Translations under genes and position numbers: made by a program
NCBI GenBank assembly: GCA_016776725.1
Contig: JADHSV010000012.1
Coordinates: 1 to 64,000, forward strand
Direction: 5' to 3'
Source of the DNA: Rhodospirillales bacterium
Lineage (GTDB): Bacteria; Pseudomonadota; Alphaproteobacteria; Rhodospirillales; Shumkoniaceae
DNA length: 64,000 nucleotides
Notes under the pieces: model-generated
The model's database searches: none
The model's input: only the letters and a program-made list of their open reading frames with translations
What the model was told of the DNA's origin: nothing
Shown: piece by piece, positions 1 through 64,000 of the stretch
How the letters are laid out: each line of letters begins with the position of its first letter
How positions within the stretch are numbered: position 1 is the first letter of the stretch

Positions 1-1
1 C

Positions 2-703
2 CCCGAAAAATCCCGGGCCGAGGTCAATGGTATCGTCAAGCAGATGTGGGACAATTTTGGCCGCGTTGTTGCCGAATACCCCCATCTGGCCAAGTTTGAT
101 GTTTTCGCGAAGGACGGGCGGGTCGAGGTGGTGGGGGTCGAATACATCGATCAGCTTCGCGATGACGGATTGCCCGGCTTGGCTTTTTCCGCCCATATCG
201 GAAATTGGGAAATTCTCTCGCTGGCGGCCACCCAACGCGGAATGCCGCTGGACCGGGTTTACCGCGCCGCCAACAACCCCATTGTCGAACGGCTTTTCAC
301 GCGAGGACGCACGGCGGTGGACGGCGCGTTGATCCCCAAGGGACCGGCGGGGGTGCGGCCACTCCTGAAGTCGTTGAAGGACGGGAACCATCTGGCCCTA
401 TTAATCGATCAGAAGATGAACGACGGAATCGCCGTGCCGTTTTTTGGCCGCGACGCTATGACGGCCACGGCGCTGGCGGAATTTGCCCTGAAGTTCAATT
501 GCCCGGTCGTGCCCGCCCGCGTCGAGCGGCTGGGCGGCGCGCGGTTCCGAATTACCGTCGATCCGCCACTTGAAATGACAAACACCGGCGAGCGCCACGC
601 CGACGTGCTGGCCAACATGACCAGGGTAAATGCAGTCGTGGAACAATGGGTGCGCGACACCCCCGGCCAATGGCTATGGCTGCATAACCGCTGGCCAGAT
701 TGA
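2..703 (+). CDS. Lysophospholipid (lipid A) acyltransferase, LpxL/HtrB-type, 5'-truncated by window
   Basis: The reading frame is open from the first bases of the window, so the N-terminus lies outside; about 233 C-terminal residues are visible. The motif HIGNWE fits the HX4(D/E) catalytic signature of LpxL/LpxM-type acyltransferases. It is followed by a typical stretch (RAANNP, GPAGVRPLLKSL, ALLIDQKMNDGIAVPFFGR) and the ending WLWLHNRWP. The family transfers an acyl chain from acyl-ACP to lipid A precursors at the inner membrane. Which chain position is acylated cannot be told from sequence. The family call is firm; the sub-specificity is open. Confidence 0.9.
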   Translation, partial: PEKSRAEVNGIVKQMWDNFGRVVAEYPHLAKFDVFAKDGRVEVVGVEYIDQLRDDGLPGLAFSAHIGNWEILSLAATQRGMPLDRVYRAANNPIVERLFTRGRTAVDGALIPKGPAGVRPLLKSLKDGNHLALLIDQKMNDGIAVPFFGRDAMTATALAEFALKFNCPVVPARVERLGGARFRITVDPPLEMTNTGERHADVLANMTRVNAVVEQWVRDTPGQWLWLHNRWPD

Positions 704-722
704 GGGTGCGGCGAAAAGTGCG

Positions 723-905
723 CTAGCCGTCGTTGTCCGGCTTAATGATCGGCGGCATGGGGTGTGAGCCGTCCGCAATGGATTGCGAACCAGGAACCCA
801 CACGGTCATTCCCCCTTCCGAACACGCGCTGGCGGAACTCAGGGACAGCGATACAAAGGCCGCTGCCGCGAACATCGGTACCTTGAATTTCCATGCGAAG
901 CGCAT
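723..905 (-). CDS. Small secreted protein of unknown function
   Basis: A 60-residue protein if started at the internal Met that opens a clear export signal (MRFAWKFKVPMFAAAAFVSL, then an SSASA cleavage region). A longer frame adds 13 residues that do not look like a signal peptide. The mature part is only about 35 residues, begins with Cys, and ends in a Pro/Asp-rich tail. The residues before the Cys (A-S-A) do not make a good lipobox, so signal peptidase I cleavage is more likely than lipidation. It is convergent with the acyltransferase gene. No family recognised. Confidence 0.5.
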   Translation of the reverse strand: MRFAWKFKVPMFAAAAFVSLSLSSASACSEGGMTVWVPGSQSIADGSHPMPPIIKPDNDG

Positions 906-992
906 AACCAAGCCTCCATGCGATTGCAAGTCATTCTCAATCAAAGAGACTACCTTATTTTTGTGATTTTTTCCACGGGCTTTTTTGCCGCG

Positions 993-1820
993 CTATTTTT
1001 TCGTTGGCATGGGCGGAACGGTGAGGGACGGGTCGAGGCGCGTCTGGAACAGGCTAATCCCCCAGTGCAAATGGGGTCCCGTCGCACGGCCCGTGGCCCC
1101 CACTTTGCCAATGGAGGCTCCCCGTTTCACGCTCTGCCCCTCATGCACCAGAATTTCATCCATGTGAATGAAGACCGACGACAGACCGAAGCCATGGTCG
1201 ATCATTACCGTCTTGCCGGTGAAGTACATATCCTGATGGACCAGCGAGATGACGCCATCGCCCGAAGCCTTGACGATCGCACCCCTGGGAGCGGCGATGT
1301 CAACGCCGCTGTGTGGCGCGCGCGGCTTGCCATTTAGCACCCGCTGACTGCCGAAAACGCCCGACACCACGCCGTGGATGGGCCAGGCAAGACCCGACAG
1401 GAAATAGGGTGTTGCCGTATCGATTTTACGCGCGTCCTTGATCAGCGCCGATTCCGCCCGGATGCGCTTCACCACTTCCGGGTCTGGCGTCACCTGTTTG
1501 GGGGGAAGGCCGTCAATGCGCTGTACTTTGAACTGGCGCGATTCTACGCCGATCTTTCTGGTGTCGGACGAACCAGATGGCAAGACCACGCGAAGTTCAA
1601 CTTCGGAGGCGGCGTTTCGCCCGAATCCCAGTATGAATTCACCGGCGGGCGACACGCGAACCAGCGATCCATCAACAAAGACTTTTGATCCCGGCGCTGT
1701 TTGCCCAATAACCAATCCGCCCTGCGTGAACTGGCCGTCAAAATTAATATCGACAGCCTCGGCCTGCGCCCCGGTTACGCACAGAAAGGCCGCGAGAAGA
1801 ATCGTACGTTTTAGCGTCAT
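993..1820 (-). CDS. M23 family metallopeptidase (LytM-type), secreted
   Basis: A 275-residue protein with an N-terminal signal peptide (residues 1 to about 20, ending GAQA). A beta-rich middle region precedes a C-terminal peptidase M23 domain. The zinc and catalytic residues are visible: H170 and D174 (APHSGVDIAAPRG) and H250-x-H252 (GPHLHWG). It is therefore probably an active peptidoglycan endopeptidase of the periplasm, not a degenerate EnvC/NlpD-type activator. The ATG shares bases with the TGA of the upstream xseA gene (ATGA), so the two are translationally coupled. An upstream extension of the frame lies inside xseA and was not used. Confidence 0.9.
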   Translation of the reverse strand: MTLKRTILLAAFLCVTGAQAEAVDINFDGQFTQGGLVIGQTAPGSKVFVDGSLVRVSPAGEFILGFGRNAASEVELRVVLPSGSSDTRKIGVESRQFKVQRIDGLPPKQVTPDPEVVKRIRAESALIKDARKIDTATPYFLSGLAWPIHGVVSGVFGSQRVLNGKPRAPHSGVDIAAPRGAIVKASGDGVISLVHQDMYFTGKTVMIDHGFGLSSVFIHMDEILVHEGQSVKRGASIGKVGATGRATGPHLHWGISLFQTRLDPSLTVPPMPTKK

Positions 1821-3265
1821 AAGAGGTTTCCCTGCCGGGTATCTTTTTTGGCTGGTTTGCGCTTTGGTTTCTTCGGTTTTGCCGGGGTCGAACCCTTTAC
1901 AGTGACACCCGTTTCTCCGTCGTGGAAGCGCAGGCGAATGTCCGTACCGGGCGAAAGTTTCGCAGTTGACGTCAGCAATTCTTCGTTTTCCCCTACGGCC
2001 AAGGCAAAGCCACGATCCAGAATGCGTTCGTAAGAACAACTGTCGAGAAGGGCGGCGGCCTGCGCAAAGCGGGCTTCGCGGGCGGTCAAAAGTGTGCGCG
2101 CCGCAGTGGCCAGCGAGCGCCCTTCATAGGTCAGTTTTTCGCGGCAAATGGATAGCTGATGACGCGGAACCGGCAGGCGCGCATACAGCGCCGCCAATCG
2201 CGACGACCTGCGTTCAAGCCCGACTTTCAAACCATTCGCCAGCCGTTCGGCCCGATCGTCCAGACGCTGGGACATATCCTCGACGATCCGACGAAGATTG
2301 GGCAATCCGCGCGCCAGTCCTTCCAGGCGCTGGCTCCGATCCTTCAACAACCGGTTCATGGAACCGACCAGCCGCGCGCCATCGTCCATGACCTGGGCCA
2401 ACAGTTCCATGCGAACCGGCACCGCCATTTCCGCGGCCGCCGTCGGGGTTGGTGCGCGCAGATCGGACACGAAATCAATGAGCGTGAAGTCGGTTTCGTG
2501 ACCTACCGCCGATATCAGCGGAATTTCGCTGCCAGCGGCGGCACGCGCCACGATTTCTTCATTGAAGGCCCACAAATCTTCAAGGCTGCCGCCGCCGCGA
2601 GCCACGATTAACACGTCGGGCCGTGCAACGGCTCCGCCGACGAGAAGTTCATTAAAACCGCTGATCGCCGCGGCGATTTGTTCGGCTGCAGTCTCACCTT
2701 GAACCACGACCGGCCACACGATCACATGGCTTGGAAAACGATCATCCAGACGATGAAGGATATCGCGAATAACCGCGCCCGTGGGGGATGTCACGACACC
2801 GATGACCGTGGGCAGGAACGGGATGGATTTCTTGCGCCCCTCATCGAAAAGGCCCTCGGCGGCCAGTTGGCGTTTGCGTTCTTCCAGCAACTTGAGAAGC
2901 GCGCCCTCGCCAGCGATTTCCATGCTTTCTATGACGATCTGATATTTCGAGCGTCCGGGATAGGTGGTGATACGCCCAGTGGCAATAACCTCAATGCCGT
3001 CTTCGGGCGCGATACCAAGGCGTCCTGCGGTGCCGCGCCAGCACACGGCGTCGAGTACCGCGTCCGCGTCTTTCAGCGCCATATACAGGTGCCCCGACGC
3101 AGCCCGCTTGAAACCGGAAATCTCGCCGCGAACACGAACCCAGGCGAACGATTCTTCGACCACGGTCTTTAGTGATTGTGAAATCTCGCCTACCGACAAA
3201 ATCGGTAGGTTGTGATCGGCCCCGGCGTTAGGTAAGGTCTCATTCATGGGCGTAGTATCCATCAT
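1817..3265 (-). CDS. xseA: Exodeoxyribonuclease VII large subunit
   Basis: About 482 residues from the chosen start. An N-terminal OB-fold domain (LSVGEISQSLKTVVEE, VRVRGEISGFKRAASGHLYM) is followed by the Exonuc_VII_L catalytic region with SPTGAVIRDI and GGGSLEDLWAFNEE. A long helical region and a C-terminal segment (ILDRGFALA) end in a Lys-rich tail. The enzyme degrades single-stranded DNA with XseB, which is not in the window. Start options are the ATG ATG pair at 3265/3262 or ATG at 3247; I prefer 3265 because a G-rich stretch precedes it. The gene is divergent from purD across a very short gap and coupled to the downstream M23 gene. Confidence 0.95.
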   Translation of the reverse strand: MMDTTPMNETLPNAGADHNLPILSVGEISQSLKTVVEESFAWVRVRGEISGFKRAASGHLYMALKDADAVLDAVCWRGTAGRLGIAPEDGIEVIATGRITTYPGRSKYQIVIESMEIAGEGALLKLLEERKRQLAAEGLFDEGRKKSIPFLPTVIGVVTSPTGAVIRDILHRLDDRFPSHVIVWPVVVQGETAAEQIAAAISGFNELLVGGAVARPDVLIVARGGGSLEDLWAFNEEIVARAAAGSEIPLISAVGHETDFTLIDFVSDLRAPTPTAAAEMAVPVRMELLAQVMDDGARLVGSMNRLLKDRSQRLEGLARGLPNLRRIVEDMSQRLDDRAERLANGLKVGLERRSSRLAALYARLPVPRHQLSICREKLTYEGRSLATAARTLLTAREARFAQAAALLDSCSYERILDRGFALAVGENEELLTSTAKLSPGTDIRLRFHDGETGVTVKGSTPAKPKKPKRKPAKKDTRQGNLL

Positions 3266-3310
3266 CGCCCACCGGGCGGCAATACGAGCGACATCGAGGG
3301 AAAAAGAACC

Positions 3311-4585
3311 ATGAAGGTGTTGGTAGTCGGATCTGGCGGACGTGAGCATTCTTTGTGTTGGGCTATCGCCAAGTCTCCGCGCTGCGCAAAACTGTACTGC
3401 GCGCCCGGTAACGCCGGGATCGAAGAGGTGGCGAAATGCGTTCCCCTCGAAGCTTCCGATGTTGATGGCATCGTTAACTTCGCCGTCGAAAATAAAATCG
3501 GTCTTGTGGTTGTTGGCCCGGAAGTGCCCCTCGTGGCCGGTCTAGTGGATCGCCTCAATGAAATCGGGATTCGCGCGTTTGGTCCCACGGCGGCGGCGGC
3601 AGCGCTTGAGGGCTCGAAGGCCTTCATGAAGGAATTGTGCGAAAAATACGGTGTTCCGTCGGCCGAATTCGGTCATTTCGACGAACCCGATTCGGCAAAG
3701 GATTTCATCCGCCGCAAAGGCGCGCCCATCGTGGTAAAGGCGGACGGCCTGGCCGCAGGCAAAGGAGTCATTCTTTGCCGCAACGAGCACGAAGCCTATG
3801 CGGCAATCGATCATCTTATGACCGAACGTGCCTTCGGCGCGGCTGGCGACGAGGTGATTATCGAGGAATTCCTGACCGGCGAGGAAGCCAGCTTATTCGT
3901 GCTGGTGGATGGGGTTCGCGCCGTGCCGCTTGTTTCAGCGCAAGACCATAAACTCGCCTATGACGGTGACGAAGGTCCCAACACCGGCGGCATGGGTGCC
4001 TACACCCCTGCCCCCGTCCTGACGCCCGAAATCACCAAAATCGCCATGGACGAAATCGTCACGCCGACCATCGAAGGTATGGCGGCCGAAGGGAAACCTT
4101 ACAAGGGCGTCCTGTACGCGGGCCTGATGATCAAGGACGGCAGGCCGAAATTGCTGGAATACAACGTGCGCTTCGGCGACCCCGAGTGTCAGCCCCTGAT
4201 GGTGCGCCTGAAATCCGACATTCTGGATGCATTGATCGCCTGCGCGGATGGCACGCTGGACAAGGTTAAGATCGAATGGCGAAAAGAAGCGGCGCTAACG
4301 GTCGTCATGGCCGCCAAGGGCTATCCGGGCAGGTACGAAAAAGGTTCAGAAATCAGGGGGCTGGACAAGGCCAATGCCGTTGATGGCGTCACCGTCTTCC
4401 ATGCCGGAACCAACGCTGAAAACGGGATCATCCTTGCCAACGGCGGACGCGTGTTGAACGTGACAGCGTTGGGCAAAACGGTAGCGGATGCCCAGAAACG
4501 GGCTTACGAAGCCGTGGACCTGATTGACTGGCCGGAAGGTTTTTGCCGTCGCGACATCGGCTGGCGGGCCATCAATCGCAAGTAA
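3311..4585 (+). CDS. purD: Phosphoribosylamine-glycine ligase
   Basis: A 424-residue protein of full length for the GAR synthetase family. It begins with the N-terminal PurD motif (VVGSGGREHSL) and has an ATP-grasp core (VKADGLAAGKGV, EEFLTGEEAS, NTGGMGAYTPAP). The metal and substrate segment is LLEYNVRFGDPE, followed by a C-terminal domain. It catalyses the ATP-dependent joining of phosphoribosylamine and glycine in de novo purine synthesis. It stands alone, divergent from xseA and followed by the DUF1244 gene about 75 bases downstream. Confidence 0.97.
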   Translation: MKVLVVGSGGREHSLCWAIAKSPRCAKLYCAPGNAGIEEVAKCVPLEASDVDGIVNFAVENKIGLVVVGPEVPLVAGLVDRLNEIGIRAFGPTAAAAALEGSKAFMKELCEKYGVPSAEFGHFDEPDSAKDFIRRKGAPIVVKADGLAAGKGVILCRNEHEAYAAIDHLMTERAFGAAGDEVIIEEFLTGEEASLFVLVDGVRAVPLVSAQDHKLAYDGDEGPNTGGMGAYTPAPVLTPEITKIAMDEIVTPTIEGMAAEGKPYKGVLYAGLMIKDGRPKLLEYNVRFGDPECQPLMVRLKSDILDALIACADGTLDKVKIEWRKEAALTVVMAAKGYPGRYEKGSEIRGLDKANAVDGVTVFHAGTNAENGIILANGGRVLNVTALGKTVADAQKRAYEAVDLIDWPEGFCRRDIGWRAINRK

Positions 4586-4659
4586 CCGTTTTTCTCCCCT
4601 CCGAGATCGGACGCGCACCCTATATGCAAGGGGCATTGCCGTTTGCCGGGAGGAAAACC

Positions 4660-4977
4660 ATGGACAATCAAACCCGTATCGAGCTGGAAGCCGCCGCGTT
4701 CCGCGGATTGATGCAACACCTGCAAAACCGCACCGACGTTCAAAATATCGACCTGATGAACCTTTCCGGGTTTTGCCGCAACTGCCTGTCCAAATGGTAC
4801 CGGGCGGCCGCCCGGGATCGCGGGGTGGAAATGACCTATGATGATGCGCGCAAAGTCGTCTACGGCATGCCCTATGACGATTGGCGCGGCAAATACCAGC
4901 TTGAGGCAAGCGACGATCAAAAGCGTGCGTTCGAGGAAACCAAACCGCTGCACGCCAAGATCAGCGGCCACAATTAG
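4660..4977 (+). CDS. DUF1244 family protein
   Basis: A 105-residue small protein with a signature CRNCLSKWY (C39, C42) and the conserved segments YDDARKVVYGMPYDDWRGKYQ and FEETKPLHAKI. These are characteristic of the DUF1244 family, which is widespread in proteobacteria and has no established function. The start ATG is preceded by a good ribosome-binding site (AGGAAA, 4651-4656); a longer frame beginning inside purD was not used. The paired cysteines suggest metal or redox binding, but that is inference. Confidence 0.85.
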   Translation: MDNQTRIELEAAAFRGLMQHLQNRTDVQNIDLMNLSGFCRNCLSKWYRAAARDRGVEMTYDDARKVVYGMPYDDWRGKYQLEASDDQKRAFEETKPLHAKISGHN

Positions 4978-4989
4978 AGGATCCCCCAC

Positions 4990-5898
4990 TTAACGTCCGG
5001 GCGTCACCTTCCAACTGGTTCCATCCGCGAGGGAGTAGAGAACTGCGGGCTTGCCGCTTGTCGGATCAGCCGAGGTTTGGATTTTGGAAACGATTGGCGA
5101 GGGGTGTCGAACGCCGCCCAAATTCCGGAAACGGGTTTGCGCGAAGGTGACAACGCGCAAATTCCTGCGTGACGCATCAGGCAGGGCAATATCGGGAATA
5201 CCGTCGGCATTTGCATCCAGAATGGCGGAAAGACCAAGTTCACGGGACCCCATAACATGGTTGGAAAATCCGTTCTCGCGATAAACCTCGACCAGCCGGT
5301 CGTCTTCCCATCTGTAAAGAATGAGAATGCCGCCGATATGCGGCGTGCGGACGATGGCAATTTCGGTCCTTCCGTCACCGTCGAAATCCGCCGCACCCAC
5401 AGGATTGAGCCAGCGATGAGGCAACCCGATCGCGGGCGCTTCGGCAAGGATTGCCAAACGATCATTGCGGACGCCCACCACGGCCAACGCCGCGCCAGTA
5501 TCCAGGTAGCTGCGAACCACGAGAATTTCATCGGTTCCGTCGCTATTCAGATCAACAAGGCGGACAAGGCGATCTTCAAAAACGGAAGTGGTACCCAGTT
5601 CAAGCGATACGATACGCCCATCGGCAAGCTGGGCGGAAAGACCCGAGGCTTCGACGGCATCCCCAAGTACGCCGTGCCGATAACGCCCCGTTGGTCCGCT
5701 CAACCACGCAGCCGTGATATTGCGCTCGCCATATGCGACCTCGCCATCGGGAAGCATATCCGAACGCGGCTCGGCCACGGTATTGGGTTGGGGTGGCGGC
5801 GAAACCTCGGTGACGGAAAATTGGACACCATCGGCCATGGCCGGAACCGCGGCCAACTTGAATAGCAAAAATCCCCATAAAATTGCCGAACGGTTCAT
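4990..5898 (-). CDS. Secreted FG-GAP/VCBS-repeat protein
   Basis: A 302-residue protein with a signal peptide (cleavage near residue 22, after VPAMA). It has three calcium-binding-like DxDxDG motifs typical of FG-GAP repeats: DLNSDGTDE (116-124), DFDGDGRTE (171-179) and DANADGIPD (228-236). These predict a partial beta-propeller in the periplasm or outside the cell. No catalytic domain is visible. Its ATG overlaps the TGA of the upstream dienelactone-hydrolase-like gene (ATGA), so the two form an operon. Function unknown; substrate binding or adhesion are only guesses from the fold. Confidence 0.75.
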   Translation of the reverse strand: MNRSAILWGFLLFKLAAVPAMADGVQFSVTEVSPPPQPNTVAEPRSDMLPDGEVAYGERNITAAWLSGPTGRYRHGVLGDAVEASGLSAQLADGRIVSLELGTTSVFEDRLVRLVDLNSDGTDEILVVRSYLDTGAALAVVGVRNDRLAILAEAPAIGLPHRWLNPVGAADFDGDGRTEIAIVRTPHIGGILILYRWEDDRLVEVYRENGFSNHVMGSRELGLSAILDANADGIPDIALPDASRRNLRVVTFAQTRFRNLGGVRHPSPIVSKIQTSADPTSGKPAVLYSLADGTSWKVTPGR

Positions 5899-6758
5899 GG
5901 AAGGTATAGGCTTTTCTTGAGGAAACCAATCGTCCTTCCCCAGGCCAGTCCGGCGGCGTCGGAATTGTAGCGCGCGGCATTGGTATCGTTGCTGAACCCA
6001 TGGTCGGCCCCTTCGTAGATATGAAGGTCGTAGCGCACCTCTTCCTTCTTCAGCGCGGCCTCAAATTCGGCAATGCCCGCGTTTATGGGTTTGTCCAACC
6101 CGGCATAGTGCAAAAGCAGTTTGGCCCGGATTTTCCTGACGTCCTCGGCACCGGGTTGGCGGCCATAATAGGAATCGGCGGACGCCAGACCGGGCGAGCG
6201 CACCGCAAGCCAGTTGGCTACGGCCCCGCCCCAACCAAACCCGACGCACCCCACCCGGCCTGTCGCGTCCGGTCTGGCCATCAAATAGGGAACGGCCGCG
6301 ACAAAATCGGTGAAAACTATTTCAGGATCCAGCGCACCGATCAGGGAACGGGCCTTGTCGGGATCGGCCGGCGTGCCGCCCACACCGGAAAGCATGTCCG
6401 GCGCAAAGGCAAGGAACCCCTCTAGCGCAAGGCGTCTGACCACATCCTCGATATGCGGATTTAGGCCCCTGTTTTCGTGAACGACCACGACAGCTGGCAA
6501 ATCCACCCCGTATTGGGGCTTTGCCAAATAGCCCGAAATTTTTCCACCGCTACCATCATAGGATACGCGAGATATTTCAAGCCGTCCGTCGTCCTCGCTG
6601 ACCATGGCGGAAAGCGCGTAACTATTCTCCAGTAGTGGCAACAGAACGCTTGCGGCGACGGTCCCCCCGACCAGCGCCGTAATCCGCGCAACAAAGGTGC
6701 GGCGCGCCAGCGGCACACGGGTGTATTCGTCATAAAGATCGATGATCGCCTGTTCCAT
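5895..6758 (-). CDS. Dienelactone hydrolase family protein, nucleophile position occupied by Gly
   Basis: A 287-residue alpha/beta-hydrolase of the dienelactone hydrolase type. An N-terminal hydrophobic segment follows Arg-Arg (RRTFVARI, about residues 19-45), suggesting Tat-type export or a membrane anchor. VVVHENRGLNPHIEDV supplies the conserved Glu of the family. The acid and base of the triad look intact (D222 in GLDKPIN, H253 in GADHGFS). The nucleophile elbow, however, reads GFGWGG (173-178), with Gly175 where family members usually carry Cys or Ser. The protein may be inactive, use another residue, or belong to an atypical subfamily. It is co-transcribed with the FG-GAP protein gene. 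Confidence 0.8.
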   Translation of the reverse strand: MEQAIIDLYDEYTRVPLARRTFVARITALVGGTVAASVLLPLLENSYALSAMVSEDDGRLEISRVSYDGSGGKISGYLAKPQYGVDLPAVVVVHENRGLNPHIEDVVRRLALEGFLAFAPDMLSGVGGTPADPDKARSLIGALDPEIVFTDFVAAVPYLMARPDATGRVGCVGFGWGGAVANWLAVRSPGLASADSYYGRQPGAEDVRKIRAKLLLHYAGLDKPINAGIAEFEAALKKEEVRYDLHIYEGADHGFSNDTNAARYNSDAAGLAWGRTIGFLKKSLYLP

Positions 6759-6836
6759 ATCTTCCCCCGGCCAAACGCTGCCCAAACACATGGTGGATCA
6801 AGAAAAAATGTTTGAGTGGGATCACGAGATAGTGAA

Positions 6837-7289
6837 TTAGCGCAGTTCGCGGAAGAACGACTGCAAAAGCTCGGAGCACCGGGTCTCGTCCAGCCCGCCG
6901 ACGACTTCGGGTTTGTGATGGCAGGTGCTTTGCTGAAAGACGCGCGGGCCGTGATCAACGCCACCGCTTTTGGGGTCGTACGCACCGAAATAAAGGCGGC
7001 GAATGCGCGCAAACGAAATGGCAGCAGCGCACATGGGGCACGGTTCAAGGGTGACGTAAAGGTCGCACGCCGTCAGCCGTGGCCGACCAAACTTTCTGGC
7101 CCCTTCCTGGATAAGGATCATTTCGGCGTGACCGGTGGGATCGCCCGTTTCCTCGACCCGGTTTCCGGCTGCGGAAATGATTGCACCCGACGATGCATCG
7201 ACCAGAACCGCCCCGACAGGCACCTCGCCCCGCAACCCGGCAGCATGGGCCTGTTTGTACGCGTGATCCATATATGACTTGTCTTCCAT
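6837..7289 (-). CDS. tadA: tRNA-specific adenosine deaminase
   Basis: A 150-residue protein with the complete cytidine/deoxycytidylate deaminase-type zinc site: H54-A-E56 (TGHAEM) and P-C84-P-M-C87. The layout matches TadA, which converts A34 of tRNA-Arg(ACG) to inosine. ATG at 7289 was chosen because it has a G-rich ribosome-binding site and starts just before the domain; upstream in-frame codons reach into the divergent gene's leader. It is divergent from the C26 amidotransferase gene. Confidence 0.93.
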   Translation of the reverse strand: MEDKSYMDHAYKQAHAAGLRGEVPVGAVLVDASSGAIISAAGNRVEETGDPTGHAEMILIQEGARKFGRPRLTACDLYVTLEPCPMCAAAISFARIRRLYFGAYDPKSGGVDHGPRVFQQSTCHHKPEVVGGLDETRCSELLQSFFRELR

Positions 7290-7369
7290 GCCCCCAGATT
7301 GGAGCCAATCGGCTTCAGGGTCAAGAGAGGCGCTTGCCGCTATCGCCTTGGAGACGTACATTGCGCCCC

Positions 7370-8089
7370 ATGAGAAAACCCGTAATCGGCATTACACTGG
7401 ATTGCGAAGAGCCCGGAGGTTATTCAAAATTTCCGTGGTATGCAGCCCGCGAGAACTATTGCGGCGCGGTCAACCGCGCCGGTGGTGTGCCGCTGCTGCT
7501 CGCTCACGAAACCGATCTGGCCGACGCCTATCTTGATTTGCTGGACGGACTGGTTATCACCGGCGGAAATTTCGACGTGGATCCGGCATTGTTCGGCGCG
7601 GCCTCGCGCCACGAAACGGTTGCCACCAAGGACCGGCGGACCGCGTTCGAGCTGGCGGTAACGCGCGGCGCACTGGCGCGCAATATGCCGGTGTTGGGCA
7701 TTTGTGGCGGCCAACAGCTTTTGCATGTGGTTCTGGGCGGCGAGCTTATTCAGCATATTCCCGACGAGGTGCAAAACCCGCTGGCCCACGAACAGCCAAA
7801 CCCGCGCAACGAGGCGGGGCACGACGTTTCCGTTCTTGAGGGCACACAGCTTCACCAAATCGTCGGCGCGAACACATTGGCCGTCAACAGCGCCCATCAT
7901 CAGGCGGCCACGGGTGAACCCGACGGCGTTGTGATCAACGCGACGGCATCCGACGGCGTGATCGAGGGTATCGAAGCACCTGCGTATCGGTTCTGTATCG
8001 GCGTTCAGTGGCATCCGGAATTCGCGATTCAAGCGGGTGATGAAAAACTATTCGCGGCCTTTATCAAAGCCGCCCAAAACAAGGACTAA
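7370..8089 (+). CDS. Class I glutamine amidotransferase-like hydrolase, peptidase C26 (PuuD-like)
   Basis: A 239-residue protein with the complete class I amidotransferase triad: nucleophile C112 in LGICGGQQ, and H215/E217 in GVQWHPEF. The N-terminal part (KPVIGIT, VPLLLAHE, LVITGGNFDVDPALFG) is typical of gamma-glutamyl-GABA hydrolases and related C26 peptidases. These act on gamma-glutamyl amides, for example in putrescine breakdown. No other putrescine genes are nearby, so the exact substrate is uncertain. It is followed 7 bases later by the pseudouridine synthase gene. Confidence 0.85.
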   Translation: MRKPVIGITLDCEEPGGYSKFPWYAARENYCGAVNRAGGVPLLLAHETDLADAYLDLLDGLVITGGNFDVDPALFGAASRHETVATKDRRTAFELAVTRGALARNMPVLGICGGQQLLHVVLGGELIQHIPDEVQNPLAHEQPNPRNEAGHDVSVLEGTQLHQIVGANTLAVNSAHHQAATGEPDGVVINATASDGVIEGIEAPAYRFCIGVQWHPEFAIQAGDEKLFAAFIKAAQNKD

Positions 8090-8096
8090 GTGACCG

Positions 8097-8882
8097 ATGG
8101 CCGAAGAAAAGGCTGAACGAATTGCCAAGGTATTGGCCCGCGCCGGGCTTTGCTCGCGCCGCGAAGCGGAACGCTGGATTGCCGACGGGCGGGTTGCGGT
8201 CAACAAGAAGGTTCTTGTTACGCCCGCCGTTACGGTGACGTCCAGGGATCGCATCGTGGTCGATGGCAAACTGTTGCCGGAAGCCGAACAAACCAAACTT
8301 TGGCGCTATCATAAACCGACAGGCCTTTTGACAAGTCACGGCGATCCCCGCGGTCGCAACACGGTTTTCGCCGCCCTTCCCAGCCACATGGGCCGCGTGA
8401 TTTCGGTCGGCAGACTGGACTACAATTCGGAAGGCCTGCTTTTGCTGACCAACGACGGCGAACTGGCGCGCAAGCTTGAGATGCCCGCCACTGGCTGGTT
8501 GCGCCGCTATCGGGTGCGCGTTCATGGCCGGGTCGATGAGGCCCAGTTGGAACGGCTGGCCAAGGGCGTCGAAGTCGAGGGCGTTCGCTATGGCCCGGTG
8601 GAGGCGCGGCTGGACAAGGTGCAGCGCGCCAATGCATGGCTGACGGTGTCGTTGCGCGAGGGCAAAAACCGCGAAGTCCGGAAAATCATGGAGCACCTTG
8701 GTCTGGACGTAAACCGCCTGATCCGCACCTCGTACGGCCCGTTCCAGCTTGGCAATCTTTCAAGCGGCGAGGTTTCCCAGGTTCCCGCAAAAGCACTTCG
8801 CGAGCAGTTGGGGATTGACCAAAACAAGGTTGAAACCGTGGAAAAGAAAAAGCCTGCGGCAAAGCCGCGCAGGGTTCGGTAA
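8097..8882 (+). CDS. rluB: rRNA pseudouridine synthase, RsuA/RluB family
   Basis: A 261-residue protein with an N-terminal S4 RNA-binding domain (RIAKVLARAGLCSRREAERW). A pseudouridine synthase core carries the catalytic Asp108 in the motif GRLDYNSEGLLLLTND, and REGKNREVRKIMEHLG is the typical family helix. The length and tail fit RluB (23S rRNA position 2605 in E. coli) better than RsuA, but RluE/RsuA-type specificity cannot be excluded. The stop codon overlaps the rsmD start (TAATG), so the two rRNA-modification genes are coupled. Confidence 0.88.
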   Translation: MAEEKAERIAKVLARAGLCSRREAERWIADGRVAVNKKVLVTPAVTVTSRDRIVVDGKLLPEAEQTKLWRYHKPTGLLTSHGDPRGRNTVFAALPSHMGRVISVGRLDYNSEGLLLLTNDGELARKLEMPATGWLRRYRVRVHGRVDEAQLERLAKGVEVEGVRYGPVEARLDKVQRANAWLTVSLREGKNREVRKIMEHLGLDVNRLIRTSYGPFQLGNLSSGEVSQVPAKALREQLGIDQNKVETVEKKKPAAKPRRVR

Positions 8883-9442
8883 TGCGAATCGTCGGTGGAA
8901 CATTCAAGGGCAGACGCCTGCAAGCTCCTGATGGGCGTGACTTGCGGCCAACGGCGGACCGCGCCCGCGAAGCGGTTTTCAATATTCTGGGCCACGGTTT
9001 GGGCGTCGACCTGAACGGGCTGGTGGTGGTCGATTTCTTTGCCGGGACCGGCGCCATGGGTCTGGAGGCCCTGTCGCGGGGCGCCATACACGCCACCTTC
9101 GTCGATCAAAGCTCGGAAGCAAACCGGTTTACCCGGAAAAACACCGGCGCACTGGGGGCCGCACAAAGCTCAACAATCCTGAAGCTGGACGCGAGCGACT
9201 TGCCGCCGCCGCCGCTGGTTGCCAAAGCGCCGTGTGCGCTGGCGTTTTTCGATCCGCCCTACGGATCTGGCCTTGCCGCGCCCGCGCTGATGTCCGCCGC
9301 GAGAAAGGGGTGGATAGAAGCGGGATCGGTCTGCACCGTCGAATTTGCCGCCAAGGAAAACTTCGACGTTCCGCCCGGGTTTGATGTTCTGGACGAGCGC
9401 AAATACGGCGCGGCCCGCTTTTTCTTCCTGGAAATGGCCTAG
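8882..9442 (+). CDS. rsmD: 16S rRNA (guanine(966)-N(2))-methyltransferase
   Basis: A 186-residue protein with the RsmD beginning (MRIVGGTFKGR, LRPTADRAREAVFNIL). It has the SAM-binding motif VVDFFAGTGAMGLEALSRGA and the catalytic amino-methyltransferase motif DPPYGSG (DPPY at 124-127). It methylates G966 of 16S rRNA during 30S assembly. It is translationally coupled to the pseudouridine synthase upstream and convergent with the next gene, whose stop overlaps its 3' end. Confidence 0.95.
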   Translation: MRIVGGTFKGRRLQAPDGRDLRPTADRAREAVFNILGHGLGVDLNGLVVVDFFAGTGAMGLEALSRGAIHATFVDQSSEANRFTRKNTGALGAAQSSTILKLDASDLPPPPLVAKAPCALAFFDPPYGSGLAAPALMSAARKGWIEAGSVCTVEFAAKENFDVPPGFDVLDERKYGAARFFFLEMA

Positions 9443-10131
9443 CCTATTTTTGCGATAACGCGGTAGCGCGTGTCGTACTGGCGATGCAGTTCCGGATGCG
9501 GTGCGATGTCCCAAAACCATTCCCTGTCCGGCTCGCCCAGCGAAATTCCGTAAAGGGGGTCGATTCGTTCAATCACCTGATTGCCCGCACAAACCAGGTG
9601 TTCGACCTCGGAGATCAGGCAGGTGGTCGCGCGCACGGAGGAAAGTTGCTCCAGGTGATGCGCCATGATGGCTTGGGCAAAGCCCTCTGATTCGTCGGCA
9701 AAGCGGCGCGGAATAAACGGAAGTTGGGTTAACAGATTGGCTGATACGACAAGATCGGCATCGTTTTCGGGTAGATCGCCACCAGTCAGGTCATGGGCAA
9801 GCAGGCGCACGTTCGTGTATTTCGCGCCCGTGCGACGAACGGCAGGCATATGAAAAATGTCGATTAGAACGACGTCCTCGAAAAGCTCGGCAAGCTCGGC
9901 CAGCGGGACGTCGTACAGAAGGCCGGAGCCCAGCACCACCACCTTTTTTCGCGACGCCAAAGACTCAGCCGCCGCCAATATGGCGTTTCTGGTTTCCCGT
10001 AGATGCGGCTCCCACGCCTTTCGGCACCGCCCATAGCGTGACCGCGTACCGATGATTTCACGCAAATAACCCATTTCACGCAGATGTTTGGGACATCGCG
10101 TGGTCAGGTAAGTTAGCCACTCGGCCAGCAT
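9439..10131 (-). CDS. SAM-methyltransferase-fold-like protein of unknown function
   Basis: A 230-residue protein. Its central segment KVVVLGSGLLYDVPLAELAELF, followed by VVLIDIFHM and LLAHDLTG, resembles a Rossmann-type S-adenosylmethionine-binding core (GSG loop, acidic residue after beta-2). An Asp-rich ADLVVSANLLTQLP resembles motif IV/V. No catalytic signature is recognisable, so methyltransferase activity is only inferred. The ATG overlaps the mutL stop (TAATG), so it is the last gene of a pgi-small ORF-mutL-this gene run. Confidence 0.6.
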   Translation of the reverse strand: MLAEWLTYLTTRCPKHLREMGYLREIIGTRSRYGRCRKAWEPHLRETRNAILAAAESLASRKKVVVLGSGLLYDVPLAELAELFEDVVLIDIFHMPAVRRTGAKYTNVRLLAHDLTGGDLPENDADLVVSANLLTQLPFIPRRFADESEGFAQAIMAHHLEQLSSVRATTCLISEVEHLVCAGNQVIERIDPLYGISLGEPDREWFWDIAPHPELHRQYDTRYRVIAKIG

Positions 10132-11909
10132 TACCGGCGACCGAACAGTTTTTCGATGTCGGCGATTTTCAGCTCTACATACGTGGGGCGACCGTGGCTG
10201 CACTGTCCGGAATGCGGCGTGGCCTCCATATCGCGCAACAGCGCGTTCATTTCGGATGCGTTCAGGCGGCGGCCCGCGCGGACGCTGCCGTGGCAGGCCA
10301 TGGTCGCGCAGATATCGGCCAGCCTTTCCTTCAGCGAAACCGCTTCGTTCATCTCGCCCAAGTCATCGGCCAGGTCGCGGATCATGCCGTGGACGTCGAT
10401 TTCGCCCAACAGCGCAGGCGTCTCGCGAACGACGATGGCTCCGGGGCCGAAGGCTTCAACGGTTAGCCCCAGTTCGGCCAACTCTTCAATGCGCGCGCCG
10501 ATGCGGTTGGCGGCAGCTTCATCCAGTTCCACGACCTCGGGGATGAGCAGCCCCTGCCGGGCAACGCCGTCGCGGTCCAGCGCACCTTTGATGCGTTCCT
10601 GCACGATGCGTTCATGGGCCGCGTGCTGATCGACGATGACAATTCCGTCATCGGTTTGCGAGACGATATAGGTTTCGTGAAGCTGCCCGCGCGCCACGCC
10701 CAAAGGATAATCGGCCCCCTGCGCAGGTGCATCATCGATTTCCGGAACGCTCGCGGCAGGCAACGGCGTATAGAATGCGGCGGCGGCCTCGGCCATGCCG
10801 CGTGACGGATGAGTTGGTCGGGACTGGAAAAAACCGGGATGCGGCGGCGATATTCCTTCCGCACGGGCCGCGCCAAGGGCGGCAGAGGCGACGGTGCTGG
10901 AGGCCCGGTGTCCGGCCTCGGCCAGCGTATGTTTAAGGCCGCCGACGATCAACCCGCGCACGAGCCCGGCGTCGCGAAAGCGCACTTCGGTTTTCGCCGG
11001 ATGCACGTTCACATCCACGGATTCGGCCGGCATGTCCAGAAAAAGCGCCAGCATGGGGTGTCGATCGGATGCCAGAAAATCACGGTACGCCCCGCGAATG
11101 GCGCCATAGAACAACTTGTCGCGTACCGGGCGGCCGTTAACGAACATGAACTGCTGGGCCGCGTTGGTGCGGTTTAGAGTGGGAAGACCGATGTAGCCCG
11201 TAAGGCGCGCGCCTTCGCGCTCGGCATTCACGGGCAACGCGTTTTGTGCGAACTCGCGCCCCATGATGGCCGCCAGCCGTTCCAGCCGGGCGTCCAGAAG
11301 GTCACCTTGGGCGGCCCCGTACGTCGCCGAACGACGCCCGCCGTCCGATACCGAAAAACCGATTTCAGGATACGCCATAGCCAAACGGTTGATGGTTTCC
11401 AGCGCGTGACCGTATTCGGTGCGCTCGGTTTTCAGAAATTTCAGGCGGGCCGGTGTGGCAAAAAACAGATCGCGGATTTCCAGCCGCGTCCCTTTTGAAA
11501 GGGCTGCCGGTTTGGGGCCTGACTTGCGTCCGCCCTCGACCTCGATCATCCAGGCGCTGTCGGACCCGCGCGGGCGGCTGGTAATGCTCATGCGGCTGAC
11601 CGCCCCGATGGAAGGCAGGGCCTCGCCACGAAATCCCAGGGTATCAATGGAAATCAGATCGTCGTCGGGCAGTTTGGAGGTGGCGTGGCGTTCGATGGCC
11701 AGGGTCAGCTCATCGGCGCTCATGCCGCGCCCATCGTCCTCCACCGAAATGAACGTGCGCCCGCCATCGCGCAGCACCACATCAATGCGGCCAGCCCCTG
11801 CGTCGATGGCGTTTTCAACCAGTTCCTTCACGGCGGATGCCGGACGCTCGACCACCTCGCCCGCGGCGATGCGGTTAACGAGCGTCTCGGGTAGCATACG
11901 AATGGTCAC
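10131..11909 (-). CDS. mutL: DNA mismatch repair protein MutL
   Basis: A 592-residue protein with the GHKL ATPase motifs of Mut[35 protein letters not shown], and [15 protein letters not shown] Pro/Ala-rich linker leads to a C-terminal dimerisation domain ([36 protein letters not shown]). The QHAAHERI-type motif near position 10610 should be compared with the endonuclease motif of non-E. coli MutL proteins, though I do not see a clear DQHA-x2-E-x4-E. Start codon GTG at 11909, or ATG four codons in. Confidence 0.96.
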
Positions 11910-11910
11910 G

Positions 11911-14656
<2,746 letters not shown>

Positions 14657-14657
14657 G

Positions 14658-16265
14658 ATGCTCAGACGCGCCGTTCAGATCGCATCTCTTGTTGCGTTCG
14701 CGGTGCTTCTGGGCGCGGCCATTGTTACGAATTCCGACACCACCGCGTTTGAGTGGGTGCTGGGCGCGGACCCGTCGCTCTCGCTTATGAGCGCCATCAG
14801 CGGGCGGGTATTCATGGCCGCCTTCATCCCGGCAGTCGTTCTCATGGCTTTGGGGTTTGTGGTGGGGCGCGGCTTTTGCGGCTACGTCTGCCCCATGGGA
14901 ACGTGTGTGGACGGGATCGATCATGTGATCGCCGCGAAACGTTCTACCGGCAACCGCTGGCGGAATGCCAAGTACGTGATTTTGGGTTTGATGTTGGGAG
15001 CGGCGGCGCTGGGCGTTTCGCTGGTTTATCTCGCTTCGCCCTTTTCGCTCATAGCGCGGATCTTGGGGATCGTCGTTTACCCTGTCCTGTCGGCGCTAAC
15101 CGAAGCGGGCCTGTGGGCAGTGCGCCCCGTGGCCGAACTGGCCGATTGGAACGCGGTTGTTTTCGCAAAAGTCGAAACCCCGTCGTTCGATACGCAACTG
15201 TTCCTGCTGGTTTTCTTGGGTGGGCTGGTGGCGGCGGCGCGCGTGGCCCCACGGTTCTGGTGCGCCAACCTTTGCCCGGCGGGGGCCATGCTGGCGCTGA
15301 CGTCGTGGCGGCCCGTGGTGCGCAGGCGGGTGTCGCAAGCCTGCGGCGGCTGCGCCAAGTGCGCCGACGTATGCCCCATGGGCGCCATCGATCCCGACGA
15401 TCAATTCGTCACCCGGCACGACGAATGCATCCTGTGCCGAACCTGCCAGAGCGTCTGCCCCAAGGGCGCGGTATCGTTTCTGCCATCGCCCGAAGAGGTT
15501 GCCCCGCCCGAGAGCGCGGGGATCATTGTGGGCCGACGGCAATTCGTGTTGGGCGGCTTGGCGGGGTTGGGGACGGCGGGGACTACCCTCGTCAAAGCCG
15601 AAGAACACCGCCTGCGCCCGCCCGGTGCGGTGCCGGAAGCCGATTTTCTGGCCCGCTGTGTGCGTTGCGCGGCGTGTGTGGCGGTGTGTCCGCAAAACGC
15701 CTTGCAGCCGCTGTATGACGCAACCGGGATGAGCGGCCTGTTCAGCCCCGGCTTGGTTCCGGCGGGCGGCTATTGCGATCCCGAGTGTTCGCGCTGCGGG
15801 GCCGTATGCCCCACCGAGGCGATCGTGGAGTTGACGGGCGAGGAGCGCCTGTGGGCCAAGACCGGCACGGCGGAAATCGTCCGCGAAGACTGCCTGGCCT
15901 GGGAAAACAAAGAAAAATGCATGGTGTGCGACGAGGTTTGCCCCTTCGACGCCGTGGTTTTCAAGATTGAACCGGACCATCCCGTCACCGTTCCGCATGT
16001 GGAAGAAAACAAATGCGTCGGCTGCGGCTATTGCGAAAACGCCTGCCCGGTCAAACGCCCCGCCGCCATCCGGGTCGCGCCGAAAAACGCCGTGCGCCTG
16101 ATGGCCGGATCATACGTGGCCGAGGGACGCAAGCGCGGCCTCGACATCGCCCTGGACGCCACACCGCCCCTACCGGGCCAGAATGGCGTGGAAACCACCA
16201 ACGATAAATCCGATACCGGCCCCGCACCCGGCTTTGACGCCCCGGCCCCGGGCTTTTCCCCCTAG
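14658..16265 (+). CDS. Membrane-bound polyferredoxin, NapH/NapG-like 4Fe-4S protein
   Basis: About 535 residues. The N-terminal half has several transmembrane segments and a NapH/CcoG-type motif, GFCGYVCPMGTC (C74, C78, C83), then WCANLCPAGAML. After these come cluster motifs CGGCAKCADVCP and CILCRTCQSVCP, a second Tat/hydrophobic-like region (GRRQFVLGGLAGLGTAG), and a NapG-like series: CVRCAACVAVCP, CDPECSRCGAVCP, CMVCDEVCPFDA and CVGCGYCENACP. It thus looks like a fusion of NapH-type and NapG-type proteins that could pass electrons from quinols across the membrane. ATG directly follows the DUF362 stop, so the pair is an operon. No nap reductase is present. Confidence 0.85.
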   Translation: MLRRAVQIASLVAFAVLLGAAIVTNSDTTAFEWVLGADPSLSLMSAISGRVFMAAFIPAVVLMALGFVVGRGFCGYVCPMGTCVDGIDHVIAAKRSTGNRWRNAKYVILGLMLGAAALGVSLVYLASPFSLIARILGIVVYPVLSALTEAGLWAVRPVAELADWNAVVFAKVETPSFDTQLFLLVFLGGLVAAARVAPRFWCANLCPAGAMLALTSWRPVVRRRVSQACGGCAKCADVCPMGAIDPDDQFVTRHDECILCRTCQSVCPKGAVSFLPSPEEVAPPESAGIIVGRRQFVLGGLAGLGTAGTTLVKAEEHRLRPPGAVPEADFLARCVRCAACVAVCPQNALQPLYDATGMSGLFSPGLVPAGGYCDPECSRCGAVCPTEAIVELTGEERLWAKTGTAEIVREDCLAWENKEKCMVCDEVCPFDAVVFKIEPDHPVTVPHVEENKCVGCGYCENACPVKRPAAIRVAPKNAVRLMAGSYVAEGRKRGLDIALDATPPLPGQNGVETTNDKSDTGPAPGFDAPAPGFSP

Positions 16266-16486
16266 CACCGTACCGCCGACACCACCCCCGCCATAGAAAT
16301 TCTTGAATAATAGGAATTTACACGCGACACGAGCAAATATTTCCTGTATAGGTTAAAATAGCGAAAGGGACAAGTGCGCCCGCATCGGAGACTCTCCACA
16401 TCATTCGGCCTGCTTTCCAGCGGTTTCGCGCGCGAAATCCGTTGGGGGTTTGCCGTCAAATTAACCTGAAACTGAAGGAATGGAAA

Positions 16487-17017
16487 ATGACCGACGACAC
16501 CATTCCCGAATACATAACTGATCTGATCACCAGCGATGCGGCCTTGGGCGCGTTCAAGGAAAATCAGCGCGAGGCCGCTTCCAGTACCGCCCCGTCCAGG
16601 GCCGCAGACGTATACAATCTGCTGGCCGCCATGCTGGACGTTCCCGAACCGGCCCGCATGAACACGCCCATCGGTGACATCCCGTTGCAGTCTGACTGGC
16701 TGCACAAGGACGATATCCATGCCCTCATGCGCACCCCCGACGATCAGACCGACAATCTGCCCAACTCCCAACCCTCGCTTTCCATCACCGGTCCGGTTCA
16801 GGCTGCGCTGGGTAAGGTGGGGTATGTGGGCGATCCTGAGGCCATTGTCGCGAGTTACACCACCGCGCTCGGCCTGGGCCTGAACCGCCTGAGTGCCGAA
16901 GAAATGAAGCGCCTGGACGAAGCCATCACACCCGACGCAGCATTCCTCATGACCAAAGCCTTCGGCCCCCAAATGGGCGCCCTGCTGGGGCCCCTGATCG
17001 CCGGGGATGAAAGCTAG
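16487..17017 (+). CDS. Hypothetical protein
   Basis: A 176-residue, acidic soluble protein with no recognised domain, signal peptide or membrane segment. The start ATG has a good ribosome-binding site (GAAGGAA). The sequence is Asp/Pro/Ala-rich, with a C-terminal stretch MTKAFGPQMGALLGPLIAG. It lies downstream of the polyferredoxin gene after a 221-base gap that holds no gene I can support. It is convergent with the M16 peptidase pair. Confidence 0.6.
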   Translation: MTDDTIPEYITDLITSDAALGAFKENQREAASSTAPSRAADVYNLLAAMLDVPEPARMNTPIGDIPLQSDWLHKDDIHALMRTPDDQTDNLPNSQPSLSITGPVQAALGKVGYVGDPEAIVASYTTALGLGLNRLSAEEMKRLDEAITPDAAFLMTKAFGPQMGALLGPLIAGDES

Positions 17018-17026
17018 GGGGGTGAA

Positions 17027-18358
17027 TTAGAGCCCGTTCGGTTGGCCGACCACGACGAAGGTCAGGCCGTTCGGGTCCAGAAGGTCGCGGGCGACGCGGC
17101 GGACGTCGTCCAGGGTTACGGCGTCGATAAAGGCGTTGCGCCGATCGAGATAATCGATCCCCAGATCGTCCAACTGCATGGCCACCAGAACGGCGGCGAT
17201 GCGAGCGCTTGAGGAAAAGCGCAAGGCGAAAGAACCGGTCAGGAACTGCCGGGCGTCGGTCAGTTCCTCGGCAGTCGGGCCGCTGTCGGCCATGCGTTTC
17301 CATTGGGCGCGCACGATTTCAACAGTCTTGGCGGCGGCCTCGTTGCGCGTTCCCGACCCGCCGAAGATAAGCCCGGCGAAATCCATGGGATAGAGTGCGG
17401 CGTAAACGGAATAGGCCAGCCCGCGTTTTTCTCGGACCTCGTTATACAGACGCGAAGTAAACCCGCCGCCACCCAGAATATGATTAAGCACATAGGCGGC
17501 GTAATAGTCGGCGTTGTCGCGTTTTACGCCCCGCTGACCGAATACGATGGCGCTTTGAGGCGTGGGTTTCCGGATCACCTCAGTGGTACCTGTTCGCGCC
17601 GGTTTTGCCTCCGCCACCCGCCAGTCAGTTCCTTTGGCGGGCAGGGCGCCGAACACGTTATCCAGCGATGTCGCCAATCGGGTGGGCGAAATATCGCCGA
17701 CCACGCCGATGGCCAGACCTTCGCGCGCCAGCCGCCGGGCCACGAACCCGCGCAGGTCGTCGGCCGAAATGGCGGCCACGGCCTCTTTAGATCCTGAAAC
17801 GGGCCGTCCATAGGGGTGATCGGGAAACAACGTCGCAAACAGTTTGCGCCGGGCGATCATGTCCGGGTCTTCGGCCTCGCGCCGAAGGGTGGCCAGTATC
17901 TGGCTGCGAAGGCGTTCTACCGGTTCTGCGTCGAAACGCGGCACGGTCAGGGATTTGGTCAGCAAATCGAACGCCGTGTCGCGGTTGACCGTTAATGTGC
18001 GCAGACGTCCGCCGAAGGTATCGCGTCCGGCGTCAAAGCGCAGGGTAATTGCGAGGTCCTCGAGGCGTTGCTGAAAGGCCTGACTGTCCAGCGGCCCGGC
18101 GCCCTCGTCCAACAGTCCCGACACCAGATTGGCCAGCCCCTGCTTACCCGCCGGGTCAAGATTGGCCCCGCCGCGAAAAGCGAATCGCATGGCGATGATG
18201 GGGTTGGTGTGATCTTCGATCAGCCACGCCTCGATGCCGCCGGGGCTGACGACCCGCTGAACCTCAAGCGCCGTGGCCCCGTGCGGACGTCCCAGCAAAA
18301 AAATGCAGAAAAATGCCAGAAAAACAGCCATGGATATGGTCTTGTTCAATATACCCAT
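17027..18358 (-). CDS. M16 family peptidase-like protein, non-catalytic (zinc motif absent)
   Basis: A 443-residue M16 (pitrilysin) family protein with a signal peptide. Where active members have HxxEH, this one reads GKQGLANLVSGLL, so the zinc site is missing. It keeps the Arg-Tyr-type C-terminal features (GGGFTSRLYNEVREKRGLAYSV). It probably forms a heterodimer with the upstream catalytic paralogue, as in bacterial and mitochondrial processing peptidase pairs. Its ATG shares one base with the upstream TGA (TGATG). Confidence 0.88.
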   Translation of the reverse strand: MGILNKTISMAVFLAFFCIFLLGRPHGATALEVQRVVSPGGIEAWLIEDHTNPIIAMRFAFRGGANLDPAGKQGLANLVSGLLDEGAGPLDSQAFQQRLEDLAITLRFDAGRDTFGGRLRTLTVNRDTAFDLLTKSLTVPRFDAEPVERLRSQILATLRREAEDPDMIARRKLFATLFPDHPYGRPVSGSKEAVAAISADDLRGFVARRLAREGLAIGVVGDISPTRLATSLDNVFGALPAKGTDWRVAEAKPARTGTTEVIRKPTPQSAIVFGQRGVKRDNADYYAAYVLNHILGGGGFTSRLYNEVREKRGLAYSVYAALYPMDFAGLIFGGSGTRNEAAAKTVEIVRAQWKRMADSGPTAEELTDARQFLTGSFALRFSSSARIAAVLVAMQLDDLGIDYLDRRNAFIDAVTLDDVRRVARDLLDPNGLTFVVVGQPNGL

Positions 18359-19725
18359 CACATATTTTCCTCGGTTGGCAAAAGCCGCGCCGTCACCGAC
18401 GATCCTTCGACCATCACGGCCGCGAAGGCCGATTCGACAGCAGGGCGCGACACCGCCTCAATGCGTTCGGGCCAGCTTTCCACATCCTCGACCCTGCGCC
18501 CGGAAGCTAGCGCCGAACCCAAAGATCGCGCACCCGCGCGCAGGGAATCGCGAGCATAAACGGCTTGTGCCTGAATGCGTGCCTTGGCCCGCGCCACTTC
18601 ATCATCGGTCACGCCGGACGTGCGGATTTTCTCCAATACGTCCTCGACCGCGGCTTCGATCTGATCGATGCCGACGCCCGACCGCGGGCTGGCGAAAATG
18701 CCGAAGCGCGCTGGCCCCAGACCGCGTCCGCCATAGAACGAACCCGCCGATACCGCGAGTTTTTGTTTTACCACGAGGTTCGCATAAAGCCTGCTGGTTG
18801 CCCCGCCACCAAGAATATCGCTGAGAACTTCCAGCGGGTAGACATGCTCGGATGCACCAAAAAAATGGCTGGGCGCCAGAAAAACGCGGCTCCATGAAGG
18901 TTGCCGGACCCGTTCGTCGCGAAGTTCCACCTGACGGGCGGCGCGCTGCGGCGGCTCCGTGGGGCGTTCGCGGGTCAGTTTTGGTCCACGCGGGATGACG
19001 CCGTAATACTTTTCCGCCAACGGGCGCAGTTCGGCCGCCGTGATATCGCCCGCCACGACCAGGATCGCGTTATTGGGCGCGTACCAGCGTTTGTAAAACT
19101 GCGTGATGTCTTCCATGGAGAGGGCGCGAATTTCGTGCTCCCATCCAATAACCGGCCGCCGGTAAGGATGGTTCATAAATAACGCCGCGCCCACATGCTC
19201 TTGCAGGATCGATGCGGGGTCGCTTTCAACACGCTGGCTGCGTTCTTCCAGAATGACGCGCCGCTCCGGCTCGACCTGCTCGGGCGTCAGCACCAGATTG
19301 GTCATGCGGTCGGCTTCCATTTCCATAACGATTTTAAGCCGGTCCTTGGCGACCGTCTGGAAATACGCGGTATAGTCGGTCGAGGTAAATGCGTTTTCCC
19401 GGCCACCGTTGCGCGCGACCGTTTGCGAAAAAAGGCCGTCGGGGAATTTGGGCGTACCCTTGAACATCAGATGTTCAAAAAAATGAGCAATCCCCGATTT
19501 GCCAGGCGCTTCGTCGGCCGCGCCCACTTTGTACCAAACCATATGAACGACAACCGGAACCCGGTGATTGGAAACCACAACCACCTGCATCCCGTTGGCC
19601 AGGGTGAAGGTTTCGGGATTGAAAACGGCGCCCGAACCAGGGTTGGGATAGGCCGCGAAAAACAGAAAAACGGCTGCAAACGCAGCCGCGTGATGCTTCA
19701 ACCTGCCAACCAGCGCTGTTTTCAT
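18358..19725 (-). CDS. M16 family zinc peptidase, catalytic subunit
   Basis: A 455-residue secreted M16 peptidase. A hydrophobic N-terminal segment is followed by the inverted zinc motif H81-F-F-E84-H85 in GKSGIAHFFEHLMFKGT; the distal Glu lies in the helix VEPERRVILEERSQR. The C-terminal M16 domain carries GGGATSRLYANLVVKQKLAVS. It is likely a periplasmic oligopeptidase or processing protease working with the downstream inactive paralogue. It heads a two-gene operon. Confidence 0.92.
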   Translation of the reverse strand: MKTALVGRLKHHAAAFAAVFLFFAAYPNPGSGAVFNPETFTLANGMQVVVVSNHRVPVVVHMVWYKVGAADEAPGKSGIAHFFEHLMFKGTPKFPDGLFSQTVARNGGRENAFTSTDYTAYFQTVAKDRLKIVMEMEADRMTNLVLTPEQVEPERRVILEERSQRVESDPASILQEHVGAALFMNHPYRRPVIGWEHEIRALSMEDITQFYKRWYAPNNAILVVAGDITAAELRPLAEKYYGVIPRGPKLTRERPTEPPQRAARQVELRDERVRQPSWSRVFLAPSHFFGASEHVYPLEVLSDILGGGATSRLYANLVVKQKLAVSAGSFYGGRGLGPARFGIFASPRSGVGIDQIEAAVEDVLEKIRTSGVTDDEVARAKARIQAQAVYARDSLRAGARSLGSALASGRRVEDVESWPERIEAVSRPAVESAFAAVMVEGSSVTARLLPTEENM

Positions 19726-19815
19726 CAGCTCCCCATCCGGGTTCTCACATGGTTATGAATTGCCTGATTGATATGGGGAAAGCAAGAACCGGGCGCAACA
19801 ACCGAGCCTGCTCGA

Positions 19816-20388
19816 TCAGAAAATATCCTTGAACAGGCTGCGCTCCGTTCCCCGCGAGATCGTTGGGATTTCGCCTTCATTCAGCGGCGTACCCATTGCC
19901 TTGGCGTCCTGAATGCGTTTGGCTTCCTTAGCCGGATCGACCACCACATCCGTCGGGTCGGCATTCTTCCAAAACAGAATGGCGTCCGTGAAATCTTTTC
20001 CTTCCTCGGCCAGAAGCGAGGATTCCCGATTGATCAATACGCGGATATCCGGGTCCGTTTGCTGTGCCCCGGCATCCTTAAGCAGCGCCTGAACGCCGCC
20101 ACCGCCGAGCGCGGCAACCTGCTTGGTGGGCTGACTACGCTGCTTCCCACCGGATAAGGCTTCGCGGGCCTGATCGCTGGGCATGACCCGTTGCGGACGG
20201 CTGGTGCCCGGCTCGGGTGGCCGCAACGCATAGTCCGGCGGCAGGCTCAACGGTGCGCGCGAATAGACCGCGAACTCGTCGGGAATATTTTTGTTAAGGC
20301 CCAACATGCTTTTCGTTTCCGAGCAACCGCCCAGCATGAAACTTGCGCCGATAACAACCGTTAGCCAAATAGCCCGTTTCATCGTCAA
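19816..20388 (-). CDS. DUF3035 lipoprotein, BamF-type outer-membrane assembly subunit
   Basis: A 190-residue lipoprotein: signal peptide with lipobox LGGC (C22), then the DUF3035 sequence (NIPDEFAVYSRAPLSLPPDY, RPPEPGTSRP). This alphaproteobacterial family includes BamF, an accessory subunit of the BAM outer-membrane protein assembly complex. Its neighbours lspA, which matures lipoproteins, and ileS fit that envelope role. The start overlaps the end of lspA, so ileS-lspA-this gene are one operon. No terminator was seen in the 90 bases after it. Confidence 0.82.
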   Translation of the reverse strand: MTMKRAIWLTVVIGASFMLGGCSETKSMLGLNKNIPDEFAVYSRAPLSLPPDYALRPPEPGTSRPQRVMPSDQAREALSGGKQRSQPTKQVAALGGGGVQALLKDAGAQQTDPDIRVLINRESSLLAEEGKDFTDAILFWKNADPTDVVVDPAKEAKRIQDAKAMGTPLNEGEIPTISRGTERSLFKDIF

Positions 20389-20897
20389 TCTTCCGTTATC
20401 TCAGGCGTCTTATTATTATTCTTTTCCGGCCCCGAGAACAAGGCATCCAGTACCAGAAGGCCAGCACCTATGGTGATCCCGGAATCTGCCACATTGAACG
20501 CCGGCCAGTGGTAACCCGCAATATGGAAGTCCAGAAAATCGGCAACCGCGCCGAATCGCAGCCGGTCGACAACGTTGCCTATGGCCCCGCCGATCACCAT
20601 GCCGATGGCGATCACCACCAACTGTCGTTCCGCCTTGCGTAACCATACGGCCAAGGCCACAACAATTATCAGCGCGATGGCGCTTAAAATCCAGACGTTA
20701 TAAGGGCTATCCTGATTAAACAGTCCGAAACTCACACCCCGGTTCCAGCCCATGACCAAATTGAAAAAGGGCGTCACGGGGGTTATCCGTGGTGGGTTCA
20801 TGACGCTTTCCACAATCCACCACTTTGTGGCCTGATCCAGTCCGAAGATCAGAAGTGCCACACCCAACCCTTTTCGCATGACGTTTGTCGGCGCCAT
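20385..20897 (-). CDS. lspA: Lipoprotein signal peptidase II
   Basis: A 170-residue inner-membrane aspartyl protease with four predicted transmembrane helices. The conserved segments are DQATKWW, WNRGVSFGLF, GNVVDRLRFGAVADFLDFH (catalytic D120) and FNVADSGI (catalytic D138). It cleaves prolipoproteins before the lipidated Cys. It sits between ileS (3 bases upstream) and the BamF-type lipoprotein gene, which overlaps its end. Confidence 0.96.
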   Translation of the reverse strand: MAPTNVMRKGLGVALLIFGLDQATKWWIVESVMNPPRITPVTPFFNLVMGWNRGVSFGLFNQDSPYNVWILSAIALIIVVALAVWLRKAERQLVVIAIGMVIGGAIGNVVDRLRFGAVADFLDFHIAGYHWPAFNVADSGITIGAGLLVLDALFSGPEKNNNKTPEITED

Positions 20898-20900
20898 AGG

Positions 20901-23729
20901 TCAGTCACGATCCTCCAGCAGTTCGGGGTGCTGGCGAACGGCGTCCGCGCAGCGCGGGCAAACGTCCGTGTATTCAGCGTCGGAACCAACGTCTTCCAGT
21001 ACCTTCCAGCACCGCGCGCACTTGTTTCCGCTCGCCAATCCCGGCACGACGGCAACGCCAGGAACTTCTTCGATGCTGAATGCGCCCTCGGGGGCCTCAG
21101 CCTGGTGAAGCGTAGCGCTTGACGTGATCGAAATTTCCGCCAGATCAATCCCGTTCATGGCTTCGACAAACTCGCTTGATGCAAAGACGTCGGCATGGGC
21201 TTCCAGGCTTGATCCGATGCGCTTGTCGGCGCGTTCAAGTTCCAGCGCGCCGGTGACCACGCGACGAAGGTCTCGCACACGGTTCCATTTTGCGGCAAGC
21301 TCGTCATCGCGCCAACCTTCCGGCGTTTCCGGGAACTGGCGCATATGAACGCTTTCTTTCTCGCCGGGATTGCGTGTCAGCCACGCTTCCTCGGCGGTGA
21401 AGCATGTGATCGGCGCGAGCCATGCGGTCAGGCAGTTGAACAATTCATCGAGAACCGTTCGTGCGGCGCGGCGCGTAAGGGTGTCAGCACCGTCGCAATA
21501 CAGCGCGTCTTTGCGGATGTCGAAGTAGAACGCCGACAAATCAATGGCGCAGAAATTATGAAGCTCCACGAACATGGGATGGAAATGGAAGCTGTCGCAG
21601 GCCTCGCGGATCATGCGGTCCATTTCCCAGATGCGGTGCAGTATCCAGCGCTCCAGTTCGGGCATTTCGGCAACGTCGAGGCGTTCGCTTTCCTCGAAAC
21701 CGTTCAGATTGCCCAGCATGAAGCGCAACGTGTTGCGCAGGCGGCGATAGATGTCGGCGTTGCGTTTCAGAATTTCCGGGCCGATGCGAAGATCTTCGGA
21801 ATAGTCCGAACCCACCACCCACAGGCGCAGAATATCGGCGCCGTGTTGCTCCATAACTTTCTGGGGCGAGACGATGTTGCCCAGGGACTTGGACATCTTC
21901 TGTCCGTCCTCGGCCATGACGAATCCGTGGGTCAGCACGGCTTCGTAGGGTGCCACACCATTGGTGCCACATGATTCCAGCAACGACGAATGGAACCAGC
22001 CGCGGTGCTGATCCGACCCTTCCAGATAAAGCGAGGCCGGCCATTTCAGATCGGGACGGGCCTTAAGAACGAATTCATGGGTTGATCCCGAGTCAAACCA
22101 GACATCCAGAATATCGAAGACCTGCTCGTAATCATCCGGTTTATAGTCAGGCGTCAGGAAACGTCCCGGGTCGGAGGTGAACCAGGCATCGACACCTTCC
22201 TGCTCTACGGCATCCACAATTCGGTCCAGAACCTTCTGGTCGCGCAGCGGTTCGCCGCTTGAGCGGTTGACGAACACGGTCAACGGCACGCCCCAGGCGC
22301 GCTGGCGCGACACGCACCAGTCAGGCCGGCTGTCGATCATGCCGTGAAGGCGCGCCTTCCCGGCGGCCGGAACGAAGCGGGTGGTTTCGATGGCCTTGAG
22401 TGCGGCGTCACGAAGGCCGGTGTTTTCCATGCTGATGAACCACTGTGCGGTATTGCGGAAAATCAGCGGCGCCTTGGATCGCCACGAATGCGGATAGCTG
22501 TGAACCAGCTTGCCGGACGCGACCAGCGCGCCCACTTCGGTTAGTTTTTCAACCACGCTGGCGTTGACCTTGAACACGTGCTGGCCCGCGAACAGCGGCA
22601 CATGGTCCATGAACAGGCCGTCGCCTTCCACCGTATCGACCACGGGAATACCGTTCTTGACGCCCAGTTCCCAGTCATCGGCGCCGTGGCCCGGGGCAAT
22701 GTGCACGAAGCCGGTGCCGGTGTCGATTTCAACGAAGTGAGCGGGCAGGGCGGGCACGTCGAAATCGTACCCTTGACCGTTCAGCGGATGGTGGCAGATG
22801 GTGCCTTCCAGTTCCTTGCCCTTGAAGCGGCGAACGATCTCGTAATCCTCGATGCCGGTCTTGCCCGCGATCTCGCCGATCAGCGCCTCGGCGAACAGGA
22901 CTCGTTCGCCCGGCACGGCAAGGTTGCCGTCCGCCACCGACTTGACCTCCAGCAACACGTAATCGATGCCTTCGCCGAAGGCCACGGCGCGGTTGCCCGG
23001 AATGGTCCATGGCGTCGTGGTCCAGATAACGATCTTGGCGCCGTCCAGACCCTCGGCATTGGTGCTGACGATGGGGAAGCGAACGTAGATGGTGGTCGAG
23101 GTGTGGTCGTGATACTCGACCTCGGCTTCGGCCAGAGCGGTCTTTTCCTCGACCGACCACAATACCGGCTTGGCCCCCTTATATAGGCTGCCGTTCATGA
23201 GGAACTTGCCGAACTCGCGCACGATGGTGGCCTCGGCGCCGTAGCTCATGGTGGTGTACGGATTGTCCCAGTCGCCAACGCCGCCCAGGCGCTTGAATTC
23301 CTCGCGCTGGACGTCAATCCACTTGGCCGCAAATTCACGGCATTCGCCGCGGAACTGAACCACCGGAACCTCGTCCTTGTCCTTGCCGGCGGCGCGGTAT
23401 TTTTCCTCGATCTTCCATTCGATGGGCAGGCCGTGACAATCCCAGCCGGGAACATAGTTTGAATCCTTGCCCAGCATCTGCTGCGAACGAACAATCACGT
23501 CCTTGAGGATCTTGTTGAGCGCGTGGCCCATATGCAAATGGCCGTTGGCATACGGGGGGCCGTCGTGAAGAATGAACTTTTCGCGGCCCTTGGCATCCTC
23601 GCGGTGCCGCCGGTACATATCCATGGCTTCCCAGCGGGCAAGGATTTCGGGCTCTTTCTTCGCCAGTCCCGCACGCATGGGGAAATCGGTTTTCGGCAAA
23701 GAGATGGTCGGCTTGTAATTCACGCTCAT
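20901..23729 (-). CDS. ileS: Isoleucyl-tRNA synthetase
   Basis: A 942-residue class I synthetase. The HIGH-type motif is HMGH (66-69, in PPYANGHLHMGHALNKIL), the KMSKS loop is present, and there is a large CP1 editing domain. A C-terminal zinc-binding region has CARCWKVLEDVG and CPRCADAV. This fits the bacterial, mupirocin-sensitive type of IleRS, judging by the zinc finger. It heads the ileS-lspA-BamF operon. No T-box or riboswitch-like leader is apparent in the short gap to ribF. Confidence 0.98.
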   Translation of the reverse strand: MSVNYKPTISLPKTDFPMRAGLAKKEPEILARWEAMDMYRRHREDAKGREKFILHDGPPYANGHLHMGHALNKILKDVIVRSQQMLGKDSNYVPGWDCHGLPIEWKIEEKYRAAGKDKDEVPVVQFRGECREFAAKWIDVQREEFKRLGGVGDWDNPYTTMSYGAEATIVREFGKFLMNGSLYKGAKPVLWSVEEKTALAEAEVEYHDHTSTTIYVRFPIVSTNAEGLDGAKIVIWTTTPWTIPGNRAVAFGEGIDYVLLEVKSVADGNLAVPGERVLFAEALIGEIAGKTGIEDYEIVRRFKGKELEGTICHHPLNGQGYDFDVPALPAHFVEIDTGTGFVHIAPGHGADDWELGVKNGIPVVDTVEGDGLFMDHVPLFAGQHVFKVNASVVEKLTEVGALVASGKLVHSYPHSWRSKAPLIFRNTAQWFISMENTGLRDAALKAIETTRFVPAAGKARLHGMIDSRPDWCVSRQRAWGVPLTVFVNRSSGEPLRDQKVLDRIVDAVEQEGVDAWFTSDPGRFLTPDYKPDDYEQVFDILDVWFDSGSTHEFVLKARPDLKWPASLYLEGSDQHRGWFHSSLLESCGTNGVAPYEAVLTHGFVMAEDGQKMSKSLGNIVSPQKVMEQHGADILRLWVVGSDYSEDLRIGPEILKRNADIYRRLRNTLRFMLGNLNGFEESERLDVAEMPELERWILHRIWEMDRMIREACDSFHFHPMFVELHNFCAIDLSAFYFDIRKDALYCDGADTLTRRAARTVLDELFNCLTAWLAPITCFTAEEAWLTRNPGEKESVHMRQFPETPEGWRDDELAAKWNRVRDLRRVVTGALELERADKRIGSSLEAHADVFASSEFVEAMNGIDLAEISITSSATLHQAEAPEGAFSIEEVPGVAVVPGLASGNKCARCWKVLEDVGSDAEYTDVCPRCADAVRQHPELLEDRD

Positions 23730-23789
23730 TTTATGCTCGCTGGTTGGCTGATGCCGTAAGGACGGTTTGGACCGGCTTTATAAAGGTTT

Positions 23790-24731
23790 TTACGCGCGCG
23801 CCAAGATTCTTCGCGCATTTTCGCTGTCTTCGGCGATTTGCGCCTTTAAATCGGCGATGCCGTCGAACTTTTGCTCGGGGCGCAGAAAGTCAATCAGGGC
23901 GACTCGAACCCGTTTTCCGTATAGATCGCCGCCGAAATCAAACAAATGCGCTTCCAGAACGACGTCTTCCTTGGCAAATGTGGGGCGCAGGCCGATGTTG
24001 GCGACCCCGTCGTGCCACGTGGTGTCGGAGTCATCGTCAAGTCCGACCCGCACGGCGTAAACGCCGTTGACCGGTCGCAGGTATTCGGCCAGTGACAGGT
24101 TTGCGGTCGGATAGCCGATGGTGCGCCCGCGCCGGTCACCAACAAGGACGCGTCCTTCAATCTCGAAGGGACGACCCAGAACGTGGGTCGCGCCTCTGGG
24201 ATCGTTGTGGCGCAGGCATTGGCGGGCGCGGGTCGCGGAAAACCCCTCGCGTTGTCCGTCCTGAACCTGCTGTACACAGGTAAAACCGAACCCGTCAGCG
24301 CGGCCGCTCCGAAGCAGCATCTCACTATCGCCCTGGCGGCCGTGGCCGAACACGAAATCGTAACCGCAGACCACATGCTGGGCCTGCAGGCCCTCGACGA
24401 TGATGTCATGGATAAAATCTTCCGCCGCCATGCGTGAAAACGCCAGATCGAAACGCGGGACAAACAGATAGTCCACGCCAAGGGCGGCGATCTCACGCGC
24501 CTTGGCGCGCAGGGGCGTCAAGCGGAAAGGGGGAGTGTCGGGAATGAACACGCCACGCGGATGGGGCTCGAACGTCATGACGGCCCACGGCGCGCCCGCC
24601 GTCTTGGCGATGCGACCGGCTTCGCCGATAACCCCCAGGTGGCCGCGATGAACGCCGTCGAAATTGCCAACGGCAATGGCCGCCCCTCGGGCGTCATCCG
24701 GCAGGTCCGCGAAATGTCGAAAAATGCGCAT
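23790..24731 (-). CDS. ribF: Bifunctional riboflavin kinase / FMN adenylyltransferase
   Basis: A 313-residue protein from ATG at 24731. The N-terminal FAD synthetase (nucleotidyltransferase) domain has GNFDGVHRGHLGVI and the VCGYDFVFGHGRQG segment. The C-terminal riboflavin kinase domain has RTIGYPTANLSL and ANIGLRPTF. It makes FMN and FAD from riboflavin. ribF next to ileS and lspA is a common proteobacterial arrangement. It is divergent from the aldo/keto reductase gene. Confidence 0.96.
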   Translation of the reverse strand: MRIFRHFADLPDDARGAAIAVGNFDGVHRGHLGVIGEAGRIAKTAGAPWAVMTFEPHPRGVFIPDTPPFRLTPLRAKAREIAALGVDYLFVPRFDLAFSRMAAEDFIHDIIVEGLQAQHVVCGYDFVFGHGRQGDSEMLLRSGRADGFGFTCVQQVQDGQREGFSATRARQCLRHNDPRGATHVLGRPFEIEGRVLVGDRRGRTIGYPTANLSLAEYLRPVNGVYAVRVGLDDDSDTTWHDGVANIGLRPTFAKEDVVLEAHLFDFGGDLYGKRVRVALIDFLRPEQKFDGIADLKAQIAEDSENARRILARA

Positions 24732-24848
24732 GGCGCGGAAGGTGTCAGCGGCGATTGGCAGGGTCAAGGGAAATCAACCCCGATGGCCCGTGCGCCCTGC
24801 GAAGAAAACGGCTAGTATCGGTTTGCTAATACCAAGAAGGGGGGCGAT

Positions 24849-25715
24849 ATGACCATTCAAAAGCGGGCGTTCGGGCGCACCGGGCATATGAGTTCGGAGA
24901 TCATATTCGGGGCCGCCGCGCTGGCGCGAGTCGATCAGAGTACGGCCGATCGCGCGCTGGATCATTTGCTGGAATTCGGCGTCAATCACATCGATGCCGC
25001 GCCGCGGTATGGCGATGCCGAACTTCGCATCGGCCCGTGGATGGACAGGTATCGCAAGGACTTCTTTTTGGCCACCAAGATCGGTGTGCGCGACTACGAG
25101 GGGGCGAGGGACAGCATTCGCACTTCGCTGGACAGGCTGCGCACCGATCATGTGGATCTAATTCAACTGCACGTCCTATATCATCCAGACGAATGGGAGC
25201 AGGCGCTGTCGCCCGGCGGCGCGCTGGATGCCGCCATCGAGGCGCGCGAAGCAGGGCTGGTGCGCTACATCGGGGTAACGGGACACGGCTGGACAATTGC
25301 GGCCATGAACCGGCGCTCGCTGGAGCGTTTCGATTTCGACAGCGTGCTGATGCCCTGGAACTGGTTCACGGCCGGGCACGAAAGTTATGCGGCGGACTTC
25401 GAGACGACGGCGGCGTTGTGCGCCGAACGCAATGTGGCCGTACAAACCATCAAATCCCTGGCGCGCGGGGCGTGGGCGTCCAAAATGGAGCGTCGGCGCA
25501 CCACATGGTACGAACCGCTGGAGGCCGAAGACGATATCCGCACGGCCATTGAGTGGACCCTTGGGCGGGAAGGGATTTTTGTGATTTCAACGGGGGACGT
25601 GGGCCTGCTGCCGACCATTTTGCGGGTTGCCGACACCCGCGGCCAAATGCCCGACGATGAGTTTATGAAAAACTTCGGCGAACGGGTCGGCCTGGCCACG
25701 ATCTTCGGGCTGTAG
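24849..25715 (+). CDS. Aldo/keto reductase
   Basis: A 288-residue AKR-fold protein. The tetrad is recognisable: Asp in [12 protein letters not shown] with the Tyr close by, Lys in LATKIGV, and His in LIQLHV. The cofactor-contacting end lies near [14 protein letters not shown]. The substrate cannot be deduced; members reduce sugar and short-chain aldehydes or ketones with NAD(P)H. It is a single-gene unit ended by a strong stem-loop, with a good ribosome-binding site (AAGGGGG). Confidence 0.85.
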
Positions 25716-25722
25716 CGCCCAA

Positions 25723-25759
25723 TGAAACCGAGGCCGGAGAATATCCGGCCTCGGTTTCA
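25723..25759. terminator. Bidirectional stem-loop between convergent genes
   Basis: A perfect 16-bp inverted repeat (25723-25738 with 25744-25759) around a 5-base loop lies between the aldo/keto reductase gene and the convergent DUF3012 gene. Only short T/A runs flank it, so it may act as a two-way terminator or mRNA-end stabiliser. Confidence 0.8.
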
Positions 25760-25767
25760 CATGAGCC

Positions 25768-25947
25768 CTAGAAAATGCAGCTTTTGGCGAAGTCCTTGGC
25801 CTCGTTCGCCGTCCACTGGCCCTTGTCTTTCTTTTTCAGTTCCTCGCACCATTCCTTGCTGCCGACTTCGGGCGAACACGCCGACAGTCCCACCGCAGCG
25901 ACCAGGGCCAGCGCCAACACGAACGAAAATTTCCTGAGCAAAATCAT
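25768..25947 (-). CDS. DUF3012 small lipoprotein
   Basis: A 59-residue lipoprotein with lipobox LSAC (C24). Its mature part of about 35 residues matches the DUF3012 pattern (SPEVGSKEWCEELKKKDKG, then WTANEAKDFAKSCIF), with two further cysteines that could pair. ATG at 25947 has a good ribosome-binding site (GAGGATAGAG); an upstream ATG at 25959 is also possible. Function unknown. Convergent with the aldo/keto reductase gene across a strong stem-loop. Confidence 0.8.
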   Translation of the reverse strand: MILLRKFSFVLALALVAAVGLSACSPEVGSKEWCEELKKKDKGQWTANEAKDFAKSCIF

Positions 25948-26129
25948 CTCTATCCTCATGCACCTAAAGGTATGCGTGGGCCACGCCTGCGGCTCCACCG
26001 AATTTCAACCTAGGCAGGTTAACCCACCAACCGACCGGCCTCAACCCGGCAGCCAAGGAAAAAAGCCGAGGCTGATGGATATCAATCCCGGCTCGCCTTG
26101 TTCGACAGAACTGTGTTTATTCGTTGGGC

Positions 26130-26519
26130 CTATTCGTTGGGCTTTGTCGGCAGGCCGTGCTTGGCCATCAACTCGAGGTAATCTTCCCTGGGCGGGATGA
26201 AGACGTCGATGCCTTTGAAGCCGGTCGTGGTCGTGCCGCCGTGGACCATGCCCGACGGATGGATGCACACATCGCCCGCCGTCATGGTGAACTTCTCATC
26301 GCCGCAGACGTGTTCTTCACTGCCTTCGAGAATGATCAAAATCTGAACCGCATCGTGGCTGTGCATGGGGAACACGGCGCCCGGAGGGTTCTGGATGAAG
26401 CTGAGAAGCGCGCCATCGGCGGCCACGAAACGCGTGCTCGACGTTTCGGTCAGCGGAACCAGCGGAATGTCTTCAATGGTGTAAACGTATTTGGATTTCT
26501 TGTTAGCTGCGTAAGCCAT
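26130..26519 (-). CDS. Cupin domain protein
   Basis: A 129-residue single-domain cupin. Motif 1 is PMHSHDAVQILIILEGSEE (His-x-His and a later acidic residue), and motif 2 is GDVCIHPSGMVHGG. This predicts a metal-binding beta-barrel. ATG at 26519 is chosen over an ATG four codons earlier because GGAG sits 7 bases before it. It is the last gene of the sulfatase-EthD-cupin run and probably works with it. Isomerase, dioxygenase or binding roles are all possible. Confidence 0.8.
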   Translation of the reverse strand: MAYAANKKSKYVYTIEDIPLVPLTETSSTRFVAADGALLSFIQNPPGAVFPMHSHDAVQILIILEGSEEHVCGDEKFTMTAGDVCIHPSGMVHGGTTTTGFKGIDVFIPPREDYLELMAKHGLPTKPNE

Positions 26520-26541
26520 TTTCTTCTCCATTGGGCAGGGT

Positions 26542-26874
26542 TTAGCGATAGGCCGGAACCTCGTAGTTGATGTGACGGACCGTGCCGTCAAACAAATCCA
26601 TGATTCCGCTGTTTTTTGTGTTTTCGAGGTTTTTCTCGCGGGCCGGGGACGCCAGGGCGGCCTCCACGTCTTCGCGGGTCTCGAAGGTCAATTCGATGGC
26701 CTGATAGACGTTGGGCGCGCCGTCTTCGCGCCATTCGCTGCGCAGCAGTCGCACGCCGCGAATGCCAGGAAACTTGTTGATTAGCGGCACCGCTTCTTCC
26801 TCGAAAAAGCGGTTGAATTTTTCACGGTTCTCGGGCGCGACATCACCCTCAAAATAGGCGCAACGAACGTACAT
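26542..26874 (-). CDS. EthD-like ferredoxin-fold (dimeric alpha/beta barrel) protein
   Basis: A 110-residue protein with the pattern of EthD/Dabb proteins (FEGDVAPENREKFNRFFEEEAVPLINKFPGIRGVRLLRSE, described here by positions 9-47) and a conserved C-terminal region. Such proteins are small dimers found in catabolic operons, sometimes as lyases, monooxygenases or chaperone-like partners. It sits 23 bases upstream of the cupin gene and downstream of the sulfatase. The precise reaction is unknown. Confidence 0.7.
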   Translation of the reverse strand: MYVRCAYFEGDVAPENREKFNRFFEEEAVPLINKFPGIRGVRLLRSEWREDGAPNVYQAIELTFETREDVEAALASPAREKNLENTKNSGIMDLFDGTVRHINYEVPAYR

Positions 26875-26951
26875 CTGTATTTACCTTCTAATATTATCTG
26901 AGAAAGCGGGGCGGCTTACCGGCGATTGGCGCCCATAAGCCGCCCAGGTCA

Positions 26952-28481
26952 TCATCGTGGGAGATACTCTTCCAATCCGAACCTCCGGTAGGTTTCGGGC
27001 GGAGCGTCGTTGCGGATCAACAAATCGACCATGGTCCCGCGCAGCCGTTCCACGACCGCTTTGTCATCCAGAGGATTTTGCTGCAACGGATCGGCCTGAA
27101 CATCGTAAAGCTTGGTGTTGCAGTCAAACTGAGCGCCCGATCCGTGGCGGCTGTATTGGGGCGATTTCGGTGTTGAAGGCACCTTCAGCAGCGGCACCCC
27201 CTTGGTCCAGTCGAAGGGTGCTGCCAGCGATGATTCCTGCAACTCCTCAACGCTGAAGCGCGTCACCATGTGGGTCGGCATCAGGGTGTACTGATACAGA
27301 TCCCCGCAATGGATATCATCCGGGTACAGGAAGTAGGTGTAGCGCCCGTCGGTAACGTTAATGGCCGCGCCGAACACGCCGTACAACGCGCCCTCGTGGA
27401 TCTTTTCGTCCTTTTCCAGAACTTGAAGCAGGGACGTTCCCTCGACCTCCTTGGGGATGTCCACATTGAACATATCCAGGAATGTCGGCATCAGGTCGAT
27501 GGTTTGGGTCAGCGCCTTGCGCCGCTCGCCCGCACACGAACGATATTCCGGGTGATAGACGAACAACGGCAAATGAGCGACCTCTTCGTAACACGGCATG
27601 ACCAGCTTGGCCCATTGATCGTGTTCGCCCAGCAAGAACCCGTGATCGGTGGACACCACCAGCGCCGTGTCTTTCCAGAGATCGTGTTCGTCGAAGTAAT
27701 CCAGCAGCCGTCCCAGTTGCTTGTCGCAATGGGCAAGGATGGCGGCGTAGTTGGCCTTCAATTCCTCGATCATTTCGGGTGATTCGTTGACCGGGCCGTT
27801 GGGTGGCCAGTCCAGAATGGGGCCGGTCCAGCCCGTGGGATAGTCGTCGCGGAACCCCGGAGGAGCGTCGAACGGCTCGTGCGGATCGAACACCTCCAGA
27901 TGCAGGAACCAGTTATCCGCGTCGTGGTTTACTTCCAGGAAATCGAGGGCCTCGTCGAAGCACTTCACGGTCGGGTAATCGGCTTCCGACTTCTGCGCTT
28001 CGCGGCTTAACATGCTGCGAACAAATTTGGTGCGCGGCTTGGTGCCGTTCTGCGACTTGTGATACTTGCCCGCAATCTCGTCCCAATCGGGCTCGACAAC
28101 GCCTTTCCATGGGTCGCTTTCCTGTCCACGAACCAGTTCGCAACTATCGAAACGGGTGTGATAGGTGGCCCCGCCGTCTTCCCAGTAATGCTGGTGGTCG
28201 GTAATCATATGCGAATAAACACCTGCGCCCGACGCCAGTTGCTCCGGGTAGGCATTGTCAAACGGCTCCACTGGCCCCCATGAACGGTGAATGAAATTGA
28301 CCCGCCCGGTCATGATCTCGCGCCTTGCAGGCATGCAGGGCAAGCTGCCGCAATAATGGGTGTCGAAAGTTATGGTGCGGTCGGCCAAACGTTTGAAGTT
28401 CGGTGTTTTTACTGTGTCCCCGCCGTAGCATTCCAGCGACAGGCGATTCAAACTATCCATCAAAACAAATACGGCTCTCAT
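26952..28481 (-). CDS. Sulfatase, formylglycine type
   Basis: A 509-residue protein of the type I sulfatase (alkaline phosphatase superfamily). The maturation motif is C49-M-P-A-R53 in SLPCMPARREIMTGR, where Cys would be converted to formylglycine. An N-terminal Asp pair region and STDHGFLLGEHDQWAK provide calcium ligands. There is no signal peptide, so it is probably cytoplasmic and acts on an imported compound. No formylglycine-generating enzyme gene is in the window. It heads a unit with the EthD-like and cupin genes and is preceded by the same 23-nt motif found by the LysR gene. A phosphonate monoester hydrolase function is an alternative. Confidence 0.88.
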   Translation of the reverse strand: MRAVFVLMDSLNRLSLECYGGDTVKTPNFKRLADRTITFDTHYCGSLPCMPARREIMTGRVNFIHRSWGPVEPFDNAYPEQLASGAGVYSHMITDHQHYWEDGGATYHTRFDSCELVRGQESDPWKGVVEPDWDEIAGKYHKSQNGTKPRTKFVRSMLSREAQKSEADYPTVKCFDEALDFLEVNHDADNWFLHLEVFDPHEPFDAPPGFRDDYPTGWTGPILDWPPNGPVNESPEMIEELKANYAAILAHCDKQLGRLLDYFDEHDLWKDTALVVSTDHGFLLGEHDQWAKLVMPCYEEVAHLPLFVYHPEYRSCAGERRKALTQTIDLMPTFLDMFNVDIPKEVEGTSLLQVLEKDEKIHEGALYGVFGAAINVTDGRYTYFLYPDDIHCGDLYQYTLMPTHMVTRFSVEELQESSLAAPFDWTKGVPLLKVPSTPKSPQYSRHGSGAQFDCNTKLYDVQADPLQQNPLDDKAVVERLRGTMVDLLIRNDAPPETYRRFGLEEYLPR

Positions 28482-28580
28482 TGAAATTCCATCCGTCTAT
28501 CCTGGTATCCCTGCCCCAGCCGGATTCATACGCGGACCACGCGAAAATCACCGGCAACCACATTGATCATAAATTCTCAC

Positions 28581-28603
28581 ATCTATGAAAAAAAATGAAA
28601 AAT
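28581..28603. promoter_or_regulatory. Putative LysR operator upstream of the sulfatase operon
   Basis: A 23-base A-rich motif that is identical, except for one base, to the one at 35959-35981 between the enolase-like gene and the divergent lysR. It lies in the 150-base gap upstream of the sulfatase start. The shared site suggests co-regulation of both transcription units; the binding protein is inferred to be the LysR encoded at 36032. Confidence 0.5.
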
Positions 28604-28631
28604 GATCGTAGACCCATGAATAAATCGCATA

Positions 28632-29336
28632 TTAAACAGAGCGCGTCAAACCGCCGTCTGCACGCAGGTTCTGGCCGGTGACGAAACCGGAATCGGGCGA
28701 CAGCAGGAACGCCGCCGTTGCGGCAATTTCCTCGACACGACCCAGTCGCCGCATGGGCGTGCGCTCCAGTTTCATGTCGGTCACGGGCATGTTGTCGATA
28801 AAGCCGGGCAGGATGTTGTTCATGCGGATATTGCGTTCGGCGTAGGCATCCGAAAACAGCTTGGTAAAACCGGCCAGCCCAGCGCGAAGGCTGGACGAGA
28901 TAGGGAATAGCGGGTCGGGTTCAAAAGCTGCGAAAGTCGAGATGTTGACGAAGACCCCGCCCCCTTGCTTTTCCATGATCGGACAGACCAGCCGCGCCAT
29001 CCTGACGACGTTGAGAACAACCATGTCCAGCCCTGCGTGCCAGTCGTCGTCGGTAAGATCCAGCAGCGGCCCCTTGGGCGGATGGCCGGTATTGTTGACG
29101 ACGCCGTCGATCCTGCCGTAGCTGTCCATGGCAAGCGCGACCACGGCTGCCAGGGCGCCCGGGTCGGTGACAGACCCCACAAGTCCGACCACGCCCAGTT
29201 CGCGGGCCAGATTTTCTGCATTTTCCGAACGCGACATCAGGGCCAGCCGCCAGCCGCGCGCGTGTAATTCCCGCGCAATTGCTGCGCCAATTCCCTGGCC
29301 GGATGCGGTGACGATGGCGACGGGTTGATCGGTCAT
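28632..29336 (-). CDS. Short-chain dehydrogenase/reductase-like protein with atypical active site
   Basis: A 234-residue SDR. The N-terminal cofactor motif is TASGQGIGAAIA (the usual TGxxxGxG with Ser), then NNTGHPP (instead of NNAG), and the C-terminus resembles FVTGQNLRADGG. The segment normally holding YxxxK reads PISSSLRAG, so the catalytic Tyr is absent and Lys is at best replaced by Arg. It resembles a known SDR-like group with an incomplete catalytic tetrad, so oxidoreductase activity is uncertain. It follows the membrane protein gene with a 27-base gap. Confidence 0.75.
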   Translation of the reverse strand: MTDQPVAIVTASGQGIGAAIARELHARGWRLALMSRSENAENLARELGVVGLVGSVTDPGALAAVVALAMDSYGRIDGVVNNTGHPPKGPLLDLTDDDWHAGLDMVVLNVVRMARLVCPIMEKQGGGVFVNISTFAAFEPDPLFPISSSLRAGLAGFTKLFSDAYAERNIRMNNILPGFIDNMPVTDMKLERTPMRRLGRVEEIAATAAFLLSPDSGFVTGQNLRADGGLTRSV

Positions 29337-29363
29337 GTGAACACCTCCTTGTTTCTTTGAGTG

Positions 29364-30734
29364 TCAGAAAATTGAAAACGTGGCCATGAGGACGGCGATA
29401 AGCAGGGTCGCCAACAGGCCATAAAGGCCGTTCCACCGCCAGCACATGGTAAACGGATCAATGTCCGCCAGACGCGCAGCGACCAAAACGCAAACGTTGA
29501 AGGGAGACGTTATGGACACGATCCCCCAAGCCAGAAAATAGGTCGCATAGAGGACAGCCGGCGAAAGGCCCAAGGCGTTCGCATCGGGCAAAACCGCCGC
29601 AATGATGATGAAAATCATCACCGGTTGAAAGGCCAGTTGCCCGGCCAGCCCAAATATGAGTGTGATGGCAACGGGAATCAGGAAGGACGGAATGGAAACG
29701 GCTTGCATGGCATGCATCATGGCTTCGGCGGGGAGCAGGTGGCTGATCGACACTCCGGCTACCCCGGCTGCGAAAAGAATGGCCAGTTCGTTGCGGCTCT
29801 CGGCCATGCCCATGACGATACTGCGAACAGCGAACCTCGCCGACAGCGCGGCCCCACCTTTCCATCTTCGCGCAATCAACCAGATCAGCGCAAACACCGG
29901 GGCGGAAAAGATAACGCAGTATCCCAAAGCGATGCCCGACACCTGCTTCAGCGCGACAACCGCCACCATGAGCGTGCCGATCAACGCCACCATGCGCAGA
30001 CAATCGGTCCAGTCACCGTCGGGCATTTTCGCGGAATCCGGGGCCGCATCAACCGTCCTCCCGCCCACAAAATCCAGCACCCATCCCAGCACCCACAGCG
30101 CCACCATACCAACCACGATCATGGGAGCGGCTGCGGACCAGCTCAGGTCGGTATAGGTTGTTGAAATGGCGGCAAATGGAATCGCCAGCGGGGAAAGGCT
30201 TGGGGTCAGGGCAAACCCCCTCAAGATTGCCAGCATGCTTCGGCGCACGGCGGTTGATCCTGGTTTTCCAGTGCCCGCGACCATGGTCCCGAAAAGGTTG
30301 ATGACTCCAAACAAAAGAACAATGGCGGCCATGGAACTGCCCAGGCTTAGCAGGGTGTAGCGCCGCCCCGAGGGCTGATGGGTGAGCAGCACTCCACATC
30401 GGTGGATCAGCGGTGATTGCGCCGCCGCCGTTCGCAGCATGTTAACGCAGGAAACAAACACGGCCAGAAACAAGCCGGGACGCAAGGCATCAATGGCCAG
30501 ATCAAGCGGATCGTCCACAAGGGCCATAGCTGCCGCGCCAAGGACGGTGGCCAACGCCAACATGCGCCGGGCAATGGGCGACAGATCAGCGCGACGCAAG
30601 AAAAAGTACGCGATCAAGCAAGCCGCGGCGGGAAGCCGGAATATTGGCACCCCGCCCACGTCAGCGGCCACGGTTCCGACAATTGCCCCGACAAGCAACA
30701 AGGCGGGGAGAACCGGGATTTTTGGTGCGGACAT
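29364..30734 (-). CDS. Polytopic membrane protein, putative organic-anion transporter
   Basis: About 456 residues with roughly 11-12 predicted transmembrane helices. The central region LGSSMAAIVLLFGVINLFG followed by RRSMLAILRGFALTPSLSPL, and the C-terminal LSPAVLYATYFLAWGIVSI, look like ion-transporter-superfamily permeases. I do not recognise a named family. ATG at 30734 lies 11 bases after the neighbouring dehydrogenase stop, so it belongs to the tct operon. It may transport the substrate or product of that cassette. Confidence 0.7.
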   Translation of the reverse strand: MSAPKIPVLPALLLVGAIVGTVAADVGGVPIFRLPAAACLIAYFFLRRADLSPIARRMLALATVLGAAAMALVDDPLDLAIDALRPGLFLAVFVSCVNMLRTAAAQSPLIHRCGVLLTHQPSGRRYTLLSLGSSMAAIVLLFGVINLFGTMVAGTGKPGSTAVRRSMLAILRGFALTPSLSPLAIPFAAISTTYTDLSWSAAAPMIVVGMVALWVLGWVLDFVGGRTVDAAPDSAKMPDGDWTDCLRMVALIGTLMVAVVALKQVSGIALGYCVIFSAPVFALIWLIARRWKGGAALSARFAVRSIVMGMAESRNELAILFAAGVAGVSISHLLPAEAMMHAMQAVSIPSFLIPVAITLIFGLAGQLAFQPVMIFIIIAAVLPDANALGLSPAVLYATYFLAWGIVSITSPFNVCVLVAARLADIDPFTMCWRWNGLYGLLATLLIAVLMATFSIF

Positions 30735-30744
30735 CAGCGCGGTT

Positions 30745-31647
30745 TTACTCGTCGCCGAAGCTGGTTCCACCCAATTTGGCCAGGGCTGTGGCAATGCGGG
30801 TGACGTTCTCGTCGCCATACCCCATGCCGCAAGCAAGCTGGTAAAGCGCCCGTGTCGCGTCACCCACCAACGACGGAACGCCCAGCGCTGTCGTCACACC
30901 CGAATAAAGAACCACATCCTTGGTCGCGGTGGAAACTGCGAAGGTTTTGGTGTGGTCGTTCTTCATCAGGGCAGGTGCAATCACATGAAGGCGTTTGCTG
31001 GACGCCATGGACGCGTCCATGACCTTGTAAAGGGTCTCCAGATCGACGCCCATTTTTTGAGCCACGGTGAACGATTCGTACAGGATCGCCGAATTGGTCA
31101 GCGTTACCGCATTGTTGATCAGTTTCGCGATGTGCCCGCTGCCCGGCCCGCCCGCGTGGAAGACATTGGCGGCGAACGCTTCAAGCACGCCCCGGCACGC
31201 CGCCATGGCGTCGTCATCGCCACCCACCACGATGCTGATGGTTCCTTCCCAGGTCATTTTCGGGCCGCCCAGAAGCGGTGCATCGACCAGAAGCAAACCT
31301 TTTTCGCCCGCCTGCGCAGCCAAGTCCTTGGTCAGTTCGGGATCGCTGGTGGTGGTGTCGATAATGGCAGTGCCGGAGGCCGCATTTTCGAGAATGCCGT
31401 CCGGCCCCTCGAAAACGGCATGAACGGAAAGGATGCTGGGCAGGCAGGTGATGATCACCTGCGCGTCCGCCGCCAATTCGGCGACGGTTGCGGCCTCGGT
31501 GGCCCCGCGTTCAATAAGATCGTCGATCGGTCCCCGATCAGAATGGGCCACGACGGTCACGGAATACCCTTTTTCCAGCAGGGTTTTGCCGATTCCCTTG
31601 CCCATCAGGCCCGCGCCGATCAGGCCGATCTTCTGTAATACGGTCAT
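30745..31647 (-). CDS. Beta-hydroxyacid dehydrogenase (3-hydroxyisobutyrate/tartronate semialdehyde reductase family)
   Basis: A 300-residue protein with NAD(P)-binding GLIGAGLMGKGIG at the N-terminus. The substrate-binding signature is VDAPLLGGPKMTWEGTISI, and the catalytic Lys is in HIAKLINNAV. It oxidises or reduces a beta-hydroxyacid. It lies 3 bases downstream of TctA, so it probably acts on an imported acid or a product of the enolase-superfamily dehydratase. The exact substrate is unknown. Confidence 0.9.
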   Translation of the reverse strand: MTVLQKIGLIGAGLMGKGIGKTLLEKGYSVTVVAHSDRGPIDDLIERGATEAATVAELAADAQVIITCLPSILSVHAVFEGPDGILENAASGTAIIDTTTSDPELTKDLAAQAGEKGLLLVDAPLLGGPKMTWEGTISIVVGGDDDAMAACRGVLEAFAANVFHAGGPGSGHIAKLINNAVTLTNSAILYESFTVAQKMGVDLETLYKVMDASMASSKRLHVIAPALMKNDHTKTFAVSTATKDVVLYSGVTTALGVPSLVGDATRALYQLACGMGYGDENVTRIATALAKLGGTSFGDE

Positions 31648-31649
31648 GG

Positions 31650-33170
31650 TTATTCCCCTTCCCCTAATGCATTATCCGCCGCTGGTTCGTCGCCGCGCTT
31701 GCGGTGTCTATATAACGAGAAACCCAGGAACAGCGCCGCGCAAACCAGGAAGGTTGCCGAAATCGGCCGCGTCAGCATATCCCATGCATGTCCTTGCATT
31801 TCCACCAGTTGCCTAATATTTCCCTCGACCAACGGTCCCAGCAAATACCCCAGAATAAACGGCGCCAGCGGATAACGGTAACGGTCGAAAACATATCCAA
31901 GAACGCCGAAGCAGCACATTGTGAAGACGTCGAACACCCGGCTGTTCATGCTGTAAATGCCGGTTGCTGCTACCACAAACAACAACGGCAGCAGAATGTT
32001 CTTCGGAACCTCGACCACGCGAGACAGCGGTTTGGCCGCGAACAGCATGATTATCATCATCGCCAGGCTGCCGAAAAAGACCGAAAAATAAATCCCGTAG
32101 ACGACCTCGGGATTGTTCATGAACAACTGCGGGCCCGGCTGCAATCCGTGGATCATCAGCCCGCCGATCAAGATGGCCGTTACCGGATCACCAGGAATGC
32201 CCAAAGTCAGCGCAATAATCAGCGCGCCGCCGATGGTCGCGTTGTTGGCGGTCTCGGCGGCAATCACACCGTCCACGATTCCCTTGCCGAACTTCTCGGG
32301 CGTTTTCGATGCGCTCTTGGCCTGCGAGTAGGAAATTAACGCAGCCGGTGCGCCGCCAACTGCCGGAAGAATTCCGATAAAGGTACCGATGATGCCGGAC
32401 CGGAGATAATTGACGATGTTGGCGCGGATGTTCGCGAAGGTTGGGAGTACGCGTCCCAGCGCGCTGATATCGGCTTTCGTGGTGGTAATCCCCTTGGCCG
32501 CTTCCTGCATCATTTGCGAAACCGCAAACAATCCGATCAATACCGGCATCAGGCCGAAACCACCGAGCAGCTTTTCGGTTCCCAGATCAAACCGGACCAA
32601 TCCGTCGACTTCCGATATTCCAAACGTCGCAGCCAACAGGCCAAACAAGGCGGTGACGGCGCCACGGGTCAGGGTCGATCCGGTAATGGAAACCACGGCG
32701 CACAGCGCGAAAATACAAACCGACGCGTATTCCGCATAAAAGAATTTGAGCGCGAATTCGGCCAAAAACGGAGCCATGATCACCAGAAAGATTCCGCTGA
32801 TAACGGTTCCGAAGAACGATGCGACCACAGCGTTGCCAATAGCCGTTCCGCCCTTGCCTTGCTGGGTCATAGGAAAGCCATCCAGCAATGTGGCGACCGA
32901 CGCGGGAGTTCCCGGCATGCGGATCAGGATGGCCGTCATGCAGCCTCCCGAAATGCCACCCACATAGACCACGACCAATAGGGCCATAGCGACTTCTGCG
33001 GGCATGTTGAAGGTAAACGGGATCAACAGCGCCACCGCCATAGTGGCGGTCAGACCTGGGATCACGCCGATCATAATGCCGCCGAGCACGCCCAGCACGA
33101 TCATGACCAGGGTCCAGGGTTGCAACACCAGGTTCAGGCCCTCAAGAACGACGCCGATATCGAAACTCAT
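31650..33170 (-). CDS. tctA: Tripartite tricarboxylate transporter permease, TctA family
   Basis: A 506-residue integral membrane protein with TctA repeats: GVIPGLTATMAVALLIPFTF, GGISGGCMTAILIRMPGTPAS and GILPAVGGAPAALISY, then the second-half repeat NATIGGALIIALTLGIPGDP. It is the large membrane component that couples carboxylate uptake to an ion gradient, fed by the periplasmic binding protein encoded upstream (TctC). Order is tctC-tctB-tctA, as usual. Confidence 0.95.
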   Translation of the reverse strand: MSFDIGVVLEGLNLVLQPWTLVMIVLGVLGGIMIGVIPGLTATMAVALLIPFTFNMPAEVAMALLVVVYVGGISGGCMTAILIRMPGTPASVATLLDGFPMTQQGKGGTAIGNAVVASFFGTVISGIFLVIMAPFLAEFALKFFYAEYASVCIFALCAVVSITGSTLTRGAVTALFGLLAATFGISEVDGLVRFDLGTEKLLGGFGLMPVLIGLFAVSQMMQEAAKGITTTKADISALGRVLPTFANIRANIVNYLRSGIIGTFIGILPAVGGAPAALISYSQAKSASKTPEKFGKGIVDGVIAAETANNATIGGALIIALTLGIPGDPVTAILIGGLMIHGLQPGPQLFMNNPEVVYGIYFSVFFGSLAMMIIMLFAAKPLSRVVEVPKNILLPLLFVVAATGIYSMNSRVFDVFTMCCFGVLGYVFDRYRYPLAPFILGYLLGPLVEGNIRQLVEMQGHAWDMLTRPISATFLVCAALFLGFSLYRHRKRGDEPAADNALGEGE

Positions 33171-33196
33171 GTCTTACGTATCCTCAAGCCTGGTTT

Positions 33197-33637
33197 CTAG
33201 TAGAGAAGCCCTTCGGGCAGTTGCACGTACAGCCCGTCGTGGAAAACAAAATAGGTAATGCCGGTGCCAAGGACAGCAACGATGGTCCCTGTGATGATTT
33301 GCTTGCGGTCGATCTTGCCCGCCAAAATGCAGCTGCCGACAAAAAGGAATACCGGCGTCAACAGTAGGTAACCGATGGCGTCGAGCAAAATGACATAGAC
33401 CATCGCGATGCCGACCGCGATAAAAGCCTTCGGGTTCAACCGGTCAAACGGTCCTTTATCGAGACTGCCGCGGATAATAAGAAATAACCCGCAAACGGCG
33501 AGGCAGCCCAACAGCAACCTGGGCCAGAATGCCACACCCAGCGGCACGTACATGCGCGTGGGAAAGTACAAGGTCTCTATAAATAGCGGCACGCAAATCG
33601 CAAGGATCAGAATGCCGAATTTTCGGTCTTGAGGCAT
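33197..33637 (-). CDS. tctB: Tripartite tricarboxylate transporter small membrane subunit, TctB family
   Basis: A 146-residue protein with four predicted transmembrane helices (FGILILAICVPLFIE; FWPRLLLGCLAVCGLFLI; FIAVGIAMVYVILLDAIGYL; GTIVAVLGTGITYFVF) and no soluble domain, typical of TctB. It lies between tctC and tctA. ATG at 33637 is preceded by GGAAAG. A perfect stem-loop separates it from tctC. Confidence 0.9.
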   Translation of the reverse strand: MPQDRKFGILILAICVPLFIETLYFPTRMYVPLGVAFWPRLLLGCLAVCGLFLIIRGSLDKGPFDRLNPKAFIAVGIAMVYVILLDAIGYLLLTPVFLFVGSCILAGKIDRKQIITGTIVAVLGTGITYFVFHDGLYVQLPEGLLY

Positions 33638-33659
33638 CACGCATCTTTCCGTAATGAAT

Positions 33660-33691
33660 CCGCCCGCCGATTTATGCAAACCGGCGGGCGG
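33660..33691 (-). terminator. Intercistronic stem-loop between tctC and tctB
   Basis: A perfect 10-bp inverted repeat of G and C (33660-33669 with 33682-33691) around a 12-base loop, just after the tctC stop. There is no U-tract, so it is more likely an mRNA stabiliser or partial attenuator that raises binding-protein over permease levels. Confidence 0.65.
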
Positions 33692-33708
33692 GAGGTCTCG
33701 GTGATTTA

Positions 33709-34665
33709 TTAGTAGCCCATCTGCTTGGCTACTTTTTTCACGTCTTGGCGGATGCCGTCGATGTATTTCATATAGGCATCGCCGGACTTGCAGCTCCACA
33801 CGACCGCGAGCTTGGCCAGTTTTTCCTGCATTTCCGTGTTGTCATTAAGCGAGCACATGGCATCGGCAATGACCTTTTTCACGCTGTCAGGCGTACCCTT
33901 GGGTACGAAGAAGCCCTTGGTCTGATAGGCCAACAGATCAACGCCCTGTTCACGCGCCGTCGGCACGTCGGGAAGAGCGGCGAGACGCTTGGTGTCGAAA
34001 ACCGCGATCATCTTCAACTGACCGGCCTTATGCGCGCCCATGGCGCCCGGAGGCGGATCGATCATGGCTTCGACGTGACCGCCCAGAACCGCAGCCTTCT
34101 TTTTGGCGCCGCCACCGGCATTCACGAGCTTAAGCGGAGTGCCGAGGCTGTTTTCCATCATCTTGGCAACGAAATGTGCCAACGTGCCCACGCCCATGGC
34201 AACACCGACTTTGCCGGGGTTCTTTTCGGCCAAAGCTTTGTAAGCCTTGAGATCGGCGATTTTGCCATCGCCATTAACCGTCACGGCCAAAGGCATATCG
34301 CCGATGGAAACCGTGGGGACGTATTCGTCATCGGCGTACTTGCCGAGACCGACTTCCTGGGCAACCATGGTGTTGGTCTGCAAGGTGCCGATGGTGTAGC
34401 CGTCGGGCTTGGCCCGGATGGCTTCAATCGTTCCGACAGAACCGCCGCCGCCCTTGGTGTTGACGATAACGACCGTCTGGCCAATGGCTTTTTGGAAATA
34501 CGGCTGCACGGTGCGGAAAACCGTATCGGTGGTGCCGCCCGGCGGGAACGGAATGATGATACGGATCGGTTTTTCAGGATAACCGGCCATCGCCGCCGTC
34601 GTCACAACCGCCAAACCGGCTGCTGCAACGCTGGTAACTAAAAGACGCTTGATAGATGTTTTCAT
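33709..34665 (-). CDS. tctC: Tripartite tricarboxylate transporter substrate-binding protein, TctC/Bug family
   Basis: A 318-residue protein with a signal peptide (residues 1 to about 27) and the Bug signature: YPEKPIRIIIPFPPGGTTDT, then GGGGSVGTIEAIRAKPDGYTIG, and a C-terminal LPDVPTAREQGVDLLAY. It binds a carboxylic acid in the periplasm and delivers it to TctA/TctB. The ligand is unknown; the operon partners (enolase-superfamily enzyme, dehydrogenase) suggest a sugar-derived or hydroxy acid. Confidence 0.93.
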   Translation of the reverse strand: MKTSIKRLLVTSVAAAGLAVVTTAAMAGYPEKPIRIIIPFPPGGTTDTVFRTVQPYFQKAIGQTVVIVNTKGGGGSVGTIEAIRAKPDGYTIGTLQTNTMVAQEVGLGKYADDEYVPTVSIGDMPLAVTVNGDGKIADLKAYKALAEKNPGKVGVAMGVGTLAHFVAKMMENSLGTPLKLVNAGGGAKKKAAVLGGHVEAMIDPPPGAMGAHKAGQLKMIAVFDTKRLAALPDVPTAREQGVDLLAYQTKGFFVPKGTPDSVKKVIADAMCSLNDNTEMQEKLAKLAVVWSCKSGDAYMKYIDGIRQDVKKVAKQMGY

Positions 34666-34695
34666 CTTTGGTCTCCCTTAGTGGTTAAATCTAGA

Positions 34696-34715
34696 ACACC
34701 CCCGGCAGGGGATGT
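34696..34715 (-). other. Small hairpin in the enolase-like/tctC intercistronic gap
   Basis: An 8-bp stem with one G-U pair and a 4-base loop in the 69-base spacer between the enolase-like gene stop and the tctC start. It may modulate the relative expression of the two genes, but its function is not certain. Confidence 0.35.
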
Positions 34716-34734
34716 CCAGCTAGTTCACGCCGTC

Positions 34735-35904
34735 CTAATTGAATTCGTACGCGTTGACCGCGTTCTTTTTGATAGAGTCCCAATCATATTCGACGCCCAG
34801 TCCGGCCCCGTCGGGAACCGGCACAAAACCATCGTTCCCGATGGCGTTCAGTTGGTCCGAGTAACCGCAGGCGAATACGGGGGGTGACAGGAAGTTCCCC
34901 ACCTGCGGGCCAATCAGACCGAGTTCGTAGAAATTCGTGTTGCGGATAGCCGACATGCAGGCCCGATGGGCGGGACCGCAGCCGTGGATCTCCACATCAA
35001 GGCCAAACGCCTCGGCCAGATGGGCGATTTTCATGCAGCCGGTAATCCCCATATCCAGTTCGGGATCGGCACGCACGAAATCGGTGGCTTCCGCCGTAAT
35101 CCATGACGCCTTTTGTTCAAGGCCCCGGACATGTTCGGAAATCAAAAGCGGGGTCTTGATGAATTGGCGCAATTTGCGGTGCGCCAGTTGCGCGGTGCCG
35201 GTGTCGCGGAACGGATCCTCGTACCAGAAGAACCCGGCTTCATCACAGGCCCGGCCCACGTAAAGCGCGTCGGCAAATGTTTTGAGATCGCCGCCCGGAT
35301 CGATCATCAGCGACATATCGCCGTTGAAACGTTTGGCCAATGCATCCACACAGGCCGCAGTTTCCTTGGGGTCGCCCTCGCTCCAGCCGCGAAACTTGAA
35401 GGCGCGATAGCCGCGTGATTCACAATCCTGCGCGAAATCGACAAGGGCTTCGGCGGAAGACAAGCCGCCGTTGCGGTCGTTCCGCATGGCGCTGACGTAG
35501 GGTCGCAGGCGATCCCGGTAGCGTCCCAGAAGACGCGAAACCGAAGTGTTCGCGCGCTTTCCGGCCATATCCCACAGGCAGATGTCAATGGGGCCGACGC
35601 CGACAAACGCCACCGCCTGCAAGGCATGTTTGAAATCGTCATAAATCCGTTCGCGGCAGTCGGGATCGCGGCCGATCAACGCGGGAGCCAGCCTGAGAAC
35701 CTGCGCTAGATGGACTTGCTTGACGCACATCATCGCGCAGTATTCGCCGCGCGATCCATCGTCCGCCGAAATTGCGATGGCGTAATTGTGCAGGCTCGCC
35801 TTGGCGCCGGGTTCATAGACACGGGCGAAACCAGAGCTGTCGAGGCCAAGGTTTTCAACCTCGTGCCTGAACTCAGTGATTTCGACCCGATCAATTCTGG
35901 CCAT
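34735..35904 (-). CDS. Enolase superfamily protein, mandelate racemase/muconate-lactonising type
   Basis: A 389-residue protein with an N-terminal capping domain and a C-terminal barrel. KFRGW occupies the KxK-like position. The Asp ligand is in LMIDPGGDL and the Glu ligand in WYEDPF. A third acidic residue is in ISEH, the Asp of the dyad in FVRADPELD, and the His in EIHGCGPAH. The site therefore looks functional, probably as a sugar-acid dehydratase or epimerase. It is the first gene of the tct operon, divergent from lysR. An upstream extension of the frame across lysR was rejected. Confidence 0.88.
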   Translation of the reverse strand: MARIDRVEITEFRHEVENLGLDSSGFARVYEPGAKASLHNYAIAISADDGSRGEYCAMMCVKQVHLAQVLRLAPALIGRDPDCRERIYDDFKHALQAVAFVGVGPIDICLWDMAGKRANTSVSRLLGRYRDRLRPYVSAMRNDRNGGLSSAEALVDFAQDCESRGYRAFKFRGWSEGDPKETAACVDALAKRFNGDMSLMIDPGGDLKTFADALYVGRACDEAGFFWYEDPFRDTGTAQLAHRKLRQFIKTPLLISEHVRGLEQKASWITAEATDFVRADPELDMGITGCMKIAHLAEAFGLDVEIHGCGPAHRACMSAIRNTNFYELGLIGPQVGNFLSPPVFACGYSDQLNAIGNDGFVPVPDGAGLGVEYDWDSIKKNAVNAYEFN

Positions 35905-35958
35905 TTTCCGACCCGCAAGTGACTCTTCCAGATTTCGCGGTGGAGAATAGCGGTTACG

Positions 35959-36010
35959 ATCTATGAAAAAAAATGAGAAATTATTGTTGGTGGATGATAT
36001 AATCTCATAG
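35959..36010. promoter_or_regulatory. Divergent operator region between lysR and the enolase/tct operon
   Basis: This gap carries the 23-base motif (35959-35981) shared with the sulfatase promoter. Its left part CTATGA (35961-35966) is mirrored by TCATAG (36005-36010), and ATGAGAAATTAT is mirrored by ATAATCTCAT. The symmetric arrangement fits a LysR binding region controlling both directions. Confidence 0.55.
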
Positions 36011-36031
36011 CTTAGAAAGGGGCCAAAAAAC

Positions 36032-36922
36032 GTGAAGCTACGCCAGCTGGAAGCCATACGCGCGGTTATTGCCACCGGGACGACCACCCACGCGGCCGAG
36101 ATGTTGCACCTGACCCAATCGGCAATCAGTCGTCTGATCACGGAACTGGAGCGCGAACTGGATTTCAAGCTTTTCGACCGCCGCCACGGGCGATTGGTGC
36201 TGACCAGCGACGGTGAGCTTTTCTTCCATGAGGCCGAGACGGTGCTGGCCGGTATGGACCGCATGAACGCCACCGCCGACGATATTCGCTCCCAACAGGC
36301 GGGATCGGTGCGGGTGGTTTCCATGCCCGCACTTTCGTATGGGCTTCTTTCACCAGCGGTCGCGGCGTTTTCCGAAGCCCATCCCAAGGTTCGGGTGTCG
36401 GTTGATGTGGTGGGGCAGCGCGATCAAATTCAGAAGCGCGTGGCCGGCGGCCAGTTTGATATCGGCCTTGTGACCCTTCCTATTGAGCAGGAAGATGTCC
36501 ATGTGGAACACCTGTTTTCGGTGAATGGCGTGTGCATCACGCCATCGGGTCATCGCCTTGCCAAAAGAGCCAAGGTCATGGCGCAGGACCTGTCGGGCGA
36601 ACCCTTCGTGTCGGTCGATGCGGGTACCAGCCTGCGCAATCGGGTCGATAATCTGTTTCGGGGATTGGGCGTGCAGCGAATTCTTTCGGTCGAAGCGCAG
36701 ACGTCCGTTATGGTTTGTCATCTTGTTGCCGACGGGGCGGGTGTCTCGCTGGTCCACCCCTTTGTCGCCACCGCCCTTCGTGGAAAGCTGGCGGCAATCC
36801 CGTTTGAACCGGCCCTACGGTTTGACTATGGCCTGGTTTTTCCGCGTTCGCGCTCGCGCCCGAAAATCACCCAAACGCTCACCGACCTACTGAAGAAACA
36901 GGCTGCGGAATCAATAAGTTAG
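36032..36922 (+). CDS. LysR family transcriptional regulator
   Basis: A 296-residue protein. The N-terminal winged helix-turn-helix (MKLRQLEAIRAVIATGTTT, HLTQSAISRLITELEREL, RRHGRLVLTSDGELFF) is followed by a ligand-binding domain. GTG start with AAGGGG upstream. It is divergent from the enolase-like/tct operon, the classic layout in which LysR controls its neighbour with a carboxylate-type co-inducer. It probably also controls the sulfatase operon through the shared motif. Confidence 0.9.
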   Translation: MKLRQLEAIRAVIATGTTTHAAEMLHLTQSAISRLITELERELDFKLFDRRHGRLVLTSDGELFFHEAETVLAGMDRMNATADDIRSQQAGSVRVVSMPALSYGLLSPAVAAFSEAHPKVRVSVDVVGQRDQIQKRVAGGQFDIGLVTLPIEQEDVHVEHLFSVNGVCITPSGHRLAKRAKVMAQDLSGEPFVSVDAGTSLRNRVDNLFRGLGVQRILSVEAQTSVMVCHLVADGAGVSLVHPFVATALRGKLAAIPFEPALRFDYGLVFPRSRSRPKITQTLTDLLKKQAAESIS

Positions 36923-36939
36923 AGGTTCTCTATCGTTCA

Positions 36940-37830
36940 TTATTGGTCGCTTCGCAGGGTTGAGGCGAAAATTTCCACGGCCTGTTTTAGGGTTCGTGTC
37001 TTGTCCACCGTTTCGCGGGTTTCCTTGGCAATGGGCGTTTGGGCTAGAAGTTCGAAGACTGCTGCGGCGCCTGCGTGGAAATCGGGTGTGACCCCGGCCC
37101 CGGAAAAGGTCTCGGCGATTTCGTTCATCTCGCCAATCCAGCGTTCGGCGTCCAGCGGCAACCGCGGAACCATGCGTTCCATATCGGCGAAATCCTTTGG
37201 CCGACTGGCCGAAAGTTCGGCATGAAGATCGTCGGTAATTCCAAACGATTCGGCGGCCAGAAGCGCAGCCGTGTACAGCGTCCACGTTCCTTTGGTAATT
37301 GCCGCAAAGCACATCTTGATGGCCGATGCGCGTCCGATTTCCGGGCCAAGGTCAACGACCCTTAAGTGTGGTCCCTGAAGGATCGACATTGCTTTGGCGT
37401 CCGCGCCGCTGACGTAGAAACGCGTCGGGTTTGGCGTCGTTCCTGGGCCGGGGCCGACGATGCCACCGTCAATATAGGGCGCACCCGCCGCCGAAATGAC
37501 GTCGCCGATGCGCCGGGTGGTTTGTGGTGACGTTGCGTTGCAATCGGCGTAGGGAGGCGCTTTTCCCGCCGATTTCATTGCCGTCGCAATAACCCCTGCC
37601 GCGTCGATGGCGTTCGACGGAGGCATGATCGACACAATTATGTCGGCGGCCCCGATCATTTCCTCAAGTGACGCGAAATCCTCGAAACCGGCTTTTTCGG
37701 AAAGCGTTCGTGTGCGTTCGCTGCGCCCGGCAAGGCAGGTGATGGCGCGCAGCCCCTCGTTTTTCAGGGCCTTGCCTACATTGTGCCCCATGTCACCGGG
37801 GCTTACGATGGCTACGATACCCGCAGGCAT
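36940..37830 (-). CDS. NAD(P)-binding dehydrogenase, DUF1932 (6-phosphogluconate dehydrogenase-like)
   Basis: A 296-residue protein with an N-terminal Rossmann domain (MPAGIVAIVSPGDMGHNVGKAL) and a C-terminal DUF1932 domain (PHLRVVDLGPEIGRASAIKMCFAAITKG). Members are related to beta-hydroxyacid dehydrogenases. It is convergent with lysR and divergent from the EamA transporter gene. Substrate unknown; it probably participates in one of the adjacent sugar-acid routes. Confidence 0.82.
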   Translation of the reverse strand: MPAGIVAIVSPGDMGHNVGKALKNEGLRAITCLAGRSERTRTLSEKAGFEDFASLEEMIGAADIIVSIMPPSNAIDAAGVIATAMKSAGKAPPYADCNATSPQTTRRIGDVISAAGAPYIDGGIVGPGPGTTPNPTRFYVSGADAKAMSILQGPHLRVVDLGPEIGRASAIKMCFAAITKGTWTLYTAALLAAESFGITDDLHAELSASRPKDFADMERMVPRLPLDAERWIGEMNEIAETFSGAGVTPDFHAGAAAVFELLAQTPIAKETRETVDKTRTLKQAVEIFASTLRSDQ

Positions 37831-37966
37831 GTTTGTTCTCCCGTTTCACCAAGAATTCGCGTAGGCGATGCAACGCCATTGACTTGGTGCAACCTTAGCA
37901 GATTTGATGAGCCTAGTGCGCCAGTCGATTTGATTCGGGCGCGAGCGGGTGGAAAAGCGGCGGACT

Positions 37967-38857
37967 ATGGAAAAAGCCAAGATGCCGTCGATTGTGGTTG
38001 GCGCGTTGCTGATGTTCTGCGTCAGCGCGTTGATGGCGTTCGACACGGTTATCGCCAGGCTATTGGTTGCCGACCTGCACCCGCTGGAAATTGTTTTTTT
38101 TCGCACTCTGTTCAGCCTGATCTTTATGGCGCCGTGGATATGGCGGGGCGGGATCGCCCAATTCGCCACCAAGCACCCGTTGGTGCATCTGGGCCGCGCC
38201 ATCGGAAAACTGGCAGCCCTTGGCGCCTTCTTCTATGCCGTATCGGTGATGGCTTTGGCCGATCTGACGGCTGTGATGTTTTCGATGCCGCTGTTTGCCA
38301 CGTTGGGCGCGTGGATGTTCCTGGGCGAAAAAATGAGGGCGCTTCGGCTGGCCGCCACCGCTCTGGGGTTTGTGGGCGTCCTTATTATTATACGTCCCGG
38401 TGGCGACACCATGGGTGTGGGCGCTGTGCTGGCGGTCGGGGCGGCGTTATGCATTGCCGGTATCGGGCTTGCCGTCAAATACCTCTCTAAGGAGGAAAAA
38501 AGCCAAACGATCGTCTACTGGAATGTTCTTCTTCTGACGCCCATGGCGCTTGTGGCCTCAATCCCCGTATGGGTCTGGCCATCGTGGAGCTCACTGGGCT
38601 GGCTGGTCTTGCAAGGATTGCTGGGGGGAATCGGACCGCTTTGCTTTTCGAAGGCGCTTCGATTCGGCGATGCGTCCACCCTCATGCCGTTTGACTTTTT
38701 ACGCCTGCCCATCATCGCAATGATCGGCTTTCTGGCCTTTGCCGAAGTGCCGGAGGTTTGGACCTGGGTGGGAGCCGCCGTGATTTTTCTGGCGGTTATC
38801 CTTCTGGTCCGGGACGAACGGCGTGGTGACGGTCTGTCAAACCTTTCCGGAATTTAA
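37967..38857 (+). CDS. EamA family (DMT) transporter
   Basis: About 296 residues with ten predicted transmembrane helices arranged as two EamA halves (LMAFDTVIARLLV...LHPLEIVFFRTLF; GFVGVLIIIRPGG; PLCFSKALRFGDASTLMPFDFLRLP). Members export or import metabolites. It shares the motif for the drug/metabolite transporter superfamily with the other EamA gene at 47687. ATG at 37967 is preferred; GTG at 37949 is possible. Confidence 0.85.
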   Translation: MEKAKMPSIVVGALLMFCVSALMAFDTVIARLLVADLHPLEIVFFRTLFSLIFMAPWIWRGGIAQFATKHPLVHLGRAIGKLAALGAFFYAVSVMALADLTAVMFSMPLFATLGAWMFLGEKMRALRLAATALGFVGVLIIIRPGGDTMGVGAVLAVGAALCIAGIGLAVKYLSKEEKSQTIVYWNVLLLTPMALVASIPVWVWPSWSSLGWLVLQGLLGGIGPLCFSKALRFGDASTLMPFDFLRLPIIAMIGFLAFAEVPEVWTWVGAAVIFLAVILLVRDERRGDGLSNLSGI

Positions 38858-38929
38858 CGGTAACCTGTCTTTTCCGGGCGCCGTTTGATGCATATATCCC
38901 GACAAAATACATGTATTACAAAAGAATAT

Positions 38930-38940
38930 TCGCATTGCGA
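38930..38940. promoter_or_regulatory. TCGCATTGCGA palindrome upstream of iclR
   Basis: An 11-base palindrome repeated exactly at 39901-39911 upstream of the ABC transporter operon. It lies about 100 bases before the iclR start. The duplicate at both promoters flanking iclR suggests an IclR operator for autoregulation and control of the transporter. Confidence 0.55.
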
Positions 38941-39043
38941 TCAATAATTTGCGAGAATACCGATGGTTTGAGTGCGAGCGTACGGATATTCAATTCGGAT
39001 GCGGGGGCCGTCATTTACGGCCTGAACGACGGGACGGTTTCTT

Positions 39044-39874
39044 ATGGTCAAGCCGGACAAAAGAAAAGGTAGCGAGCGCGATATTGTTCGCTCTGTCGTC
39101 AAGGCGTTTCGCATCCTCGAGAGCTTTAAGGACATTGGCACCGACCGCACGGTAGCGGAAGTTGCCCGTGCAGCAGGGTTTGACCGGGGCGTCGCCTATC
39201 GCATGGTTGCGACTCTTGAGCATCTTGGCTATCTGGGACGCGGGCGTGGGGAGAAAACTTACAGACTTGCGCTGAAATGCATGGATCTGGGTTTGAATGC
39301 GCTTGCGGGTCTGGATATCAGAGCCATTGCCAATCCTAAATTACGCGATCTGGTTCCCACCTATTGCGACGCTGCATCTCTGGCGGTGCTGGATGGGGCG
39401 GAGGTTGTCTATATCGATCGGGTCGAGGAAAATTTGACCCGCCTTGGCCTGGTTCGCCGGATTGGCAGTCGTATACCGGTGTATGGCACCGCCGTTGGGT
39501 TCGCGCTGTTGTCCTATCTTCCGCGCGAAAAGCGAATATCTCTTCTGGGCGCGGCCGAGAGGGTAAAGCTCTCCGAAAGAACAGTCACCGACCTTACCGG
39601 AATTCTTGATATCGTGGAGGAGACGGCGGTCCGCGGATATGCCATTTCCGACCAACAGAATGCTTTCGGTTTACGCAGTCTGGCCGCTCCGGTTATTGAT
39701 GCCCATGGCAATGCAATTGCCGCCATGAGTGCCACGATTGCGTCCGAGCGCATGGATATGGAGGCCTTCGAGATGCTGAGTGCCGCCAGACTGCTGGAGA
39801 CAGCGGAGGAAATTTCAAGGGCGGTACAGGCCCTGTCCGAGATAGGATTGCCTCCGGCCACGGCGATAACGTGA
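39044..39874 (+). CDS. IclR family transcriptional regulator
   Basis: A 276-residue protein. The N-terminal winged helix-turn-helix includes RDIVRSVVKAFRILESF, TVAEVARAAGFDRGVAYRMV and LEHLGYLGR; the C-terminal effector domain includes VVYIDRVE, GTAVGFALLSYLP, DQQNAFGLRSLAAPV. It precedes an ABC uptake operon, so it likely responds to the imported or derived metabolite. ATG at 39044 was chosen because it is the first start in frame with the conserved N-terminus. Confidence 0.9.
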   Translation: MVKPDKRKGSERDIVRSVVKAFRILESFKDIGTDRTVAEVARAAGFDRGVAYRMVATLEHLGYLGRGRGEKTYRLALKCMDLGLNALAGLDIRAIANPKLRDLVPTYCDAASLAVLDGAEVVYIDRVEENLTRLGLVRRIGSRIPVYGTAVGFALLSYLPREKRISLLGAAERVKLSERTVTDLTGILDIVEETAVRGYAISDQQNAFGLRSLAAPVIDAHGNAIAAMSATIASERMDMEAFEMLSAARLLETAEEISRAVQALSEIGLPPATAIT

Positions 39875-39900
39875 CCATAAACAACCAGAAAGGCAATTGA

Positions 39901-39911
39901 TCGCATTGCGA
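39901..39911. promoter_or_regulatory. TCGCATTGCGA palindrome upstream of the ABC transporter operon
   Basis: An exact copy of the palindrome found before iclR, 91 bases upstream of the binding-protein gene, in the 127-base gap between iclR and that gene. It is followed by a further TTGCGG half-site. Likely an operator for the adjacent IclR regulator. Confidence 0.55.
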
Positions 39912-40001
39912 CAGGTTGTTATTATTGCGGTGCCGAGACGACGTTTATGGTTAATGAAGGAATAGTCATTACAGGCGAACATCAACAGGGAGAATCTTAC
40001 G

Positions 40002-41522
40002 ATGAAATGGACAAGAGCTCTATTGGGCTTGCCGATTGCTGCAAGTGCCTTTGCTTTGATGGTTTCCGGCGGAGCCGAAGCGGCGGGTAAAATCGTTACC
40101 GTCGTTCTTTCCGAAGAACCGGACGTTATTGATCCTTGCGAAGCGACCCGCTCGAACGTTGGGCGTATCGTCAAGCAGAACATCACCGAAACCCTGACCT
40201 TCATCGATCCCAAGACGGCGAAAATTTCGCCGAAACTGGCGATCGGGTGGAAGCAGATGAACGATCTGACCTGGCGCATTTCCCTGCGCAAGGGCGTCAA
40301 GTTCCATGATGGCGCGGATTTCAACGCAGCCAGCGCCAAGAAGGCCATCGAACGTACGCTCAATCCGAAATCGGATTGTGAAATCCGCCTGAAAATGTTC
40401 GGCAACGTCAAAATGTCGGTCAAGGTGGTGGACGATTACACCATTGATATTTCGACCGAGAAGACGCAGCCGATCCTGCCGACCATGCTTGGCACCATGA
40501 CCATCACCGGCCCCAACATGCAGCCGCTGAAGGGCGACCGCCAACCGGTCGGCACCGGCCCGTACAAGTTCATCAAATGGGTTCCGGGCCAGGAAGTGCT
40601 CACCGCGCGTTTTGACGGTTACTGGGGCGCGCAGCCCGAGGCCGTAGGTGCGCGTTACATCTTCCGTAAGGAATCAGCCGTCCGCGCCGCCATGGTCAAG
40701 GCCGGCGAAGCCGACATCGCGCCCAACATCGCGTTGCAGGACGCCACCGACAAGAAAATGGACTTCGGGTACTTCAACTCCGAAACCACGCGCCTTCGTA
40801 TCGATACGAGCCGCGCGCCGCTGGACGACATTCGGGTCCGCAAGGCCATGAATTATGCCATCGATCGCAGTGCGCTGATCGGCAGCATCTTCAGCGAAGA
40901 TGTCGTGAACATGACCAACATCGTCGTGCCCAGCATCCCCGGTCACAATCCCGCACTCAAAGTGTGGCCGTATGATCCGGCAATGGCCAAGAAGCTTCTT
41001 GCCGAAGCCAAGGCCGCCGGCGTAAAGGTCGACACCGAAATCGTCATGCTTGGCCGTCTCGGCATCTATCCGAACGCCACCGAGGCCATGGAAGCCATGC
41101 ATGCCATGCTTTCCGAGGTCGGCTTCAACGTGAAGCTGAAGATGGTTGAGGTCAGCCAGTGGGTTGACATCTTCACCAAGCCCTTCGCAGAAGATCGTGG
41201 TCCGGTCCTGCAACAGGGTCAGCACGACAACAACAACGGCGACCCGGTCTTCTCGGTGTTCTTCAAGTACGCCTGTGACGGCCCGCAGTCGACCACATGC
41301 GACAAGCAAGTGGATGACGGTATCGCCAAAGCCAGTGCGACCGCCGCCGGTCCCGCACGCTCCAAAGCGTGGCAGGACGTGTTCGCCCGGATACACGAGC
41401 TTGCTGTCGACGTGCAGATGTTCCACATGATCGGCTACTCGCGCGTGAACCCGCGCCTGAATTTCACGCCGTCGATCTCGACCAACAGTGAAGTTCATAT
41501 CGCTGAAGTCAAGTTCAACTAA
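40002..41522 (+). CDS. ABC transporter substrate-binding protein, family 5 (dipeptide/oligopeptide type)
   Basis: A 506-residue extracytoplasmic binding protein with a signal peptide (residues 1 to about 28, ending AEA). The family 5 signature includes VVLSEEPDVIDPCEATRSNVG, ETLTFIDPKTAKISPKLAIGW, and WRISLRKGVKFHDGADFN. It captures a ligand for the permeases and ATPase encoded next. Family 5 proteins bind peptides, nickel, opines or sugar derivatives, and the aldolase/reductase genes downstream favour a non-peptide ligand, but this is inference. A strong stem-loop follows the gene. Confidence 0.93.
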   Translation: MKWTRALLGLPIAASAFALMVSGGAEAAGKIVTVVLSEEPDVIDPCEATRSNVGRIVKQNITETLTFIDPKTAKISPKLAIGWKQMNDLTWRISLRKGVKFHDGADFNAASAKKAIERTLNPKSDCEIRLKMFGNVKMSVKVVDDYTIDISTEKTQPILPTMLGTMTITGPNMQPLKGDRQPVGTGPYKFIKWVPGQEVLTARFDGYWGAQPEAVGARYIFRKESAVRAAMVKAGEADIAPNIALQDATDKKMDFGYFNSETTRLRIDTSRAPLDDIRVRKAMNYAIDRSALIGSIFSEDVVNMTNIVVPSIPGHNPALKVWPYDPAMAKKLLAEAKAAGVKVDTEIVMLGRLGIYPNATEAMEAMHAMLSEVGFNVKLKMVEVSQWVDIFTKPFAEDRGPVLQQGQHDNNNGDPVFSVFFKYACDGPQSTTCDKQVDDGIAKASATAAGPARSKAWQDVFARIHELAVDVQMFHMIGYSRVNPRLNFTPSISTNSEVHIAEVKFN

Positions 41523-41539
41523 GAAACGACAAAGACTAA

Positions 41540-41568
41540 GCCCGGCCGACTCTCGCGGTCGGCCGGGC
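41540..41568 (+). terminator. Stem-loop after the ABC binding-protein gene
   Basis: A perfect 11-bp GC-rich stem (41540-41550 with 41558-41568) and 7-base loop, followed by a short T-run (TTTTT at 41572-41576). It sits between the binding-protein and permease genes, and probably causes partial termination or stabilises the upstream mRNA, raising binding-protein abundance. Confidence 0.75.
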
Positions 41569-41599
41569 AATGTTTTTCTTCACGCGTGCTCGGGGAACC

Positions 41600-42520
41600 A
41601 TGGGTACCTATCTCGTCCGAAGGGCCTTTCACAGTTTTATTTCCCTCGCGGGTTTGCTGGTCCTCGTCTTCTTTCTGGCAAGGTTGACTGGCGATCCCAC
41701 CAATTTGTACCTGCCGTTGGACGCGACCCTCGAGGCCCGGGCGGAATTCACCGAAAAACACGGCTTTAATGACCCGATCTATGTGCAGTTCGGACGCTAT
41801 CTCGTTCAATTATCGCAAGGTGATTTGGGCGATTCGCTGATGAAGGCGCGGCCGTCCATCGATGTGGTGCTCGAAGCCTTCTGGGTGACACTTTCCCTGG
41901 CCGCAGTCGTCGTTCCCATCGCCCTGATCGGATCTGTTGTGGTGGGCGCACTGGCGGCCTATCGGCCCGGTGGCGCCTTTGATCGGATAGGAACCATCGC
42001 CGCCCTTTTAGGGGCGAGCGCACCCGATTTCTGGGTGGCGATCACCGGCATTATCTTATTCTCCCTGACCCTTGGATGGCTTCCGACATCGGGTTACGAG
42101 GGGAATATCGTTTATTGGATCATGCCCGTGACGGTTCTGCTGATCCGGCCCTTCGGGCTGCTGGTCCAGGTGGCCCGTGGATCAATGCTTAGCGTTTTCA
42201 GTTCGGCATTCGTCAAGACGGCAAGGGCCAAGGGCGTTAAGGAACGCTCGGTCATCTTTGTTCATGCCCTGCGCAACGCCATGCTGCCGGTCATTACCGT
42301 GGCTGGCGATCAGGCGGCAGGCATCCTCAACGGCGCCGTGATCGTCGAGACGATCTTCGGCTGGCCGGGGGTTGGCAAGCTGATGATCGACAGCATCTTC
42401 AATCGGGATTTCGCGGTTCTCCAGACCTCGATCCTGGTGACCGCCATTGCCATTTTCACGGTCAACATTGCGATCGACGTCGCTTATGCGTTCCTCGATC
42501 CCAGAATTCGGCACAACTGA
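41600..42520 (+). CDS. ABC transporter permease, DppB/OppB type
   Basis: A 306-residue membrane protein with the DppB pattern (MGTYLVRRAFHSF, FFLARLTGDPTNLY) and the inner-membrane EAA loop KTARAKGVKERSVIFVHALRNAMLPV. The start ATG has GGGGA just upstream and follows the stem-loop. The next permease gene begins one base after its stop, so they are coupled. Confidence 0.93.
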   Translation: MGTYLVRRAFHSFISLAGLLVLVFFLARLTGDPTNLYLPLDATLEARAEFTEKHGFNDPIYVQFGRYLVQLSQGDLGDSLMKARPSIDVVLEAFWVTLSLAAVVVPIALIGSVVVGALAAYRPGGAFDRIGTIAALLGASAPDFWVAITGIILFSLTLGWLPTSGYEGNIVYWIMPVTVLLIRPFGLLVQVARGSMLSVFSSAFVKTARAKGVKERSVIFVHALRNAMLPVITVAGDQAAGILNGAVIVETIFGWPGVGKLMIDSIFNRDFAVLQTSILVTAIAIFTVNIAIDVAYAFLDPRIRHN

Positions 42521-42521
42521 T

Positions 42522-43430
42522 ATGACGACACCCACCGAACCCGCCGCGTTCATTCCGCCGCCGCCCAGTCGGGGGCTGCGTCTTCTGTCGCTGTTGTGGA
42601 ACGACAAGTTCGCTTTTATGGGCGCGATGTTCGTCCTGCTGATTGTTCTGTTTGCCGTCTTCGGTCCGATGCTTTTCGGCGATGTGGCGACCAAGATGAA
42701 TTTGCGTGCGCGCAACATGGAACCCTTCACCCTTGATAAGGGCTGGCTGTTCTTTCTTGGCGCCGACGCGCTGGGGCGCAGCATTCTGGCGCGCATCATG
42801 GTGGCCGGACAGAACACCATGGCCGTCGCCACCTCGGCCGTCGTTGCGGCAATGATCATCGGCGGCACGTTTGGCTTGCTGGCCGGGTTTATCGGCGGTT
42901 GGTTTGGCAATGTGGTTTTGCGTCTGGCCGACATGATCATGAGCTTTCCGTCGTTGCTGATTGCCATGATCGTGCTCTACATGCTGGAGCCCAGGGTTGA
43001 AAACCTGATTATCGTGCTGGGCATCACGCGGATGCCCATTTACATACGTACTGCGCGGGCCGAAGTGCTGGAAATTCGCGAACGCCTGTTCGTTTCCGCC
43101 GCCCGGGTCATGGGGGCCAGTCACTGGCGCATCGTTGGGCGCCATATCGCGCCCATTGTTCTGCCAACCCTGACCACCATCGCGGCGCTGGATTTCGCGT
43201 TCGTTATGCTGGTGGAATCGGCCCTTAGCTTCTTAGGCATCGGCATCCAGCCGCCCGATATCACCTGGGGCCTGATGGTTTCGCAGGGCAAGAACTACCT
43301 GCAAACGGCTTGGTGGCTGTCTTTCTTCCCCGGTTTGGCAATTATGATGACGGCGTTGTCGCTTAATTTGTTGTCGAACTGGGTACGCATTGCCCTTGAT
43401 CCGGTGCAGCGCTGGCGGCTGGAAGTCTAG
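42522..43430 (+). CDS. ABC transporter permease, DppC/OppC type
   Basis: A 302-residue membrane protein with the DppC N-terminal region (FGPMLFGD, LGADALGRSILARIMVAGQNT). Its EAA loop region is VSAARVMGASHWRIVGRHIAPI, and a GIGIQPPDITWGLM segment follows. It starts immediately after the other permease gene and is followed by the ATPase gene, with the typical B-C-DF order. Confidence 0.93.
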   Translation: MTTPTEPAAFIPPPPSRGLRLLSLLWNDKFAFMGAMFVLLIVLFAVFGPMLFGDVATKMNLRARNMEPFTLDKGWLFFLGADALGRSILARIMVAGQNTMAVATSAVVAAMIIGGTFGLLAGFIGGWFGNVVLRLADMIMSFPSLLIAMIVLYMLEPRVENLIIVLGITRMPIYIRTARAEVLEIRERLFVSAARVMGASHWRIVGRHIAPIVLPTLTTIAALDFAFVMLVESALSFLGIGIQPPDITWGLMVSQGKNYLQTAWWLSFFPGLAIMMTALSLNLLSNWVRIALDPVQRWRLEV

Positions 43431-43440
43431 GGAGATGGGT

Positions 43441-45120
43441 ATGACAGATCAAAAGGCACCCATCCTCGAAGTCCGCAATCTGGCCGTTGGGTTTCACACG
43501 GCTGCCGGAGAGTTCGACGCCGTAAAAGGCATCAGCTTCGATTTGTACTGTGGCGAAACCTTGGCCATTCTGGGGGAAAGCGGATCGGGCAAAAGCGTTA
43601 GCGCGTCTGCCGTCATGGGAATTCTCGATAGCCCTCCGGGTTTTGTGCGTGGCGGCGAGGCCTATCTGGACGGCGAGAACCTTCTCAAATTGTCGCCGTC
43701 AAAACGCCGCGATCTCATGGGCGAAAAAATCGCCATGATTTTTCAGGACACGCTGGCCCACCTGAACCCCGTTTACACAATCGGCTGGCAGATTGCCGAG
43801 TGCTTCCGCGTCCATCGCGGTTTCAACGCCAAAGACGCCATGGCGCGTTCCATCGACCTGTTGGACAGGGTCGGTATGCCCGATCCGGAACGCCGGGCGG
43901 GCGACTACCCCCATCAGTTCTCGGGCGGCCAGCGACAGCGCATCATGATTGCCATGGCGCTGGCTCTGGAGCCCGCCATCCTGATCGCCGACGAACCGAC
44001 GACGGCGCTCGACGTGACCGTTCAGGCGCAAATTCTCGATCTGCTGATCGATCTGCGCAACGAACGCAACATGGGCCTGATCCTGATTACGCACGATCTC
44101 GGTGTGGTGGCCGAAATCGCTGATCGCATGGTCGTCATGAATGCAGGCGAGATTGTCGAGCAAGGTCCGGTTCGCCAAGTTTTCGCAAATCCGACCCATC
44201 CCTATACGAAACGCCTGATGGCGGCTATCCCAGGGCGCGGAGAATTCCGCGAAGTGCTGCCATTGCCGGAAGGTGATGCGCCGAAGGCGATCCTCGAAGT
44301 CCGCGATCTGGCCAAACACTATGGAATCACCGGCGGCATGTTTGGCACCTCGACGGGTCAGACCGTCAAGGCCTGCGATGGCGTCAGCTTCGATTTGTAT
44401 GCCGGTGAGACCCTGGGCATCGTTGGCGAATCGGGTTCTGGAAAGACAACCGTCGCCAATATGCTACTGCGCCTGACCGAACCGACGCGTGGCACGGCCA
44501 CCCTTGATGGTAAGGACATATTCAGCCTCGCCGGTGACGAATTGCTGCGTCTTCGCCGAAGGTTCCAGGCCGTTTTCCAGGATCCGTTCGCGTCCCTGAA
44601 TCCGACCATGAGCGTATTCGACATTATTTCGGAACCGTGGCTAATTCATCGCGACGTCATGCCGAAAAATCGCTACCGGGAACGTGTCGTCGAATTGCTG
44701 GAAAGCGTTGGTATGGTGGCCGATCATGCCGAACGCTATCCGCACCAGTTCTCGGGTGGGCAACGCCAGCGCATTGCGGTTGCGCGCGCCCTGGCCCTTG
44801 AACCCGAAATCATCATCTGCGACGAAGCCGTGTCGGCGCTTGATGTCTCCATCCAGGCGCAGATCATTGAACTTTTGGCCGACCTTCGTGATGCGTTCGG
44901 CCTGTCCTACCTGTTCATCGCCCATGACCTGCCGGTGGTCCAGGAACTGGCCGACCGTGTGATCGTGATGAAGTCGGGAAAGATCGTCGAACAAGGCACG
45001 GTCGTGGAAATCTTCACCAACCCGCAGGAACGCTACACAATCGATTTGCTAGGCGCGAGCCCGATCCCTGATCCCGAAAAGATGCTGGATCGCCGCCAAC
45101 GGCGTGGCATCAGTGTTTAG
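43441..45120 (+). CDS. Fused ABC ATPase (DppD-DppF type), two nucleotide-binding domains
   Basis: A 559-residue protein with two complete ATPase domains: Walker A GESGSGKS (45-52) and GESGSGKT, signature LSGG-like FSGGQRQRI twice, Walker B ILIADEPTTALD and IIICDEAVSALD. Normally these are two genes (dppD and dppF); here they are fused. The second Walker B has Glu-Ala instead of Glu-Pro. ATG at 43441 is chosen because GGGAG is 7 bases away. It ends the ABC operon, and its TAG overlaps the convergent SDR stop. Confidence 0.93.
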   Translation: MTDQKAPILEVRNLAVGFHTAAGEFDAVKGISFDLYCGETLAILGESGSGKSVSASAVMGILDSPPGFVRGGEAYLDGENLLKLSPSKRRDLMGEKIAMIFQDTLAHLNPVYTIGWQIAECFRVHRGFNAKDAMARSIDLLDRVGMPDPERRAGDYPHQFSGGQRQRIMIAMALALEPAILIADEPTTALDVTVQAQILDLLIDLRNERNMGLILITHDLGVVAEIADRMVVMNAGEIVEQGPVRQVFANPTHPYTKRLMAAIPGRGEFREVLPLPEGDAPKAILEVRDLAKHYGITGGMFGTSTGQTVKACDGVSFDLYAGETLGIVGESGSGKTTVANMLLRLTEPTRGTATLDGKDIFSLAGDELLRLRRRFQAVFQDPFASLNPTMSVFDIISEPWLIHRDVMPKNRYRERVVELLESVGMVADHAERYPHQFSGGQRQRIAVARALALEPEIIICDEAVSALDVSIQAQIIELLADLRDAFGLSYLFIAHDLPVVQELADRVIVMKSGKIVEQGTVVEIFTNPQERYTIDLLGASPIPDPEKMLDRRQRRGISV

Positions 45121-45878
45121 AAACTGCGACCACCGTCGATGGTTATAACCTCGCCCGTCATGAACCCGCCCGCCGAACACAGAAACACAATGGTTTCGGC
45201 AACTTCGTTGGCGGTGCCCACACGTTTCAGCAGGCAATCCTGCGCGACGCTATCGCGGTATTGTGCGTCGCGTTGCTCCGTCATGGGGGTCTCGATAAAG
45301 CCCGGCGCGACGGCGTTGACGCGCACTTGCGGGGCCAAAGCTTTTGCAAGGCTTCGCGTCAAGGTAACCAGGCCGCCTTTGCTAACGGAATACGGGATGC
45401 TGGTGCCGCGTTTGCCTTCGGCCGACGCCGACGAGACATTGACGATGGCGCCCCCGGCCTCCCGCAAAGCAGGCGCGGCGGCGCGGGCGCAGCGAAAAGC
45501 GCCCAGCAGATTGACCGAAAGTATGGTCCCCCAGAATTCTTCGCTCAGCGCGTCAAGATCGGCAAAGGGGATGGGTTCGCGAACCAGTCCGACGCCTGCG
45601 TTGTTGATCAGCCAATCCAGGCCGTCCAAACGGTCTATAGCGTCGGTTACGGCCGCCTCGACCGCCACATCGCCCACATCGGCCGGACACGAAAAAACGT
45701 CGGCGCCGGTATCGGCAAGTCTGGTAACCGTCATTTCGGCCTGGGAGTCGTTGGGCAAATGATTAATTGCAACCCGTGCGCCCTTGGCGGCAAGCAGGCG
45801 GACACAGGCGAGGCCGATGCCCGACGCCCCACCCGTCACCAATACTTTTCGCCCCGCAATTGCGCTTTCGCTGAACAC
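45117..45878 (-). CDS. Short-chain dehydrogenase/reductase
   Basis: A 253-residue SDR with a standard cofactor motif (VLVTGGASGIGLACVRLL), NNAG (INNAGVGLV), catalytic Ser (NVSSASAEG) and Y-x-x-x-K (PYSVSKGGL), so an active NAD(P)-dependent dehydrogenase is likely. The C-terminus is FMTGEVITIDGG. Start GTG at 45878 is favoured by a strong AAGGAG; no ATG fits. It is divergent from the aldolase gene and convergent with the ABC ATPase gene, whose stop codon it overlaps. Confidence 0.9.
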   Translation of the reverse strand: MFSESAIAGRKVLVTGGASGIGLACVRLLAAKGARVAINHLPNDSQAEMTVTRLADTGADVFSCPADVGDVAVEAAVTDAIDRLDGLDWLINNAGVGLVREPIPFADLDALSEEFWGTILSVNLLGAFRCARAAAPALREAGGAIVNVSSASAEGKRGTSIPYSVSKGGLVTLTRSLAKALAPQVRVNAVAPGFIETPMTEQRDAQYRDSVAQDCLLKRVGTANEVAETIVFLCSAGGFMTGEVITIDGGRSF

Positions 45879-45986
45879 CTGCCTGCTCCTTTTATTGGAT
45901 TTTGCGGGGCAAGTTTGGATCAAGCGCCGGATCGGCACAACTTCTGATTAAACAAGCATAGAACAAAAAAACGAAAGGAACGTCTG

Positions 45987-46769
45987 ATGAATAAAAAGAA
46001 TGAATTGGCGATGGTAACAAACCCCTTCCGACGGGGCCTTCTGCAAAATCAAAAAATGATCGGGTTTTGGGTCATGGCCGCCAGCGGCGTGGTGACCGAG
46101 GTGCTGGACGGGGCGGGTTTCGACTGGCTGCTTCTCGATTCCGAACATTCGACCAATGACCTGGAGTCCCTGGTTGTTCAGTCGCAGGTTATGAAGGGCG
46201 GGCAAACCAGCTGTGTCGTGCGTCCGCCGTGGAACGATTTCGTGATGATCAAGCGCCTGATGGATTGCGGCTTCGCCAACTTCCTCATTCCCATGGTTCA
46301 GTCGGAAGAAGAAGCTCTGGCCGCCGTTGCCGCAACCCGCTATCCGCCGGTGGGAATTCGCGGCGTATCGACCTTTTCGCGGGCCAACGATTTTGGCAAT
46401 GTGAAGGGCTACCACGATACCGCCAACCAAAACATCGGACTGACCATTCAGGTGGAAACACAGGAGACCCTGGACGAGTTGGAAAAAATCTGCTCCGTCG
46501 ATGGCGTGGATGGTGTGTTCCTGGGGCCGCAGGATTTCGCTGCCAGCCTTGGGCACATGCTGGATCCCGGCCATCCGGACGTGCAAAAGGGCATCAAGCA
46601 TGTGGTCGAGGTGGCGCGGGCTCACGGCAAGGCCGCCGGCATTCTGACGCCCATTGAAGAACACGCCCAGCGCTATATAGAGTGGGGATACACTTTCGTG
46701 GCCGTTGGCGTTGATCTGGGCTTGTTGAAATCGACGGCGGCGTCGCTGGCGGCCCGCTTCAAGGGTTAG
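45987..46769 (+). CDS. HpcH/HpaI family aldolase
   Basis: A 260-residue class II pyruvate aldolase. FDWLLLDSEHSTND carries the catalytic His, and metal/substrate residues lie in IQVETQETLDELEKI and FLGPQDFAASLG. RGVSTFSRANDFG is the Arg-containing pyruvate-binding loop. Members cleave 2-keto-3-deoxy sugar acids to pyruvate and an aldehyde (for glucarate-type acids, tartronate semialdehyde). The next gene is a tartronate-semialdehyde-reductase-like enzyme in the same reading frame, consistent with sequential steps. Confidence 0.9.
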   Translation: MNKKNELAMVTNPFRRGLLQNQKMIGFWVMAASGVVTEVLDGAGFDWLLLDSEHSTNDLESLVVQSQVMKGGQTSCVVRPPWNDFVMIKRLMDCGFANFLIPMVQSEEEALAAVAATRYPPVGIRGVSTFSRANDFGNVKGYHDTANQNIGLTIQVETQETLDELEKICSVDGVDGVFLGPQDFAASLGHMLDPGHPDVQKGIKHVVEVARAHGKAAGILTPIEEHAQRYIEWGYTFVAVGVDLGLLKSTAASLAARFKG

Positions 46770-46778
46770 GAGGACGGC

Positions 46779-47669
46779 ATTCCGGGAACGAGCGGCAGGG
46801 AAGACATCGGCCTGATCGGTATCGGCCTGGTTGGCACCGCCATCGCCGAGCATTTGCTTGCGCGCGGTTTCGGCGTTGTTGGCTATGACATCGATCCGGT
46901 CCGGTGCGACGCCCTGGCACGAGCCGGGGGAACGCCCGTTTCCGGCGTGGCCGAAGTGGCCGACAGAACCAAGCGCGTGTTCCTGTCCCTGCTGACGACC
47001 AAAACCGTTTGCGCGGTTGTCGAGGCCGACGGTGGATTGCTTGGCGTGACCGATCCGCCACGCTTCGTTATGGACACCACGACGGGCGCGCCCGATGAAA
47101 CCATTGCCCTGGCCGACCGGTTGGCGGGTCGGGGCATCGGTTATCTGGACGCCACCATCAGCGGCTCCAGCCAGCAAATTCGTGATCGCGATGCGCTGTT
47201 CATGGTCGGCGGCCATGATGGCGTCTTTCAGGCGTGCCGCGATCTTCTGGAGGCCGTGTCCGATAACATGATCCATGTGGGCCCGCCGGGCAGCGGATCG
47301 AAGGCGAAGCTCGCCAGCAACCTTATTCTCGGACTGAACCGCCTGGTGTTGGCGGAAGGGTTGGTGTTTGCGGAAAAACTTGGTCTGGATTTGCCGTCGT
47401 TCCTGTCGTTGCTGAAACAATCGCCCGCCTATTCGGTGGCCATGGACGTCAAGGGCGAAAAAATGCTGAGGGGTGATTTTGCCCCGCAAGCGCGGGTTTC
47501 CCAACACAACAAGGATCTGCGGATTATTCTGGACAACGCAGAAAAGGCAGGCCTGGAATTGCCGTTGGCAAAGCTTCACCACGACATTCTGGAAGACCTG
47601 ATCGCCGATGGTGATGGCGATCTGGATTGTTGTGCTGTTATCAAGGCCATTCGCGAGCGTCAAAAATAA
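46779..47669 (+). CDS. Tartronate-semialdehyde-reductase-like beta-hydroxyacid dehydrogenase, apparent ATT start
   Basis: A 296-residue protein. The Rossmann motif GLIGIGLVGTAIA starts at residue 11, the substrate motif is YLDATISGSSQQ, and the catalytic Lys lies in GSGSKAKLASNLI. A TTG at 46854 would cut off the Rossmann motif and so cannot be the true start. The only sensible candidate is ATT at 46779, which lies 5 bases after a perfect AGGAGG (46768-46773). The frame is the same as the upstream aldolase, separated by its TAG, so readthrough to a fusion is the alternative. Confidence 0.85.
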   Translation: MPGTSGREDIGLIGIGLVGTAIAEHLLARGFGVVGYDIDPVRCDALARAGGTPVSGVAEVADRTKRVFLSLLTTKTVCAVVEADGGLLGVTDPPRFVMDTTTGAPDETIALADRLAGRGIGYLDATISGSSQQIRDRDALFMVGGHDGVFQACRDLLEAVSDNMIHVGPPGSGSKAKLASNLILGLNRLVLAEGLVFAEKLGLDLPSFLSLLKQSPAYSVAMDVKGEKMLRGDFAPQARVSQHNKDLRIILDNAEKAGLELPLAKLHHDILEDLIADGDGDLDCCAVIKAIRERQK

Positions 47670-47686
47670 ACAAGGCGGCCGTTTCC

Positions 47687-48541
47687 ATGCATGGAATTCT
47701 GTGGATGCTGTTCTCGACCATGTGGATGGCCAGCATGCATGCGGCGGTGCGCCACGTTTCAGACCGGCTGCATCCGTTTGAAATTGCCTTTTTTGCCAGC
47801 CTGTTCGGTATGCTGGTGGTGTTGCCGTCCTTTGCCCGGTCGGGCATGGCGCTGTTGCGCACCGGGCGCCTCGCAATGCATGGCGTTCGCGCCGTATTCC
47901 ATGTCATTTCCATGCTCGCCTACTTCTATGCGCTGGGAGTTGCGCCGCTGGCGCTGGTCACGGCGCTGGCATTCACGGGGCCCGTCTTTGCCATTGCCCT
48001 TGCGGTTCCCATGTTCGGCGAACGCATAAACGGCGTTCGATGGCTGGCGCTGCTGATCGGTTTTACGGGAATCCTCGTCGTCCTTCGGCCCGGTTTCGCA
48101 GAAATGGATACGGGCGGACTGGTTGCCCTTTTTGCGGCCATGTTCTTTTCCGGTGTTCTGGTGGTCACCAAGTCGCTGAGCCGCACCGAATCGAGCCTCA
48201 CCATCACCGCCTACATGCTGTTGCTGATGGTTCCCATGTCCCTGATTCCAGCCCTGTTCGTATGGCAATGGCCCGATGGCGAGACGTTTCTGTGGCTGGT
48301 TTTTATCGGCGTTTCCAGTGCGACAGGACGCCTGTTTCTTGCCCAGGCCCTCAAGAAAGCGCCGGTCCATGTGGTGATGCCGGTGGATTTCTGCCGTTTG
48401 ATCTGGGTGACGGGTCTTGGCTTTTTCATATTCGGCGATGCGCCTGATCCATTCAGCTGGGCAGGCGGCGCCATGATTTTGGGCAGCGCTGCCGCGGTTG
48501 CCTACTGGGAACGCAGGATCGCCAAACAGGATTCCACCTGA
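47687..48541 (+). CDS. EamA family (DMT) transporter
   Basis: About 284 residues with ten predicted transmembrane helices and two EamA repeats (MHAAVRHVSDRLHPFEIAFF, GFTGILVVLRPGFAEMD, FLAQALKKAPVHVVMPVDF). It is related to the EamA gene at 37967. ATG at 47687 has AAGGCGG upstream and comes 18 bases after the reductase stop, so it is likely part of the aldolase-reductase operon as an efflux or uptake function. Confidence 0.85.
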   Translation: MHGILWMLFSTMWMASMHAAVRHVSDRLHPFEIAFFASLFGMLVVLPSFARSGMALLRTGRLAMHGVRAVFHVISMLAYFYALGVAPLALVTALAFTGPVFAIALAVPMFGERINGVRWLALLIGFTGILVVLRPGFAEMDTGGLVALFAAMFFSGVLVVTKSLSRTESSLTITAYMLLLMVPMSLIPALFVWQWPDGETFLWLVFIGVSSATGRLFLAQALKKAPVHVVMPVDFCRLIWVTGLGFFIFGDAPDPFSWAGGAMILGSAAAVAYWERRIAKQDST

Positions 48542-48802
48542 TGACGCGGTGTAACGGGTTTGTGAGGCCGAACCTTATTGCAACAGCCCCGAAACAACTG
48601 TTATGACGCGTATGTGGAACAGTTTCCGATGGAAACGGGGAAATAAAAGCCGCGCAAGGAGCAAGGTCGTGGCGAAGTGCATCCCCACCATTGATCCGAG
48701 CGCCAATCCCGTACGTCACGGCGCCCTTCAAGGATTTCCTGACGATTACGGTTGATATTCGGCATTGGTTTGCCGTCTTACGCAATCCCATGGGAGAAAA
48801 AA
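48542..48802. other. 261-base intergenic region before the response regulator
   Basis: No gene is convincing here. A 50-codon frame (48603-48755, Arg-rich start) exists but shows no family signature or ribosome-binding site, so I treat it as chance. The region probably holds the response regulator promoter; I see no clear -10/-35 pair. Confidence 0.4.
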
Positions 48803-49276
48803 ATGAGTTTCGGGGAAACCGAGATGCTTGGATCAAAAATCCTGATCGTTGATGACGAGCCGGTCAACGTAATGCTACTGGAGCAGATGCTGGCAGAAGA
48901 GGGATACACCAGCGTTCACACCACAACCGATCCTCGCGATGTTGTTCCCCTTCACGATGAGAACCATTTTGATCTTATCTTGCTTGACATCCGCATGCCG
49001 CACCTGACGGGCATTGAGGTCATGGAGGCTCTTGCGGATAGGGTGAAACAGAATTTCGTGCCGATCCTCGTGTTAACGGCGCAAACCGACGATGCGACGC
49101 GGGTCGAGGCGTTGACAGCCGGCGCCAATGACTTCCTGACAAAACCGTTCAAGCAATGGGAAGTGCTGCTGCGGATCAACAATATGTTGAAAAGCAGGCT
49201 GTTCTACAAAGGCCAGAGAATACGGGCCGACGAGTTCGAGCAGAAGGTGCGCGAACGCACACAGGAAGTTCGCTAA
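48803..49276 (+). CDS. Response regulator receiver domain, N-terminal part of a split RpfG-like protein
   Basis: A 157-residue product. The receiver domain has DD (ILIVDDEP), phospho-acceptor D62 (LILLDIRMP), T92 (VLTAQ) and K114 (FLTKPF). A coiled-coil linker (EFEQKVRERTQEVR) ends at a TAA codon (49274-49276). In normal RpfG-like response regulators the next residue is Gln followed by TQLEIVQRLG and the HD-GYP domain. Here that sequence continues in the same frame right after TAA, so a CAA to TAA change split the gene. ATG at 48803 has GGGAG upstream. Confidence 0.85.
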   Translation: MSFGETEMLGSKILIVDDEPVNVMLLEQMLAEEGYTSVHTTTDPRDVVPLHDENHFDLILLDIRMPHLTGIEVMEALADRVKQNFVPILVLTAQTDDATRVEALTAGANDFLTKPFKQWEVLLRINNMLKSRLFYKGQRIRADEFEQKVRERTQEVR

Positions 49277-49282
49277 ACCCAG

Positions 49283-49888
49283 TTGAAAATCGTCCAGCGT
49301 CTCGGTCGGGCCGGTGAATACCGTGATAACGAAACCGGCACCCATGTTATTCGCATGAGCAAAAGCTGCCAAATGCTGGCGCGAGCGGCGGGGCTGGATG
49401 AGACCCAGGCCGAGAAGGTTCTATTTGCCACCGCCATGCACGATGTCGGAAAAATTGGCATTCGCGACGGTATCCTGTTGAAACCCGGTAAGCTGGCCCC
49501 CGAAGAGTTTGAGGCAATGAAGGCCCACACCACCATTGGTGCGGACATCATTGGCGATCATCCGTCGGAATTGCTGACGCTGGCTCGGCAAATTGCCATT
49601 GGTCACCACGAAAGGTGGGATGGTTCCGGCTATCCCAATGGGGAAAAGGGCGAGGATATCCCGATCGAAAGCCGCATTGCGGCCATTTGCGACGTATTCG
49701 ATGCCTTGCTTTCCGAGCGTCCCTACAAGAAAGCGTGGCCGGTTGATGAGGCTGTCGATTTGATCAGGGAAAGCGCCGGAAGACACTTCGATCCGAGGCT
49801 TGTCGAGTTGTTCCTTGAACTGGTTCCCGAGATCCTGGCGTTGCACGAACAGTATCCGGACGAAGAGGATTTCGCGGATCTGGGCTAG
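49283..49888 (+). CDS. HD-GYP domain, C-terminal part of a split RpfG-like protein
   Basis: A 201-residue HD-GYP domain, 6 bases after the TAA and in the same frame as the receiver. Motifs are intact: HD in AMHDVGKIG, HH-E-x-x-DGSGYP in IGHHERWDGSGYPNG, and IPIESRIAAICDVFDAL. Active members hydrolyse cyclic di-GMP. The frame begins at TTG with no ribosome-binding site, so separate translation is doubtful. It may be produced by stop readthrough, be silent, or be translated from a downstream start. Treat as a pseudogene candidate until re-sequenced. Confidence 0.8.
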   Translation: MKIVQRLGRAGEYRDNETGTHVIRMSKSCQMLARAAGLDETQAEKVLFATAMHDVGKIGIRDGILLKPGKLAPEEFEAMKAHTTIGADIIGDHPSELLTLARQIAIGHHERWDGSGYPNGEKGEDIPIESRIAAICDVFDALLSERPYKKAWPVDEAVDLIRESAGRHFDPRLVELFLELVPEILALHEQYPDEEDFADLG

Positions 49889-49926
49889 CGTCTCCGACGG
49901 ACACATCTATGTTGGTGGCCGCTCCT

Positions 49927-49986
49927 CTAGAGCATTCTCTGACCAAATGCGGTCATTCTGATGCATTTGGTCGGAAAGTGCTCTAG
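49927..49986. repeat. Long imperfect palindromic element between convergent genes
   Basis: A 24-base arm (49927-49950) pairs with 49963-49986 (four mismatches or G-U-type positions) across a 12-base loop; both ends carry CTAG. The right arm supplies the TAG stop (49983-49985, reverse strand) of the CBS gene. It lies between the split regulator and the CBS gene, so it can act as a terminator. Its sharp boundaries and CTAG ends suggest a dispersed repeat such as a MITE or REP-like element. Confidence 0.65.
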
Positions 49987-50390
49987 GTCCCTTCCGCAAT
50001 AAAATGTTCGAGAACCAGATCGCGCACGGTGATGATGCCGACCGGCTCGCGGGCGTCATTGACGACCAAGGCCCGCGACAGGTCGAACTGAACCAGTAGG
50101 CGCACCGCATATTTGATATTCATGGCGGCGGGCAGGGTCAGCACGGGCTTCGACATGATTTCGTAAACATTGACACGCTCCGGGGCACGATCGACGGCCA
50201 TGACCTTCTTGGCGATGTCAGAGATTACCAGCAGGCCGAACTCGTCGGACTCGTCGCGGCGCCCCACGACCAGCGAACGGACGCCGGTGCTTTTCATGGT
50301 GTTGATGGCCTCCTTGACGGTCGCCATACCGTCGATGGTAATGACCTTGGGGACCATCACGTCTGATACTTTGGTATAAACCGCGCTCAT
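49983..50390 (-). CDS. CBS-domain pair protein
   Basis: A 135-residue protein made of two CBS motifs (VSDVMVPKVITIDGMATVKEAINTM; YEIMSKPVLTLPAAMNIKYAVRLL), a Bateman module that typically binds adenosyl nucleotides such as AMP, ATP or SAM. Its ATG overlaps the stop of the PII-like gene, so it is the last gene of the DUF1538 operon. It is expected to sense energy or SAM and regulate the partner transporter. The stop codon lies in a palindromic repeat. Confidence 0.85.
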   Translation of the reverse strand: MSAVYTKVSDVMVPKVITIDGMATVKEAINTMKSTGVRSLVVGRRDESDEFGLLVISDIAKKVMAVDRAPERVNVYEIMSKPVLTLPAAMNIKYAVRLLVQFDLSRALVVNDAREPVGIITVRDLVLEHFIAEGT

Positions 50391-50737
50391 ATCTCTTCCT
50401 CGATTTCCTGCTTCAGGGTTGGTAACTGCGATCCCAGTCCCACCACATCCTCGATGTCGATCTGCAGGGCGATGCCTGCACCTTCTTCCTCGTCGACGCC
50501 TGCGGCCCGACCGATTGTTTCCAGGATATGGCGGGCCAGTTGCTCGGGCACCAGGAACAGCACCAAATCCCGCTGGATCGAAAGGTCGAGCCCGAGGAAG
50601 GTTTTCTGCGGCGCAAGTCCTTCTCCCCGGGCGCCGGTAATGACCGTCGCCCCTGTGGCTCCCGCGGCGCGGGCTGCCTCGATCACCGGTTCGGTCTTCT
50701 CGTCGGCGACCATGGCAATGATCAGCTTCATTCTCAT
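50387..50737 (-). CDS. PII-like (GlnB-superfamily) regulatory protein
   Basis: A 116-residue protein with the PII-like start MKLIIAMVADEKTEPVIEAAR, then GATVITGARG. It lacks the uridylylated Tyr of canonical T-loops and ends in an acidic EIEEEI. It belongs to the PII-like proteins found beside transporters, and probably binds a nucleotide and gates or tethers the adjacent DUF1538 proteins. Both ends overlap the flanking genes by ATGA-type coupling, which argues for tight stoichiometry. Confidence 0.75.
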   Translation of the reverse strand: MRMKLIIAMVADEKTEPVIEAARAAGATGATVITGARGEGLAPQKTFLGLDLSIQRDLVLFLVPEQLARHILETIGRAAGVDEEEGAGIALQIDIEDVVGLGSQLPTLKQEIEEEI

Positions 50738-51519
50738 GGTATATCCCTCCCTGCGGCGCTCCGCTTGGTTCTCTTGATCCGTTCGGTGATCAGCGCATAG
50801 GCGAGCACCGACATTATGGGAAACAGGCTGGCAAAGGCAATCAGGCCAAAGCCGTCAATCAACGGGCTGCGGCCCGGAATGGTCGAAGCCAGACCCAGGC
50901 CAAGGGCGGCGACCACCGGCACGGTCACGGTAGACGTCGTGACGCCGCCTGAATCGTAGGCCAGCGGAATGATGGTACGGCTCGACAGCATTGTCTGTGC
51001 AATAACGACGGCGTAGCCGACCATGATGTAAACCGGCAGCGGCGTACCGGTGACAATGCGCCAGGCACCCAGGGCCACGCCGACCGCCACGCCAATGGCA
51101 ACGGCAATGCGCAGGCCCGTAGCTTTCAGCGAACCGCCCGATATTTTTTCGGCCTTAAGCGCCACCGCAATCAGGCTCGGTTCGGCGATGGTGGTGGCGA
51201 AGCCGATCGTCGCGGCGAACACGTAAACCCACACGTAATCCATTGGCACGGGCGGCACACCTTCCACGGCTCCGATGAACGCAGGCGAGGTCAATTGTGA
51301 CGCCATGGTTTCGCCGATGGGAAACAGCGCCATTTCCAACCCGACCAGAAACAGGGTCAACCCGGCCAGCACATAAGCGAAACCGAAAAGTACCTTTTTC
51401 AAATTGGGCAGCTTCTTGCGGATGACCAGGAATTGGAAGCCGAACAAAATGGCTGCGATGGGCAGCACATCGATCACTGTTGATATTCCGGTGCGGACGA
51501 TGTGAACAATCAGTTCCAT
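50734..51519 (-). CDS. DUF1538 membrane protein (second paralogue)
   Basis: A 261-residue protein with about seven predicted transmembrane helices. Conserved DUF1538 features are [35 protein letters not shown] and [18 protein letters not shown]. Its ATG follows the TAG of the upstream DUF1538 gene with no gap, so they are coupled. No function is established for DUF1538. Paralogous halves suggest a heterodimeric transporter, perhaps with inverted topology (inference). Confidence 0.8.
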   Translation of the reverse strand: MELIVHIVRTGISTVIDVLPIAAILFGFQFLVIRKKLPNLKKVLFGFAYVLAGLTLFLVGLEMALFPIGETMASQLTSPAFIGAVEGVPPVPMDYVWVYVFAATIGFATTIAEPSLIAVALKAEKISGGSLKATGLRIAVAIGVAVGVALGAWRIVTGTPLPVYIMVGYAVVIAQTMLSSRTIIPLAYDSGGVTTSTVTVPVVAALGLGLASTIPGRSPLIDGFGLIAFASLFPIMSVLAYALITERIKRTKRSAAGRDIP

Positions 51520-52260
51520 CTAGACCACCATGCCGAAGATCAAGACGAAGATCATCGGCGTCAACGAGGCGAATGCGATCAGCCCGAAACCGTCGATCAT
51601 TGGATTGCGGCCACGGATGGTGCTGGCCAGCCCAACGCCCAGGGCCGTCACCAGTGGCACGGTGATGGTGGATGTCGTCACCCCGCCGGAATCATAGGCG
51701 ATGCCGATGATCTCGGGCGGCGCCAGGGGGGTCAAGGCGATGACCATGATATAACCGCCGATGATCAGGTAATGCACCGGCCAGCCCTTGAGGATGCGAA
51801 ACACGCCGATTGTCAGGGCCAAGCCGACCGAACCGGCCACCGTGTAGCGCAGGCTTGACGCGTAAGAGGCGCGAGCTTCTTCGGTGTCGGCAATAAACCC
51901 GGCAGCTCCGGCCACCTTGGCGGCTTCGCCGCCCACCGCGATCAGGGCTGGTTCGGCCACGGTCGTCCCGAACCCCAAGGCAAAGGAAAAGGCCAACAGC
52001 CAGAATAGACTGCCTTTGCGCGCAAAGGATTCTGCCATGGACTCGCCAATGGGGAACAATCCCATTTCCAGTCCGCGTACGAACAACGCGAGGCCGAGCA
52101 CGACAAAGGCAGTTCCGGTGAGAATCGCGCCGAGATTGGGGAAAGGCTGTTGCAGCACCACCACCTGAAAGAAGGCGATGACCAGAGCGATCGGAGCGAG
52201 ATCCCGCGCCGCCTCAGCAATCAGGCGACCCAGGCCGCCGAGAATCCGTCCGCTCGCCAT
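51520..52260 (-). CDS. DUF1538 membrane protein (first paralogue)
   Basis: A 246-residue protein from ATG at 52260. It has about seven transmembrane helices and the same conserved motifs as the next gene: [53 protein letters not shown]. It is the first gene of the four-gene operon DUF1538-DUF1538-PII-like-CBS. The 253-base gap upstream to the enolase-like gene should contain the operon promoter; no clear motif was seen. Confidence 0.78.
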
Positions 52261-52513
52261 GTACCCCCGGCTGCCTCCGGAACGCCGATGCCCGTCTAAA
52301 GCATTCGGCAAACCGGCTCGCTATACGTGAACCGACATTTCCCAGTTAATCTTCAATTCTGAGCCAATCGTATGGGAACGCCGACATCGATGAAAGGTAT
52401 TTTTCTCTTCGGACCTGCCAACGCGGTGTATGCGCATTCCAAACAAAATCCCGCCAACCAACCGGTAGACGGGACTTTGTGTTTCTCGGTCCTGAGACGC
52501 GTGGACGCTGAGA

Positions 52514-53668
52514 CTAAACCTTGGTGATGCCCCCCGCTTCGTTGGTCTGCATACCAGCGGCCATCAGTTTTTCGGGCGACGTGACACGGCAGTCGGCCAG
52601 GGCATCGTAATTCGGCGTGAAGCCGAGGCCCGGCGCGTCGGGAATTTTCACCATATCGTTTTCGGGCGCAGGTGCGCCGGTGAAGAATTTTTGCCCGGCC
52701 TGCCACATGCCCCAGTGGAATTCCACCAGCCAGCCGTTCATGACGCCGGCCATGGTATGCATGTTAAAGATGGGCCAGCCGCCGCCGTTGGCGATGGGCA
52801 GGTTATAGGTCTGGGCCAGATGGGCGGCCTTCAGGGTTTCGGTGAAGCCGCCGTTGTAACAGCAGTTGGGCTGCAAAACGTCGATCGCCTGGTTTTCCAC
52901 CAGTTCGCGAATGCGCCAGCGATGCCCCTCCATCTGCCCCGCCGCAATCGGGATGTTGGTGCCGCGCCGCAAATCGGCCAGGGCCCGGGCGTCGTTCTGA
53001 TAAAGCGGTTCCTCGAACCATGTCAGGTTACAATCCTCGACCGCCCGACACAGCATCTTGGCGTCGATGGGCGAGAAACGGTAATTGGCGTCGATCATGA
53101 TGTCGACGTCGGGGCCGACGGCATCGCGCACCGCCTGGATGCGCCGGGCGTCCTCGCGCCAGCCGCCCTTGTCGTTGGCAACCACCATTTTCAGGCGCGT
53201 ATTCCCCTCGGCCACAAATTTCTTTGCGTATTCGCATAACTGGTCGATGTCGAAGAAGGGATAACCGAACGTGATGTAGGTGGAGGCCCAGTTCCGGTGG
53301 CCGCCCATCAATTGGGCCACGGTGCGCCCGGTGGCCTTGCCGTGAATATCCCAGCACGCGATGTCGATGGCCGACAGAGCATTGGACACGACGCCCGTGT
53401 AGGCGCGCGGATTGACCTTCCACCAGACCGCCTTGTGAATGGCTTCGGTGTCGCGCGGGTCCATTCCCTTGATGGTGGGAAAGATGTCATGCTCGATGGC
53501 CGCAATCTGCGCCCAGGGAAGGAACGCGCCGGTTACGCCATGCCCCGTTAGCCCGTCGTCCGTTTCGACCTCGCAAAAGGTCAGAACGCGCTGTTCCATG
53601 GGCTTGTCGATCATCGGCAGATAAACCGGGAACTGATGAATGCTCGCCGTGATTTTTGCAATCTTCAT
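52514..53668 (-). CDS. Enolase superfamily protein with changed active-site residues
   Basis: A 384-residue protein with the mandelate-racemase subgroup layout: KMVVANDKG, MIDANYRFS (Asp ligand), WFEEPLYQ (Glu ligand). However the third metal position reads AAGQMEG (Gln where Glu is expected), the Asp of the His-Asp dyad appears as Asn (LQPNCCYNGG), and the His position appears as Asn (PIANGGG). Activity may therefore be altered or lost. It is coupled by ATGA to the MmgE/PrpD gene and ends the cassette C operon. Confidence 0.82.
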   Translation of the reverse strand: MKIAKITASIHQFPVYLPMIDKPMEQRVLTFCEVETDDGLTGHGVTGAFLPWAQIAAIEHDIFPTIKGMDPRDTEAIHKAVWWKVNPRAYTGVVSNALSAIDIACWDIHGKATGRTVAQLMGGHRNWASTYITFGYPFFDIDQLCEYAKKFVAEGNTRLKMVVANDKGGWREDARRIQAVRDAVGPDVDIMIDANYRFSPIDAKMLCRAVEDCNLTWFEEPLYQNDARALADLRRGTNIPIAAGQMEGHRWRIRELVENQAIDVLQPNCCYNGGFTETLKAAHLAQTYNLPIANGGGWPIFNMHTMAGVMNGWLVEFHWGMWQAGQKFFTGAPAPENDMVKIPDAPGLGFTPNYDALADCRVTSPEKLMAAGMQTNEAGGITKV

Positions 53669-55098
53669 AAACAATTCTCCGTCAGTTCGCGGACGTTTTG
53701 TAAGCTCTCCAACGTGCGAACGGTTTCAACGATTTTGGCGGTTTTCGCCTGTGGCCACTGCGCGAATTCGGCGCAGCCGCGGAATTTTTCCGCTGCCTCG
53801 TCATAGGTCATCGGATTTGCCGGACTTCCCTTCCCAAAATCGGCGCGGCCTGATATTTCGCGGCCGTCTTTTAAGGTAATGTCGATGATGGTCGTCATCT
53901 TGTCATAACCGGCAGCCTCAGCCTCCGGATGCACGCCGAAGTCGACGCGCGCAATCATTTCCTGAACGTCGGCGCGATTGACCACTTCGTCGGCAAACTC
54001 GCCAAGACCCGCCTTGCCTTCGATCAGAAGGATCGCCATGCAAAACTCCATGCTGAACTTGGCCTGAAGCTCGTCGGTGGGTTGATGATGGATCAGCGCA
54101 TTGGGCATGTTGTGGTTGGTGCCGACCGCAACGCTCTCCACCTGATCGGCGATTATCCCGTGTTCGCGGATGAGGCGCAGCATTTCGGTCATACCGGGAT
54201 GGGTGAGCGACCCCGACGGGTGCGGCTTGATGGAAACGCCCGGCGAAATAAAGGTCCACGGATCGCCGAGGCGGCCCGAAATGGCCTCCAGATCGTAGCC
54301 GCCGCCGTGGGCCTGGAAAAAGCCACGCGGCGCTTCCAGAATGCCGTCTGCGGCGGTCCATCCCAATTCTGCAAATTCAGCCGCGACAATGCCGCTTTCG
54401 GAGGCCCGGCCCGCATGAAACGGCTTGGTCATGGAACCGAAGTTTTCACGCAGACCAGCCGACTGGCTGGCTGCGATGGCAAGCGCGCGAAGGATCTGGT
54501 CCTGATCAAAACGGCCCAGCTTGGCGGCTGCCGCAACCGCGCCCAGAGGGCCGCAGGTGGCAGTGGAGTGGAACCCATGTTGGTAGTGGCGCGGCGAGAT
54601 CGCTTCGGACACCTTGCATTCAACTTCGACGCCCACGTGGTAGGCGACCATTAGATCGATGCCCGACAGGCCCGACACTTCGGCCTTCGCAAGTGCGGCG
54701 GGCAGAACTGGCGCGGTTGGGTGGGTGAGCAAGCCGTAGACCCGGTCCTTGCCCACGGCAAGTTGCGTATCGTCAAAATCGTCGGCGTGAATGGCGACAC
54801 CGTTGGCAAACGCGGCAAAGCGTGCCGGAACCTTCATGCCGGTTCCGATCACCCGGGCCTCGCCGGACATGTTCAAAGATGAAAGATGGGAACAAACCAA
54901 CTCGCCGCTTTTCGCCACCGAGCCAGACAGCGCTAGCCCCAATCCATCGAGGATGGACTTCTTGCCCAGGTCAACTAATTCGGGGGAAAGATCGCTCCAG
55001 CTAGTATCGGAGATAAATTGGGCGACCTCTTTGGTCAGTCCGCGACCCTTGTCGGGGTCGATCTCAGGTGTGAATTTCGTAATCGATTTATTGTCCAC
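53665..55098 (-). CDS. MmgE/PrpD family protein
   Basis: About 477 residues from GTG at 55098, which has GAGG 8 bases upstream; longer frames run into the pdxA-like gene. It has the MmgE/PrpD pattern (AVGKDRVYGLLTHPTAPVLPAALA, HYQHGFHSTATCGPLGAVAAA, HAGRASESGIVAAEFAELGW). Family members include 2-methylcitrate dehydratase and cis-aconitate decarboxylase-like enzymes. No prp genes are present, so substrate specificity is open; an imported carboxylate is likely. Confidence 0.85.
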   Translation of the reverse strand: MDNKSITKFTPEIDPDKGRGLTKEVAQFISDTSWSDLSPELVDLGKKSILDGLGLALSGSVAKSGELVCSHLSSLNMSGEARVIGTGMKVPARFAAFANGVAIHADDFDDTQLAVGKDRVYGLLTHPTAPVLPAALAKAEVSGLSGIDLMVAYHVGVEVECKVSEAISPRHYQHGFHSTATCGPLGAVAAAAKLGRFDQDQILRALAIAASQSAGLRENFGSMTKPFHAGRASESGIVAAEFAELGWTAADGILEAPRGFFQAHGGGYDLEAISGRLGDPWTFISPGVSIKPHPSGSLTHPGMTEMLRLIREHGIIADQVESVAVGTNHNMPNALIHHQPTDELQAKFSMEFCMAILLIEGKAGLGEFADEVVNRADVQEMIARVDFGVHPEAEAAGYDKMTTIIDITLKDGREISGRADFGKGSPANPMTYDEAAEKFRGCAEFAQWPQAKTAKIVETVRTLESLQNVRELTENCL

Positions 55099-55120
55099 GC
55101 AGTTTGCCTCAAGTGTTGTT

Positions 55121-56086
55121 TCAACGACTCTTCGCGCGTTTGATTTCTGCCATTTTGCACACCAGGAAAAACGCCTGGCGCAACCCTTCTGCGTTAGCGA
55201 TGCCCTTGCCGACAATGTCGAAGGCGGTGCCGCTGGCGGGTGTCGTGATGGGAACCGGGACGCCGCCGGTCACGGTGACGCCGCGTTTGAACCCCATCAG
55301 TTTCATGGCGATTTGCCCCTGATCGTGGTACATAGTGACGACCGCATCGAAATTCCCGTCTTTTGCTTTCAAAAAAATCGTATCGGCTGCGAACGGCCCG
55401 TTGGCGTCAATGCCTTCGGCTTTTGCGGCTTCGATGGTCGGCGCGATGATGTCAATTTCCTCGCGGCCGAACATGCCGCCGTCACCCGCATGCGGGTTAA
55501 GGGCGGCGACCGCAATGCGGGGCTTCTCGAACCCGGCGGAACCCAACGTGTTGTGGGCCAGACGGATGGCGCGCAGGATGCGTTCGGGCGTAACCAGGGC
55601 GCATACCTCGGATAATGGAATATGCGACGTGGTCCGCGTTGTCCACAGGCCGTCCAGCACGTTGTGCTCGCAAAACGGCCCATCGAAATCCAGTTCGTGG
55701 GCGAAGAAAATGTGTTCGTCGGCGACCGGACAACCGCCCAGCTTCAGGGCGTACTTGTTGAGTGGTGCAAAGCAAAAACCGTCGATCTCGCCCTTTTTAG
55801 CCATGTCCAATGCCACGCTCAACGACTTCAGGCACGACCGTCCGCCTGCCGCCGTGGCCTCGCCCGGCGTGACTTCTTCAACCGTTATGCACGGAACGTC
55901 CAGAAACGGAACGTCGGTCGGAACGGGTATGCCAGCCACCTTTTCAGCCATGCGCAATATCCGCGTATCGCCGATAACGAGGATGTCGGCGCGTTCCCGC
56001 ACATCCTCGCCCGCCAAAAGTTTGACCGCCATTTCAGGCCCGACGCCGTTGGGGTCGCCGAGCAGCACGCCGATTTTGGGTTTCAT
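55121..56086 (-). CDS. PdxA-like dehydrogenase (4-hydroxythreonine-4-phosphate dehydrogenase family)
   Basis: A 321-residue protein with the PdxA metal-site histidines in EHIFFAHELDF, ALNPHAGDGGMFG and TMYHDQGQIAMK, and the N-terminal LGDPNGVGPE. Being outside a pyridoxine locus and inside a catabolic operon with transporters, it is probably a PdxA2-type enzyme acting on a four-carbon phosphorylated acid, not in vitamin B6 synthesis. ATG at 56086 lies 4 bases after the TctA stop. Confidence 0.85.
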   Translation of the reverse strand: MKPKIGVLLGDPNGVGPEMAVKLLAGEDVRERADILVIGDTRILRMAEKVAGIPVPTDVPFLDVPCITVEEVTPGEATAAGGRSCLKSLSVALDMAKKGEIDGFCFAPLNKYALKLGGCPVADEHIFFAHELDFDGPFCEHNVLDGLWTTRTTSHIPLSEVCALVTPERILRAIRLAHNTLGSAGFEKPRIAVAALNPHAGDGGMFGREEIDIIAPTIEAAKAEGIDANGPFAADTIFLKAKDGNFDAVVTMYHDQGQIAMKLMGFKRGVTVTGGVPVPITTPASGTAFDIVGKGIANAEGLRQAFFLVCKMAEIKRAKSR

Positions 56087-56090
56087 CTGA

Positions 56091-57575
56091 CTAGTTTCCG
56101 CCAACCATCTTCTTCATTTGTTTGAACAAGAAGGGTCCGAACAAACCAAGGAAGGTAAGGATGAAGAACGACACCGCGATGGGCCGACCAAAGAACATGG
56201 TCCAGTCATGCTCGAAAAGCAGAAGCGACTGTTTCAAAGTGTTCTCCACCAGATCGCCCAGAATGATCCCCATGATGATCGGGGCCGGGGCAAAACCATA
56301 ACGGCGCAGCACAAAACCAAGCAGGCCAAACACCAGCATGATGCCCACATCGACCATGGCCTGTTCCAACGAATACGCGCCGACGACCGCCAAAACGAAA
56401 ACAGCGGGCCAAAGGAACGTGCGCGGGATCAGGGTGATGCGGGCGAACAGTTTTGCGCCCACCAGGCCGATACCCAGGAACAGAATATTGGCGACCAACA
56501 TGGCTCCGAAAATTCCGTACAAAAGGTCCGGCTGTTCCTGGAACAGGTACGGTCCGGGGCGCAGGCCATGGACCAAAAGCGCACCCAGAATAACGGCGGT
56601 TGTGCCACTGCCGGGAATGCCCAGGGCCAGGGTCGGAATCATCGCCCCGCCGGTGGCCGCGTTGTTGGCCGCTTCGGGTCCGGCGATGCCTTCAATGGCA
56701 CCGTTGCCGAATTCGTCTTTGTTCTTCGACCAGCGCCGCGCTTCGTTGTAGCCGATCATGGCTGCGACGGTGCCGCCTTCGGCAGGCAGGATGCCAATAA
56801 AGGTGCCGATGCCGCACGAACGCACGATGGTCTTCCAAACCAGCTTGAAATCTTCCTTGGTCGGAAGCTTGACCGCAAGGGCCGCGACGCGGTGATAAAC
56901 CACGTCCAGACTTGCCGCCTGGGCCAGCAACTCGGCGCCGCCAAAAATACCGATCATCACCGGGATAAAGTGAATGCCTTCGGTCATTTCAGGATAGCCA
57001 AAGGTAAACCGCTCGACCCCGGTCGTGAAATCAATTCCGACGGTGGCAACCAGAACGCCAAAGGTGCCGCCGATCAGATTCTTGACCGCCGAGCCTTTGG
57101 TAATTGAGGCCAGCATGGAAAGGCCAAAAAGAGCCAGAGCGAAGTATTCGGGCGGCCCGAAGCTGTAGGCCATGCGCGCCAGCATCGGGGCGGCGACCAA
57201 CAAAACGATAACACTGAAAATGCCGCCGATGGTGCTGCTGACCGTGGCCATGCCCAAGGCGCGACCGGCTTCGCCGCGCAACGCCATGGGGTAGCCGTCG
57301 ATGGCCGTGGCTGCGGCTGGAGGTGCACCGGGTGCGTTAATTAATATGGCTGTGATTGATCCGCCGAAGGTCCCCGCGCAATAAAGGGCTGAAAGCAGGG
57401 CAATGGCCGGAACCGGCGGCATCATGACGGTAAATGGCAGCAGCAATGCGGTTGCCATAGTCGAGGTCAGCCCCGGTAATGCGCCGACGAGGACGCCGCC
57501 GACGGTGCCGCAAAGCACAATGAACAGCAAATACGGGTCCGTCATAATCGAAATGGCGTGAAGAAGTCCGTCCAT
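56091..57575 (-). CDS. tctA: Tripartite tricarboxylate transporter permease, TctA family
   Basis: A 494-residue membrane protein with the TctA repeats GALPGLTSTMATALLLPFTV, GTFGGSITAILINAPGAPPA and NAATGGAMIPTLALGIPGSG. It is the second complete tct system in this window and clearly a separate paralogue of the one at 31650. Downstream genes pdxA-like, mmgE/prpD and enolase-like form the same operon, so its substrate is likely a carboxylate they metabolise. Confidence 0.95.
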   Translation of the reverse strand: MDGLLHAISIMTDPYLLFIVLCGTVGGVLVGALPGLTSTMATALLLPFTVMMPPVPAIALLSALYCAGTFGGSITAILINAPGAPPAAATAIDGYPMALRGEAGRALGMATVSSTIGGIFSVIVLLVAAPMLARMAYSFGPPEYFALALFGLSMLASITKGSAVKNLIGGTFGVLVATVGIDFTTGVERFTFGYPEMTEGIHFIPVMIGIFGGAELLAQAASLDVVYHRVAALAVKLPTKEDFKLVWKTIVRSCGIGTFIGILPAEGGTVAAMIGYNEARRWSKNKDEFGNGAIEGIAGPEAANNAATGGAMIPTLALGIPGSGTTAVILGALLVHGLRPGPYLFQEQPDLLYGIFGAMLVANILFLGIGLVGAKLFARITLIPRTFLWPAVFVLAVVGAYSLEQAMVDVGIMLVFGLLGFVLRRYGFAPAPIIMGIILGDLVENTLKQSLLLFEHDWTMFFGRPIAVSFFILTFLGLFGPFLFKQMKKMVGGN

Positions 57576-57588
57576 CTATCAATCAACC

Positions 57589-58116
57589 TCAGCGGAAAAA
57601 TTCTGTAAAGAAACCCAGCGGGAAATTTACTTCCATGACCCGCGAGAAAAGGAAATACACCAGCACCGGATAGATCGCGGCGAAGATGGCGATGATCTTG
57701 AACCTGCGTTCACCCCACAAAATCGGAAGGGCGATGCAGAACAACATCATCGCGGCAATGATCCCAACCCAATTAACAATGCTGACGAATACGATCAGCA
57801 ATACCGCCGATAAAAACACGACCTTGGGTAAGGGTTTGCGCTTCTTCGCTTCCTGACCCCAGGCCTGAAACATCATCATCACGGCAAAGGCCGAAATCAG
57901 GAACAGCAGAAGCCGTGGGAACTGGGTGGGCGGAACGCCCTGCGCCATCGCCGAAGGCACCTCGTCGAACAGGGTCGTCAGGTAGAAAACGACGGCGCTG
58001 AACAAAAGGACGGCGACGCCCATTGGGAGGTCGGTGTGAATGGAGAAGGGGCGCGACCCTTGATCGGGCCGCGCCTTGTTCCCGTCACCATTTTGCGTGG
58101 TTTTTGTATCAGTCAT
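57589..58116 (-). CDS. tctB: TctB family small membrane subunit
   Basis: A 175-residue protein with four predicted transmembrane helices and a hydrophilic N-terminus. ATG at 58116 chosen because the longer frame runs into the tctC gene. It lies between tctC and tctA, matching the canonical gene order. Confidence 0.88.
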   Translation of the reverse strand: MTDTKTTQNGDGNKARPDQGSRPFSIHTDLPMGVAVLLFSAVVFYLTTLFDEVPSAMAQGVPPTQFPRLLLFLISAFAVMMMFQAWGQEAKKRKPLPKVVFLSAVLLIVFVSIVNWVGIIAAMMLFCIALPILWGERRFKIIAIFAAIYPVLVYFLFSRVMEVNFPLGFFTEFFR

Positions 58117-58138
58117 TGAACGCAAAATCGCTTTTTCT

Positions 58139-59116
58139 TTACTTGATGAACCCAAGTTCCTTGAGGCTCTTTTCGCCGTCGGCGTAGAGCTGCTTGATCT
58201 GAGCCGTCCAGTCGGCGGAACCGACGATGCTGCCAGCATCGAGGCCGACGGTTTCCAGATAGCCAAGGTAGTAGCTGTGCTTCATGGCTTTGACGATCTT
58301 GGTTTCCAGCGTTTTCAACTCAGCGTCCCCAGTGCCTTTCAGGGTCACGAAGCCGCGAACCGTCGAGAACGTCGCGTCGATGCCCATCTCGACCGAAGTC
58401 GGCACGTCCGGCAACGGTCCCATGCGCTTCTTGGCAAGCACGATGAGCGGTTGGATTTCGCCGGCCTTGATCTGGGATTCGGCCTCCGAAAGGTTCAAAA
58501 CGCCGATATCAACGTCGCCGCCGATCAGGTTGGTGACGATGTGTCCGCCGCCTTCATAGGGGATGTAGTTGATTTTGATGCCCGCTTTGTTGGCGAAGGT
58601 GGCGACCGTAACCTGATCGATACCGCCAACATGCGTTCCGGCGACTTTCAGTTTGCGTTTACCCGCTTCGGCCAGCATGGCTTTGGCGTCCTTGAACTTG
58701 CCGGCCTTGGCCATCAGAAGCTGCGGATCGTCGGTGGCGCGCGCGATGCCGACCAAATCATCGATCTTAAGCACGGACTTGCCCATGGCGATGGTGAACA
58801 GATGGCTCGGCGTGATCGTCATGATCGTGTGACCGTCGCGATCCTTGCCGTTGATGTAGTTCATGGCCACGGCACCACCGCCGCCACGCTTACTGACCAC
58901 CGTCATGTCAGCTTTCAGTTCGCGGCGTGCGCGCATCATCATCATGCGGGTGGTAACGTCGGTGCCGCCGCCGGCTCCGGCGTGGGTCACGACTTCAATG
59001 GTCTTGGACGGGAATTTATCCGCCGCTTGAGCCGCACCGGCCGCGAGACCAAGTGCGAGAGTCGCCGTTGCACACGCGAGGAACGCACGGCGCGGTGTGA
59101 AAATGCTGTCCGTCAT
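58139..59116 (-). CDS. tctC: TctC/Bug family substrate-binding protein
   Basis: A 325-residue protein with a Tat-like signal peptide (TPRRAFLACATATLALGLAAG) and the Bug signature FPSKTIEVVTHAGAGGGTD, GGGGAVAMNYINGKDRDGHTI, and LPDVPTSVEMGID. It is the ligand receptor of the second Tct system. It heads the cassette C operon, opposite the 2-hydroxyacid dehydrogenase gene. Confidence 0.92.
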   Translation of the reverse strand: MTDSIFTPRRAFLACATATLALGLAAGAAQAADKFPSKTIEVVTHAGAGGGTDVTTRMMMMRARRELKADMTVVSKRGGGGAVAMNYINGKDRDGHTIMTITPSHLFTIAMGKSVLKIDDLVGIARATDDPQLLMAKAGKFKDAKAMLAEAGKRKLKVAGTHVGGIDQVTVATFANKAGIKINYIPYEGGGHIVTNLIGGDVDIGVLNLSEAESQIKAGEIQPLIVLAKKRMGPLPDVPTSVEMGIDATFSTVRGFVTLKGTGDAELKTLETKIVKAMKHSYYLGYLETVGLDAGSIVGSADWTAQIKQLYADGEKSLKELGFIK

Positions 59117-59468
59117 ATCTGAATGTCTCCCTATGTCCTCTGAACGCGGTTAAGCTCGCGCTTCGGCAAGGCGAATGCAGCGCTTCTCGCGAGCGACCTG
59201 GGTTGGGTGGCACCTTGGAGTTAAATTGCGTTGTCTTCACACCGGATGTCCGCACGTCGAAAGCCGAATTCCGGCGATTTCATGCAAACTTGCTTCCCTG
59301 TCGCATCCCGGCGCGTGTTATTCTTCGTTCGGATGCTCACCTCCCAATATTGATGGTGCAAGCCACGCGGAAATGTGTCAACATAATTTTGTCGACACTA
59401 GACAAATTTATATGTGCGTACGCCGAACATAGCGGCGGCCAAAAAATTATTTTGGGGCGGAATACTCT
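59117..59468. promoter_or_regulatory. 352-base divergent regulatory region between tctC and the hydroxyacid dehydrogenase gene
   Basis: The longest gene-free stretch in the window. It holds TGTCAACA (59376-59383), TGTCGACA (59390-59397), and a TTGTC-N7-GACAA dyad (59389-59405) extended by AATTT arms to 59409. The same boxes occur upstream of gntR and the ferredoxin operon, so it is probably the main operator of the adjacent GntR regulator. Nothing else recognisable was seen. Confidence 0.6.
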
Positions 59469-60422
59469 ATGAAAGTTTTCGTGCTGGATCCGATCAATGC
59501 CAAAGGTGTCGAACTTTTGCATAAAGAGGCCGAGGTTGTCCTGTGGGACGATCCGGCGGCCGCGGGGTGGCATGGCGAGGCCGATGGCGTGATCGTGCGT
59601 GGCACGACGCCGTTGAAGGAAGCCGACTTCGCCGCCGCAGCGCGGCTAAAGGCGGTCAGCAAACACGGGACCGGGGTAGACCGCATTGATCTGGACGCCG
59701 CGCGGCGCAACGGGGTGCGTGTCATGAATACGCCCGGCCTTAACGCCGAGGCCGTAGCCGAAATGACCATGACGCTGGCGCTGGCGGCAGCCCGCAGGGT
59801 GCCGATGATTGACCGTATGCTGCGCTCCGGCCAACCCGTGGCGCGCGAGGATTTCGACGGCAGCCGCGCTGGCGGGGCACAAGGGTTCTGGGGAAAAACC
59901 GTGGGCGTCATCGGCATGGGGGCCATCGGCCGCCGCGTCGCCGCCAAGTGGTCGGCCGCGTTCGGGATGACCGTCCTTTGGTTCGACCCGTTTGTTCCCG
60001 AAGCCGCCGGGGGCGACCTGAAAGGCGAAAGGATCACCGATCTTGATCAGATGCTGGGGCGGGTCGATCTGCTGAGCATCCATGCGCCCCTGACCAAACA
60101 GACCAAGGGAATGATCGGGGGCCCGGAAATTGCCCTGATGAAGAAATCGGCGGTGCTGGTCAGTGTCGCGCGTGGCGGAATTGTTGACGAGGATGCACTT
60201 TATGACGCACTTTCCGGCGGTTCGCTTTTCGGGGCGGCGCTGGATGTTTTCGAGCAAGAACCGCCGGCTGCTGATCATCCGCTGTTCAGTATTCCAACGT
60301 TCGTTGGAACACCGCACATTGCGGCTGGAACGGTCGATTCGCGGGAACATACGGCAATTGCCGTGGCCCGGCAGCTTCTCGATGTTCTGGAGGGGGGCAA
60401 GGGCAGTAACATTCTTGTGTAG
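59469..60422 (+). CDS. D-2-hydroxyacid dehydrogenase family protein (phosphoglycerate dehydrogenase-like)
   Basis: A 317-residue protein with the NAD-binding motif GKTVGVIGMGAIGRRVA and catalytic residues in the standard places: Arg in VARGGIVDE, Glu in LDVFEQEPP and His in GTPHIAAGT. No ACT/ASB domain is present, so it is more likely a catabolic 2-hydroxyacid dehydrogenase than serine biosynthesis. It lies divergent from tctC and upstream of gntR. Confidence 0.9.
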   Translation: MKVFVLDPINAKGVELLHKEAEVVLWDDPAAAGWHGEADGVIVRGTTPLKEADFAAAARLKAVSKHGTGVDRIDLDAARRNGVRVMNTPGLNAEAVAEMTMTLALAAARRVPMIDRMLRSGQPVAREDFDGSRAGGAQGFWGKTVGVIGMGAIGRRVAAKWSAAFGMTVLWFDPFVPEAAGGDLKGERITDLDQMLGRVDLLSIHAPLTKQTKGMIGGPEIALMKKSAVLVSVARGGIVDEDALYDALSGGSLFGAALDVFEQEPPAADHPLFSIPTFVGTPHIAAGTVDSREHTAIAVARQLLDVLEGGKGSNILV

Positions 60423-60431
60423 ATACACGAC

Positions 60432-60439
60432 TGTTGACA
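60432..60439 (-). promoter_or_regulatory. TGTCAACA box upstream of gntR
   Basis: TGTTGACA on the top strand, an exact reverse-strand copy of the boxes at 59376 and 61253. It lies 34 bases upstream of the gntR start, in a 50-base gap, suggesting autoregulation. Confidence 0.5.
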
Positions 60440-60472
60440 CTGGGAGGGGGAGACACCTAAATCCTTCGAGCC

Positions 60473-61183
60473 ATGAATAAAACAACGACCGCACCCAGAA
60501 GCAAAACCGCCCAGACGCTGGAAATCCTGCGCACCCAATCGCTGACAACGATTGTGCTGGAGGAACTGGAGCGGATGATCCTGTCCGGCGAACTAAAGCC
60601 GGGCGAACGTATCAACGAGAAAGCCCTCGCCGAGCAGCAATCGGTCAGCCGCGGACCGATTCGCGAGGCCTGCCGCCGTCTTGAACAGGCGGGGTTGGTG
60701 GAAATCGTCGTCAATCGCGGTGTCTTCGTGCGCAAATTGAAGGCGGGCGATGCGGCGGATATCTGTGACATCAAGGCGGCGTTATCGGCGCTCATCGGCC
60801 GCGCCCTGGCGCTGAGCATTACGGACGAGCAACTGGAGACCCTGAGGGGCATGGTTGCGCGCATGGAAGATTTGGCCGCGCGGGGCGATGTCGCCACCTA
60901 TTATCCCATCAACGTCGAATTCCACAACGTCATGCTGGGTTTCACCGGAAACGACCGACTTATCGAAATGTGCACCGGGGTTGATAAGGAGCTTTACCTC
61001 TTTAAGCGCAAAAGCATGGACGTGGGGCCGGGGCTCGACCGCTCGGTCGCCGAACACCGGGTCGTCATCGAAGCTCTGGAAAGTCGTGACGAACACGCCG
61101 CCGGCGAAATCATGTGGCAACACGCCATTACCGGAAAATTGCGTCTTCTGGGGGCTCTTCCGGAAACGGAAAACGAAAATTAG
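60473..61183 (+). CDS. GntR family regulator, FCD subfamily
   Basis: A 236-residue protein. Winged helix-turn-helix (LERMILSGELKPGERINEKALAE, VSRGPIREACRRLEQAGLVEI) and an FCD effector domain with His/Asp metal-type residues (NVEFHNVM, AEHRVVIEAL). It probably senses a carboxylate and controls the divergent tct operon, the dehydrogenase and perhaps the ferredoxin operon through TGTC(A/G)ACA boxes. Confidence 0.9.
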   Translation: MNKTTTAPRSKTAQTLEILRTQSLTTIVLEELERMILSGELKPGERINEKALAEQQSVSRGPIREACRRLEQAGLVEIVVNRGVFVRKLKAGDAADICDIKAALSALIGRALALSITDEQLETLRGMVARMEDLAARGDVATYYPINVEFHNVMLGFTGNDRLIEMCTGVDKELYLFKRKSMDVGPGLDRSVAEHRVVIEALESRDEHAAGEIMWQHAITGKLRLLGALPETENEN

Positions 61184-61240
61184 TCAAAATCCGGGCGTGA
61201 GCTGACGTGTCTCGTCCGCCCAATTAAGAACCCCTTTCAA

Positions 61241-61279
61241 CAAGCAATAAATTGTCAACAACCGACAATTTATTGCTTG
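61241..61279. promoter_or_regulatory. Perfect 16-bp inverted repeat upstream of the ferredoxin operon
   Basis: Arms 61241-61256 and 61264-61279 match exactly across a 7-base spacer. The core is TTGTC-N7-GACAA, the same spacing as the dyad at 59389-59405, and it contains TGTCAACA (61253-61260). This supports an operator role; a terminator of gntR is possible but there is no T-run. The core TGTCA-N5-CGACA also resembles, with one base less spacing, the CO sensor CooA box recalled from Rhodospirillum rubrum. Confidence 0.6.
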
Positions 61280-61330
61280 AATTCCCCCCTTTTCCTCCAT
61301 TACCGTAACGCCTCGTTCAAATAACGATAA

Positions 61331-61358
61331 CGGGCGGAAAATCTGATTAATCCGCCCG
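61331..61358 (+). other. Hairpin in the ferredoxin operon leader
   Basis: An 8-bp GC-rich stem (61331-61338 with 61351-61358) with a 12-base loop, ending 6 bases before the ribosome-binding site (GGGAGG, 61365-61370). It may affect translation of the ferredoxin gene; no known regulatory family was recognised. Confidence 0.4.
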
Positions 61359-61378
61359 CGCCGTGGGAGGAATTCTGC

Positions 61379-61915
61379 ATGGATGTCATCGCGGTTCACG
61401 TGGACCGTTGTGTGGGTTGCAAGACCTGTGAACTGGCCTGCGCGGTGGAGCGCGGAAGCGAAGGAAAAACGCTTTTAAGCGCCGTTCGCGAGGCTCCGCA
61501 ACCGCAAGCCCGAGTGCGCGTGGAAGGCGCGGGCGGCGTTTCGTTCGCCATTCAGTGCCGCCATTGCGCGGATGCGCCGTGTCTGGACGCCTGTCTGACC
61601 GGAGCCCTGGCGCGCGACGCCGAAAGTGGGCTGGTGCGCGTCAACGATGACCGCTGCATCGGGTGCTGGACCTGCGTCATGTTTTGTCCCTACGGCGTTA
61701 TATTCCCGTGGCCCGAACGCAAGCTGGCGCTTAAGTGTGACCGCTGCATGCACATGGAATCTTCGGCCTGCGTCGACTCGTGTCCGACCCAGGCGCTGGA
61801 AATCGTCAACGTCGAAAAGCTGGCCGACGCGTATGCCGAAAAACGGCGTAGCGCGGCCATGGCGGCATCCGGGATTGGGATAGACGGTGCCGTTCATCTC
61901 GATCTTGGGAAATAA
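61379..61915 (+). CDS. CooF-like ferredoxin with four 4Fe-4S clusters
   Basis: A 178-residue protein with 16 cysteines in four groups: C11/14/17/21, C60/63/68/72, C93/96/99/103 and C120/123/131/135. The arrangement resembles HycB/CooF/DmsB-type electron-transfer subunits, which shuttle electrons from a catalytic protein to partners such as CODH or a flavin oxidoreductase. It starts with GGGAGG upstream, and is followed after 27 bases by the CODH-like gene. No membrane segment is seen, so it is probably cytoplasmic. Confidence 0.88.
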   Translation: MDVIAVHVDRCVGCKTCELACAVERGSEGKTLLSAVREAPQPQARVRVEGAGGVSFAIQCRHCADAPCLDACLTGALARDAESGLVRVNDDRCIGCWTCVMFCPYGVIFPWPERKLALKCDRCMHMESSACVDSCPTQALEIVNVEKLADAYAEKRRSAAMAASGIGIDGAVHLDLGK

Positions 61916-61942
61916 ACAAACCTCTCCGGGGAAACGTCAGTT

Positions 61943-63190
61943 ATGGAAAGCATTCACTTAAAATCAGTCGATCCCGTCAGCCAGGATCTTTTGCGTATCG
62001 CGGCGCGGCGGGGGCTGGAATTGTCGTGGGAACGCTACGAAGCCCAGCAGCCGCAGGACGGATTTGTTCGCAGCGGCCTTGGCTGCGCCTTCGGGTGCCT
62101 GCACGGCCCGTGTCGTATCGACCCGTTCGGACGCGGGGCAACCAATGGAATTTGCGGAATCGACCGCGACCAAATGGTCGCTGCGTCGCTGCTGCGCCTG
62201 TGCTTGAACGGAGCGCTGGAGGCCGGGGTATCGGGGGATTGCGTTGTTCAGGCCGCCGTCATGTTAAGCCGCCCGCAAGGCTCGGTTGATGAATTGGTTC
62301 GCGCCGCCGCGGACCTCGGTGTGGCGGCTTTCAAGGCCAGCGGCGAGGCCGAAGGTGTTTCAGGCGGGGTTAAGGCCGGATACGGCGTTCTTGCCGCCGA
62401 CGGTCCGATCATCGGCGTTTGCGGCAATCCGGACGAAGCCACTGTGTCGAAGCTGGTATCGGCGAAGGGGCGGGGCCGCGTGGTCTCGCTGGGCGACTGG
62501 ATTTCCGTGGGCGGCGAGCTTCTGCCCTTCGCGTGTTCCTCGGGCGAGGGCGAACTGGCCATCGCATCCGGGTGCATTAGCCAAGTGGTTTGCGGGGCGG
62601 ATGCCGATCCCGCCATCATAGCCGTTTGTGAACAGGCAGGCGTACCTGTCGGCGTCGAGGCGGTTGATGCGGTAGCGGGGGCTTCCGACTTTACTCCGCA
62701 GCCTGAACAGTTTGGGGAGGGAGCCGTGTGCGCGCCCGGTGATATCGCGAAGGGTCCGCTGTGCCTAATCGGCGGGTCCGATATGCCGCAACAGTCCATG
62801 GGCTGGCTGGCAAGCGAATTGCCGGGCGCGCTCGCGGCCGCAGGCCAAAACGTGGCGGCCTGGGGCGATGCGGCGCTGTGGGTCGTCAAGGGGGGCACGG
62901 CGGGCGTGCAGACGCTCGACCCCGTTCGCGGACCATGGGACGCGTGTGCGACGTCCGGCTCGAACCTCAAGGGAATTTGCTTTACCGGTTTGTCCGGATG
63001 CCGTGATCTGGCCGTGGCGCTGGGCGCTGCCGCGTTGGGCGCGCGGGTGTGCGTGGCTACGCCGTTGCCGGTTTGGGGCAGCGAAGCCGTTTGTGATGCA
63101 ATTGATGGGATCGTCGACCGAAATGGTGGCGAGTTCGCGCACTTCGATCATCCGGCAAGCGCCGATGAAATCCTGGCCTGGTTTGGATAA
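61943..63190 (+). CDS. Shortened CODH-like (CooS-type) protein
   Basis: A 415-residue protein, compared with about 640 for CooS. The N-terminal region has C48-x3-C52-x4-C57-x13-C71 (GCAFGCLHGPCRIDPFG...GICG), matching the CooS B-cluster pattern apart from one extra residue between the first two cysteines. The two D-cluster cysteines are missing. Possible C-cluster equivalents are C160 (IIGVCG), C217 (VVCGADAD) and C353 (GLSGCRD). The His and two Cys ligands of canonical enzymes seem absent. So CO oxidation is not assured. It is coupled to the downstream reductase by TAATG. Confidence 0.7.
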   Translation: MESIHLKSVDPVSQDLLRIAARRGLELSWERYEAQQPQDGFVRSGLGCAFGCLHGPCRIDPFGRGATNGICGIDRDQMVAASLLRLCLNGALEAGVSGDCVVQAAVMLSRPQGSVDELVRAAADLGVAAFKASGEAEGVSGGVKAGYGVLAADGPIIGVCGNPDEATVSKLVSAKGRGRVVSLGDWISVGGELLPFACSSGEGELAIASGCISQVVCGADADPAIIAVCEQAGVPVGVEAVDAVAGASDFTPQPEQFGEGAVCAPGDIAKGPLCLIGGSDMPQQSMGWLASELPGALAAAGQNVAAWGDAALWVVKGGTAGVQTLDPVRGPWDACATSGSNLKGICFTGLSGCRDLAVALGAAALGARVCVATPLPVWGSEAVCDAIDGIVDRNGGEFAHFDHPASADEILAWFG

Positions 63191-64000
63191 TGGGCAGGGC
63201 CGACTACGATCTGGTTGTTGTGGGTGGCGGTGCCGCCGGGCTTAACGCGGCCTTTTCGTGCAGGCAGCGGTTCCCGGACAAACGGGTTCTTCTGATCGAT
63301 CGTGAATCCGAGGTCGGCTACTACCGCACCCTTCTGCCCATGTTCATGGCGGGCAATCTGAATGAGGACAAGCTGTTTTTCTGGAAGTCCGGCGATGACG
63401 AAAATCTGGACACCCGTCTGGGTGTTCAGGTGCGCAGTCTGGATCGCGCCGCTAAATGCCTGACCCTGGACACCGGCGAAACCATTGGCTACGCGCGGCT
63501 GGTTCTGGCCTGCGGCGGTTATCCTATCGTGCCGCCGGTGTTCGAGCGCGCGGTAACCCCCGAAGGGGTATTTCCCGTGCGCGGCCTTTCGGTGGCCCGC
63601 GAAATCAAGGATTGGTTGCCCCAACGTCGCGATATCGTTGTGCTGGGCGGCGGTCTGGTGGGCTCCAAGACGTCCGTATTCCTGCGCCTTGCGGGTTTCA
63701 ACGTGACCCTGGTCGAGAAGGAAGCTCATATTCTTCCGACGGTTCTAAGCGCCGATACCGCGCGGCCCCTGCAACGCCATCTGGAAAACATGGGAGTGCA
63801 GGTTAAAACCGAAACCACCATCGATCAGTTCAAGGCCGACGCGGATGGCGCGGTATCGTCGGTGCATCTGGCGACGGGTGAATGGCTGCCCTGCGGGACG
63901 TTTCTGGTGGGCATCGGTTCGACGCCGGATCTTGCGTTTTTGGATGGCACGGGTCTCGTGGAAGACGGCGAGCTGGTCGTTTCGCCGACCCTGCAAACGC
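63190..64000 (+). CDS. FAD-dependent pyridine nucleotide-disulfide oxidoreductase, 3'-truncated by window
   Basis: About 270 residues visible. FAD-binding motif YDLVVVGGGAAGLNA at the N-terminus, second NAD(P)-binding motif DIVVLGGGLVGSKTSVFLR, and FLVGIGSTPDLAFLD. No redox-active Cys pair or NADH-oxidase-type Cys is seen, so it looks like a ferredoxin/NAD(P) oxidoreductase or related enzyme. The ATG overlaps the CODH-like gene stop (TAATG). The combination ferredoxin, CODH-like, flavin oxidoreductase recalls known CODH-ferredoxin-FNOR modules. The end of the gene and any genes after it lie outside. Confidence 0.82.
   Translation, partial: MGRADYDLVVVGGGAAGLNAAFSCRQRFPDKRVLLIDRESEVGYYRTLLPMFMAGNLNEDKLFFWKSGDDENLDTRLGVQVRSLDRAAKCLTLDTGETIGYARLVLACGGYPIVPPVFERAVTPEGVFPVRGLSVAREIKDWLPQRRDIVVLGGGLVGSKTSVFLRLAGFNVTLVEKEAHILPTVLSADTARPLQRHLENMGVQVKTETTIDQFKADADGAVSSVHLATGEWLPCGTFLVGIGSTPDLAFLDGTGLVEDGELVVSPTLQT

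Follow-up and report, generated by a model that had tools for sequence, protein, structure and literature searches.

A CooS-type carbon monoxide dehydrogenase homologue with a B-cluster motif and no conserved C-cluster ligand, encoded between CooF-like and FNOR genes in Rhodospirillales

The Ni-CODH/FNOR unit, with its gene order CooF, CO dehydrogenase (CODH) and FNOR (PMC6344411), is one of several described systems with which the locus reported here can be compared. In CooS-V of Carboxydothermus, which belongs to clade D, one C-cluster ligand is changed from cysteine to glutamate and a hybrid cluster is kept (PMC9311411), and the clade A groups A-4 and A-6, Cdh-type CODHs encoded in ACS gene clusters, are without the D-cluster and have an incomplete C-cluster motif (PMC6344411). 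The mini-CooS of Thermosinus carboxydivorans (WP_007288589) is small and divergent, and its metal-cluster motif is reported as complete in the words of Techtmann 2012 quoted in PMC8776680. HCP, of the same superfamily, is also among the nearest described forms (PMC10502027). The protein described here shares with the Ni-CODH/FNOR unit the gene order and a CooS-type N-terminus with a B-cluster, but it has neither D-cluster, C-cluster nor CooC, is about 220 residues shorter, and is fixed to a carboxylic-acid catabolic operon. With CooS-V it has in common a CODH scaffold without CO chemistry, yet it conserves none of the six C-cluster ligands; it resembles A-4 and A-6 in its missing D-cluster and incomplete C-cluster, but is CooS-type and lies in an unrelated operon. 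Like mini-CooS it is small and divergent, but the lack of a complete metal-cluster motif sets it apart as far as the quoted description goes, and unlike HCP it has a CODH-type B motif. The open-access literature that we searched yielded no CooS-type protein described as lacking every C-cluster ligand. Published CODH surveys that require intact motifs filter such sequences out, so the range of the superfamily is probably under-counted.

The window, i.e., the whole stretch of 64,000 nucleotides that was analysed (contig JADHSV010000012.1, positions 1 to 64,000, assembly GCA_016776725.1), comes from a Rhodospirillales bacterium of the family Shumkoniaceae and carries the following genes and sites.

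52514-53674, minus strand: mandelate racemase / enolase-superfamily dehydratase
53665-55215, minus strand: MmgE/PrpD-family protein
55121-56104, minus strand: PdxA-like dehydrogenase, the second PdxA of the locus
56091-57575, minus strand: TctA transporter
57589-58266, minus strand: small membrane subunit, TctB by position only, start uncertain
58139-59116, minus strand: TctC-type solute-binding protein
59469-60422, plus strand: D-2-hydroxyacid dehydrogenase
60473-61183, plus strand: GntR/FCD regulator
61379-61915, plus strand: CooF-like ferredoxin that carries four 4-Cys motifs and shares 47.6% identity with the CooF of a canonical CODH/FNOR locus
61943-63190, plus strand: CODH-like protein (415 aa) in which the D- and C-cluster ligands are missing (open reading frame, profile and structure-sequence matches)
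62057-62059, plus strand: D39, aligned to the first D-cluster Cys of CooS, invariant in five copies
62081-62083, plus strand: G47, aligned to the second D-cluster Cys of CooS, G or S in the family
62084-62155, plus strand: B-cluster motif C48-x3-C52-x4-C57-x13-C71, all four Cys invariant in five copies
62420-62428, plus strand: C160-G-N162, with C160 invariant and N162 (N, R or Q in the family) replacing the C-cluster ligand His in the profile alignment
62534-62536, plus strand: C198, invariant in the five-copy alignment
62627-62629, plus strand: C229, invariant in the five-copy alignment
62771-62782, plus strand: GGSD (277-280), aligned to AGCN, the ligand Cys being replaced by S279 (S, T or V in the family)
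62861-62875, plus strand: WGDAA (307-311), aligned to TGCAA, the ligand Cys being replaced by the invariant D309
63190-64000, plus strand: FNOR-type FAD/NAD(P) oxidoreductase of 430 aa (L011, 3191-4483), running past the window

Among solved structures, the best match of the CODH-like protein, of which residues 40-373 had been flagged in the preliminary description, is the CooS of Rhodospirillum rubrum (phmmer with the single sequence, E 9.9e-21; 9.2e-23 with the family profile). CooS-type homology is recognised over the first ~90 residues (E between 1e-20 and 1e-23), and the domain libraries recognise only this N-terminus: the match to TIGR01702 covers residues 9-92 (E 1.5e-17) and at 63 bits stays far below the equivalog cut-off of 478, while that to Pfam Prismane, the HCP/CODH superfamily, covers residues 50-99 with 27 bits, equal to the gathering score of 27. 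On these matches, which lie beyond chance, the product is a CooS-type CODH homologue. A profile alignment with diverse CODHs spans residues 7-338. The C-terminal half on its own gives a weak E-value of 0.002, so that its homology rests on column shuffles (score of 32.6 for the C-terminal part alone, whereas none of 300 shuffles exceeded 23.7) and on collinearity with CODH residues 443-614. Judged by these comparisons, the rest of the protein is what is left of the middle and C-terminal domains of a CODH, collinear, shortened and highly diverged, in whose C-terminal half exact residue registers are tentative. A pairwise MAFFT alignment of the whole protein to CooS ran into a false register after residue 110, aligning CooS piecewise brought no improvement and the profile alignment was used instead, and a BLAST alignment of residues 95-254 to the helical domain of the R. 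rubrum enzyme was judged a weak alternative register. AlphaFold models had a pLDDT of about 37 for the protein alone and 36 for the window protein together with one canonical CODH, and support no claim.

Membership in the HCP family was considered and rejected: hhalign gave a probability of 0.3% between our family and HCPs from the same bacterial family, versus 97% (E 2e-11) between canonical CODH and HCP, with an HCP profile built from two sequences, and the protein has neither the HCP-type N-terminal Cys motif nor the hybrid-cluster ligands. Of the five genomes in the bacterial family, four encode a true HCP elsewhere (L060-L063, about 535 bits to Prismane); none was found in the incomplete window genome.

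Five copies from four genomes and three genera of this one family, all closely related sequences, form the comparison set. A second copy in the same assembly is 85% identical. Among the four other genomes in the family, three have a single copy (L013, L014, L015) that shares 54-56% identity with the window protein. Elsewhere in the order, of which 317 genomes were covered in all, a profile search returned only N-terminal matches in long frames, which we read as CODHs, and one weak unrelated match (G670). No further copy appeared in a single-sequence search of a class-wide draw of 385 genomes, in a phylum-wide draw of 397 genomes the only matches were two to the N-terminus, in frames of 712 and 730 aa, and a scan of genome contigs returned nothing beyond a canonical CODH and a chance match. 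The viral contigs and plasmids searched held no homologues.

The B-cluster motif stands exactly as it had been proposed in the preliminary description, with four cysteines invariant in all five copies and the one extra residue sitting between the first two of them. The D-cluster cysteines are indeed absent, D39 and G/S47 occupying both positions, and the profile alignment bears out GGSD and WGDAA as the counterparts of AGCN and TGCAA. The three cysteines that had been suggested as remaining C-cluster ligands do not hold up: C217 varies (C, C, L, C, W in the five copies), as does C353 (C, C, S, A, S), and C160 is invariant, yet aligns two positions ahead of the His ligand in GHNP. For three other ligand segments the register is tentative: the Cys of DYQC falls on residue 220 (D, G or V in the family), the CCTG segment has no Cys in the CODH-like protein (LG184), and the GSC segment is either deleted or corresponds to C346, itself G or A in two copies. 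None of the set of one His and five Cys is thus conserved in the five copies. The helical-domain His motif of CooS, which holds the acid-base His, is replaced as well, and the catalytic Lys aligns with D355. The overall picture of a protein with only a B-cluster, no D-cluster and a destroyed C-cluster is therefore sustained, whereas the retention of C-cluster ligands is not. An incomplete C-cluster, as had been envisaged, is unlikely because no ligand is retained in the family; the different cluster raised along with it is possible but not favoured, since only 3 of the 14 non-B cysteines are invariant (C160, C198 and C229) as against 173 of all 415 residues (42%). By this count, the invariance of these three cysteines is no more than expected.

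The ATG of the FNOR gene overlaps the stop codon of the CODH-like gene. Further downstream (L011, 4486-5877) lie a 241-aa protein with an N-terminal 4Fe-4S (ferredoxin) domain and an orphan 218-aa protein, which has no relative in Pfam, NCBIfam or PDB, carries the invariant motifs HSLHR, TTMCGH and KPC-x-CG, and is found in the same 4 of 150 genomes of the order as the CODH-like protein; the plasmids searched had no homologues of either. The two are apparently an uncharacterised metalloenzyme pair, which may resemble 6-hydroxynicotinate reductase. All five loci have the same six-gene order (CooF, CODH-like, FNOR, 241-aa, 218-aa, PdxA-like) and are surrounded by GntR regulators, TctABC, a second PdxA, MmgE/PrpD and an enolase-superfamily dehydratase, and in four of them a D-2-hydroxyacid dehydrogenase lies near the six genes. 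In its own assembly the cluster at 52514-63190 of the window is repeated (L012; G000:C36, 36000-53905), with identities of 85% for the CODH-like protein, 94% for CooF and 95% for the 241-aa protein, which reflects either a duplication or two binned strains. The order CooF-CODH-FNOR also occurs in canonical CODH loci of two other genomes, in one of them followed by a CooC-like ATPase. For the nickel chaperone CooC itself, the relatives yielded only P-loop matches of 22-26 bits and the incomplete genome of the window none; no other CooS-type CODH was found in the genomes of the family. Elsewhere in the window are two adjacent DUF1538 membrane proteins (50734-52311) and a second TctA-type transporter set beside another enolase-superfamily protein (31650-36387).

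The likeliest reading, to which we give about an even chance, is that the protein is a CODH-derived subunit which has lost CO chemistry and serves in electron transfer or docking through its B-cluster, between FNOR, CooF and a substrate oxidoreductase for the catabolism of a carboxylic acid. The ancestor was a CooS-type Ni-CODH of a CooF/CODH/FNOR unit. The alignments with canonical CODHs, with tentative residue registers in the C-terminal half, show that this lineage has given up every C-cluster ligand along with the D-cluster, as well as the acid-base residues and a large part of the helical domain. From the lost ligands and established CODH chemistry it follows that the protein cannot be a CO dehydrogenase and is predicted to carry out no CO oxidation. 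The remaining B-cluster-bearing subunit would relay electrons among, and dock to, CooF, the FNOR flavoprotein, which would handle NAD(P)H, and a substrate oxidoreductase, which the ferredoxin-fused 241-aa protein and the 218-aa protein would form; the operon would catabolise a carboxylic acid brought in by the tricarboxylate-type TctABC transporter. We infer this relay or docking role from the gene neighbourhood. A diverged 239-/211-aa pair (about 40%; L041, 7736-9105, on G001:C15) adjoins a GntR gene and TctCBA genes at a locus that has none of the trio CooF, CODH-like protein and FNOR. This suggests that the 241/218 pair acts on the substrate, with the trio as the module that handles its electrons. 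The same locus also speaks against the relay, as the trio is not obligatory for the pair, and the invariance of C160, C198, C229 and D309 would also allow a different metal site.

That the gene could instead be a decaying pseudogene or an artefact of metagenome assembly is exceedingly improbable. The assembly to which the window belongs has a completeness of 74%, and two binned strains might account for its two copies of the cluster, which would fit an artefact; against this, the frame is intact in five copies from four genomes, three of them 97-99% complete, the gene order is the same across copies, and dN/dS is well below 1. Both readings are refuted by the intact reading frames conserved across copies. 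Between the two copies of the window genome dN/dS is 0.144 over the whole gene (0.07 for residues 1-95, 0.26 for 96-145, 0.26 for 146-265 and 0.09 for 266-415), and it is 0.09 between L014 and L015. The N-terminal domain thus has the lowest value (0.07), the C-terminal domain being nearly as constrained (0.09). By these ratios purifying selection maintains the gene, also over the stretch from which the active site has gone, and together with the conserved operon this shows that the protein is still a working one.

A non-redox scaffold or regulatory subunit, whose CODH fold holds CooF and FNOR together or which senses redox state via the B-cluster, would agree with the loss of all catalytic ligands, the conservation of CooF and FNOR on either side and the N-terminal domain being the most constrained part (dN/dS 0.07); the C-terminal value of 0.09 is tighter than a bare docking platform suggests, though still compatible with one, and we hold this function to be rather unlikely. 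Unlikely, too, and a shade more so, is a metal site that has moved within the scaffold, such as a 3Fe or 4Fe cluster on C160, C198, C229 and possibly D309, and that would make the protein itself catalytic, with a small molecule or an organic compound as its substrate. These four residues do not vary among the three genera, purifying selection acts on the middle and C-terminal domains, and in CooS-V a single ligand change already yields an Fe/S/O cluster (PMC9311411), but an invariance of 3 in 14 non-B cysteines, versus 42% of all residues, and a set of five closely related sequences count against it. Still more doubtful is the further step to a class of enzymes derived from CODH whose C-cluster site would be rebuilt as a different, nickel-free centre from the same four residues and act on an organic acid with CooF and FNOR.

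If the protein is indeed a CODH-derived electron-transfer or docking subunit, it suggests that the CODH scaffold may outlive its CO-converting centre and be kept within an electron-transfer operon, extending the series from CODH to CooS-V and HCP by a form without any active-site ligand. CO metabolism would be predicted in error if such a gene were annotated automatically as 'CO dehydrogenase'.

Elsewhere in the order, one genome carries a CooS of the R. rubrum type (L024/L045, matching chain 1jqk), which points to Rhodospirillales as the likeliest host order. In two further CODHs (L028 in G541 and L029 in G535) DLQD replaces the ligand segment DYQC, which apparently leaves them without one C-cluster cysteine.
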